From: Rhodothermales bacterium
GTDB taxonomy: Bacteria > Bacteroidota > Rhodothermia > Rhodothermales > JAHQVL01
DNA length: 40,689 bases
Direction: 5' to 3'
NCBI GenBank assembly: GCA_034439735.1
Contig: JAWXAX010000261.1
Location: 1-40,689 of the forward strand
The first letter of the stretch is position 1; each line of letters opens with the position of its first letter. The position numbers and the translations under genes are program-made. Below the pieces are notes generated by a model. That model was not told the origin of the DNA. It saw nothing but the letters and a program-made list of their open reading frames with translations, and ran no database searches. Below are positions 1-40,689 of this stretch, in pieces.

Positions 1-157
1 AACTGTTGAGATTTGCGTATTGCATAAGGAGCAAGTCATCCCCGCGCAGGCGGGGACCCAGAAAAATGCCAGTCTGATGGCTGGATTACTTCGTAAGTCA
101 CTTCGCTCGTTTCCCGCCTTCGCGAGAGCCTGCCCCCGGCTTTGACCGGGGGATGAC
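1..157. repeat. Palindromic interspersed repeat, copy A, with left flank shared with the MITE-like element
   Basis: Bases 35-157 run from GTCATCCCCGCG to GGGGGATGAC, so the ends are inverted repeats. Bases 1-80 closely match 1540-1618, including the 34 bases before the palindrome (AACTGTTGAG...GAGCAA). Only the left side of the larger element is present here. The right half instead carries a segment (about 80-145) that reappears inverted at about 1915-1972. The copy is cut by the window edge, so its true left end is unknown. It lies downstream of the acyl-CoA dehydrogenase gene. Confidence 0.75.
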
Positions 158-192
158 GAACCGCATTGAGGCTACGGAGTGTCAGCCGTTTG

Positions 193-251
193 AACCTGTA
201 ACCTGCAACCTGTAACCTGCAACCTGTAACCTGCAACCTGTAACCTACAAC
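193..251. repeat. Tandem repeat of a 14-bp unit (about four copies)
   Basis: The unit AACCTGTAACCTGC is repeated head to tail, and can also be read as a 7-bp AACCTGY-A period with alternating T/C. The array ends in a degenerate unit that overlaps the stop codon of the acyl-CoA dehydrogenase gene (245-247). There are no spacers, so this is not a CRISPR. A simple repeat like this should be prone to copy-number change. Confidence 0.85.
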
Positions 252-1393
252 CCCAGCCATTTCGCCAGGATATTGCGCTGGATCTCGTTGGTGCCGGAGT
301 AGATCTTGCCGCCGATCGAGTCCCGCAGGGCGCGTTCGACTTCGTACTCGGTCGTGTACCCGTTTCCGCCGAAGATCTGGACGGTGTCGAGGGCGGTCTG
401 GACCAGCGCTTCGGCCACGAAGATCTTCGTCATCGAGGCGTCGATGGCCACGTCGCGGGCTTTGTCGAGCCGGCTCGCGCCCTTGTAGGTGATCAGCCGG
501 GCAGCGTCCAGGCGGATCTTCATGTCGGCGATTTTGTGCGACACGGCCTCGTATTTCCCGATCGCCTGGCCAAACGCCGTGCGCTCCTTCGCGTAATCGA
601 TCGACTTCTCCAGCAGCCGCTGCATCGTGCCGCAGTGTTTGGCGCCGATACACACCCGTTCCCACTCCATCGACTGGGTGAAGATGTTCGTGCCGGCGCC
701 TTCGCCGGCGACCAGCGCCGCATCGGGCACCCAGACGTTGTCCAGCACCACCTCCCCGATCGGCGAGGTGCGTAATCCCATCTTCTCGAACTTCTGGCCC
801 GGCATGAACCCGCCCTGGCCTTTTTCGACGAGGAAAACAGACGTCCCGCCGTAATACCCTTTCTCGATGTCAGTCATCGCATAGACAATCGCGAGGTCCG
901 CCACCGGTCCGTTGGTGCTCCAGATCTTCGTCCCGTTGATCCGGTACCCGTTCCCGTCGCGAATGGCGCGGGTCTTCATGGCGTACGCATCGGAGCCCGT
1001 GCCGGGCTCGGACATCGCGTTGACCGCGATCATAGTGCCGTTGCTCAGTTTGGGGAGGTACTTCCGCTTCTGCTCCTCGCTCCCGTGCATTGTGATCGGG
1101 ATGACACAGGCGAGCAGATGGGCGCAGATCGAAAACGAAAGGCCGCTATCCGCCGAGCCGTAGCCAAGGGCTTCGAGCGCCACGGCCGTTGAGACGGGGT
1201 CGAGCCCGAGGCCGCCGTATTCTTCCGGCACCGGAAGGCCCTGGAGCCCCATTTCACCGCATTTGAGCCATAAATCGTGCGGGAATTCCTGGTTGCGATC
1301 GCGTTCGATGACGCCTTCCGTGAGTTCGCGTCGGGCAAAAGCGACGATCTCGTCGCGGAGAATCTGCTGGTCCTGGGTAAGTGCAAAATCCAT
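245..1393 (-). CDS. Acyl-CoA dehydrogenase
   Basis: FAD-dependent flavoenzyme of 382 residues, the usual family length, that oxidises an acyl-CoA to the 2,3-enoyl-CoA and passes electrons to ETF. The N-terminal helical domain starts with MDFALTQDQQILRDEI. The middle domain has the signature AMSEPGTGSD (about 126-135), and the C-terminal helical domain has YAKERTAFGQAIG and ends IYSGTNEIQRNILAKWLGL. In medium-chain enzymes the catalytic glutamate sits in a YEGT motif; here that position is Ser (about residue 366). The base may therefore lie on the preceding helix, as in isovaleryl- and long-chain-type enzymes, where LLEKSIDY offers a glutamate (inference). The substrate cannot be told from sequence. 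ATG start, with no clear Shine-Dalgarno. The gene is monocistronic and has related repeats on both sides. Confidence 0.93.
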   Translation of the reverse strand: MDFALTQDQQILRDEIVAFARRELTEGVIERDRNQEFPHDLWLKCGEMGLQGLPVPEEYGGLGLDPVSTAVALEALGYGSADSGLSFSICAHLLACVIPITMHGSEEQKRKYLPKLSNGTMIAVNAMSEPGTGSDAYAMKTRAIRDGNGYRINGTKIWSTNGPVADLAIVYAMTDIEKGYYGGTSVFLVEKGQGGFMPGQKFEKMGLRTSPIGEVVLDNVWVPDAALVAGEGAGTNIFTQSMEWERVCIGAKHCGTMQRLLEKSIDYAKERTAFGQAIGKYEAVSHKIADMKIRLDAARLITYKGASRLDKARDVAIDASMTKIFVAEALVQTALDTVQIFGGNGYTTEYEVERALRDSIGGKIYSGTNEIQRNILAKWLGL

Positions 1394-1536
1394 ATATCAA
1401 TCAATCGTGCGGGTCGTGAGTCTGAACACCATACCACTGTCCTTTCAGGGTTCAGGGACTACGGAGAAGCGAGCCGGCGTACGTCAAATCATCACACGCG
1501 AGTATCGGCTGAAGTGCGTTGGACGTTAGCGCGTTA

Positions 1537-1680
1537 AGAAACTGTTGAGAATTACGTTTTGCATAATGAGCAAGTCATCCCCGCGTAGGCGGGGACCCAG
1601 AAAAATGCCAGTCTGAGTGCTGGATCCCCGCCTTCGCGGGGATGACTATGCCTTGGGTTGTGGAAATCTCAACAGGTTCT
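1537..1680. mobile_element. Complete 144-bp MITE-like element with 17-bp terminal inverted repeats
   Basis: The left end AGAAACTGTTGAGAATT (1537-1553) pairs with the right end, whose reverse complement is AGAACCTGTTGAGATTT (1664-1680), with three mismatches in 17. Inside lies a 73-bp palindrome (1574-1646) from GTCATCCCCGCG to CGCGGGGATGAC. There is no coding capacity. I see no unambiguous target-site duplication. The left part recurs at 1-80. The internal palindrome alone recurs at 7550-7622, and longer related forms occur at 35-157 and 6406-6523. A non-autonomous transposable element is the likeliest reading; no transposase is in the window. Confidence 0.65.
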
Positions 1681-2038
1681 AAACTCGACTTTGTCCATAC
1701 GAAATAGAGATGTTCCATCTAAAATAGGCCTTTCTGAGTAAATCTGAGATTTTTCAATGTCATCTGTTGGATGCGACATTAAAAAATACATCCTCCGCAT
1801 CGGGGAAAACTCAGGGCCGGCCATGAGAGGGCGTCGCGGAGCGACGCCGTATAATAGCCCCCGTCCTTCAGGTCGGGGGCATCTGTCGGCGCGGGATCGC
1901 CCCCGACTTAAAAGACGGGGGCAGGCTCCAGCGAAGGCGGGAAACGAGCGAAGCGACTTGCGAAGTAATCCATGCAAGTCTGGTTGGTTGTATGGATCCC
2001 CAATCGAGTTGGGGAAGACGAGCACCCGCAACAGTGCA
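1681..2038. other. Gene-free interval with an AT-rich stretch, hairpins and an inverted partial repeat copy
   Basis: Bases 1681-1810 are clearly more AT-rich than the surroundings and hold no convincing gene. About 1830-1850 forms a GCGTCGC/GCGACGC hairpin. Two GC-rich arms, GCCCCCGTC near 1857 and GACGGGGGC near 1913, can also pair. About 1915-1972 is an imperfect inverted copy of 80-145. CCCCAA/TTGGGG (1998-2014) is a small hairpin just downstream of the stop codon of the large surface-protein gene, and it resembles the right end of the repeat at 7550-7622. Any of these could act in 3'-end formation for the minus-strand gene, but no U-run makes a standard terminator. Confidence 0.6.
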
Positions 2039-5000
2039 CTATCTCACCCTTACCATCGTCCGCGTCTCGGTAAACGACCCGGCGCTGAGCCTCAGGACGT
2101 AGAGGCCACTGGCGGCCGGCATCCCCGCCCTCGTGCGGCCGTCCCAATGCACGACGTGCCGGCCGGCGGCCCGCTCCTCCCCATCGAGCAACACCGCCAC
2201 ACGGGCTCCGAGGGCATTGTATACCTCCAGGCGAACGGATTCCGCCTCGGGGAGATCGAATGGGATGGTGGTGGTTTCCTGGAACGGGTTGGGGAAGTTC
2301 GGGCTCAGGGCGTAGTCGATCGGGACGGCGACGGAGGCCGCGACCTCGGCCGGCGCTTCAGCGCGCGGCGCCGGGTCGATTGCTGGTTCAAACAGCAACA
2401 CATCGGCCTGGTCGACATAGACCGCGTAGCCCTGGTAGGGGCGCAGCGAGTCCGCCACGGGGCTCGTATAATCCCGCACGTCGCCAATGGCGCGGCCGGA
2501 CTCCAGCGCCAGGTTACCCACCGGCAGGGCGAACGCAAACGGATTCCCAATGAGACTCCAGCCGGCCGGCACCGGGAGGGCGTACGGCTCGTGGATGGCC
2601 TGGGTAAGCCCGGCGCCCATGTCGAAGTCGGGCGCGCCCGCGAAGGTAATGAGCCAGTACCCGCGGCCGGGGACGAGCGCCTCGATGGCGTCGAACTCCG
2701 TCAGCGTCGAGTCGCCACTCGGGCTCCCGACGGCCTCGAAGAACCGCCATTTCCGGGGATCGTAGGCCTGGAAGTCGTCGAACAGGGTGCCGGCCGGGCT
2801 GTTGTCGTCGAGTTCGAGGGGGAAGGTAACCAGGCGGTAGCTCAACCCCGGCAACGGCGCGCGCGAGCGCAGGCCTTCCATACGGACGCGGACAGAGCGT
2901 GTCGGGAAGTCGACCGGCGCGTCGAAATCGGCGCGGGTGGTGCGGCCGGCGGCGCGTACAAAGTACTCGACGCCGCGTTCGGTGATCTCCGTCGCCGGCA
3001 GTTGGAACGCAAACCCCGCCGCCTCGGCCGTCGGGGTCATCGGGACGGATCGGAAGGCCGTCTCGCCGCCGCGGCGGTAGTGGAGTTCGACGTTATCGAT
3101 GCTGAACCGGGCATCAACCGCCACGCCGGCTTCATCGACCACCGTCGCCTGGATCGTGTAGGGCTGATTCGCGGTCGCAATCGCCGGCGTAGTCGCCACA
3201 TAGAGCGGCGCCACGATGGAGGCGACGGTGACCACCAGCGTATCCACCGCCGAACCGCTGAACGCATCGGCGGCTTCGATGGCGATGCGCGCCTCGCCCG
3301 GGATGCGCTGGGTGACGACGAGGGTGTCGTTGGCGATCGACACGGCCGCCACTTCGTACTCCAGGCTGTCGGCGACGAACGTGAGCGGATCTCCATCCAG
3401 ATCCAGAAAGATGTCATGCAGCGCGATACGCAGCGCCGGTTCGCCCAGCGTCACCGTCGCCGGCGTAAACCCGTCGCCCCGCACCAGCGGACGCGCGTTG
3501 ACGGCGAAGACGCGCTCCTCGCTTTCGGCGAGCGGGTCGCCACCCTCGTCGGCGGCCGTCAGGAAAAATGCGATCACATCCAGCTCCGCCTGCGGCGGCA
3601 GGGTGGCGACGTAGGTGGATCGGTCGGCCGCCTGCACGCCCATCTCCATCCCCAGAACCGCCAGCTGGGACGCGGTGGCCGGCGCCATCGCCAGCGGTTC
3701 CTGCACGATGTCGTTCAGCCGCCAGTGCAGCTCCACGGAGGCGATCAGGGCCAGGTCTTCCGCTTCTCCGTTGAACGTGCCCGAGACGAGGATGCTGCTC
3801 CGCGCGTTGGGCACGCCCGGCGAAAACGACGGCGTCACGGGGATACCGGGCTGTTTGGACGCGATATTAGAAGATCCGACCTCCACTCCGGCGCGCTCCG
3901 CCGCGATCCGGTAATAATACACCTTCCCGTTTTCCAGCGGGGCATCCACGTAGGATGTATCCACATACCCTTCGGCGAGCACCGTCCACGCGCCGGCCTC
4001 GACGGCCGCGGGGTCGTCGGCGCGGAGGACGCGGAAGGAATCGAACACCCCGGCCGGCCGCTCCCAGCTCAGGTTGAGCTGCCGACTGCGGGGGGAGATG
4101 GACAGGCGGAAGTCTTCCAGGTTCAGCACCCGGTAGAGGCGGTCGCCGCTGCGGACGGTGTTGCCGCGGCGGTCGCTGGCGGCGACGGCGAAGCGGACCG
4201 TGTCGCCCGGCGCGGCCGGCGGGATGGAGCCCGCGAACGTCGAATCCGTCAGCGCCCGCATGACCACAAGGCTATCCACTACCCCGCCGGCGAGGCGCCA
4301 GCGTAGTGTCACGGAGGCGGGATCGAGATTATCATCCGCATCAACAATCGTGGCGACGACCTCCACGGACTCGCTGAACTTCGGCGGATCCGGGGAGAAG
4401 GTGATATCGACGATGACCGGCGCCACGGCGCGCGGCGTGGCTTCGACGGCCTCCGAACGCCCGCTGATGCCCAGCGCATTCACCGCTTCCAGCCAGTAGG
4501 TGTAGGTGGTGTCGTTCCCGACGGTCGTATCCCGGTAGGCGATTTCGACGATCTCGCCAACAATCAGCGTATCCGGGCTCGCCCCGCCGACACGACTGAG
4601 GAGGTAGGATGCCGCCCCGAGCGCCGGCTGCCAGGACAGCGCCACCTCGCGGTCGCCGGCGCTGGCGACAAGCCCGATCGGGGGATCGGGGATGGCTGGA
4701 ATCGTGGCGGAGGCTTCGTTCGAGAAGATCCCGTTTCGATCGGCAATCCGGTAGAAGTACACCTCGCCACGCGCGACGGATTCGTCCCGAAGGGTGGTAG
4801 TGTCGAGTTCGTCCTGGAGGATGTCCGCCGGCGTCAGCAAGCTGTCCGGGCGCGAGGCGTCCGTCCGATAGACGGCGAACGGCGCGCCGCCATTGTCGGT
4901 CCATGCCAGATCGACCGCCGGCGCCAGCGAGTCGACCCGAGCGACCAGCGCGATCCCGCCTGGCGGCGTCGCGACGCGGTACCCGAGTGTATCCCCCGTC

Positions 5001-6388
5001 GCCGCGTTGCCGCGGGCATCGACGGCGCGGAGCGTGAAGGCAATGGAGTCGCCGGCGGCATGCGGCGGAATGACGCCGCTGAAGCGCACGCCGTTGGACG
5101 TCGGCAGCGGCGCCTGCCGCACGCCATTGCGCCACCAGACGACCTGGACGGAGTCGGCCAGCAGGTTGTCATCCCCATCCGATACAATCGCCGAAACCGT
5201 TACGGCGTCTGAAGGCGCGGGCTCGGCCGGCGCGAACGCTACCTCGCTCACCACGGGCGGCACGGCCCGGGGGGTCGCCTGGAGGGTATCGGACAGCGCG
5301 CTCTCGCGGGCGCCGGCGCGGGCGCCGGCGCGGGCGGAGACCCGGTAGCTGTAGGATGTCCCGTTTATGACGCCCACATCCACAAACACCGTATCCGCCG
5401 TTTCGGCCAGAAATACGTCATCCCGGTAGACGCCATAGGCCTCGGCCTCGACAGTACCCTGCCAGATGAGGCGGACGGCCCCGTCGAGGCCGGCGGCATC
5501 GACCAGGACCGGCGCAGGGAGCGGCTCCTCTCCTCCAGGCGTGGCAGTCGCTTCTTCGGAAAGCGGCCCCCGGATGACGAACGTCGACCCGTCGGACCGT
5601 ATCCCCTGCCCGGAAGCGACGACCCGGTAGAAGTAGGCGACGCCGGCCGTCACATCCGTATCGGTAAAGGCGAGCCCGGACAGGCCTTCGGCCAGGATAT
5701 CCGCGTCGGTAAGCGCCCCGGCCGCGGTTGGCGCGGTGGTCCGGTAGAGGGTGTACATCAGCGCCCCGGGCGCGGCGTCCCACCGGAGGTCGATGGCGCC
5801 GGCTAGTGGGGTGGCGATAAGGGCGTCGGGCGCCGGCGGGAGGATGTTGAACTCCCCCGTCGAGGTGACGGTATCGACGCGGCGAAGCTCGCCGGCGGCG
5901 TTAAAAACTTCATCGACTACCTTGACTTCAAACGTCACGTGCCCGACCACCCCGGGCGCGCCAAACGAGTACACCGGCTCATAAAAATGATTCACGGGAT
6001 CGACTACGCTTTCGACGAGCGTCTGCCGGAGGGTCTCCTGCAGGACGCCGTCCAGCCACCAGGTGACGAACAGCGAGTCCTTCCGCTGAAACGTACTGTT
6101 GTTGCCGATCCGTGCCACGAAGGCGATGGCGTCCGGCGTCAACGGCGAGGTCGGCGTGAGGCGGACGTCATCCACATGCGGGCAATCCACCAGTGGGTTA
6201 CCCGACGGTGGTACTTGGACGCATACCGAGGGCGTCCAGCCGAAATCGGTCTGCGCGAATGCCGGCCGGGCCCCGATCCCAAGCAAAACCCCAAGCACCA
6301 GCAATACCCCCGTACGGACACGACATGTCTTGGGCGCTGAAGAGGAAGGGTCTATCTTCCCGCCATAGAGTTCTGCTCGGTGTAACAC
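2039..6388 (-). CDS. Giant secreted multidomain protein with fibronectin-III/Ig-like modules and a T9SS sorting domain
   Basis: The product has 1449 residues. An N-terminal signal peptide has its hydrophobic core in VLLVLGVLLGIGARPAFAQ (about 28-46), after an unusually long N-region. There follow at least five fibronectin-III-like modules, each with a value-rich strand and a YRV/YYR-type end, for example in the segments starting PDALIATPLAGAIDLRW, PIGLVASAGDREVALSW and LEDFRLSISPRSRQLNLSW. Between them are Ig-like modules built around DADDNLDPASVTLRW-type calcium-like loops. The last 92 residues (about 1358-1449) are a type A T9SS C-terminal domain, with the SPNFPNPF opening, VYNALGARV, and a GLYVLRL strand before a basic end. 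It is therefore expected to be exported and attached or released at the cell surface. Its role could be adhesion or matrix binding; no catalytic domain was seen. No ATG closer to the signal core is in frame. A palindromic repeat lies just upstream. Confidence 0.9.
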   Translation of the reverse strand: MLHRAELYGGKIDPSSSAPKTCRVRTGVLLVLGVLLGIGARPAFAQTDFGWTPSVCVQVPPSGNPLVDCPHVDDVRLTPTSPLTPDAIAFVARIGNNSTFQRKDSLFVTWWLDGVLQETLRQTLVESVVDPVNHFYEPVYSFGAPGVVGHVTFEVKVVDEVFNAAGELRRVDTVTSTGEFNILPPAPDALIATPLAGAIDLRWDAAPGALMYTLYRTTAPTAAGALTDADILAEGLSGLAFTDTDVTAGVAYFYRVVASGQGIRSDGSTFVIRGPLSEEATATPGGEEPLPAPVLVDAAGLDGAVRLIWQGTVEAEAYGVYRDDVFLAETADTVFVDVGVINGTSYSYRVSARAGARAGARESALSDTLQATPRAVPPVVSEVAFAPAEPAPSDAVTVSAIVSDGDDNLLADSVQVVWWRNGVRQAPLPTSNGVRFSGVIPPHAAGDSIAFTLRAVDARGNAATGDTLGYRVATPPGGIALVARVDSLAPAVDLAWTDNGGAPFAVYRTDASRPDSLLTPADILQDELDTTTLRDESVARGEVYFYRIADRNGIFSNEASATIPAIPDPPIGLVASAGDREVALSWQPALGAASYLLSRVGGASPDTLIVGEIVEIAYRDTTVGNDTTYTYWLEAVNALGISGRSEAVEATPRAVAPVIVDITFSPDPPKFSESVEVVATIVDADDNLDPASVTLRWRLAGGVVDSLVVMRALTDSTFAGSIPPAAPGDTVRFAVAASDRRGNTVRSGDRLYRVLNLEDFRLSISPRSRQLNLSWERPAGVFDSFRVLRADDPAAVEAGAWTVLAEGYVDTSYVDAPLENGKVYYYRIAAERAGVEVGSSNIASKQPGIPVTPSFSPGVPNARSSILVSGTFNGEAEDLALIASVELHWRLNDIVQEPLAMAPATASQLAVLGMEMGVQAADRSTYVATLPPQAELDVIAFFLTAADEGGDPLAESEERVFAVNARPLVRGDGFTPATVTLGEPALRIALHDIFLDLDGDPLTFVADSLEYEVAAVSIANDTLVVTQRIPGEARIAIEAADAFSGSAVDTLVVTVASIVAPLYVATTPAIATANQPYTIQATVVDEAGVAVDARFSIDNVELHYRRGGETAFRSVPMTPTAEAAGFAFQLPATEITERGVEYFVRAAGRTTRADFDAPVDFPTRSVRVRMEGLRSRAPLPGLSYRLVTFPLELDDNSPAGTLFDDFQAYDPRKWRFFEAVGSPSGDSTLTEFDAIEALVPGRGYWLITFAGAPDFDMGAGLTQAIHEPYALPVPAGWSLIGNPFAFALPVGNLALESGRAIGDVRDYTSPVADSLRPYQGYAVYVDQADVLLFEPAIDPAPRAEAPAEVAASVAVPIDYALSPNFPNPFQETTTIPFDLPEAESVRLEVYNALGARVAVLLDGEERAAGRHVVHWDGRTRAGMPAASGLYVLRLSAGSFTETRTMVRVR

Positions 6389-6405
6389 GGAGGTCTATTT
6401 TTATC

Positions 6406-6523
6406 GTCATCCCCGCGAAAGCGTGGAACCATGCGAGCTAAAATTCTGGCACAAGATGATGCCAAGATCAGCTAGTAAGGTATTCTCATGCCTTCTATGG
6501 GTCCCCGCTTTCGCGGGGATGAC
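6406..6523. repeat. Palindromic interspersed repeat, copy C
   Basis: This 118-bp segment begins GTCATCCCCGCGAAAGCG and ends CGCTTTCGCGGGGATGAC, so roughly the outer 18-23 bases are inverted repeats. The centre is AT-richer and unlike the other copies. It sits upstream of the giant surface-protein gene and downstream of the coiled-coil gene, so it could form a strong hairpin in a transcript crossing the gap and separate the two genes. The rest of 6389-6591 shows nothing else. Confidence 0.8.
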
Positions 6524-6591
6524 GGCGTTTAAAAAACGGAAGTAGGCTTTGTTTGTCAATTCGCCAGCACGAGCATTCATGATCGGGTCCA

Positions 6592-7539
6592 TCAGTTAGC
6601 CGGCGAAGGGAAAGGAGGAGGAATGGGGAGATTCTGGTCTTTGCCCGGTTTTACGATCCAGGCGATGACACCCCCCAGGATGCCGGCGCCGACGGCGGCG
6701 GTGGCGATGCGCCGGCGGCGGATCGTCAGCTTCTGTTCGGCCAGCTGCGCGGCGGCCTCGGCCTGTTGGGCACGGAGCATCGCCGCGGCCAGGGTTTCCG
6801 CCGCAATCGCTTCCGACGCGCGGGCGACTTCGAGCTGTGTGGCGGCATCTTCAAGTTCCTGGCGAGCACGGGCAGCGAGGGCCTCGGCGGAGTCCGCCTC
6901 CGCCTCGGCGCGGGAGGCGCGGAGTGTGGCGTCGATGCGGAGCGAGTCGGCGGCGCGGGCTTCGACTCGGGCGAGAGCGGCGCGAGCGGTGAGCGCGTCC
7001 ACCTGAAGGCGCGCCTGCTCGGCCTGGAAGCGTGCGATACGAGCGAGCGAATCGGCTTCGGCGGCTTCCAGGCCGGCGCTCGCGGCCAGCGCCTCGAACT
7101 CCATTGCCCGGGTACTCTCCTCCTCGACGCGCAACAACGCGAGATCCCGCTGCTCGACGGCGAGGGCAATCTCCTGTTTGGCGTCGGACGGCTTAAACAA
7201 CTCCAGATAATACCGTGAAAAAACCGCCCCTTCCGGCTCGTAGAGCGGGTCCAGTTCGCGAATCTTCTCCGCATACTGGCGGGCCATGTAGGATTTCTCC
7301 TCGCCGATCCAGGCCAGTGCCAGCAGTTTGTAGGCTTCGATGCGCTCCTTCGGGTCAGCGATGTTCTCGGGCAGGCAGGTCTCGAACTGCGCGATCACGT
7401 CGCGAAAGCGGCTGCTGTCGTACTGGCGCTGGGCGCGCCAGAGAACGAGGTCGCACGTGGCGTTCGACTGGCCGGCGGCCGGGGCGGGGGTCATTCCGAA
7501 GAGCAGGAGTGCCAGAAAGCCATAGCGTATTCGCCGCAT
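6592..7539 (-). CDS. Coiled-coil protein with signal sequence, TPR-like region and C-terminal membrane segment
   Basis: The product has 315 residues from the ATG at 7539, chosen because GAGGAAAT lies about 5-8 bases upstream and a signal sequence (MRRIRYGFLALLLFGM..., cleavage near AAGQS) follows at once. The longer open frame reads through a palindromic repeat and is not credible. Residues about 27-110 look like one or two TPR-type helical hairpins (YDSSRFRDVIAQFETCL, ERIEAYKLLALAWIGEE). About 125-268 is an Ala/Glu/Arg-rich heptad coiled coil. About 274-291 is a hydrophobic segment directly after RRRR, followed by a short Pro-rich tail. The four arginines before the last segment sit awkwardly if the coil is periplasmic, so topology is uncertain. 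It lies 119 bp downstream of the STAND gene on the same strand and may be the third member of that operon. No specific family was recognised. Confidence 0.8.
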   Translation of the reverse strand: MRRIRYGFLALLLFGMTPAPAAGQSNATCDLVLWRAQRQYDSSRFRDVIAQFETCLPENIADPKERIEAYKLLALAWIGEEKSYMARQYAEKIRELDPLYEPEGAVFSRYYLELFKPSDAKQEIALAVEQRDLALLRVEEESTRAMEFEALAASAGLEAAEADSLARIARFQAEQARLQVDALTARAALARVEARAADSLRIDATLRASRAEAEADSAEALAARARQELEDAATQLEVARASEAIAAETLAAAMLRAQQAEAAAQLAEQKLTIRRRRIATAAVGAGILGGVIAWIVKPGKDQNLPIPPPFPSPAN

Positions 7540-7549
7540 ACATTTCCTC

Positions 7550-7622
7550 GTCATTCCCGCGAACGCGGGGATCCATACTCGGCTTAATGGTTGCCTGGAT
7601 CCCCCATCACGTTGGGGATGAC
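7550..7622. repeat. Palindromic interspersed repeat, copy D, between the STAND and coiled-coil genes
   Basis: This is a 73-bp unit with the same length as the core at 1574-1646. It begins GTCATTCCCGCGAACGCGGGGATCC and ends GGATCCCCCATCACGTTGGGGATGAC. Translated on the minus strand it gives the WIPAFAGMT string typical of such repeats, which explains the spurious 5' extension of the downstream frame. In the transcript it would form a long hairpin ending about ten bases before the start codon of the coiled-coil gene, so it may damp or stabilise expression of that gene. Confidence 0.8.
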
Positions 7623-7658
7623 GGGCTACAGCTTGTGTGTATGGTCCGGCTTTCGTCT

Positions 7659-10600
7659 TCATAACATTGGGCAGTCGAAGGCTTTTTGATATACGATCTG
7701 CTGGCTCACGTACGTGGGCCACAGGCCGGACAAGTCGATGCCGGTACTCGACGCTTTCAGGGCCCGGCAGAGGTCGGTCGCCATCTCGCCCGGATCGGTC
7801 CGCCACACCTGAACGGTGCGGTCTTTCCCACCTGAAACCAGGCGCAGGTCTCCCGAGGGGCCCACGCCGAAGGCGAGCGCGTACACCCATTCCTGGTGCC
7901 GGCGGAAGACGTAGGGTCGGTCGATTTCCGCCGTCGGGTCGCGGTCGGCGAGTCGTTCCCATAGGGGCGGCCGGTCGCTACCGTGCAGATCCCACATCAT
8001 GATTGTATGTTCGACGCCTCCGTCGCCCGAGGCGAGCCAGCGGCCGTCCGGGCTGAAAGCGAGGGCGTTGATCACGGCCGCCGTACCTGGCAGCACGGCC
8101 AGCTCGGCGGCGCCCTCTTCGCCGTCGATGTGCCAGAGGCGCACCGAGAAGTCGTCGCCGCCAGCGGCGACGAGGGGAGCCGAAGGGCTGAAGGCGAGGG
8201 CATTGATGGGCTCGAGCCGGCCATCGGTATCCGGCTGAAGGACGACCGGATCGACGTCGCCCTCTTGCCAGTCCCACCACAGGCGCACCATGCCGTCTTC
8301 GCTGCCGGCGCCCAGCACGGGTTCGCCATCGATTTCGCCGAACGCCAGGATATTCACCCAGTTCGTATCGGCAATGCCGGTACGCGCGATGCCCGGCAAC
8401 GGCAGGAGGGACGGCGCGGCGCCGGCACGATCCAGATCCCATAGAAGCACCTCCGGACGCCGGCCGGCGGAGGCCAGCCATCGTCCGTCCGGGCTGTAGG
8501 CAACGGCCCAGACTTCGCCCGGGCTCTCCAGCACGCGGACTGCCGCGCTTGTGGTGAGGTCCCAGATTCGAATCGTCTTGTCGCGGCTGCCGCTGGCCAG
8601 CTGGTCCGGATTCACCGGATTAAAGGCCACGCTTCGCACGGGGCCGGTGTGCTCGCCGAGGAGGACCGGCGTTGTCGCGGAGGCAAACCGGTCGGCCGGC
8701 CACACGCCTACAAAATTGGTGTCGCTCCCGGCGGCGATCCATCGATCGTTGAAGGCCACGGCGCGCACCTGACCGGACATGGGTAACGGAACGGGATCCG
8801 GCTCGAGGCCTCTGAAATCCAGCGTGGCGTCGTTGTAGATTTCCCGAAGGGCATCGTGGACGTTGTCCTGCAAAGCGCCGCCGCTGCCGGTGCTGAGAAA
8901 GTAAGCCGCCTGGGCCAGCGCCAGGGCGCGATCCGTCTCGCTCAGTTTGTACAACCGGAGTGCATTGTAGGAGGAAACGAGCGCCGAGGAGCGCATACGC
9001 TCGACCTGCGTTTCCAGCCGTGAAAAATCGCGTTCAGCCGCCGTCCGCTGTGCGATAAAGATAATCACAATCAGCGCAAGCGCCAGGGCGGCCAGGGTGG
9101 AGTAAACAACCACCCGGTTGCGCCGCTTTCGGGCGGCTTCCTCACTGCTTGTAGCGAGAAAGCGGCGTGCTTCGTCGGCTTCCGGTCGGTACCGGCTCGT
9201 CCACTGGGGCACAAAACCGGTACGCTGCTCCAACTCTCGCGCACGGGCGAGTTCGTTGCCGCTCCAGAGATACTCGCGCGGGTCATCATCGGGCTTCTCG
9301 ACAAGCGCTCGGTCATACCGAATCGCCGCATTCACGAGATCGATATAGGTCTGCGCATCGGCCCCCTCATCCGCCATCCACCGCTGGAGTTGGCGCCAGC
9401 CCAGCATGAGGCTTTCGTGGGAGATTTCAACCATCGTATCCTCCGTCAGAGGCGTTTCGGGCGATGGCATCAGCAGCGAGTGTTCTTCCGTACGAAAGGC
9501 CTCCACGACGGCCTGCACGTCGCTCAGCGCCACCAGATCGCGGGTCATCTGCGCCCGATTCGAAGACAGGACGCTGGCGATCCGCCAGAGGTCGCCCAGG
9601 CTCGTTCTGTAGCGGATGCCGCGCCCGTCATACGTGAAGCCGGTAAGCCCACGAAAGACCTTCGCGCACAACGCGCGCTGGCGTTCCGTCTCCAGTGTGC
9701 CGAACACCTCCTCGGCGTGCCAGTCGATCGCATGTTGGATCTCCCCGATCGCTTCGTAGTGCCGCTTGAGGATGGGCCCGTGCCCGCCCTCTCCCATCCA
9801 CCGATCCCAGGTGCGGCTCAGGGCGTGCTGGAGGACGACCAGGTGGGCGGGGTCCTCGACATCGCGGACGAATTCGTCGAGCGCGTCCCGCTCGAAGGCC
9901 GCGCCGGCGATGGCCGCCGGCCCCTTGATGGCCTCCTCGATCTCGTTGGGCAGCATGCGCGACACCAGGTAGAGCCCGCTGTTGATGGCGTCCGGCAGGT
10001 CCTCGTACCGGGCCGCCTCGCCAACGAAGTCGGACCGGAGCGTGAGGCACACATAGACCGGGTACCGCCACTGCTGGAGCACGCCCAGCAGGAGGCGGAC
10101 AAAGTGCCGCTTCGTTTCCTGCTGGCGTTCGTCTTCCCTCGCGCTCTCCCAGGCGTTCCTCGGGAACAGCTCTTCGAACTGGTCGACGATGACGAGCAGA
10201 TTGACGCGCGGCCCATCCATCGCGCCGTGGAATGGATGCAATTCCTCGTAGAGATCGATCAGGTGGAGCAGCGGCCCTTCCCCAGCGGCCCCCACCCGTA
10301 GCCGCGCCTCGATGGCGCCGGCGTCGGTGGCCTCCTCCCCAAACGCTCGCCCGAGGGCGCGCGCGAGGTTGCCGATGGGATCCTCCTGAGGCCGCAGATA
10401 CGCCACCTTCCAGATGGAGCCGGCATCCGCCATGTAGCCGCCGTAGAGCGCCGGCAGCATCCCCGAGGTGACCAACGACGACTTCCCGCTGCCCGACACG
10501 CCGAGGACGGCCAGGAAGCGCATCTCGGCCAACTTCGCCGTCATGGCGTCGACGTGCCGATCCCGGCCGAAGAAAAAGTGCTCCTCGCCGCGGCGATGGT

Positions 10601-11123
10601 CGCAGGGCGCCTCGGCGACGCGCCGGCGATAGGGTCGCAGCCCCGGATAGGGCTTGTCCGTCACAGCCAGCGAGCGGTCGGCCGCCGTGTCGACCTGGCG
10701 CACGAACGCGTCCAGCAGGTGATCTTCATGGCCGGCGAGCCCGTCGATGGCGGTCGGTTCCAGGCGGAGCAGGCACATTTTGTCCTCGTCCGGCGCGCCG
10801 TTGACGTAGGTGGCGTACGCCCGCAGCGGCCGCGCCCGCAGATACCCTGAGGCCTTCTTGATCGCGAGATCCTTGCTGTATCGCCAGTTGTCGTCGCCAT
10901 CGCCATAAAACAGGAGCACGGCGTCGCAGGCCATGAGGAGCGTCCGCTCGGCTTCGCGCAGCTGGCTGGGGGTTCCGTTGAACAGCGGCGTCTCCACGTC
11001 CAGGTCGTGCTTACGCAGGTATTTGTAGATCGGAATGATCTGCTTCCGATCCGACTCGAGGCAGATCAGATAGACCATCTTCCGCTCGGCGGAAGGCTGT
11101 TCGACAACCGGATCCGTGGGCAT
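7659..11123 (-). CDS. Membrane STAND NTPase: TIR-like domain, nSTAND1 module, transmembrane helix, WD40 propeller
   Basis: The product has 1154 residues. Residues 15-146 are a TIR-like alpha/beta domain (VYLIC, IPIYKYLR, DAVLLFYGDGDDNW, GAPDEDK). From 159 comes the nSTAND1 opening PYPGLRPYRRR and FFFGRDRHVDAM. The Walker A is GVSGSGKSS (208-216), and the Walker B/sensor stretch LLVIVDQFEELF (309-320) is typical of the family. A single transmembrane segment lies at about 670-691. Seven WD40 blades follow (about 782-1110), with repeats such as SGSRDKTIRIWD and SGGKDRTVQVW. STAND proteins are signal-gated switches in which ligand binding to the repeat domain drives ATP-dependent oligomerisation. 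With one membrane pass the propeller should be outside the cytoplasm and the TIR-like domain inside (inference). The gene begins 13 bp after the CHAT protease gene, so they are co-transcribed. The ATG has no Shine-Dalgarno. The protein could serve immunity, regulated death or development. Confidence 0.9.
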   Translation of the reverse strand: MPTDPVVEQPSAERKMVYLICLESDRKQIIPIYKYLRKHDLDVETPLFNGTPSQLREAERTLLMACDAVLLFYGDGDDNWRYSKDLAIKKASGYLRARPLRAYATYVNGAPDEDKMCLLRLEPTAIDGLAGHEDHLLDAFVRQVDTAADRSLAVTDKPYPGLRPYRRRVAEAPCDHRRGEEHFFFGRDRHVDAMTAKLAEMRFLAVLGVSGSGKSSLVTSGMLPALYGGYMADAGSIWKVAYLRPQEDPIGNLARALGRAFGEEATDAGAIEARLRVGAAGEGPLLHLIDLYEELHPFHGAMDGPRVNLLVIVDQFEELFPRNAWESAREDERQQETKRHFVRLLLGVLQQWRYPVYVCLTLRSDFVGEAARYEDLPDAINSGLYLVSRMLPNEIEEAIKGPAAIAGAAFERDALDEFVRDVEDPAHLVVLQHALSRTWDRWMGEGGHGPILKRHYEAIGEIQHAIDWHAEEVFGTLETERQRALCAKVFRGLTGFTYDGRGIRYRTSLGDLWRIASVLSSNRAQMTRDLVALSDVQAVVEAFRTEEHSLLMPSPETPLTEDTMVEISHESLMLGWRQLQRWMADEGADAQTYIDLVNAAIRYDRALVEKPDDDPREYLWSGNELARARELEQRTGFVPQWTSRYRPEADEARRFLATSSEEAARKRRNRVVVYSTLAALALALIVIIFIAQRTAAERDFSRLETQVERMRSSALVSSYNALRLYKLSETDRALALAQAAYFLSTGSGGALQDNVHDALREIYNDATLDFRGLEPDPVPLPMSGQVRAVAFNDRWIAAGSDTNFVGVWPADRFASATTPVLLGEHTGPVRSVAFNPVNPDQLASGSRDKTIRIWDLTTSAAVRVLESPGEVWAVAYSPDGRWLASAGRRPEVLLWDLDRAGAAPSLLPLPGIARTGIADTNWVNILAFGEIDGEPVLGAGSEDGMVRLWWDWQEGDVDPVVLQPDTDGRLEPINALAFSPSAPLVAAGGDDFSVRLWHIDGEEGAAELAVLPGTAAVINALAFSPDGRWLASGDGGVEHTIMMWDLHGSDRPPLWERLADRDPTAEIDRPYVFRRHQEWVYALAFGVGPSGDLRLVSGGKDRTVQVWRTDPGEMATDLCRALKASSTGIDLSGLWPTYVSQQIVYQKAFDCPML

Positions 11124-11136
11124 CGCTGGTGGGAGG

Positions 11137-12771
11137 TTAGGAATTTAGCTTGTCGACGAAATCAGCCATCAAGGCGTCCGAGAATCCCTGGAGTCCGTTG
11201 ATGAAGGCCTGCTCTTCGAGGTCGATCAAAAACTGCTTGTCCTCGTCGGGCGTGCCGCAGATGTACAGGTAGTTCGCGCGCAGCGGGGGGCGTGTTTTCA
11301 GGGCTTCTTTAATGTTCGCGTTGCGCTCCCGGCGCCAGGCGTCGCCGCCGTTGCCCCAGAGGATCAACACGGCGTCGGCCGTCGCCAGGGCTTCGCGGTC
11401 GGCGGCCAGAATGGCGGCTTCATCCCCCTCGAAGGGCGATTTATCCACCGAAAAACCGGAAACGCGCAGGTATTTAAAGACCGGCATCAAGAACTCCTTG
11501 TCGCCCGGTTTGCAGAGGATGTAGACAGACCGGGTCGCGCCGTTGGTGGCCGGCGCGGGGGCCGGCTCGGGTTCAGGCGCTTTTGCCCGTTTCGGCTTAA
11601 ACAGCACCCCATCCGGCGCCTGCATGAACAGGACCGGCGTCGCCCATTCGAGGGTGCCGGGCTCTTTGTTAAACATATCCAGCCGCCCCTCATTGACGGC
11701 GTAGTCAACCGGAGCGCCATCGGCGAGCGCTGCATAAAACGTCTCGGCGAAGGCGATCGCGCCGGGGTCCGAGATCGGCTTTTGCATCGCAATCACGGCC
11801 GGCACGCCGGCGCTGACGATGGCCGGGGCCACGCCGGCAAACGGATGCCGCTCGTTCGCGACGCGGTTATTCGCCGTCTCGCACGCATTGAGGAAAACGA
11901 GGCGGATCGAGTGAGCCTTCGAGAGGATGAAATAATACAGGTTGTTCGCGCTCAGGTCGTCGCGTTTGCCGGCGTCGTCCTCCATCACCAGGACCCCCTC
12001 GCCGTCGTCCTTGAACACGCCGTGCCCCATGAAATGGAGCACGTGGAAGTCGGGCCCTTCCTCGAGCTTCGCCATCAACTTCTCGGTCGTCGCATGCTCC
12101 AGAATCTCAACCTGAAGCGGCGACGCATCGCCGCCGAACCGTTCGAGGATCTTCTTCTTTTCGACCTCCAGATTCAGTTTCGGCAGCACCGGATCGTCCG
12201 GGTTGGCCATCACGAGCAGCATGCGGAGCGGCCCGTCGTAGGGGAGCGCCTCGATCGTCGCCGCCGTCTTTGGACGGGCGATGTTCAGGTACCGCACGAC
12301 CGAGAAGTCGCGGGGCAGCAGGTTGAGGAAGCTGTTCTGGGAGTCGTCGAAGAGGAGCTCCCACGGGAGGCCGACGATCTTGTCCATACCGGACATCTTG
12401 AGGTCCAGCACGAGCTTCACCCGCAGGGCGATGTCCGGCTGCAACTGCGTCGCACCCAGGCTTTTCATGAACGCGTCGCGCGCGCCCTCCTTGATGAGTT
12501 CGCGGAAGAGTTTCAGCCCGAGTTCATCGCCCGAAATCGCCGTTTTCGGCTTGCGCTCGCGTTCGCCGCGGGTGGGGGCGCCCGTGGCGGTATCCGGGGG
12601 GGCCGGCGCATCCACTGGCGCATCCGTCGGCGCAAAGGAGGCCATGTTGAACCACAGGTCACCCACCGACGTGCCGGAGGCCGAGTCCTGCAGGGTCACT
12701 GCGTACTCTTGCCCCTTCATCGGACCGATCTTCAGCGTGAAGTCCTGATATGTGATGGCTCCTTTATGCAT
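11137..12771 (-). CDS. CHAT-domain (caspase-like) protease with C-terminal TIR-like domain
   Basis: The product has 544 residues from the ATG at 12771, preferred over a GTG 21 bp upstream because GGGGAG sits at normal spacing before it. Residues 1-45 are a short beta-rich segment (YQDFTLKIGP) common at the front of CHAT proteins. A Pro/Thr-rich linker follows. The CHAT protease spans about 172-392, with catalytic His in HFMGHG (H250) and catalytic Cys in FLNACET (C297), both intact. After a second Pro/Ala-rich linker (395-412), residues 414-543 form a TIR-like domain (RSVYILC, MPVFKYLR, DAVLILWGNGGDAW, GTPDEDK). This clearly resembles the N-terminus of the STAND protein encoded next. CHAT proteases are separase/caspase relatives that cleave partner proteins on activation. 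As the first gene of the operon it is transcribed away from the sigma-factor gene. Its substrate is unknown; the coiled-coil protein is one candidate. Confidence 0.92.
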   Translation of the reverse strand: MHKGAITYQDFTLKIGPMKGQEYAVTLQDSASGTSVGDLWFNMASFAPTDAPVDAPAPPDTATGAPTRGERERKPKTAISGDELGLKLFRELIKEGARDAFMKSLGATQLQPDIALRVKLVLDLKMSGMDKIVGLPWELLFDDSQNSFLNLLPRDFSVVRYLNIARPKTAATIEALPYDGPLRMLLVMANPDDPVLPKLNLEVEKKKILERFGGDASPLQVEILEHATTEKLMAKLEEGPDFHVLHFMGHGVFKDDGEGVLVMEDDAGKRDDLSANNLYYFILSKAHSIRLVFLNACETANNRVANERHPFAGVAPAIVSAGVPAVIAMQKPISDPGAIAFAETFYAALADGAPVDYAVNEGRLDMFNKEPGTLEWATPVLFMQAPDGVLFKPKRAKAPEPEPAPAPATNGATRSVYILCKPGDKEFLMPVFKYLRVSGFSVDKSPFEGDEAAILAADREALATADAVLILWGNGGDAWRRERNANIKEALKTRPPLRANYLYICGTPDEDKQFLIDLEEQAFINGLQGFSDALMADFVDKLNS

Positions 12772-13030
12772 TCGAATGACTCCCCGATTCACGTCGTGCG
12801 CTTATCGGACTACACACCGGGGGGGTGAGAAAGGGCTCATCGTGCTTCCAGACGCAATAGCGCTTTAGTATAGCATTATATGCTCGAATAAAACAATAAT
12901 GGATACCCTGTCGCATGGTACAGGAATGTACGCCTTTTCCGGGCGTCTAACGGCGTGCGGCGCACCTCTCCGGTGCGCGCCGGCGTGTTACGCGTTCCAC
13001 CACGCCAGCGCGTATCATTCTCATACGCCT
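12772..13030. promoter_or_regulatory. Divergent intergenic region between the CHAT operon and the sigma-factor operon
   Basis: This 259-bp gap separates two outward-reading operons and must hold both promoters. An AT-rich core lies at about 12860-12900. Within it AGCAT/ATGCT (12872-12884, spacer TAT) is a small perfect inverted repeat, and its minus-strand reading contains TATAAT. No well-spaced -35 partner or Bacteroidota-type TAnnTTTG box was found, so the promoter assignment is tentative. Confidence 0.35.
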
Positions 13031-13654
13031 ATGGATTCACCGACTCGCCCGGGGCCAACCGCCCGTACGCCTCCTCAGGACCAACGCCGGGTTCAATTCC
13101 GGCAGTGGGCTCGCGGACTGCGCGACGCCGATCGCGCGGCCTATGCGGCGCTGTACCGGGAGATGAGCGATCCGCTCGTACGATACGCGTACTCGATCTT
13201 ACATGATGAGGCCGGCGCGTACGATATCCTGCAGGACGTATTCCTCAAATTATGGGAACGGCGTGCGTCCATCGACCCGGAATCCTCCCTGCAGGCCCTC
13301 CTGTACACCATGACGCGGAACGCCTGCCTCAACGTGCGGCGGCGCAACGGGTACGTGGTGCAGGAGGCGGACGACGAGTCCGGCCCGCTGGCCCGGCTGG
13401 AAAGTGTCGAACTCGCCGCCGGCCAGGCCATCGACGCCAACGCGCTCCAGCAACGGATGGATGCCTGGATCCAGGAGCTGCCCGACCGCCGGCGCGAGGC
13501 GTTTCTGCTCAGCCGGCAGCACGACCTCAGCCACAGGGACATCAGCGATCTCATGGGCCTGAGCGAGCGCACTGTAAATACGCATATTTTCCTCGCGCTG
13601 AAGGACCTGCGCGCCCGTCTTACCGCGTGGCAAAACGAGAAGAGAACACCGTGA
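13031..13654 (+). CDS. ECF (FecI-type) RNA polymerase sigma factor
   Basis: The product has 207 residues from ATG 13031; an in-frame extension upstream is Cys/His-rich and unlike the family. Sigma region 2 covers about 35-100 (AYAALYREMSDPLVRYAYSI, YDILQDVFLKLWERR). Region 4 is at about 150-200, with a helix-turn-helix in HRDISDLMGLSERTVNTHIF. It lacks regions 1 and 3, as expected for the ECF group. The stop overlaps the FecR-type start by GTGA, which indicates translational coupling. It should direct transcription of the receptor gene downstream once released by the anti-sigma factor. There is no clear Shine-Dalgarno at the chosen start. Confidence 0.92.
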   Translation: MDSPTRPGPTARTPPQDQRRVQFRQWARGLRDADRAAYAALYREMSDPLVRYAYSILHDEAGAYDILQDVFLKLWERRASIDPESSLQALLYTMTRNACLNVRRRNGYVVQEADDESGPLARLESVELAAGQAIDANALQQRMDAWIQELPDRRREAFLLSRQHDLSHRDISDLMGLSERTVNTHIFLALKDLRARLTAWQNEKRTP

Positions 13655-14616
13655 ACGCATCCGATCGACATACGCCGCTTCCCGACGACCTCGGCGAACC
13701 CCTGCGGGACCTCTCGGCCGACGACCGGGCCGGGCTCGCGGAGGTCTGGCGCCTCGCCAGCCCGTCGACGAAGGGATTCCCCGACCCGGCACGCCTCGAC
13801 GCCATCTGGCGCCAGCTCGATGCCGCCACGCTTCCGGCCGGCGCCGATGCCCGCCGCGATCGCGCGCCGGCCCCCCGGGGCCGCGCGTCGCGCTGGTTTG
13901 CCGGCGCCACGGCCGCCCTGGTCGTCGCCGCCATCGCGGTGACGATGTGGTTCCGCCCCCTTTCGGCCACTGCCCCCCTGGGCGAACGCCTCGTCGTCTC
14001 CCTGGCCGACGGCTCGCGCATCGAACTGAACAGCGGCGCCACACTCCGCTACCCGCGCCGGTTCGGCGGCATTCGGGCGGTTGAACTCGAGGGCGAGGCC
14101 TTCTTCGACGTCGCCACCGACGGCCGGCCATTTATCGTCGAAACCTTCGACGCCGACGTCACGGTCCTCGGCACCACCTTCAACGTACGCGCCTGGCCCA
14201 ACGACCCGACGCCCGGCACCACCGTCACGCTGGCCACGGGACGGGTGCGTCTCGCTTCGCGCGGCGTGGAAGCCCTCGCACCCGTCGTCCTCGAACCGGG
14301 GCAGACGGCTACCGTCGGCGACGGACGGATCGATGTGAGCGCTCCGGATTCCACGATCGCCGGCCTGATGCTCGCCTGGAGAAGGGGCGATTTTATCTAC
14401 CGCGACCGTCAGCTCGGCTCCATCCTCACGGATATCGAACGTCGCTTCGCCACCCGCCTGACACTCACCCCGACCCATCTGCTCACCACGCGCTACAGCG
14501 TCTCGATCCGAAAACCAGACACCGCAGAAGTCATCATCCGCGATCTCTGCGGAGCGCTCGGGTTGCAGTACCGGGAAACTCGCGAGGGTTTCGAACTGTT
14601 CGAACCGGGAACGTAG
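13651..14616 (+). CDS. FecR-family anti-sigma factor/transmembrane regulator
   Basis: The product has 321 residues from GTG 13651, which overlaps the sigma-factor stop codon. A cytoplasmic N-terminal part (about 1-75, the sigma-binding side in this family) precedes one transmembrane helix at about 83-102 (ATAALVVAAIAVTMWF). The periplasmic FecR domain follows, with VVSLADGSRIELNSGATLRY, VELEGEAFFDVA and VTVLGTTFNVRAW, all hallmark strands. The C-terminal part (about 240-321, FIYRDRQLGSILTDIERRF) looks like the STN-type fold that contacts the receptor signalling domain. It holds the ECF sigma factor inactive until the outer-membrane receptor signals. The longer open frame that starts within the sigma gene is an artefact of overlapping frames. 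Confidence 0.9.
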   Translation: MNASDRHTPLPDDLGEPLRDLSADDRAGLAEVWRLASPSTKGFPDPARLDAIWRQLDAATLPAGADARRDRAPAPRGRASRWFAGATAALVVAAIAVTMWFRPLSATAPLGERLVVSLADGSRIELNSGATLRYPRRFGGIRAVELEGEAFFDVATDGRPFIVETFDADVTVLGTTFNVRAWPNDPTPGTTVTLATGRVRLASRGVEALAPVVLEPGQTATVGDGRIDVSAPDSTIAGLMLAWRRGDFIYRDRQLGSILTDIERRFATRLTLTPTHLLTTRYSVSIRKPDTAEVIIRDLCGALGLQYRETREGFELFEPGT

Positions 14617-14621
14617 CTCGT

Positions 14622-17513
14622 ATGGCGCATCCCCTTTCCCTGCCACTCTCTGCCGGTCCCGCGCGTCGTCGCGTATGGGCTGTTGTGCTGTTCAGCCTCG
14701 TGCTGATCGCGCCGGCGGCGTACGGGCAGGAAGGAGCTACCTCCGCCGCGAATACAGCGTCCCGCCACTCGATCGCCGCCCTGAACGTGCCGCTCGATCT
14801 CGCGCTGGAGGCCCTCGTCGAAAAAACGGCCCTCAACCTCGTCTACGCCTCCGCCCTGGTAGCCGGCAAAACGACCTCCTGCCAGGTCGACGAGGCGCTG
14901 CTGGACGAAGTGCTCGCCTGCCTCCTCCGCGGCACCGGGTTGGACTTCCTCCGCCTCTCATCGGGCACCTACGTACTCGTGACCGACGCCCGGGCCGTGC
15001 CGGCCTTTGGGGCCCTCTCCGGCCAGGTGATCGACGCCACATCCGGCGAGCCTCTCGCGGATGCGCATGTGCTCCTGGCCGATGCCTCCGGCGGCGCCGT
15101 CACCAACCGCGCCGGCCGCTTCGCCTTCAATCGGCTCCTTCCGGGCGTCTATCCCCTCCTCGTCTCCTACATCGGCTACGAACGCGCCGTGGACACCCTG
15201 TGGGTCGACGCCGGCGCCGCGACGTCCGTGCAGATCGCGCTGGACGCCGAGCCGATCATCACCTCCCCCATCGTGATCTCCGAGCTCACCTGGCGGCTTC
15301 CCTCCGAGGACCTCGGCGGCGGCTCGCGTAGCGCCGTTTCGCTTGAAGAGGCCTCCGCCGCCGGCGACGTCTTCCGCAGCCTGCACACCATCGTGGGTGT
15401 GCGTGTGGGGGACGCACTGTCCGACGTCCACGTCCAGGGTGGGCAGTCCGGCGATCACCAGCATGTCCTGGACGGCGCGCCTATCTTCATTCCGATCCCC
15501 AACGGCGGCGTAGTGGGGCCATTTAGTCCGTTCGCGCTGAGCCGGCTCAGCGTGCGAAAGGCCGGCTATAGCGTCCGCTACGGCAGCCACCTGGCCGGCG
15601 TCGTCGAGGCGGACCACGCGCTGGCCGACGGCCCGACCGCGCTCACGATTCAGGTGGATCCGCTCAGCCTCAATGCCCGCCTGACCGGCCAGTTTGCCGG
15701 GCGCGACGGCGTACGTACCCGCTGGATGTTCGCCGGCCGGCGGAGCCTGTGGTCCGTGCTCCATCCTCAATCCCTGGCCACCCACTTCACGCGGTGGAGC
15801 GCGCCCGATCTATTCCTCCTCCAAACCCTGGCGCCCCCCCCGCTCGTCGAAACTGACTCCCCGCCGTCCCACACGCATTCCATCCGGTTCGTGCCCGACT
15901 CCCTCGGCGCCGGAGCGTTGTCCGGCAACCGCCTGCAGGACGAGTTCCGGTTCTCGGATCTCCACGGCGCGGTACGCGTCGCTTTCTCTCCCGAAAAAAG
16001 CCTCTACGCCTCGTTCTACCGCGGCAGCAATGGCTTCGGCGGCGTGGATGCGCTGGCGCCGACGTTTGCGCAGGGGCCGGCGCAAACCACGCAGACGGCA
16101 TCGTTCACGAGCCGTTATTCCTGGTCCAACGCGATGGGGCAGATGCGCTACGAAAGCATCATCGGCAAGGCGTCGTTCGCCTCCGTCGGCGGCTGGGTGA
16201 GCCAGTTCGATCTGTCGCAGGCGTTCGGTCGGGACTACCGCCCTGCGGATGCCGGGGACAGCGCGGAGAGCGATGACGACGATGCCGCAACCGCCGGCTG
16301 GCTGCGCCATGCCTCCAGCGACGTCAATGCCATCCACGAGGGAGGCTTGCGTGCTGAAATCAACCACAGCGTGTCCTCCTCCCACTTCCTCACCGCAGGC
16401 CTCGAAAGCCGGTATAGTGCCAGCGAATTCGCGCTGGAATTACCCGGCTGGCGCGACGGCAGCCTCGCCTCGCAAAGCAGCGCCCGCCTCCAGGCCGGGC
16501 ATCGCCGCTCGAGCCTGTATGCCGAGGACCAGCTACGTATCGGATCGCGCGCCCATCTCGAACTCGGCCTCCGCCTCACGAATCTCGGCAACGACCGGGC
16601 CGTCTATGCTGAGCCGCGTATCGCCATTCGCTATGACGCCGCCAGCGGCCCCCTGGGCCCCTGGGCCTTCCGCGGCGCCATCGGCCTGTTCCGGCAGTTC
16701 GTGAACCAGTTCGACGTCGCCGCGATGGATGTCAACGCCGTCCTGCCCTATATGCGGTTCTGGCTGCCCATCAGCGGCGACGTAGCCCCACCACGCGCCC
16801 ACCACGCCACGGCATCGCTGCTCGCCATGCCCGCCCCCGGATGGCAGATCCAGCTCGAAACCTACTACAAGGACCAGCCTCACGTGCTGGTGATCGACTA
16901 CGCCGGCCTGGCCACCCCCGGGGCGTCCACGGCGGCGTGGAGCCGGCAAGATGAGGTGCTAACCCACGCCGAAGGAGTCGCCTACGGCGCCGGTCTGTCG
17001 ATCGAGAAAAAAACCGACCGGCTTGCCGCCCAGGCCGCCTACGAATACAGCGTGGCGGAGCAGCGCATCCCGAACCGGTTCGACGGCGCCTGGCTGAGCG
17101 CCCCCTGGAACGTCCCCCACCGCGTCACCCTCGCGCTGGACGCCCGCGTGGCCTCGTACTGGACCGCCTCGTTGCGCTGGCAGGCCAGCATGGGCCGGTC
17201 CTGGGCTTTTCGCGACGCGTATTACAACTACCTCGAGCCGGAGGACCGAACCAGGCATTTCGATCCGTACGACCTATCCGACCCGACGGCCCACCGACTG
17301 CCCATGTACAATCGCCTGGACGCCGGCGTGGCCTACGCCCGCCAGGTACGCGACGCCCGCGTGCAGGTACGCCTATCCCTTGCCAACCTGCTGGCCGCGT
17401 ACAACGTGGATGAGTGGAGCCTCGCCTACGACGAGGCTTCCGCCACCTATACAAAAATCGAACGCCCCCTCGCCCCGTTCTTGCCGACCCTCACCGTCCG
17501 GCTGGGGTTCTGA
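14622..17513 (+). CDS. TonB-dependent outer-membrane receptor with STN signalling domain
   Basis: The product has 963 residues and starts 5 bp after the FecR-type gene. The signal peptide ends near AAYGQE (about residue 36). The STN/secretin-like signalling domain spans about 48-120 (LNVPLDLALEALVEKTALNLVY). A carboxypeptidase-regulatory-like beta domain (about 128-215) begins ALSGQVIDATSGEPLADAHV. The plug (about 240-330) includes VHVQGGQSGDHQHVLDGAP and YSVRYGSHLAGVVEAD. A 22-strand-type beta barrel continues to the terminal phenylalanine of LTVRLGF. Together with the two upstream genes it forms a FecIRA-like cell-surface signalling system in which ligand binding signals through FecR to the sigma factor. 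The ligand is not predictable; nothing siderophore- or glycan-specific lies next to it. Confidence 0.9.
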   Translation: MAHPLSLPLSAGPARRRVWAVVLFSLVLIAPAAYGQEGATSAANTASRHSIAALNVPLDLALEALVEKTALNLVYASALVAGKTTSCQVDEALLDEVLACLLRGTGLDFLRLSSGTYVLVTDARAVPAFGALSGQVIDATSGEPLADAHVLLADASGGAVTNRAGRFAFNRLLPGVYPLLVSYIGYERAVDTLWVDAGAATSVQIALDAEPIITSPIVISELTWRLPSEDLGGGSRSAVSLEEASAAGDVFRSLHTIVGVRVGDALSDVHVQGGQSGDHQHVLDGAPIFIPIPNGGVVGPFSPFALSRLSVRKAGYSVRYGSHLAGVVEADHALADGPTALTIQVDPLSLNARLTGQFAGRDGVRTRWMFAGRRSLWSVLHPQSLATHFTRWSAPDLFLLQTLAPPPLVETDSPPSHTHSIRFVPDSLGAGALSGNRLQDEFRFSDLHGAVRVAFSPEKSLYASFYRGSNGFGGVDALAPTFAQGPAQTTQTASFTSRYSWSNAMGQMRYESIIGKASFASVGGWVSQFDLSQAFGRDYRPADAGDSAESDDDDAATAGWLRHASSDVNAIHEGGLRAEINHSVSSSHFLTAGLESRYSASEFALELPGWRDGSLASQSSARLQAGHRRSSLYAEDQLRIGSRAHLELGLRLTNLGNDRAVYAEPRIAIRYDAASGPLGPWAFRGAIGLFRQFVNQFDVAAMDVNAVLPYMRFWLPISGDVAPPRAHHATASLLAMPAPGWQIQLETYYKDQPHVLVIDYAGLATPGASTAAWSRQDEVLTHAEGVAYGAGLSIEKKTDRLAAQAAYEYSVAEQRIPNRFDGAWLSAPWNVPHRVTLALDARVASYWTASLRWQASMGRSWAFRDAYYNYLEPEDRTRHFDPYDLSDPTAHRLPMYNRLDAGVAYARQVRDARVQVRLSLANLLAAYNVDEWSLAYDEASATYTKIERPLAPFLPTLTVRLGF

Positions 17514-17530
17514 CCGACACCGAGGTCGTT

Positions 17531-18388
17531 TCATCCGGGCTCGTCGTTCGCGGGACCTGGCACGCGAAACGCGCCCCCCTCCTCTACCACCAGCCTCCGA
17601 TACGGCATCGGGATCTCGATACCGTGGGCGTCGAACGCGCACTTGATCTCGATGAACAACATGTTCTTCACGTCGAGGTAGTTTTCCTGCAGCGTCCAGA
17701 CCGAGTACTGGAACGAGATGAAGGATTCCTCAAACAGGTTGAAGATAAACAGCGGCTTTGGCTCCTGGAGGCATAGCGGATTGTCGGAGGCAACGCCCTT
17801 CAGCACTTCCACGACTCGTTTCAGATCTTCCCGGTACCCTACCCGGATCTGCGTGTCGATGCGTCGGATCGGGAAGCGGCTCAGGTTCGTGATGTCGGAT
17901 TTGATCAGGTTCTCGTTTGCGATACGCACAAACAGGTTATCGAAGGTCCGGATCTTCACGGACAGCAGATCGATCGACAACACCTCGCCCGTGATGGTCC
18001 CGACACGGATGATGTCGCCCAGCGCGAATGGTTTTTCACCGATCAAGAACAGCCCGCTGATAATGTTCGTGGCCGACGTCTGCGAGGCGAAGCCGAGGGC
18101 GACGGTCAGCACGCCGGCCGCACCCAGCAGGATGCCCAGTTCGAAGCCCGTGGACACCAGCGCCCAGGCCGAAAATACCCCGATGACCGTATAAAAGCTC
18201 ACACGGCGAAGCAGCATCGCATGGTGGGGCGACGTCCGCTTCCGCACCGATCGAAGGAGGAACGCGCTGAGCGCCTTCGCGAGCAGATACCCGGCGAGGA
18301 GGATAACCAACGCCTTGTAGATGTGAAACGCGTTATCGCCGGCGAAGTAGCCCTTGAAGCTGATCCAGATCTCGTTCAGGAGGTCCAT
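17531..18388 (-). CDS. Small-conductance mechanosensitive channel (MscS family)
   Basis: The product has 285 residues. There are hydrophobic segments at about 22-42, 62-82 and 86-115. The third is the pore-lining TM3, with the Gly/Ala-rich pattern LLGAAGVLTVALGFASQTSA, followed by NIISGLFLIGEKPFALGDII leading into the beta domain. The cytoplasmic alpha/beta vestibule domain fills the rest. MscS channels open on membrane tension and release solutes after hypo-osmotic shock. The start overlaps the upstream reading frame by 13 bp, with AAGGA at good spacing. The gene is convergent with the TonB-receptor gene, leaving 17 bp between stops. Confidence 0.93.
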   Translation of the reverse strand: MDLLNEIWISFKGYFAGDNAFHIYKALVILLAGYLLAKALSAFLLRSVRKRTSPHHAMLLRRVSFYTVIGVFSAWALVSTGFELGILLGAAGVLTVALGFASQTSATNIISGLFLIGEKPFALGDIIRVGTITGEVLSIDLLSVKIRTFDNLFVRIANENLIKSDITNLSRFPIRRIDTQIRVGYREDLKRVVEVLKGVASDNPLCLQEPKPLFIFNLFEESFISFQYSVWTLQENYLDVKNMLFIEIKCAFDAHGIEIPMPYRRLVVEEGGAFRVPGPANDEPG

Positions 18389-19230
18389 ATCGATTTGTCC
18401 TTAAACAAGCCGCCAAATGCACGAAAGATGAGGTTGGACTCGATCGCCCTACGCGGACTTTCCAGCCGCGTGGTCTCCCCCGCTTCCGCCGGCGCTCCCA
18501 CGCCGATCTTCATGGCGGCAAAATCGCCGCTGCGCTCCCGCTCTACCGTCACCATCTGGGTCCACAAGTGGCCGTTGGTCGCCTCGAATATGGACAGGTA
18601 CTGCACAAGCACCTGAATTCGGTTCAGCAATAACCCATCCTGGGCCCTGTTCTTGACGCGAACCGGGGTGATCACGCGGTAGGGGCGAACGGTGAGGTCC
18701 TGGAGCCGCAATCGGGCCGCCGTACGGCCGGCATAACACAGTTCCCCATGAATGGTTGACTCGCCAAACCACGTATCCGAGGGGCGATACAGCGGGAATT
18801 CCTGGAGGACGCGCCGGGGTGAACCGGCCTCGAATTGAACCCAGAGCGGCGTGCTGATATACAGCGTGACCTCTTCACGAGGCAAGATGTGCAGGGGCAT
18901 CTCTGGCTGGACGACGACGGCTCGGTCGGCGAGGCGCGGCCGGACGTAGATTTCGTCGCCCGGCACACGAAAACCGAACCGGTGCAGGGACACCGCCTCC
19001 CCTTTGGCCTCGATAAACGCCATCATTTCCGACATCTCGAGCGACGTCCGCACCTCGGCGGCATCCACGTACGCATCGTTCAGCTGAAAACGGGCGATGC
19101 GCCACTCGTTCGGGCGACTCGCCACCCAGATCGTGCAGGGACCCACCTCCCAACAGCCGGCAAGGCCCTCAGGGATGTGATAGGTTCCCCACCAGGGAGA
19201 CCAGCTCTTGTTCTCGTATGCCGTATGCAT
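18376..19230 (-). CDS. DUF432-like protein coupled to the MscS channel
   Basis: The product has 284 residues with no signal peptide or membrane segment, and is mostly beta-strand in appearance. Features include a Trp-rich start (SWSPWWGTYHIPEG), EIYVRPRLADRAVVVQP, LYISTPLWVQFEAG and PSDTWFGESTIHGELCYAG. The pattern fits the DUF432 family as I remember it, which often neighbours MscS genes; I cannot check this by search. The end of the frame overlaps the channel start by 13 bp, so translation is likely coupled and a joint osmotic-stress role is plausible (inference). Confidence 0.7.
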   Translation of the reverse strand: MHTAYENKSWSPWWGTYHIPEGLAGCWEVGPCTIWVASRPNEWRIARFQLNDAYVDAAEVRTSLEMSEMMAFIEAKGEAVSLHRFGFRVPGDEIYVRPRLADRAVVVQPEMPLHILPREEVTLYISTPLWVQFEAGSPRRVLQEFPLYRPSDTWFGESTIHGELCYAGRTAARLRLQDLTVRPYRVITPVRVKNRAQDGLLLNRIQVLVQYLSIFEATNGHLWTQMVTVERERSGDFAAMKIGVGAPAEAGETTRLESPRRAIESNLIFRAFGGLFKDKSIWTS

Positions 19231-19386
19231 AACCCTGTTTTACGCCGGCCCCGGTACGTCAGCCCATAGGGGCGCGTTTTCCAATGCCTGCAACCAGGCT
19301 ATCCGGCGCCAGCATCTATCCACGCCCATGAAAGCCGCCACCGCACCGGACGTTCCTCACAGGCCGCAACGGCCGGCGACCCCGTG

Positions 19387-19863
19387 TCAGATGTCGATGA
19401 ATTCCCCGTAGTTTTGCCGGAGGAGCAGACCCGTGCCGGCACACAATACCAATCCGTACATCAGCGCCCAGAATGAAAGCAGTGTACCGAACAAGATCCA
19501 CGCGAAGATGCCGGCGAGCACTACCAGACAACTCCCCATGGCGATCCATGCCGACCGCTCCCCATCCTGCCGATCCCGCGTCGTCGCCCCCACCACGCCG
19601 ACAATCAGATTGTGCGTGGACATCAAGAACATGAACGAAATCCACACAAATAACGCCGCCCCCACCACCAGCAGACCCACTTTCCACATCCATGGGAAGG
19701 CATGCAACACCCCCACGGACAGCGGCATACCGAAGAGGATGGTACGCACCTGCCCTCCGTCGCCCATGTGAAGAAGGCCCGGCATGAATGCAAAAACGAC
19801 CATATAGGCGCAGATACCCAGGCACCCGGCCAGCCAGTGGAGAACGTGTGTCAGGTAATACAA
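19387..19863 (-). CDS. Small membrane protein of unknown function (four helices)
   Basis: The product has 158 residues. Hydrophobic helices lie at about 5-30, 60-84, 108-126 and 128-147. The loop between helices two and three is charged (TTRDRQDGERSA). The tail is LLRQNYGEFIDI. No signal peptide, cofactor motif or recognised family was found. It stands alone, with 156 bp before the DUF432-like gene downstream and 130 bp to the next gene upstream, and neither gap shows clear signals. Confidence 0.65.
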   Translation of the reverse strand: MYYLTHVLHWLAGCLGICAYMVVFAFMPGLLHMGDGGQVRTILFGMPLSVGVLHAFPWMWKVGLLVVGAALFVWISFMFLMSTHNLIVGVVGATTRDRQDGERSAWIAMGSCLVVLAGIFAWILFGTLLSFWALMYGLVLCAGTGLLLRQNYGEFIDI

Positions 19864-19993
19864 CGGTTACAGAGCGATAAGACGAGCAAGAGCGCGACGG
19901 GCGTTACGCGGGGGCGGTCGCGAAGAAGGACCAACGTATACAATTTTTTTCCCGAATGCCTCCCGATCTCCAAAAAATCTGCCTTACCTCTGC

Positions 19994-20221
19994 TTACATC
20001 AACCAGCCGGCCTCCATCGAATCACACCGAATCAACCTCCACTCGTCGGGATGGCCGCGCTCAAACGCCGCGACACAATGCGGATGGACGTGATACGTCC
20101 GTTCTTCAGGAAGTGCGGAGGCGGCCCGCAGTAGAACGACCTCGCGCTCATCGATCAACTGTTCGCAGACATCGCATTCGAACTCGGGTGACTTGCTGAC
20201 ACAAAATCGGTAGTGGATCAT
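19994..20221 (-). CDS. Small Cys/His protein, possibly zinc-binding
   Basis: The product has 75 residues. C-D-V-C at about 16-19 and a YHVHPHC cluster at about 43-49 could supply ligands for one zinc ion, in a zinc-ribbon-like fold. The middle is hydrophobic and the C-terminus acidic. No family was recognised. Composition and codon use look like a real gene, but with so short a frame this is moderate support only. The upstream gap (20222-20380) shows no feature. Confidence 0.5.
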   Translation of the reverse strand: MIHYRFCVSKSPEFECDVCEQLIDEREVVLLRAASALPEERTYHVHPHCVAAFERGHPDEWRLIRCDSMEAGWLM

Positions 20222-20380
20222 CGCAGCGACCTCTTCTCCGGCTCGTTCGACCTGCCGGCCCTGTGGGGGGCTTTCCCGGTGAGTACAACGCCGGCTCGTT
20301 CAACATATGCGCTTCCGATCTCCGATGATGTAGGAATAGACGCCTACTTTTTGTCAGGTATTGTAGGCGCGGCTGTAGGG

Positions 20381-21052
20381 CTACAAAAGACCGCTCAGTG
20401 CCACAGCGCCGGCCGGGTCCTCCACCCGCACGCGGTCCCCGCTCGTGAGGCTCGGCACCGTGTCGCCATCACGCGAATCCATGTTGAGATTGCCCGACCC
20501 AGCGTCGATGCGGAGGGATCCCTGATACACCACGGCCCCTGCTCGCACCACCACGATAGTCGCCGTACCGTCGTCCTCCATATCCTCGACCTCCACCGTG
20601 AACGTCACGCGGTCCGAGCGGCGTTCAAACTTCGCCTCGCCCGAAGCGTCCGACCCATCGCTGGCACGTAGCGGAGCCTCGAGGGACACAGGGGCCTGGC
20701 CGGCGTCATCTCCCCCATCGTCGTCGCCACCCGTATTCTCGCCGTTGTCGCCGCCACCCGTATTCTCGCCGTTGTCGCCGCCACCCGTAGTGCCGCCGTT
20801 GTCGTCGCCGCCCGTAGTGTCGCCGTTGTCGTCGCCACCCGTAGTGCCGCCGTTGTCGTCGCCGCCCGTATCGCCGCCGTTGTCGTCGCCGCCCGTATCG
20901 CCGCCACCGCTCCCGTCGCCGAGCTGGTCCTGGGTGATGCCGGTATCCTCGGTGGGATCAGGCGCCAGGATCGACGTATGGCAGCCCGTCAGGTAAAACA
21001 GGCCCACGATGCAGAACAGGGAGTAGAGGAGCGTAATCGGCTGGCGCGGCAT
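20381..21052 (-). CDS. Lipoprotein with Gly/Asp/Asn tandem repeat and C-terminal beta domain
   Basis: The product has 223 residues from the ATG at 21052, chosen because MPRQPITLLYSLFCIVGLFY is a proper lipoprotein signal; a start 48 bp upstream only adds a hydrophilic leader. The lipobox ends YLTGC, giving a lipidated Cys at about 24. After a short linker comes a run of nine-residue units such as GDDNGGTTG and GGDNGENTG (about 50-115). These Asp/Asn-Gly units resemble calcium-binding or flexible stalk sequences. The last ~100 residues (SLEAPLRASDGSDASGEAKF...) look like a compact beta domain, possibly displayed at the end of the stalk. Its function is unknown. Confidence 0.8.
   Translation of the reverse strand: MPRQPITLLYSLFCIVGLFYLTGCHTSILAPDPTEDTGITQDQLGDGSGGGDTGGDDNGGDTGGDDNGGTTGGDDNGDTTGGDDNGGTTGGGDNGENTGGGDNGENTGGDDDGGDDAGQAPVSLEAPLRASDGSDASGEAKFERRSDRVTFTVEVEDMEDDGTATIVVVRAGAVVYQGSLRIDAGSGNLNMDSRDGDTVPSLTSGDRVRVEDPAGAVALSGLL
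20729..20890 (-). repeat. In-gene tandem repeat, six 27-bp units
   Basis: Six units of 27 bp, each ACCCG or GCCCG followed by a GCCGTTGTCG-type core, run without spacers inside the lipoprotein gene, with a partial seventh to about 20905. Because the unit is a multiple of three, gain or loss of units changes stalk length without shifting frame. Adjacent units are identical or differ at a few bases, which suggests recent duplication. Confidence 0.9.
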
Positions 21053-21411
21053 GGGAATGTGGGTGTAGAGGGTGTATGCTCTGCTCCCAGCCAGCGCCAT
21101 GCCAGGCGGATGAGCCGCGCGGATTGAAGGGGGATTTCCTTATCCGGCCGCACCCGCCAAATGGTTTAATTTCAAACCCTTACAGGCAGCTGCAATCTCA
21201 CTATGCCGCCGGAGCCCTGGGCCTGCCTGGCCGGAGGGCTGTGCAAAGGCAGTACACCTGACCGCGGGTGGACACGCCGGAAAGGCCCTACAGCAGCGCC
21301 GGCACTTGAACCGTCAACTCGGTGAAGCGTCCATATATACGTTGGCTCCGTGTCGGTGCATGCCGGTGGAGCCGGCGGTATCGCCCTACAAACAACCCTG
21401 TGAGGTGCATC
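21053..21411. other. Gene-free divergent interval between the lipoprotein and YbaK-type genes
   Basis: I see no credible gene here. GGCTCC (about 21345) and GGAGCC (about 21370) form an inverted repeat in the leader before the YbaK-type start, and GCCGGAGCCC/GGAGGGCT-like arms lie near 21210-21240. ATATATAC at about 21333 is the only AT-rich spot that might serve as a promoter element. None of these is strong enough to name. Confidence 0.4.
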
Positions 21412-21882
21412 ATGCCTGCCAATAAACTCAAAGCCTTTCTGGACGAGCACCGCGTCAAGTATCTTGCGATCCGGCACTCTCCAGCGTATTCGGCTCAGGA
21501 TATCGCGGCCACCGTCCATATTCCGGGCAAAGAAGTGGCGAAAACCGTCATTTTTAAACGGAATGGCGAGCTGGCGATGGCCGTGTTGCCGGCGTCGTAC
21601 AAGATCGACTTCATGCTGCTCGGCGGGGCAGTCGGCACGGAAGACGTGCAACTGGCCAGCGAGGACGAATTCGAGGATCTATTCCCGGGTTGCGAGCCCG
21701 GCGCCATGCCGCCGTTCGGGAATCTGTATGGGATGGATGTGTTCGTGGCCGCCTCGCTCACCGAGGACGAACGGATCGCGTTCAACGCCGGCACCTTCAC
21801 CGAGCTGATCCAGATGTCTTATTCGGACTATGCGCGGCTCGTCAACCCGATCGTGCTGCATTTTTCGTACGAATCCGCATAA
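21412..21882 (+). CDS. YbaK/EbsC-type aminoacyl-tRNA deacylase
   Basis: The product has 156 residues from the ATG at 21412, with GAGGT six bases upstream; the longer frame adds an implausible leader. The whole length is the YbaK/ProX editing fold, with HSPAYSAQDIAATVHIPGKE and then AKTVIFKRNG, which carries the conserved lysine. A glycine-rich loop near GAMPPFGNLYGMDVFV is also typical. These free-standing domains hydrolyse mischarged tRNAs such as Cys- or Ala-tRNA(Pro); which tRNA cannot be told. The gene is alone on the plus strand and is followed by a strong terminator hairpin. Confidence 0.88.
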   Translation: MPANKLKAFLDEHRVKYLAIRHSPAYSAQDIAATVHIPGKEVAKTVIFKRNGELAMAVLPASYKIDFMLLGGAVGTEDVQLASEDEFEDLFPGCEPGAMPPFGNLYGMDVFVAASLTEDERIAFNAGTFTELIQMSYSDYARLVNPIVLHFSYESA

Positions 21883-21906
21883 CCGGGGTACTGAACCCGT
21901 ACACGG

Positions 21907-21943
21907 AAAGACCTCCGGGATGGCCCATATCCCGGAGGTCTTT
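21907..21943. terminator. Rho-independent terminator, probably bidirectional
   Basis: A perfect 15-bp stem, AAAGACCTCCGGGAT with ATCCCGGAGGTCTTT, encloses a 7-base loop (GGCCCAT). It begins 25 bp after the YbaK-type stop. The ends provide a short U-run on either strand, and a minus-strand T9SS-domain remnant ends on the other side, so it may once have served convergent genes. Confidence 0.9.
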
Positions 21944-21980
21944 ATATGGCCTTTCGGCCGGCTTTGTCTCTTGAAGCCGT

Positions 21981-22190
21981 CTATTTGAGCAGCATCAGGC
22001 TATGCGTCTGCACGGCCGTCGGGGTCTCCATGTGGTAGAGGTACATCCCGCTCGGGAGGTCGCCGGCGTCGAACGACACCTCGTGCGGGCCGGACGCAGG
22101 TATAGCGTCAGGACCCTGCCGGGCGATGGATGCGTTAGTGCCATCCGCCGTCCGAGCGCCACAATAAGCGGCATGACCCCGACGACTGCA
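21981..22190 (-). pseudogene. Remnant of a T9SS C-terminal sorting domain, frameshifted
   Basis: Read on the minus strand to the TAG at 21981-21983, the last 33 codons give EVSFDAGDLPSGMYLYHM and end QTHSLMLLK, the characteristic last strands of a type A T9SS sorting domain. Upstream, the expected LGRRM...P strand is found in a different frame (about 22130-22170), joined after ALTHPSPG by an apparent frameshift. No start codon, signal peptide or passenger domain precedes it. It is best read as the tail of a lost secreted-protein gene rather than a live gene. Confidence 0.7.
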
Positions 22191-22263
22191 AGATAGGATC
22201 AGGCGAGGCCGGCGATTGTAGGGCAGGGCCTATGCCTGGTGGAGGAGATGTATTGTAACCGAG

Positions 22264-22455
22264 CTATATAATCGCGTTCATCTGCCCGCGAATCTTCGTG
22301 TGGGCTTCGCCGGTGACGTCGTGGATGATATTGACCAACTTGTTCAGATCCCGCCGACCCTTGTCCAACTCGGCGTCCGTCAGTACATCCCCCCATATGG
22401 CCCGGATTTGTGTCTTGATGCGGTTCCAGCTTTCATCCATGCGCGGCGTGGCCAT
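22264..22455 (-). CDS. CsbD-like stress-response protein
   Basis: The product has 63 residues from the ATG at 22455, selected because GAGGG lies seven bases upstream; the ATG six bases earlier would be too close. DESWNRIKTQIRAIWGDVLT followed by DAELDKGRRDLNKLVNIIHD matches the CsbD family pattern (W-x-I-K-x-Q-hK..WG.LTD.DL....G...L...I). CsbD proteins are small helical proteins induced by general stress in many bacteria; their molecular role is unknown. The gaps on both sides (22191-22263, 22456-22614) show no other gene. Confidence 0.78.
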   Translation of the reverse strand: MATPRMDESWNRIKTQIRAIWGDVLTDAELDKGRRDLNKLVNIIHDVTGEAHTKIRGQMNAII

Positions 22456-22614
22456 ATCCATTCCCTCGAGTTGTTACGATGCGACCTGCGAATCGACCTC
22501 CCGGACTCTGTCGAACGCCAATCGGTGAGCCTCTATATATAGAAATCGGCCTCTCCGGGTTCCTCCATCGGCATGCCTCGCTATTTATTTGCCAAAGCTC
22601 CACACCCATGGCCC

Positions 22615-23868
22615 TCACCCCACCCGCAGCAGATCCGCCCACTGGGTGGTATAGCAGGGCGACTTTTCGGTGGAGCGGGACAGCCACTCTTTTTCGGTGC
22701 CGGTGGAGCCAAGGAAAACGACATCCCGGCCATATTTCTCGTTGATGCGATCCAGCGCCTGCATCAGGGCGGACTCCGCCTGCCGGCGATCACCCTCGAA
22801 GGCATCAAGTTGCAAAAATCGGTTATTCGAGAGCCCGGTGAGCACCACGCCGGCGCGCCGATAGGCGAAGCCGGGCCGCCAGATCCGGTCCAGCGCCTTG
22901 CCGGCGTACCGGATCAACAGCGGGGTGTACGCGGTCGACTCCGGCAACATCACGGCGTGGGAGTTGCTGTAGTGCGGCCCCTGGCCGAAGCTTTTGGTGG
23001 TGATATAGACGTGGAGCGTCGTGGCCTGCTGGCGCGCGCCGCGGAGGCGCTTGGCGGCGATGGCCGTATAGGTGGACACCGCCTCGCGGACTTTCTCGAG
23101 CGTCTCGAGCGGGACGCCGAATGAGCGCGAGCAGATCGTCTGCTGGCGGTCCGGCATCTCCTGTACCAGCTCCATACACGCCAGGCCCCGCAGCTCGTGC
23201 ACGACCCGTAAGCCCACGACATTGAGCTTCTGCCGGATCAGCGCGTCGCGGGCGTACTTGAGGTCTTTCGCGGTGTGGATCCCCAGCGCGTTCAGCTTCG
23301 CCGCCCACTGCCCCCCGATCCCCCACACCTTCCGTACCTCCATGCCCTCCAGGAACGGATCGGCGCCGGCGCCCTCGGGCAGCCTCAGGCAGCCCTCGAA
23401 GCGAGGATCCAGCTTGACCATGCTGTTCGCCGCCTTGGCCAGCGTCTTTGTACCCGCAATCCCCACCGACACCGGAATCCGGGTATAGCGGTACACCTCC
23501 TGCTTGATGTGGGCGGGATCGACCCGGTCCGGCAGCATCAGAAAACTCTCGTCGATCGAGTATTTCTCGACATCCGGCGAGAACTGCCCCAGCGTCGTGT
23601 AAATCCGGTCCGATATGTCGCTGAACAGGGAGAAGTTGGAGGATTTGACGACCACGCCATGCCGGCGGATCGTTTCCTGGTGCTTAAACGCCGGCGCCCC
23701 CATCGGCAGCCCCAACGCCTTGGCCTCGTTCGACCGCGCGATCATGCAGCCGTCGTTGTTCGACAACACCACCACCGGTCGCCCCCGCAGCCGCGGCTCG
23801 TACACGCGCACGCAGCTGACGAAGAAGTTGTTGCAATCGACGAGAGCGAAAGGGATGGCGGGGCGCAA
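22615..23868 (-). CDS. umuC: Translesion DNA polymerase V catalytic subunit UmuC (Y family)
   Basis: The product has 417 residues. PFALVDCNNFFVSC carries the first catalytic aspartate, VVVLSNNDGCMIARSNEAKA the fingers signature, and KYSIDESFL the second Asp-Glu pair. A helix-hairpin-helix stretch (VWGIGGQWAAKLNALGIHT) and the little-finger domain follow, and length is normal. The polymerase copies past lesions when bound to UmuD'2. The only in-frame start is TTG at 23868; immediately upstream on the coding strand is a pyrimidine-only tract and then in-frame TAG and TGA codons. A GTG start at 23905 lies in another frame, so a one-base change in the tract would join it to the gene. umuC and umuD are divergent here rather than in the usual umuDC order, 225 bp apart. 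No SOS box was recognised between them. Confidence 0.93.
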   Translation of the reverse strand: MRPAIPFALVDCNNFFVSCVRVYEPRLRGRPVVVLSNNDGCMIARSNEAKALGLPMGAPAFKHQETIRRHGVVVKSSNFSLFSDISDRIYTTLGQFSPDVEKYSIDESFLMLPDRVDPAHIKQEVYRYTRIPVSVGIAGTKTLAKAANSMVKLDPRFEGCLRLPEGAGADPFLEGMEVRKVWGIGGQWAAKLNALGIHTAKDLKYARDALIRQKLNVVGLRVVHELRGLACMELVQEMPDRQQTICSRSFGVPLETLEKVREAVSTYTAIAAKRLRGARQQATTLHVYITTKSFGQGPHYSNSHAVMLPESTAYTPLLIRYAGKALDRIWRPGFAYRRAGVVLTGLSNNRFLQLDAFEGDRRQAESALMQALDRINEKYGRDVVFLGSTGTEKEWLSRSTEKSPCYTTQWADLLRVG

Positions 23869-23898
23869 AGGGAAAGGAAAAAGGGAAAAGGAAAAAAA
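23867..23898. repeat. Uninterrupted 32-bp homopurine tract at the umuC start
   Basis: Bases 23867-23898 are only A and G on the plus strand, including runs of five and seven A. The tract touches the TTG start of umuC. Such tracts slip easily in replication and can form triplex DNA. It also means the umuC leader is all pyrimidine and has no Shine-Dalgarno. Confidence 0.85.
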
Positions 23899-24093
23899 CT
23901 ATCACACCCGGAACGCTGAACCCGGAGCACGAATCACCAAGCTCGCGCCACCCCGGGAAATATATGTGTGAAGCATGTGTAATTTTTATGGCGAAACTAT
24001 GACGCGGCGTTTCGGCGGCGTACGTTTCGGGTCACCCTGAGGTCATGTTCTGACGTACGGATCCCCCCGGCCGATAGATATGACACCCTACCT

Positions 24094-24447
24094 ATGCGTT
24101 TTCAAACCCAGGCGCAGGACTACACCGATGAGCCGCTCAACCTGCACACCTTTCTTGTCAAGCGGCCAGCCGCCACGCAGTTTATCCGCGCCTCCAGCGA
24201 TGCGATGGAGGGGGCCGGCATCCTCGCTGGCGCGCTGCTGGTGGTGGACCACTCCCTCAAACCTCGCACCGGCGACATCGTGGTCGCCACCGTACGAGGT
24301 GAGTTCATGCTCCGTACGCTCCGGAGCGAAAACGGCCTGGCCTCCCTGGTCGCCTCCCATTCCGACTACCCGGATGTAGCCCTGGGCGAGGACGACGAGA
24401 TCTGGGGCGTGGTGGTCGCGGCCATCAATCGCTACCGGACGCGATGA
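24094..24447 (+). CDS. umuD: UmuD'-like polymerase V accessory protein, pre-processed and catalytically dead
   Basis: The product has 117 residues, against 139 for E. coli UmuD and 115 for its cleaved UmuD' form. The start aligns just after the normal self-cleavage site: QAQDYTDEPLNLHTFLVKRP matches the UmuD region that begins AADYVEQRIDLN. The frame stays open upstream but has no ATG, GTG or TTG codon, so no N-terminal arm is encoded. In the S24 peptidase core, the GDSM motif with the catalytic serine is replaced by SDAM, and the catalytic lysine of the TVKKL strand is Arg (MLRTL). LLVVDHS, GDIVVA and the C-terminal IWGVVVAAI strand are conserved. It should dimerise and activate UmuC without any cleavage step (inference). 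Confidence 0.88.
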   Translation: MRFQTQAQDYTDEPLNLHTFLVKRPAATQFIRASSDAMEGAGILAGALLVVDHSLKPRTGDIVVATVRGEFMLRTLRSENGLASLVASHSDYPDVALGEDDEIWGVVVAAINRYRTR

Positions 24448-24552
24448 GCCACATGATACCACCCGCATGGCAGCGGGCGTTGGGGCACGATGTATCGTGT
24501 CCTTACCAACGGCCGATACCCGGAGAAACCGCTTTCACGGGAGGATATCGTC

Positions 24553-24837
24553 ATGAACATCAAACAGTTCGCCGTACTGGTCGCCGGCCTCACGCTCGCG
24601 CTCCTGATCATCCGCTACGAACCGATCCGCGGCGGCAACCCCTTCTACAACCCGGCGCAAAACAACATCGCGCAGTACCTGGGTAAAGCGGACTACAGGC
24701 CGCCGGCGGTTTCCCACGAGCTCAACTGGACGGCTGCGAGCATCGTGCTCATCGGGATGGTGGTGGCCATGCTGATCCTACGCACGCCCGCCACGCCGGC
24801 GCGCCACCACTCGACGGCGCCCGTCGGGCCGGGATAA
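24553..24837 (+). CDS. Small membrane protein of unknown function (two helices)
   Basis: The product has 94 residues from ATG 24553, chosen for GGGAGG eight bases upstream; an earlier in-frame start lacks this. Helices lie at about 5-22 (FAVLVAGLTLALLIIRY) and 64-82 (ASIVLIGMVVAMLILRT). Between them is a polar stretch, PFYNPAQNNIAQYLGKADYR, and the tail is Pro/Thr/His-rich. No family was recognised. It lies 105 bp after umuD on the same strand and ends one base before the convergent isomerase gene. Confidence 0.65.
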   Translation: MNIKQFAVLVAGLTLALLIIRYEPIRGGNPFYNPAQNNIAQYLGKADYRPPAVSHELNWTAASIVLIGMVVAMLILRTPATPARHHSTAPVGPG

Positions 24838-24838
24838 G

Positions 24839-25822
24839 TCAGGCGGCGAGTTCGACGGTCGACAGGTAGCGGTAGCTGTTTTCCAGCGTCTCCTTCGGCG
24901 TTGCGGTGATGTCGTATTCAAGGTAAAAATGCTGAACGCCGGCCTTTTTAGCGGCGGACAGGATGCGGGGGAAGTCGAGCACGCCGGAGCCGGCGTCGGC
25001 GATGTACGGAAACAGCTCGATCCACTGCGGGGCGCTGCCGCCGTCGCCGGCGAAGCGGACCTGCTCTTTCATGTCCTTGAGGTGCATCAGCCGGTAATGT
25101 GCGGGATAGGCCTCCAGGTAGGCCACGGGGTCCACGCCGGCGGCCACTGTCCAGAAGATATCCATCTCGAGGGCGACGAGGTCCGGGTCGACCCGATCCA
25201 GCAGCACGTTCATCGGGATCTGACCCTCCATCTCGGCGAAGCCGTAGCCGTGGTTGTGATACAGCAGCTTGACGCCGGCTTCCTGCATGCGCGCGCCGAT
25301 CGTATTAAACTCGTCGGCCATCCGCTTGTACGCGTCCAGGTTGGGGCGGTCGGGATCCGGGATGTTCGAGATGCCGGCGTACCGCTGGCCGATGACATTC
25401 GCGGCTTCGAGCATCGGGCCGAGGCTCTGACGGAGTGAAGGAAGATCGATGTGCATCGACGGCGAGGTCAGCCCGTGTTGATCGAGCAACGTCCGCACTT
25501 CCTGCGGCGTATGCCCAAAATACCCGGTTTTCGGGATGCCCAGCTGTTCGCCGATCGGATTCCAGTAGGCGTGCGCCTCGGGGACGCTGTAGGTGTAGGG
25601 CCCAAAAAATTCCAGCTCCTTGTACCCGATCCCGGCCAGCATGGCGAGCGTGCCGGCGAAGTCCTCGTTCAGCAACCGCGGGATGGTGAACAGCCCGAGC
25701 CCCACCCGATCCAGATGGGTCGTCGCGGGTGCGGCGGGGGGTACAGGGGGGGTTTCGGACTGGCACGCGGCGGCGACAGCCGCGGCGGCGCTCACGCTTA
25801 GAAACTGGCGACGGGTGTACAT
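24839..25822 (-). CDS. Tat-exported lipoprotein of the sugar phosphate isomerase/epimerase (xylose isomerase-like TIM barrel) family
   Basis: The product has 327 residues. The N-terminus TRRQFLSVSAAAAVAAACQS combines a twin-arginine signal with a lipobox (Cys about 20), so it is expected to be folded before export and anchored. The TIM-barrel AP-endonuclease-2/xylose-isomerase fold follows, with metal-ligand candidates in KELEFFGP, MHIDLPS, LLYHNHGYGFAEM, ALEMDIFW and MHLKDMKE. Such proteins isomerise or epimerise sugars and cyclitols; the substrate is not predictable. It starts 49 bp after the TonB-receptor stop on the same strand, so it may be the last gene of that operon. Confidence 0.87.
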   Translation of the reverse strand: MYTRRQFLSVSAAAAVAAACQSETPPVPPAAPATTHLDRVGLGLFTIPRLLNEDFAGTLAMLAGIGYKELEFFGPYTYSVPEAHAYWNPIGEQLGIPKTGYFGHTPQEVRTLLDQHGLTSPSMHIDLPSLRQSLGPMLEAANVIGQRYAGISNIPDPDRPNLDAYKRMADEFNTIGARMQEAGVKLLYHNHGYGFAEMEGQIPMNVLLDRVDPDLVALEMDIFWTVAAGVDPVAYLEAYPAHYRLMHLKDMKEQVRFAGDGGSAPQWIELFPYIADAGSGVLDFPRILSAAKKAGVQHFYLEYDITATPKETLENSYRYLSTVELAA

Positions 25823-25871
25823 GGCGGTGCGTTCGATCGGGAAGATGATGAAGCCGAAATATAGAGGCGGC

Positions 25872-28136
25872 TTACCGAACGATCAACCGGACGCCCAGCC
25901 CCATGCACCGGCCGTGGATGGGGCCGTAGACATACGCCGTATCGAACCGGTCGCCAAACGGGTTTTGGGGGTCGATCAGCGGCGCGACTTGTGTATAATC
26001 CAATAGATTCTCAATGGCCGCATACACCTGCACCAGTCCGCCGGCCGGCAAGTCCAGATCCCGGGTCACTTGCAGGTTATGGACGCTGAATGTCGGCGAA
26101 AAAGCTGGCCGCTCGAACGGCGGGGCGTATTCGGGCAGCTTCATGGGTCCGGTCAGGTTCACCGTGTAATCGACGGCAAAGCCCAGCGGCAGCCGGTACG
26201 TGGCGTTGAGCACACCCTGAAAGTCAGGCGCGAATTCCAGCGGCGTTTTTTCGCCGGCCTCGGCCACAAACACATCCATCACCGTCCCGCCGACAGTGTA
26301 GGTCAGCGGAATGGCCGTCAGGCTCTGGGAGAGGGTGAGCGAAACGCCCCGCGTGGTCGCCGAGCCGTCGAGGTTCTCGTACACGATCAGCCCGGGGGTT
26401 GTGTAATCGGGCTCGATCTTGTTCGTGAAATACGTATAGAAACCTTCGAGGTCGATGGTGAGGGGGTTAGCGCCAAAAGGCGCGATGTGCTGCAGGCTGG
26501 CCACGCCGCTGACGGAGCGCTCCGGCCGCAGGTCTTCCAGGAGGACGGTGGCCCGCGCGCCCGAATACGCCGCGTGGTCCTCCGTGAAGAGGTTGACGAC
26601 CCGGAAGCCAGTGCCGGCGTTGAGCCGGAGCGTGGTCCGCTCCAATGGCTCGAGCTTGAGGCTCAGGCGCGGAGAGGCGACGAAGCCGGCGTCCTTCTGG
26701 TAGTCCACCCGGAGCCCGCTCAACATGCGAACGGCGTCGCTCCACGCCGCCTCCTGCTGCACGAACAGACCGGGCACCACCCGGTCGTCCGGGCGATTTT
26801 CGACCAGCGCCCCGGCGTCGTCAAAGCGCCCCGTGGAGCCGGTGTTGTCGTCGTACCGCTGCACGCGCATGGCGGCACCGAGCAGCCAGGCATGTCGCTG
26901 GCCGCGCCGAATCGGGTAGAGGAGTTGCGTAAAACCGGTGGTCTGCCGCGCCTGGTAGCTGTCGCGGCCGTAATAACTGTCCTGATCGTGGTCGTTAAAG
27001 GCGAAATCCACCCGAATCCCCTGCGCCGGCTGGAGGTGATACGATCCGATCAGCTCGGCGCGTTGCGTCCGAATCGTCTCGCCATACAGCGTCGAGGAGC
27101 CGCGGAGCGCATCGGAAAACGCGTCGATGAAGCCGGCGGTACCGCCCATTCGGTCCTCGAAATAATACCGGGCCGACAGATCCAGACGCTTGAGGCCGTC
27201 CGCGCCGGCGAGGGCGCCCTTGCCAAACAGCGACACCCGTTTGGTGAGCGTCAGATCGGCGAAGTCGTCCCCGTTTTCGTCCAGGTAGCGGTTGTTGTAG
27301 AAGAGGGTACCCGAAAGCAAGGTCGACAGCCGGCCGCGTGAGGGCACGATCCCGATATCGGCCGCGTATTCGCCGTCGCTCGTGCCGAAGGTGTTGACCG
27401 ACAGCCGGGGCGAGGACAGGGGGCTTTTGGTGATGATGTTGATCACGCCGCCCATCGCTTCGGACCCGTACAGCGTCGAAATCGGTCCTTTGATGATCTC
27501 CACCTGTTTGATGAGCGACGGACTGATGCCGTTTAGCCCGTAGACGGTCGCGAGGCTGCTCATGATCGGCATCCCGTCGATCAACACGGCCGTATAGGGA
27601 CCGTCCATCCCATTGATGCGGATAGAGTTAGTCCCGCACACGGCGCAATCGACCTGCTGGTACAGCCCGTTCACATTCTCCAGCACCTCCATGATGTTGG
27701 CTGTAGGGATCTTCTCCAGATACCTCGGCGAGATCACCTCGACCTTGACGGGCGAGTCCTTCACGTAGGTCTCTACCAGCGTGCCGGTCACGACGATGGC
27801 GCCGGCCTCGATCGTCGCCTCCTCCATCTCGATCTCCACCGCTGTCGTACGCCCCGTGGCCACCGAGATGTCGCGCTCGATGGTCTCGAAGCCGACAGCC
27901 GAGGCGACCAGGCGGTAAACGCCTTCCTGCAGCGGCGCCAGACGAAACCGGCCCTCCAGATCGGCGGCGGTCCCCATTGTGGTGCCCCGCACGCCGATGT
28001 TCGCAAACGGGACGGGCTTCCCGCCGGCCAGCACGCGTCCTTCGATGGCCGGCTGCGCCACGACAACCGATGCCTCGATCATCAGGGCCAGCCCCAGAAG
28101 CAGTCCTCTCCCTACCCCGTGCCTAAGTGTATACAT
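25872..28136 (-). CDS. TonB-dependent receptor with Cys-containing plug, probable metal uptake
   Basis: The product has 754 residues. The signal peptide ends near VVAQP (about 28). A carboxypeptidase-regulatory-like domain (about 30-110: IEGRVLAGGKPVPFANIGV) follows. The plug (about 125-240) includes VDCAVCGTNSIRINGMDGPY, LIDGMPIMSS, IEIIKGPIS-type and YGSEAMGGVINI motifs, and the barrel runs to the end. The CxxC in the plug is unusual and could bind a soft or transition metal (inference). GGGGGA precedes the ATG by seven bases. The gene follows the thioredoxin-like gene by 51 bp, downstream of a DtxR-type palindrome, so a metal-responsive operon is likely. There is no STN domain, so it does not signal through FecR. 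Confidence 0.9.
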   Translation of the reverse strand: MYTLRHGVGRGLLLGLALMIEASVVVAQPAIEGRVLAGGKPVPFANIGVRGTTMGTAADLEGRFRLAPLQEGVYRLVASAVGFETIERDISVATGRTTAVEIEMEEATIEAGAIVVTGTLVETYVKDSPVKVEVISPRYLEKIPTANIMEVLENVNGLYQQVDCAVCGTNSIRINGMDGPYTAVLIDGMPIMSSLATVYGLNGISPSLIKQVEIIKGPISTLYGSEAMGGVINIITKSPLSSPRLSVNTFGTSDGEYAADIGIVPSRGRLSTLLSGTLFYNNRYLDENGDDFADLTLTKRVSLFGKGALAGADGLKRLDLSARYYFEDRMGGTAGFIDAFSDALRGSSTLYGETIRTQRAELIGSYHLQPAQGIRVDFAFNDHDQDSYYGRDSYQARQTTGFTQLLYPIRRGQRHAWLLGAAMRVQRYDDNTGSTGRFDDAGALVENRPDDRVVPGLFVQQEAAWSDAVRMLSGLRVDYQKDAGFVASPRLSLKLEPLERTTLRLNAGTGFRVVNLFTEDHAAYSGARATVLLEDLRPERSVSGVASLQHIAPFGANPLTIDLEGFYTYFTNKIEPDYTTPGLIVYENLDGSATTRGVSLTLSQSLTAIPLTYTVGGTVMDVFVAEAGEKTPLEFAPDFQGVLNATYRLPLGFAVDYTVNLTGPMKLPEYAPPFERPAFSPTFSVHNLQVTRDLDLPAGGLVQVYAAIENLLDYTQVAPLIDPQNPFGDRFDTAYVYGPIHGRCMGLGVRLIVR

Positions 28137-28187
28137 CGTCGTGTCCCCCAGTAATCCAGAAACCAGTAATCCAGCAGAAATGGCCCC

Positions 28188-28673
28188 TCAGGGCCGTCCG
28201 CCGGCCTGCTCGACGTAGGCCTCGAACCTCGCGTGTCGATAGGCCCCGGTCGCTACATACGCCAGCAAAAGCGCAAAACCCCGCGTGTCCGTATAGCCCG
28301 AGGTACGCGTGATGACGCCTCCGCCCGGCTCCAGGAAGATGAATGTCGGCGTGGCGTTGGCGCCCAGCCGGTGCGCCCACTCGGCCGGCGACAGCGCGAC
28401 GTCGTCAATGACCAGACGGCTTTCGCTGTCGTCCAGGTCCAACCGGGCCCGTGCGAAGCGATCCAGTAACGGGGCCACGTGCGGGAATACCTCGCGCTCC
28501 ATCTTGAGGCACGGCCCACATCCCGGAGCGTGCACGTATACCAGCACCGGCATCGTCGCGCCGGCCGCCGCGCGCGACGCCTCGTCCAGACGTGCCCAGG
28601 ATGGCTGCGCCCACGCGTCGCTACTACGTGCAACGAGGAGTATGAGCAGAGCCACCAGGACGAAGCGATTCAT
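28188..28673 (-). CDS. Exported thioredoxin-like protein
   Basis: The product has 161 residues. The signal peptide is MNRFVLVALLILLVARSSDA, with cleavage near AWAQ. The thioredoxin fold has the active-site motif GCGPC within VYVHAPGCGPCLKMEREVFP and the cis-proline loop ATPTFIFLEPGG. It resembles the SoxW/thioredoxin-fold reductases that act in the periplasm. It could keep the Cys pair of the adjacent receptor reduced, or handle metal-linked thiols (inference). It is the first gene of the probable operon, 18 bp downstream of the palindrome. No Shine-Dalgarno is seen. Confidence 0.88.
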   Translation of the reverse strand: MNRFVLVALLILLVARSSDAWAQPSWARLDEASRAAAGATMPVLVYVHAPGCGPCLKMEREVFPHVAPLLDRFARARLDLDDSESRLVIDDVALSPAEWAHRLGANATPTFIFLEPGGGVITRTSGYTDTRGFALLLAYVATGAYRHARFEAYVEQAGGRP

Positions 28674-28690
28674 ATCGGACTAAGTATTTT

Positions 28691-28706
28691 TTTAGTCAAG
28701 ACTAAA
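28691..28706. promoter_or_regulatory. Candidate operator: perfect 7-2-7 palindrome, DtxR/MntR-like
   Basis: TTTAGTC-AA-GACTAAA is a perfect inverted repeat with a 2-base centre, flanked by further T/A bases. It lies 17 bp before the start codon of the thioredoxin-like gene, where a bound repressor would block transcription. The TTTAG/CTAAA arms resemble sites of DtxR-family metal regulators (IdeR, SirR, MntR types). The regulator gene is not in this window. Family assignment is inference. Confidence 0.6.
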
Positions 28707-28920
28707 TCTGCAATGCGCCGGAATCCTGGTAGTTCCCGGAGGAGGCGGATTGGGCGGAATTGAGAAAAGTCAGGTAAAGTTGAATCGGTCAAAAAAGCAT
28801 TGCCATCTCGCCCGGAGACGCCGGCATGCCGGCGCTGTCGCCTTCGGTCGGAATGACAGGGGGTTTATTCAAAAACACCACTCGGCGCCATCCCGACACC
28901 CCTCCTACCCTTGTTACTCG

Positions 28921-29139
28921 CTACGCAATCATCGCCGTGGCCTCTGGCGCCACGACGTGATCGATGGCGGTCACCGGGCAGATGGCTTCGCACCGCATAC
29001 ACGCGATGTCGCACGGTTCATCGACCGCGATGGTGTCGAACGGCGTGATGAATCCCGGGGGATGGGGGCAGACGGCGACACAGGCGCCGCAGCGGATGCA
29101 GCTGTTCCAGTTGACCTGGAAGACGACAGGCTCGGCCAT
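28921..29139 (-). CDS. Ferredoxin with two [4Fe-4S] motifs
   Basis: The product has 72 residues. CIRCGACVAVCP (Cys about 14, 17, 20, 24) and CDIACMRCEAICP (about 43-55) are two cluster-binding motifs; the second has one extra residue before its second cysteine. It begins two bases after the stop of the flavoprotein gene, with AAGGTG upstream, so both are made together and it is probably the electron donor to that reductase. The 247-bp gap downstream of the thioredoxin operon start holds only the palindrome and a weak GC-rich repeat near 28810-28840. Confidence 0.92.
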   Translation of the reverse strand: MAEPVVFQVNWNSCIRCGACVAVCPHPPGFITPFDTIAVDEPCDIACMRCEAICPVTAIDHVVAPEATAMIA

Positions 29140-29141
29140 GG

Positions 29142-30314
29142 CTACACCTTCTTGAATGCGGAGTCGGGATGGAAGTAGCTGGCGAGGGCGTCGTACAACT
29201 GGCGGTCCTGCACGGCGGGGTCCTTATCCCGAAAGATAGCCCGTTTGATAGCGTAGATCCGCCACAACGCGTCCCCCATTTCACCCAGCCACCGTTCGTG
29301 GTAGCCGGCGAGGGCGTCCGCGTCGGTGGGCCGGCCGGCGCCGAGGTGTTCCGCCAGAAACGAGCCGGCGATGACGCCGCCGCGGAGCGCCGTGTGGATG
29401 CCGCCGCCCGTGATCGGATTGACGTGCCGCGCCGCGTCGCCGACGAGCAGCAGGTTGTCGGCATACGGCTGTTTGAGCGGGGCCGCGAGCGGCACGCCGC
29501 CGCCCTGGATTTCGAGGATGCGGGCGTTACGAAACCGCTCCGCCATAAACGACGCGCGCATGAATCGCTGGAGATGTGTTTTTGCGTCGCGGTCGGTAGC
29601 GGACCGGATGACGCCGAGGCCGATTTCCGCGTACCCGCCTCCTTTCGGAAACACCCACGCGTAGCCGCCCGGGGCGCATCCGTGGCCGGTTACGATTTCG
29701 AGCAGGCCGTCCGTCGCCACCCCATCCACCACATACTGGAGACAGGAGGCGAGTTCGCTGAGGCGGATGTCCGTGCGCAGGCCGGCCCACTTTCCGATCT
29801 GGGACATTAGGCCATCCGCCGCGACGACGACGCGGGCGTGGACAGTGACGGGTTCGCCGAAGCGCCGCAGGTCGAGCGCGACGCGCCCCTCGCCGGCGGG
29901 GCGAAAGCCGGCGGCTTCCGTCTTGAGCCACACCGTGACGCCGGCGCGTTCGGCGAGCGTCATGCCATAACGGTCGAATCGCCGTCGATCCACGACATAC
30001 CCGAGCGGTCGGTGCCCGTAGTCATCTGGCTTGAGATGGCGGTAGTCGAGCCGCGTCTGCCGGCCGTCGGAATCGTACACGGCGAAGCCGTAGATCGGGC
30101 AGACGACGAATTCGTCCTCGGGTGCGATGTCCGCATCCGCCAGGGCATGTGCGCTGACGGCGCCCGAGCACTGGATGGGGGCGCCGAGTTCCTGGCGCTT
30201 GTCGACCAGCAGGACGCGCAGTCCGCCCACCGCAGCGTAACGCGCCGTCGAGGCGCCGGCCGGCCCCGACCCGATCACCACCACGTCGAAGTCGAAAGGC
30301 GTTTCGCGTTGCAC
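29142..30314 (-). CDS. Geranylgeranyl reductase-family FAD-dependent oxidoreductase
   Basis: The product has 390 residues from a GTG start. The dinucleotide-binding motif VVVIGSGPAGASTARYAA is at about 11-28. PIQCSGAVSAHAL gives the CSG motif of the family, and LLVGDAARHVNPITGGGIHTA the second FAD-binding signature. Members reduce isoprenoid chains of chlorophyll, archaeal lipids, quinones or carotenoids. The tight coupling to a 2x[4Fe-4S] ferredoxin suggests reduction of an isoprenoid double bond with ferredoxin electrons; a menaquinone side chain is one possibility in this kind of organism (inference). Confidence 0.9.
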   Translation of the reverse strand: MQRETPFDFDVVVIGSGPAGASTARYAAVGGLRVLLVDKRQELGAPIQCSGAVSAHALADADIAPEDEFVVCPIYGFAVYDSDGRQTRLDYRHLKPDDYGHRPLGYVVDRRRFDRYGMTLAERAGVTVWLKTEAAGFRPAGEGRVALDLRRFGEPVTVHARVVVAADGLMSQIGKWAGLRTDIRLSELASCLQYVVDGVATDGLLEIVTGHGCAPGGYAWVFPKGGGYAEIGLGVIRSATDRDAKTHLQRFMRASFMAERFRNARILEIQGGGVPLAAPLKQPYADNLLLVGDAARHVNPITGGGIHTALRGGVIAGSFLAEHLGAGRPTDADALAGYHERWLGEMGDALWRIYAIKRAIFRDKDPAVQDRQLYDALASYFHPDSAFKKV

Positions 30315-30432
30315 GTTGACTCGTTTAACGAATGGTATACATCACTCCCCACCCTTCGACTCCCTCGGCTTCGCCGATGTCGCCCAGGGCAAGTACTCCC
30401 CACACCCCTCCTCATACCTACGCGGGATCGAT

Positions 30433-31755
30433 TCACAATGTCCATCCTTCCCGGTAGGGCGCCTCGATCATCGCATTAGCCATCTCGTCGTTGGTGAAGC
30501 GGGCCTGTCGCGAATCCCATTGGAGGGACCGCCCGGTCTGGAGCGCGATATTCCCCAGGAGGACGATCTCCGTCAGCGGCGCGCCCCATTCGAAGCGACA
30601 CGGCGCCGGCTCACCGCCCTTGCAAGCCGCGACCCATTCGTTGTAGTGGCCGATCGAGGGCGCGAGCGTCTGGGGAGGCGGCTGGTAGTGGGCCATCTCG
30701 GAATCAGGAAGCAGGCGAGGGTTCTGCCCGGTGAAGCCGCACAGGATCTTCCCTTTTTCGCCTTCGAACAGGATGCCGTCGCCGGCGAGTTCTTGCATCG
30801 GAGAGAGTTCGTGCGGGCGTGCCGGTTTCAGCCCGCCGTCGTACCAGGTGAGGCGGACGGGCGGTTTTTCGCCCCGGACCGGGAAATCGTAGTGGACGGT
30901 GGAGGCTGCGGGGAAGGTCTCGCCGAGCATCTTGGTGGAGCTGGCGTGTACGGCGGTGGGGGCGCTGAGTTCGAGGGCCCGGAAGACCGGGTCGAAGCTA
31001 TGGCATCCCATGTCGCCGAGCGCGCCGGTGCCAAAGTCGAGCCATCCCCGGAAGCGGAAGGGGTGGTAGGCTTCGTGGTAGGGACGGTAGGACGCCGGCC
31101 CGAGCCACAGGTCCCAGTCGAGCCCTGGCGGCACGGCCATCGTCTCCGCCGGGCGGGTGATGCCCTGGGGCCAGATGGGTCGGTCCGACCAGATATGGAC
31201 AGCATGGATGCCACCGATGGCGCCGGCGCCGATCATCTCGCGCAGCCGGCGAGGGCCTTCTTCGGCCTGGCCCTGGGTGCTCATCTGCGTAGCCACGCCG
31301 GCGGTCCGGGTGGCCTCGAGCAGACGTCGGCTTTCGTGGATGGTCCGGGTGAGTGGTTTGGCGCAGTAGACGTGTTTGCCGCGCTGCAACGCAGCGAGTG
31401 CGATGACGGCGTGTGTGTGGTCCGGCGTACCGATCACCACGGCGTCGATGCCCGTCTCCTGGTCGAACATCCGTCGAAAATCCGTATACGTTTTTGCGGC
31501 CGGGTACGTCGCGTAGACGGGGGCGGCGAACGTGGGGTCCACATCACACAGGACGGCGATGTTCTCGGTCGCGACGTTTTCCAGGTAGACGCGGCCCATC
31601 CCGCCGACGCCGACGCCGGCGATCACAAGGAGGTCGCTAGGGGCGACGAACCCAGGGCCACCGAGGACGTGCCGGGGCAAGATGGAGACCGTGGCGGCTG
31701 TGGCGGCGACCGTTTGAAGGAAATGACGGCGATTGAGCGAACGAGGCGTTTTCAT
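30433..31755 (-). CDS. Tat-exported Gfo/Idh/MocA-family oxidoreductase
   Basis: The product has 440 residues. The twin-arginine signal NRRHFLQTVAATAATVSILP is at about 8-27. A Rossmann fold follows with VIAGVGVGGMGRVYLENV (about 44-60). Then come VIGTPDHTHAVIALAALQRG and HVYCAKPLTRTIHESRRL, where the family EKP motif appears as AKPLT. The remainder is the alpha/beta substrate domain. These enzymes oxidise or reduce sugars and cyclitols with tightly bound NAD(P). The gene is separated from the upstream isomerase gene by a terminator, so it has its own promoter. Confidence 0.92.
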   Translation of the reverse strand: MKTPRSLNRRHFLQTVAATAATVSILPRHVLGGPGFVAPSDLLVIAGVGVGGMGRVYLENVATENIAVLCDVDPTFAAPVYATYPAAKTYTDFRRMFDQETGIDAVVIGTPDHTHAVIALAALQRGKHVYCAKPLTRTIHESRRLLEATRTAGVATQMSTQGQAEEGPRRLREMIGAGAIGGIHAVHIWSDRPIWPQGITRPAETMAVPPGLDWDLWLGPASYRPYHEAYHPFRFRGWLDFGTGALGDMGCHSFDPVFRALELSAPTAVHASSTKMLGETFPAASTVHYDFPVRGEKPPVRLTWYDGGLKPARPHELSPMQELAGDGILFEGEKGKILCGFTGQNPRLLPDSEMAHYQPPPQTLAPSIGHYNEWVAACKGGEPAPCRFEWGAPLTEIVLLGNIALQTGRSLQWDSRQARFTNDEMANAMIEAPYREGWTL

Positions 31756-31827
31756 GGCGGCGATCCGGTGAGAGGGTTGGGACGCCTAAGTATGAGATAC
31801 CGCCGGCGAAAAAGCAACGGCATAAAA

Positions 31828-31860
31828 AAACCCGAAGGGTCTTTGAGACCCTTCGGGTTT
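31828..31860 (-). terminator. Rho-independent terminator after the isomerase gene
   Basis: A perfect 15-bp stem (AAACCCGAAGGGTCT with AGACCCTTCGGGTTT) has a 3-base loop. On the minus strand it is followed by seven U (from A at 31824-31830). It lies 23 bp downstream of the isomerase stop and upstream of the Gfo/Idh/MocA gene. Confidence 0.93.
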
Positions 31861-31882
31861 GTTAACGCATGGACGGTAGTGC

Positions 31883-32884
31883 TCAGGACAACGTGCCGCG
31901 GCAGAACGCCACGCACTTGGCCATTTCTGTGAGCACATCGCTATCGGCCGGCACGTCGTATTCCAGTTCGATCATCGCGGTGATCGGGTACTGCTCGTCG
32001 CGCAGCAGGCGGAGCACTTCGCCGATCGGCGTATCTCCCTGGCCCCACGGCAGGTTCGCGCCGCCGTTGGCCGCCGTCTGGCGGTCCTTTACGTGGAGGT
32101 GCGATATGCGATCGTGGTATTTGCGGATGATCGGGATGGGCGAGGTGCCCAGGCCGGCGACATAGTGGCCGATATCCAGGTTCAGCATGCTGTACTTCGA
32201 GGTGGAGAGCGGCTTGTCGAACGTAAAGCCCTCCTCGGCCACCTGGGTATGGTTGTGCATGCCGATAAGCATCTGGTGCTTCGTCGCAAAGGGCCCCATG
32301 CGGGCGGCGGCGTCATCCGAGATTTCGAACGAGATGCCGCGGGCGCCGACGGCCTTTGCGGCGCGGAAGGCGTAGTCGATCTCGGCATCCGACCAGCGGG
32401 GGTCGCCGAGTTTGAGGATGTCGATCTCGATGCCGTTGTCGCGGTACATCTTCCCGAGTTCCTCGAACTTCGCCATGCCGGCCGTTTTACGCCAGGCGGC
32501 CGCTTCTTTGTCGTGCGCCTCGCGGGCCTTCTGGAATTCGGCGCGCTCCGCATCCGTCATCCGGGTGCCGACACGCGACCAGCTGGGCGCCTTGGGGCCG
32601 CCGGCAAATTCCTCGGCGGGGCCGCCCATCAGTTCCGTCGTGTCCATCCCGGCTTTTTTGAGGTAACCGAGCAGTTCCTCGGCACTACTCGGCAGGGCGC
32701 GAAAGCTGTAGGTGATGGCGCCAATCTTGACGCCGGCGGCTTTCTTGAGGATGGCGGGAGCGCTACCGCGCACCGAACCAGGCCAGAGGGAATAGGCCGC
32801 CGCGGCGGTCGCCGCGGTGCCAAGGAAATGACGGCGGGAGAGACGTGACGATGCCTCGTCGACGGTGCGTGAACGGTTGCTCAT
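31883..32884 (-). CDS. Tat-exported sugar phosphate isomerase/epimerase (TIM barrel)
   Basis: The product has 333 residues with the Tat signal SRRHFLGTAATAAAAYSLWP at about 13-32 and no lipobox, so it is probably soluble in the periplasm. Barrel motifs include AITYSFRALPSS, NGIEIDILKLGDPRWSD, MLIGMHNHTQVAEEGF, MLNLDIGHYVAG and ISHLHVKDRQTAANGG, and the His/Asp/Glu residues there are typical metal ligands. GAGGT lies nine bases before the ATG. It resembles the Tat lipoprotein isomerase at 24839-25822 in fold only. With the oxidoreductase, transporter and kinase nearby it suggests a sugar-processing neighbourhood. Confidence 0.9.
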   Translation of the reverse strand: MSNRSRTVDEASSRLSRRHFLGTAATAAAAYSLWPGSVRGSAPAILKKAAGVKIGAITYSFRALPSSAEELLGYLKKAGMDTTELMGGPAEEFAGGPKAPSWSRVGTRMTDAERAEFQKAREAHDKEAAAWRKTAGMAKFEELGKMYRDNGIEIDILKLGDPRWSDAEIDYAFRAAKAVGARGISFEISDDAAARMGPFATKHQMLIGMHNHTQVAEEGFTFDKPLSTSKYSMLNLDIGHYVAGLGTSPIPIIRKYHDRISHLHVKDRQTAANGGANLPWGQGDTPIGEVLRLLRDEQYPITAMIELEYDVPADSDVLTEMAKCVAFCRGTLS

Positions 32885-33008
32885 CGTAAATTACCTCGGG
32901 TTTCGGGAAAAAGATCGTCCGAGCAATGTACGCCAAATTCACAATTCCGCCAGTGGAAGCGACGCCGGCATTTGTTAATTCTGGGCCCTGAACCGATCCT
33001 TCGCCCCG

Positions 33009-34163
33009 ATGCTTACCCATCTCCGCCGCTTTTCCCGGGAACCTGCCTTCATTCGTATCGGCGTTGTGTTCGCCATCCACGCCATCCTCTTTGCGTTCTG
33101 GGTGACGCGTATCCCGGAGATCAAAGCCGCCCTGAATCTGAGCGAGGGAGCGCTCGGCGTTGCCCTGTTTTTTCTGCCTCTGGGTGCGCTGGTGGCGATG
33201 CTCAGTGTCTCCTGGCTGACCCATCGTTTTGGCGTGGGGGCCGTGACGATCTGGACGACGACCGCCATGATCATCAGCATGATCCTCCCTTTCCTGGCGC
33301 CGAACGCTGTGACGCTGGGCGCGTACCTGTTTGTGGTGGGCGTGACCGGAGGGGCGATGGATATCTCGATGAACGCGCTGGTGGCCACGCTGGAGCGAAG
33401 CCACCAGACGGTCATCATGTCCACCTGCCATGGTTTTTTCAGCCTGGGGGGCATGATTGGCGCCCTCCTTGGCAGCGCGCTAATTGCGGCGGAGGTGGCG
33501 GCCCTGCCCCAGATGGCCGCCGGCATCGCCCTCATGTTATTCGTAACCCACCGCTGGCTGCGCCCCATGCTGAGCCCGATTCGGGAAACAGCCGGCGAAG
33601 GCGGCGCAGCCTTCGCCCTGCCCGGCAGGGCCCTGCTCGCGCTTTCGGTCATCGCGTTCTGCTCGATGCAGGGCGAGGGCATCATCGCGGACTGGAGCGC
33701 GGTCTTCCTGGAAGACCTGCCGGATTCCAGGCCGTTCATGTGGGGCCTCGGCTACGCCGGCTTCTCCCTCACGATGACGCTGGGGCGATTCTCCGGGGAT
33801 CAGTTGATCCAGCAGCGGGGCGCGCGCGCCGTGCTGCTCGGCGCCTTCGGCATCGTCACGGCCGGGCTGGCGCTGACCATCAGCGGCAATGCCTGGATGG
33901 GCATCGCCGGCTTTACCGTCGCTGGCCTGGGATATGCGCTGCTGGTGCCGATCGTGTTCAGCGAAGCCGCCAAAAAGCCCGGCGTGCGGCCTTCGCAGGG
34001 CATCGCCGGCGTCGCCACGGTGGGGTACACGGGGTTTTTGTTGGGGCCGGTCGTGATGGGCGGCATCGCCCACGTCGCCTCGCTCACGGTGGGGTTCGGG
34101 TATCTCATCGGGCTGTCGGCGCTCGGGTGGTTGGTAGCGGCGAGGGCGGTGAAGCGGCCCTGA
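33009..34163 (+). CDS. MFS transporter (YbjJ-like)
   Basis: The product has 384 residues with about 12 hydrophobic helices. The first loop, WVTRIPEIKAALNLSEGALG, is the pattern of the YbjJ-like branch, and MDISMNALVATLERSH and MSTCHGFFSLGGMIG are further conserved segments of it. It is a secondary carrier in the cytoplasmic membrane. The substrate is unknown; a sugar is plausible from the neighbouring ROK kinase. It stands alone on the plus strand and is convergent with the ROK gene (29 bp gap). Confidence 0.88.
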   Translation: MLTHLRRFSREPAFIRIGVVFAIHAILFAFWVTRIPEIKAALNLSEGALGVALFFLPLGALVAMLSVSWLTHRFGVGAVTIWTTTAMIISMILPFLAPNAVTLGAYLFVVGVTGGAMDISMNALVATLERSHQTVIMSTCHGFFSLGGMIGALLGSALIAAEVAALPQMAAGIALMLFVTHRWLRPMLSPIRETAGEGGAAFALPGRALLALSVIAFCSMQGEGIIADWSAVFLEDLPDSRPFMWGLGYAGFSLTMTLGRFSGDQLIQQRGARAVLLGAFGIVTAGLALTISGNAWMGIAGFTVAGLGYALLVPIVFSEAAKKPGVRPSQGIAGVATVGYTGFLLGPVVMGGIAHVASLTVGFGYLIGLSALGWLVAARAVKRP

Positions 34164-34192
34164 AAGGCCACAACCGCCCGGCCACCCATCCA

Positions 34193-35215
34193 TCAATCCC
34201 GAAACATCTCCAGCGCCGCGAAGCCCATACCGAGGGCGCCCGCGGAGTCGCCGGCGGTGGCCCACTCGAAGCGGGTGGTCACGGTCTCGTCGATTGGGCT
34301 CGTCACGTAGATCGGCCAGGCGCGCTCTTTAAATCCTTCCATCACCCAACCCATGTACCGGTCCCGGAAGGACGCCTCGGCGAGACCGCCGCCGACGACC
34401 ACAAGCCCCGGATCAAACACGCGCACCAGATCCGCAATGGCATACCCGAAGATAAAGCCCTGCTGTTTAAAGAGTTGGATGGCGAGGGCGTCGTCCTTAT
34501 CCGCATAATTCCGCAGCTTGAAAGCCTTATCCTCGATCGACATCGCGGGATCGTTCAGCGGGTGGCCGGCCCACTGCGGCTTGGCCAGTTCGAGCCGCAG
34601 CCGCCGGCGCAGCGCCACCAGCGACACCCAGGCCTCGACACATCCCGTCCAGCCGCACGAGCACGGCGGTAGCGCGCCGTCGTCCTCAAGGAACGGCGCG
34701 GAGATGTGGCCAACTTCCAGGGCGAGGCCGTTCGCGCCTTCGTAGATCTTCCCACCCGACGTGACGAGCCCGCCGGCGAGCCCGGTGCCGGGGGCGACAT
34801 AGAGCAGGCTGCCGAGGTGTTTCCGCCGGACCATGTACTCGCCGAGGGCGGCCGCATTGCCGTCGTTCGTGACGTACACGGGCATGCCGGCGCGCTCGGA
34901 GAAGATGTTCTGGATGTTCTTCCCGACCCAGTCCTGCGCCAGGTTGGCGCGCGCCCAGATAACGCCGCCGCTGTTGGCGGCCGGCACGTCGATGCCGGCG
35001 GCGCGGATCGTGTCTCGCGTCGTGCCGGCGCTGGCGGCCAGGCGGAGGAGTGCCTCGTTAAGCTGTACGATCGTCGCCTCATACCCCACGGCCACCCGAC
35101 TCGGCACCTCCACGAAGTCACTGGCCTGCTCCCCGTTGAGGTTGACGAGCACCGACTTGATGGTGGTGCCCCCGATGTCCAATCCGGCATAAAAACGATC
35201 TGTAGATGTCCCCAT
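34193..35215 (-). CDS. ROK-family sugar kinase (glucokinase-like)
   Basis: The product has 340 residues from ATG 35215; the longer frame (to 35299) adds 28 residues before the fold and is unlikely. FYAGLDIGGTTIKSVLVN is the N-terminal phosphate-binding motif, and YVTNDGNAAALGEY holds the catalytic aspartate. GTGLAGGLVTSGGKIYEGAN and the zinc-binding PCSCGWTGCVEAW are also family signatures, and the second phosphate loop VVVGGGLAE follows. There is no DNA-binding domain, so it acts as a kinase rather than a repressor. It probably phosphorylates glucose or a similar hexose (inference). Confidence 0.9.
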   Translation of the reverse strand: MGTSTDRFYAGLDIGGTTIKSVLVNLNGEQASDFVEVPSRVAVGYEATIVQLNEALLRLAASAGTTRDTIRAAGIDVPAANSGGVIWARANLAQDWVGKNIQNIFSERAGMPVYVTNDGNAAALGEYMVRRKHLGSLLYVAPGTGLAGGLVTSGGKIYEGANGLALEVGHISAPFLEDDGALPPCSCGWTGCVEAWVSLVALRRRLRLELAKPQWAGHPLNDPAMSIEDKAFKLRNYADKDDALAIQLFKQQGFIFGYAIADLVRVFDPGLVVVGGGLAEASFRDRYMGWVMEGFKERAWPIYVTSPIDETVTTRFEWATAGDSAGALGMGFAALEMFRD

Positions 35216-35329
35216 GATGTCCGATAGACTGTTTGCGCGAGCCAGGATGTCGCCGGCTCTGTTGACGCCCGAAACTACTGCGATTCGGGCAATTCCCAAA
35301 AGAACGACATGAAGTTTAATCGCCGGGGA

Positions 35330-38300
35330 TTATCGGTAGGGCAGCGCCATGGTAAACGTGGCTCCTTCTCCTTCTCTGCTTTCCACGGTCAGCGCGCCGT
35401 TGTGGCCACGGGTTACGATTTCGAAGCTCAGCGACAGACCGAGGCCCGTGCCGGCGCCCGCCGGCCGCGTCGTAAAAAAGGGGCCAAAGATCTTCTGGTG
35501 GAGCGCTGCCGGAATGCCGACCCCGTTATCCTCAATGTGGATATCCACCCGCTCTTCCCGATAGATCGTCCGAACGCGCACGAGCGGGCGGTAGTCCGCC
35601 ATCGCGGTCGCGCGCCGATCGCGCACGGCATAAAAGGCGTTGCTCAGCAGGTTGACCAGTGCGCGGGATAACTCGAGCGGCGTGATCTCGAGGTCCTGCA
35701 CCCCCTCATCGTAGTCGCGTTCGAGCGTCAGATCAAACTCGGGAAATTCGGCCATCAGGCTGTGGTGGGCGTGGGTCACATACTCATCGACAAACCGGTT
35801 TACGGCCACCACCCGCCGCTCGGCGCTCGTGGCCTGGGTGTGCTCGATCATGCTCCGCACGATCTGGTCGACACGGTCCCCGTGTTGCTTTATCTTGCGC
35901 GCGTTGAGCTGGATATTTTCGGCCATGTCGCTCAGTTCTGTGCGCGCCTCGGCCACCGACTGGCCACCGTTTTTCTGGAGGTAGTCCCGCAGTTCGTCGG
36001 CGTATTCGGCGGACAGGCCGGCGAAGTTCATCACGAAGTTGAGGGGGTTTTTGATCTCGTGCGCAATGCCGGCCGTCAGCTTGCCGAGGGACGCCATCTT
36101 TTCGGCCTGGACGAGCTGGGCCTGGGTGGCTTTGAGGTGATGATACGCCTCTTCCAGCGCGCGGGCCTTTTCGAGTTCGAGTTGATGGCGCTCGACATCG
36201 GCCTGAAGGACACGCGCCTGCAACTCGGCCGCCTCCGCCCGTAACCGTTCTTTCTCGATCTCCAGCCGTTCGCGCTCCTGCCGGATGAGCCGTTTGCGCT
36301 GAAATCGGCCCAGCGCCACCACACCCACGACCAACACGACAGCGTAGCCGATAAGCGCCCACCACCGTAGCCACCACGCCGGCCGCACGGTAAACGCATA
36401 CCGCATGGGCTCGGTCGTCCACGCGCCCTTCCCATCGCCGGCCAGCACCTCGAAGGTATACTGGCGGGACCGCCCGTAGGCCGGCAGGTTGGTGTACCGG
36501 ATCTTGGTGTCGGATTTTTCGGCGGACCACTCGGCGTCGTATCCGGCGAGGCGGGTCTTGAAGATCACCCGCGTCTCGTCGTAAAACCCCAGGCCGGCGT
36601 ATTCGATGTTGATGTCGTTGTTGCCCTGCTCGTCCTCTACGTACGACACCTGGTTGATCGCCAGAAGCGGCGCCACCACATCGCGGCGATCCGCCTCCGG
36701 GCGGTAGATGGTCAGGCCGTTCGGCGAACCGTAGTACACCACGCCCCCTTCCCCTACGCGCACGGAGCCCCGCGTCCAGGCTTCGTTGTCGAGCAGGCCG
36801 TCGTGGTTCGTCACCAGCCGGCGAACGACGCGGGCCGCCGGGTCGATCTCGGCGAGGCCGCCGTTCGATCCCACCCAGATGGACGACGATGCCGGCGCAT
36901 ACGCCATGCTGATCGCATTGTCCGCCCCCAGGCCGTCGCGCGTGGTCAGTTGCGTCGTCGCTCGCAACGGCGTCCCTTCCAGCGCCAGCACGCCCTGGGG
37001 CGTTCCCACCCACAATACGCCCGCGAGCCACACCATCGACTCGATTTTGCGCAAGGGGATGACCAGCCCCTCGGGCGATGCGGGCTCGAAAATCGGCGCC
37101 TGGATCTCGTATCCAAACACCCCCTGCCGGCCTCCTAAATGGAACGGGACCGCCGTTTTCGCCATCGCTTCCAGTCCGTCGCGCGTGAGCGGCGAGACAC
37201 TCCGGTAGAGCCCTTCATCCAGGGTTCCCACCCAGACGTAGCCGGCGTCGTCTACTTCAACCACATGGTATCCGGTGGATGGCAGCCCGGAGGCGGACCG
37301 GAATACGAACCACGCGTTGTCGATCAAACCGTACACGCTGCGATAGCCGGGCAGCCACACGCCCTCCACGGCGCTCGTGTCGCGCTCGCTGACGGGGAGT
37401 GGCCGGACCGTGGCGCTGTACATACTGGTGCCCCGGTAACCGGCGACGCGGAGCGGGGCGCCCGCGAAGTTCAGCCGGCGCTCCACCTCCGGGGCCGGCA
37501 AGGGGCGGGTGCTGCCGGAGAACGACAGCCCGTTGATCCCGAAGGCCGTCCCCATCCACAGCCGGCCGGCCGCGTCGCGCACCAGGGCGTCCACTTCATT
37601 GCCACGCAACCCGTTCTTCTCCCCCAGCGTGATCGACGAAAAATCGCGCCGGACACACGTCGCCCCACCCTCCAGGCTCCCGACCCACAACCAGCAGCCA
37701 TCAACGGCCTCGTCGCCTTCGATGACGGTGGTGACGGTGCGCGCCGGAAGGATCGGCTCGCGAGACGTGTGCACACGGGAGGTGAGATGAGTGAAGGCCG
37801 CGAAGTTGGCGCGGAGTTTCGAAACGCCGCCCGACTGCGCGAACCACAGATTGCCCTCTCGGTCCTCCAGGATGTCGTGTAAGTTGAGACTCAACAGGCC
37901 GTGCTCGACGGCTACGGGGGGCAGCGGCGTCAGCGCCGGCAGCCGGAAACGCGCCACACCGACGCCTTCGCTCCCCACCCAGAGGACGCTGTCTCGCGAG
38001 GCCTCGATGCTGACCACGTAACCTCCGACGGGTTCTCCGACCGGCGCAAACGCATCGAGGTCGGCCGACCAACGGAGCAATCGACCATCGCTGCTACCGG
38101 CCCACAGGTCGCCCCGCTCGTCTTCGTACAACACATTGAGATGGGCGTCTCCGGCGGACGCCATCGGTGCGATCACCCGAAATTCCGTGGCGCGATCGTC
38201 GGCGAACACAAGGGTATACCCCTGGCTGAGGCTCACCCACACCGTGCCATCCCTACGCGCCGCAATGGCGTGCACCGTGCGCGGCACATCCTCTCCTTCC

Positions 38301-38869
38301 AGGGCGGTCGACAGGGTATCCGCCACCACCGCATCGGGGCCGGCCAGGCGGTACCGCACGACGCCGGCGCCGAGTGTCCCCACCCAGATCCCCCCCGACC
38401 CATCCACCGCGATCCCATTCTGATTGACGGCCGCAGCGACGAGGGGCGTGGCGCCCAGGGAGTCGGCAAAGTGAAGCGGCAGGCCGGCCGTGTAGGCCGC
38501 GAGCGGGCGCTCGGAGACCACTACGCCGGCGTCGGACGACACCCAGAGCCGGCCCATGCCGTCCTCCACCATGTTGCGCACGTCCAGGTCCCGCAGCCCG
38601 TCATCCCGGCCGTAGGTGAGGAACGTGCGGCCGTCGTAGCGCACCAGACCGGACGTGAACACGGCCATCCACAGAAAACCTGTCCGGCTCTGGTAGACGC
38701 GATAGACCTCGGCCGACGGCAGCGGGTTGTAGTCGCTCTCGGGCGTATAATGGACAAACGGCAGTTCCTGCGCCGCGACGTGGTGTGCGGACACCAGCAG
38801 GATCGCGACGATCAGTGCGGCTGGCAGCAGCCGGCCTAGGCGCAGGAAGGGGGAACGACGCATCGCCAT
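35330..38869 (-). CDS. Hybrid-type sensor histidine kinase with periplasmic two-component propeller
   Basis: The product has 1179 residues from ATG 38869; a TTG 42 bp upstream is less likely because a signal sequence begins at MAMRRSPFLRLGRLL. A beta-propeller sensor (about 30-740) has many short repeats such as GFLWMAVFTSGLVRYDG, DDGLRDLDVRNMVED and DREGNLWFAQSGGVSKL. A Y_Y_Y domain (about 750-840) is followed by a transmembrane segment (WALIGYAVVLVVGVVALGRF). A coiled coil leads to HisKA, with the phosphorylated His in GIAHEIKNPLNF. The ATPase domain has NLLSNAFYAV, DNGVGIP and GTGLGLSLS, and the protein ends there. No receiver or AraC-type domain follows, so its partner response regulator must be elsewhere. 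Confidence 0.93.
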   Translation of the reverse strand: MAMRRSPFLRLGRLLPAALIVAILLVSAHHVAAQELPFVHYTPESDYNPLPSAEVYRVYQSRTGFLWMAVFTSGLVRYDGRTFLTYGRDDGLRDLDVRNMVEDGMGRLWVSSDAGVVVSERPLAAYTAGLPLHFADSLGATPLVAAAVNQNGIAVDGSGGIWVGTLGAGVVRYRLAGPDAVVADTLSTALEGEDVPRTVHAIAARRDGTVWVSLSQGYTLVFADDRATEFRVIAPMASAGDAHLNVLYEDERGDLWAGSSDGRLLRWSADLDAFAPVGEPVGGYVVSIEASRDSVLWVGSEGVGVARFRLPALTPLPPVAVEHGLLSLNLHDILEDREGNLWFAQSGGVSKLRANFAAFTHLTSRVHTSREPILPARTVTTVIEGDEAVDGCWLWVGSLEGGATCVRRDFSSITLGEKNGLRGNEVDALVRDAAGRLWMGTAFGINGLSFSGSTRPLPAPEVERRLNFAGAPLRVAGYRGTSMYSATVRPLPVSERDTSAVEGVWLPGYRSVYGLIDNAWFVFRSASGLPSTGYHVVEVDDAGYVWVGTLDEGLYRSVSPLTRDGLEAMAKTAVPFHLGGRQGVFGYEIQAPIFEPASPEGLVIPLRKIESMVWLAGVLWVGTPQGVLALEGTPLRATTQLTTRDGLGADNAISMAYAPASSSIWVGSNGGLAEIDPAARVVRRLVTNHDGLLDNEAWTRGSVRVGEGGVVYYGSPNGLTIYRPEADRRDVVAPLLAINQVSYVEDEQGNNDINIEYAGLGFYDETRVIFKTRLAGYDAEWSAEKSDTKIRYTNLPAYGRSRQYTFEVLAGDGKGAWTTEPMRYAFTVRPAWWLRWWALIGYAVVLVVGVVALGRFQRKRLIRQERERLEIEKERLRAEAAELQARVLQADVERHQLELEKARALEEAYHHLKATQAQLVQAEKMASLGKLTAGIAHEIKNPLNFVMNFAGLSAEYADELRDYLQKNGGQSVAEARTELSDMAENIQLNARKIKQHGDRVDQIVRSMIEHTQATSAERRVVAVNRFVDEYVTHAHHSLMAEFPEFDLTLERDYDEGVQDLEITPLELSRALVNLLSNAFYAVRDRRATAMADYRPLVRVRTIYREERVDIHIEDNGVGIPAALHQKIFGPFFTTRPAGAGTGLGLSLSFEIVTRGHNGALTVESREGEGATFTMALPYR

Positions 38870-38938
38870 GATTTCCGGTTGGAAATGAAACCGTCCGAAA
38901 TGTACAAACAATCCGGATGACGTCGCGCCGCTCGCCGC

Positions 38939-40270
38939 CTACTCGTTCGTTTTCCCACCGCCGCCGTTGATCGCGTTGAACACCGTGGCGGCCTCGGTGA
39001 GCGTGGCCGGCACCGCCGTGGCGGCGGACGTTCCGACGGTGGAGTCGTTGGTAATGAGCAGCGTCTCGCCCCATGCGATCAGGGCATCCTCGAGCCCTTC
39101 GGCTCCCGTCACCCCGAGGCCCCGGACCGTGTTGAGCTGAGTGGCGAGGAGCTCCTCGCGCAGCTCGTACCACTCGCCAGCGTCGGGTTTGTGCTTCAGG
39201 TAGTCGAGCGCCACTTCTAGCCGATCCTCCGTGCCGAACTGGTACCACTCCGGCAGGTAAATCGTCTCGATGACATCGAGATACCCGAGCAGCGTCGCGG
39301 CGTCGATCTCATCCGGCTCACCTTTGAGGGCGCCTTCGAGCTGCGCCTTCCAGTATTTGACCGTCTCCCCGGTTGTAACCAATTCACCAGAGATGATGTC
39401 CTCGACGATGTCGGTGGGCACGGGCGTAAAGCCAAAGACGACCCCCTCCGCATCCGGCCCGAGGGTAACGCCCTGGCTCGGGTCGTCGGTGTTGACGCCG
39501 GTGTGGACAAAAAAGGCGAATAGGGTTTCGTTGAAGTCGTCCTCGTTGGTGGAGGACGGGATACGAACCGTGTAGTCGCCAGCCGGAAGTGCCTCGAACC
39601 GGTAGGCCCCGGTAGCGTCCGTCGCCGCGGAGAGGGTGTCGCCGGCCGGGAAAGCGAGGAGCACGGTCACGTCAGCCAGGGGCGCCTCGATGTCGTCCTT
39701 CACGCCATCCGTATCGGTATCCTCGAATACGAGACCGGAGATGGTATAGCGATCGGCGTCCTTGCACGGCCCGGGCAGCGGGCCGGCCTCGACCGACCGC
39801 TGGGATTCCGGCCCGCCCTGGACGGCGACGCGGATCGATCCTTCCACCACATTCCCGGGGAACGTGACGCTGTACGCCGCCGAGGCGTCGATGCCGACGA
39901 ACGCATGCCACTTGATGCCGAAGATGCCGGTAATCCGATCGATCCCGGTGTTGGCGCCCTTTGGAGGTGAGTAGGATGCCAGTTCCGGCGCGCATTCGGG
40001 CAGTTCGATGGAGAAGTGGCTCAGCGCCGGCGCGACGCCCGTGCCCGTCACCCGGTACGAAAATGTCGTTTGATCGCTTGAGGCGTCGTACGAGCGCCCT
40101 TCATAGAGGACGACATAGTGGTTCAGCGTTACACTGGATGTGTTTGTCGAAGCCGCGACACTCAGTGCCTCGGGACTCGTCTCTTCGAGCGCCGAGTCGC
40201 AGCCGGCGAAGGCAAGCGTAGTTACGGCCAGAAGAAAAATAGACGCGCGGATGAGCGATGGGATCGTCAT
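38939..40270 (-). CDS. Lipoprotein with SdrD_B/Cna-B-like domain
   Basis: The product has 443 residues. The signal and lipobox LAVTTLAFAGC put the lipidated cysteine at about 24. Residues about 45-165 form a beta domain (VVLYEGRSYD, SFSYRVTGTG-like strands, AYSVTFPGNVVEGSIRVAV). About 178-240 is an SdrD_B-type Ig module (ISGLVFEDTDTDGVKDDIEA, then YRFEALPAGDYTVRIP), whose DTDTDGVKD loop suits calcium. The C-terminal ~170 residues are helical (ETVKYWKAQLEGALKGEPDE). The protein should sit on the outer membrane or cell surface. It is 69 bp upstream of the sensor kinase gene on the same strand, so co-transcription is possible. Confidence 0.82.
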   Translation of the reverse strand: MTIPSLIRASIFLLAVTTLAFAGCDSALEETSPEALSVAASTNTSSVTLNHYVVLYEGRSYDASSDQTTFSYRVTGTGVAPALSHFSIELPECAPELASYSPPKGANTGIDRITGIFGIKWHAFVGIDASAAYSVTFPGNVVEGSIRVAVQGGPESQRSVEAGPLPGPCKDADRYTISGLVFEDTDTDGVKDDIEAPLADVTVLLAFPAGDTLSAATDATGAYRFEALPAGDYTVRIPSSTNEDDFNETLFAFFVHTGVNTDDPSQGVTLGPDAEGVVFGFTPVPTDIVEDIISGELVTTGETVKYWKAQLEGALKGEPDEIDAATLLGYLDVIETIYLPEWYQFGTEDRLEVALDYLKHKPDAGEWYELREELLATQLNTVRGLGVTGAEGLEDALIAWGETLLITNDSTVGTSAATAVPATLTEAATVFNAINGGGGKTNE

Positions 40271-40462
40271 GATGTCGTCGGGTTAAGCCTGTGGGTCAAA
40301 CAACATACAACCGGGGGACGACCGAGTCTACGTCCTACAGGATATCACATGCCCGCCGGGCCGGCAAAAGAGAAATGGCGTATCAGGGAAGGGTTTACGG
40401 TTCAAGGTTTATGGCTTAGTGGACAGACCTTGCGCATTAAACCCCGAACCTTCAACTCTTTC

Positions 40463-40689
40463 TCACGTCGGCGAGAGCGTTTCCATGAGCTCGATAGCGC
40501 TATCCGTCGTCGGGTGTTCTTCGAGGACGAGGCCCACGTCGGGGCAGAACACGCTCGTGGTCCGCATCCCCTCGAAAGTGGGCGTCGTCTCCCTCGTACG
40601 GATACATCCGGAGTAATCGCCGGCGCGGACGGAAACGGCGACATCAATCGCCAGCACCTCGCCGTGACCGGCCGGGGCATCGTCCGCGA
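40463..40689 (-). CDS. C-terminal end of a protein of unknown function (cut by the window)
   Basis: The frame is open from the window edge to TGA at 40463, giving at least 75 residues. The stretch has AIDVAVSVRAGDYSGCIRTR, ETTPTFEGMRTTSVF, CPDVGLVLEEHPTTDSAIEL and ends METLSPT. This matches a common pattern at the end of secreted beta-rich proteins in which G-x-Y-x-x-C is followed by a PGVGLV-type strand. The N-terminus is missing, so no function can be given. The 192 bp downstream (40271-40462) show no feature. Confidence 0.6.
   Translation of the reverse strand, partial: ADDAPAGHGEVLAIDVAVSVRAGDYSGCIRTRETTPTFEGMRTTSVFCPDVGLVLEEHPTTDSAIELMETLSPT

What the first reader, a model, noticed from the sequence alone, without database searches (positions are those of the whole stretch)
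7659..12771. CHAT protease and WD40-STAND NTPase share the same TIR-like domain in one operon
The C-terminus of the CHAT protease (residues 414-543) and the N-terminus of the STAND protein (15-146) align over their full length. Shared landmarks are VY..., P[IV][YF]KYLR, DAVL[IL]..G.G.D.W and PLRA...G[AT]PDEDK; by hand about one third of positions are identical. The catalytic His and Cys, and Walker A and B, are intact. This is the layout expected if signal-driven STAND oligomerisation recruits the protease by like-with-like contact, as death domains do with caspases and as effector-associated domains do in bacterial conflict systems. The likely single membrane pass puts the WD40 sensor on the far side from the protease, so the signal may come from outside the cytoplasm.
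Basis: partly seen in the sequence, partly recalled or inferred. Interest (0 to 1): 0.88.

Follow-up and report, generated by a model that had tools for sequence, protein, structure and literature searches.

The report
Surface-linked switch recruiting a caspase-like protease
A bacterial gene pair encodes a caspase-like protease and a membrane-spanning molecular switch that carry two copies of the same inactive, TIR-shaped docking domain, next to exported proteins that may supply the signal; relatives in other Bacteroidota couple the same switch to other effectors, which makes it a plausible and testable bacterial counterpart of an apoptosome.

Summary
CHAT residues 416-544 and STAND residues 17-146 are homologous (39% identity, E=4e-24); catalytic His250/Cys297 and the Walker motifs are present. 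No Pfam or NCBIfam model covers the shared domain. Models of both copies match TIR folds best, but the catalytic Glu is missing, so it is a TIR-shaped, probably non-enzymatic adaptor. HMM searches show it widely: 109 of 197 genomes of one Cytophagales family, at the C-terminus of TIR-DUF4062, cyclase-TIR-DUF4062 or CHAT-DUF4062 proteins. In 30 of 33 loci it lies directly upstream of an nSTAND1 gene; in one the two are a single polypeptide. So effector-STAND coupling is well supported. Strict like-with-like recruitment is not: in every two-gene relative the STAND lacks the domain, so a separate copy on both partners is so far unique to this window; the two copies are sisters (86/81). The class uses the same pair with kinase-TM-PEGA proteins, and Cytophagales use counterparts with nSTAND1-TM-WD40, which supports an extracytoplasmic WD40. 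No defence genes lie nearby. Verdict: new variant of effector-associated-domain STAND systems; mechanism inferred.

The parts
11137..12771 (-). CHAT protease gene, 544 aa
   Evidence: ORF; Pfam CHAT 119-379, E 1.9e-34; His250 and Cys297 present
11140..11529 (-). TIR-fold adaptor domain, CHAT copy (residues 415-544)
   Evidence: 39% identity to the STAND copy, E 4e-24; AF2 pLDDT 73.7; Foldseek best hit TIR 5for, RPS4/RRS1 TIR TM 0.66-0.68
7659..11123 (-). nSTAND1-TM-WD40 gene with N-terminal adaptor, 1154 aa
   Evidence: ORF; Pfam nSTAND1 E 4.8e-74 and WD40 E 4.5e-42
10686..11078 (-). TIR-fold adaptor domain, STAND copy (residues 16-146)
   Evidence: AF2 pLDDT 68.8; Foldseek top hits RRS1/RPS4 TIR and TIR-STING
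9309..10652 (-). nSTAND1 NTPase domain (158-605), Walker A at 208, Walker B at 309
9054..9110 (-). predicted transmembrane helix (672-690), N-terminus inside
   Evidence: KD 2.79; K/R 5 before and 3 after; same position in 6 Cytophagales relatives
7782..8774 (-). WD40 beta-propeller repeats (about 784-1114)
6592..7539 (-). gene 3: exported protein with TPR-like N-domain, coiled coil, C-terminal hydrophobic segment and LPIPPPFPSPAN tail (start read at ATG 7539)
   Evidence: N-domain (7186-7470) homologous to the gene after nSTAND1 in Cytophagales, phmmer E 1e-5 to 2e-9; HMM hits in 41 of 240 class genomes
2039..6388 (-). gene 4: 1449-aa secreted FN3 protein with C-terminal FlgD_ig/T9SS-type sorting region
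   Evidence: Pfam fn3 and FlgD_ig; Por_Secre_tail below cut-off; homologues follow gene 3 in 7 of 7 tail-type class loci with room

Best explanation
The operon encodes a trans-envelope STAND switch. A surface FN3 protein and an exported TPR-like protein (genes 4 and 3) feed an extracytoplasmic signal to the WD40 propeller of the membrane-spanning STAND protein. The cytoplasmic nSTAND1 NTPase then oligomerises. Catalytically dead TIR-fold domains on the STAND and on the CHAT protein dock the protease onto the oligomer and activate it by proximity, much as Apaf-1 does with caspase-9, and CHAT cleaves cytoplasmic target(s). Shown here by sequence: the homology of the two domains, their fold class, loss of the catalytic Glu, conserved pairing of adaptor-effectors with nSTAND1, the conserved TM, and the conserved exported partners. 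Inferred: signal direction, oligomerisation, docking partner, protease activation, target and physiological purpose.
For: Domain homology; sister relation of the two copies, 86/81; TIR fold for both. At the TIR catalytic position (Trp+4) 60 of 64 adaptors have K, R or Q; STAND has K and CHAT has R. Same adaptor under different effectors: TIR-DUF4062, guanylate cyclase-TIR-DUF4062, CHAT-DUF4062. Adaptor gene directly upstream of nSTAND1 in 30 of 33 loci plus one TIR-DUF4062-adaptor-nSTAND1 single chain (L152). TM and N-in topology conserved. Exported partners conserved in Cytophagales; in the window's class the same gene 3/FN3 pair goes with Ser/Thr kinase-TM-PEGA proteins. Precedent for effector and STAND sharing an adaptor: PMC7159879, PMC8195603.
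Against: Every two-gene relative examined has an nSTAND1 protein with at most 63 residues before the NTPase motif, so no adaptor on the STAND side. In Cytophagales the N-terminal TIR domain often lacks the canonical W-C-x-x-E, so the relatives' effector may itself be a scaffold. Gene 4 of the window is not clearly homologous to the Cytophagales FN3 proteins (E 0.067). No interaction or activity data exist, and AF2 models are of moderate confidence.
Confidence: 0.5

Rival explanations
1. The adaptor docks directly on the nSTAND1 protein in trans, as it must in relatives whose STAND has no copy. The extra copy on the window's STAND then acts in cis, occupying that site as a regulator or competitor, rather than pairing with the CHAT copy.
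For: 30 two-gene loci with adaptor only on the effector; in the fusion L152 the adaptor sits immediately N-terminal to nSTAND1, the same place as in the window's STAND.
Against: TIR-type domains are known for TIR-TIR contacts (general knowledge), and the two window copies are each other's closest relatives, as in other effector-associated domains.
Confidence: 0.25
2. Anti-phage abortive-infection system: the STAND senses phage and unleashes the protease.
For: CHAT, TIR and STAND are common defence parts; the CHAT protein matches PADLOC SAVED_CHAT; DUF4062 proteins defend against phage (PMC13174449).
Against: No PADLOC hit in ten neighbouring window proteins. In Cytophagales the adaptor is found in over half of one family's genomes and the operon sits beside queA/menC in five of the eight named loci, with queA also near it in L158, unlike a mobile defence island. 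The partners are exported, with a surface FN3 protein.
Confidence: 0.2
3. The shared domain is a small-molecule sensor (for example for NAD+ or ADP-ribose) used in parallel by both proteins, with no mutual contact.
For: The TIR/DUF4062 fold class binds NAD+ (PMC13174449); weak profile similarity to DUF4062; conserved polar positions.
Against: The catalytic Glu is not conserved and the window copies lack acidic residues at both candidate positions.
Confidence: 0.12
4. The second copy is a recent duplication or fusion with no functional meaning.
For: Found on both partners only in this genome among those searched.
Against: Both copies keep the fold-defining and family-conserved residues at 37-39% identity, implying long retention under selection.
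Confidence: 0.07

Closest known systems
Effector-associated-domain (EAD) STAND/NTPase conflict systems (Kaur et al. 2020, PMC7159879; 2021, PMC8195603)
   Same: One small non-enzymatic domain on the NTPase and a second copy on an effector from the adjacent gene; the two copies are closest to each other; effectors vary; nSTAND1 is one of the cores.
   Different: The published EADs are mostly alpha-helical (EAD4, EAD5 and EAD10 alpha+beta); this one has a TIR fold and matches no EAD model. The core spans the membrane and travels with exported partners. Most relatives have the domain on the effector only.
DUF4062 TIR-like NADases: Swarozyc, TEP1, NWD1 (PMC13174449)
   Same: TIR-like fold next to a STAND-type NTPase; in TEP1, NWD1 and NWD2 DUF4062-NACHT(-WD40) mirrors adaptor-nSTAND1-WD40; relatives carry a true DUF4062-like domain just before the adaptor.
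   Different: The adaptor lacks the catalytic Glu and is not hit by the DUF4062 model; the window's effector activity is a protease.
Apaf-1 apoptosome (CARD-NB-ARC-WD40 plus CARD-caspase-9)
   Same: Adaptor-STAND-WD40 switch plus adaptor-bearing caspase-clan protease.
   Different: TIR fold instead of CARD, nSTAND1 instead of NB-ARC, and a membrane helix between NTPase and propeller.
EAD8-nSTAND1-lectin plus EAD8-trypsin at DGR loci (PMC10907252)
   Same: nSTAND1 core recruiting a protease through a shared adaptor, predicted.
   Different: Different adaptor, protease and sensor; no diversity-generating retroelement was seen here (not searched for specifically).

Membership tests
Effector-associated domain (EAD) | One copy on the core NTPase, another on an effector, adjacent genes | tested here: met
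   Window CHAT and STAND. In relatives only the effector carries it.
[quoted passage not shown]
   Sister pair, bootstrap/SH-aLRT 86/81, in 88% of bootstrap trees.
Effector-associated domain (EAD) | Same domain fused to varied effectors | tested here: met
   CHAT, TIR, guanylate cyclase-TIR.
Effector-associated domain (EAD) | Matches one of the described EAD or bacterial death-like domain models | tested here: not met
   No Pfam hit for either copy at E up to 10. This would be a new EAD type.
Effector-associated domain (EAD) | Homotypic binding | not testable with these tools
   No complex prediction or binding assay available.
TIR domain | TIR fold | tested here: met
   Foldseek: 8 of 8 hits with E<=0.001 are TIR-domain structures; best hit 5for TIR for the CHAT copy.
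TIR domain | Match to TIR sequence models | tested here: not met
   No Pfam TIR hit.
TIR domain | Catalytic Glu in helix C | tested here: not met
   K, R or Q at Trp+4 in 60 of 64; window copies K and R. The register rests on the conserved Trp.
DUF4062 | Pfam DUF4062 match and catalytic Glu | tested here: not met
   No Pfam hit; hhalign to the relatives' DUF4062-like domain: probability 42%, E 2.6e-4.
CHAT protease | CHAT fold and His-Cys dyad | tested here: met
   E 1.9e-34; His250 and Cys297.
nSTAND1 NTPase | nSTAND1 profile with Walker A and B | tested here: met
   E 4.8e-74; Walker motifs.
Antiviral STAND (Avs-like) defence | Located among defence genes | tested here: not met
   No PADLOC hit in ten neighbours; only the CHAT and STAND themselves have weak or generic PADLOC matches.
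Antiviral STAND (Avs-like) defence | Protects from phage | not testable with these tools
   Needs an experiment.

The most novel reading that the evidence does not exclude
A new adaptor class: catalytically dead TIR-fold domains that couple a membrane-spanning, surface-informed STAND ATPase to interchangeable effectors (CHAT protease, TIR, cyclase) across Bacteroidota. It would be a trans-envelope, TLR/apoptosome-like pathway that is vertically maintained rather than a mobile phage-defence cassette.
Probability: 0.35. Interest if true: 0.85.

Novelty: new variant of a known kind. Interest (0 to 1): 0.72.

Why it matters
If right, bacteria use enzyme-dead TIR-fold domains as recruitment adaptors, the role TIRs have in animal Toll-like receptor signalling, with an ATPase-WD40 switch and a caspase-like protease as in apoptosis, but across a cell envelope. 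The adaptor is common enough (over half the genomes sampled in one Cytophagales family, some of them finished genomes) to be tested in cultured organisms. The work also gives a sequence handle (adaptor HMM next to nSTAND1) and names two overlooked exported partners.

Tried and rejected
Pfam, NCBIfam and PDB sequence searches for the shared domain gave nothing relevant. Plasmids and viral contigs gave no relatives. The first two-row profile missed almost all relatives in the window's class; a 12-row profile found them. hhalign of the adaptor against the relatives' canonical TIR domain gave no similarity, so 'TIR' is a statement about fold, not close family. Hits at G214, G015 and G020 were partial or unrelated ORFs and were discarded. 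The idea that the adaptor always comes in pairs on both partners was rejected. A defence-island setting was rejected. sigma70/terminator scans were uninformative.
Full report
OBSERVATION. On the minus strand lie a CHAT gene (12771-11137, 544 aa) and, 13 nt downstream, an nSTAND1-WD40 gene (11123-7659, 1154 aa). BLASTP aligns CHAT 416-544 with STAND 17-146 at 39% identity, E=4e-24. CHAT keeps His250 and Cys297; STAND keeps Walker A and B. The stretch is covered by no Pfam or NCBIfam model, and only these two copies exist in the host genome.

WHAT THE DOMAIN IS. AlphaFold models of both copies (pLDDT 68.8 and 73.7) have the order bA-aA-bB-aB-bC-aC-bD-bE-aE. The CHAT copy has one further helix between bD and bE. 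Against the PDB all eight matches of the STAND copy at E<=0.001 are TIR-domain structures (plant RRS1/RPS4, TIR-STING); the CHAT copy's only match at that level is the TIR domain 5for, and it superposes on RPS4/RRS1 TIR at TM 0.66-0.68. By sequence the nearest thing is the DUF4062-like domain of its own relatives (hhalign probability 42%, E 2.6e-4), not their canonical TIR domain. DUF4062 was recently reported as a TIR-like NADase family (PMC13174449). Across 64 distinct adaptors the helix-C Trp is kept in 62; the residue four further on, where a TIR NADase has its catalytic Glu, is K, R or Q in 60 (window: K and R). At the alternative register, Trp+7, most relatives have Asp but the window copies have Ala and Asn. 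So it is a TIR-shaped, predicted non-enzymatic domain. The register is an inference from the conserved Trp.

WHERE ELSE IT OCCURS. A two-row profile found nothing in 245 class genomes beyond the window itself and weak hits in Cytophagales and one other family. Those hits were the C-terminus of TIR-DUF4062 proteins lying immediately upstream of nSTAND1 genes. A scan of 84,980 species genomes with one conserved motif gave eight Cytophagales-type loci (the window's own genome may be left out of that collection). A 12-row profile finds the adaptor in 109 of 197 genomes of one Cytophagales family, in 12 of 395 phylum genomes (two of those, G015 and G020, are partial matches judged spurious), and in the class in four convincing genomes: the window's own; G001 of the same family (TIR version, L121); and G159/G160, where CHAT (about 40% identical) is fused to a DUF4062-like domain and the adaptor next to nSTAND1-TM. 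L153 has a guanylate cyclase in front of TIR-DUF4062-adaptor. Of 33 loci analysed in one pass, 30 have the adaptor gene directly upstream of nSTAND1 (28 within 45 nt), one (L152) is a single chain TIR-DUF4062-adaptor-nSTAND1, one ends at the contig edge, and one (L162) lacks the STAND. Four of the loci carry a second adaptor protein about 5 kb upstream.

WHAT IS PECULIAR TO THE WINDOW. In every two-gene relative the STAND begins within 63 residues of the nSTAND1 motif, so it has no adaptor. Only the window has separate copies on both partners. The two are sisters (86/81; 88% of bootstraps; long branches elsewhere in this small tree, so moderate support). The domain therefore did not evolve for homotypic recruitment in general: effector-STAND coupling is ancestral, and like-with-like pairing is at most a refinement here.

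THE REST OF THE OPERON. Downstream lie gene 3 (7539-6592; signal peptide, TPR-like domain, coiled coil, C-terminal hydrophobic segment and LPIPPPFPSPAN tail) and gene 4 (6388-2039; 1449 aa, FN3 and FlgD_ig, with a sub-threshold T9SS sorting match). In Cytophagales the order is HEAT-repeat membrane protein, TIR-DUF4062-adaptor, nSTAND1-TM-WD40, TPR-like plus beta-barrel protein, lipoprotein-like protein, large exported protein; its TPR-like part is homologous to gene 3 (E 1e-5 to 2e-9). The large exported proteins are analogous rather than clearly homologous to gene 4 (E 0.067). In the window's class the gene-3 domain occurs in 41 of 240 genomes, often after Ser/Thr kinase-TM-PEGA genes, in one case also with a PP2C gene. 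All seven members with a proline-rich tail and enough downstream sequence are followed by an FN3 protein homologous to gene 4 (E 5e-31 to 2e-64); none of 12 without the tail is. So the window's envelope module is a class-typical part wired to a STAND-CHAT core instead of a kinase. The hydrophobic helix after nSTAND1 is in the same place in the six Cytophagales STANDs tested, with more K/R before than after it. With the exported partners, this supports WD40 outside the cytoplasm.

MECHANISM. Most likely: an extracytoplasmic cue, through FN3 and gene 3, reaches WD40; nSTAND1 oligomerises; dead TIR-fold domains bring CHAT into proximity and activate it. Sequence shows the parts and their association; every dynamic step is inferred. 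Main rival: the adaptor docks on nSTAND1 itself, and the STAND copy is a cis competitor.

DEFENCE OR NOT. No PADLOC hit in ten window neighbours. The queA gene lies upstream in five of the eight named Cytophagales loci and in L158 and L162, and menC in those five and L162; with presence in over half of that family's genomes this looks vertically kept. Defence is not excluded.

COMPARISON AND NOVELTY. The layout meets the published EAD pattern (PMC7159879, PMC8195603), except that the fold is TIR and no described EAD model matches. Searches of the held papers found no description of this pairing; nSTAND1 itself appears in only two held papers. I rate it a new variant of a known kind.

Noticed in passing
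L058-L077 (class relatives); G000:C14 and G000:C75 in the own genome: A recurrent module in the window's class: Ser/Thr kinase-TM-PEGA, gene-3-like protein, FN3 surface protein. Gene-3 members with a proline-rich LPxPPxxP-like tail are followed by FN3 in 7 of 7 cases with room; members without it in 0 of 12.
   Followed up: partly
L149, L150, L151, L155: A second adaptor protein about 5 kb upstream in the same operon: DUF4062-adaptor of about 300 aa in three loci, a full TIR-DUF4062-adaptor in L155.
   Followed up: partly
L020-L027, L149-L168: N-terminal TIR domains of many Cytophagales effectors have a degenerate helix-C motif, so the NADase itself may be dead; L116, L160 and L161 keep W-C-x-x-E.
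   Followed up: partly
L093, L094, L098, L099: Other class relatives have CHAT-TM-exoplasmic proteins; in L098 and L099 these lie next to a caspase-like-nSTAND protein, a different protease-STAND arrangement.
   Followed up: no
window 6405-6524: 28-nt inverted repeat (93% complementary) of dispersed-repeat type between gene 3 and the FN3 gene; a 'WIPAFAGMT'-coding repeat lies between the STAND and gene 3.
   Followed up: no
window 12899-17513: ECF sigma factor, FecR-like regulator and STN/TonB-dependent receptor, divergent from the operon.
   Followed up: no
window 35330-38911: Hybrid sensor histidine kinase with a two-component regulator propeller, beside an SdrD-like surface protein gene.
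   Followed up: no
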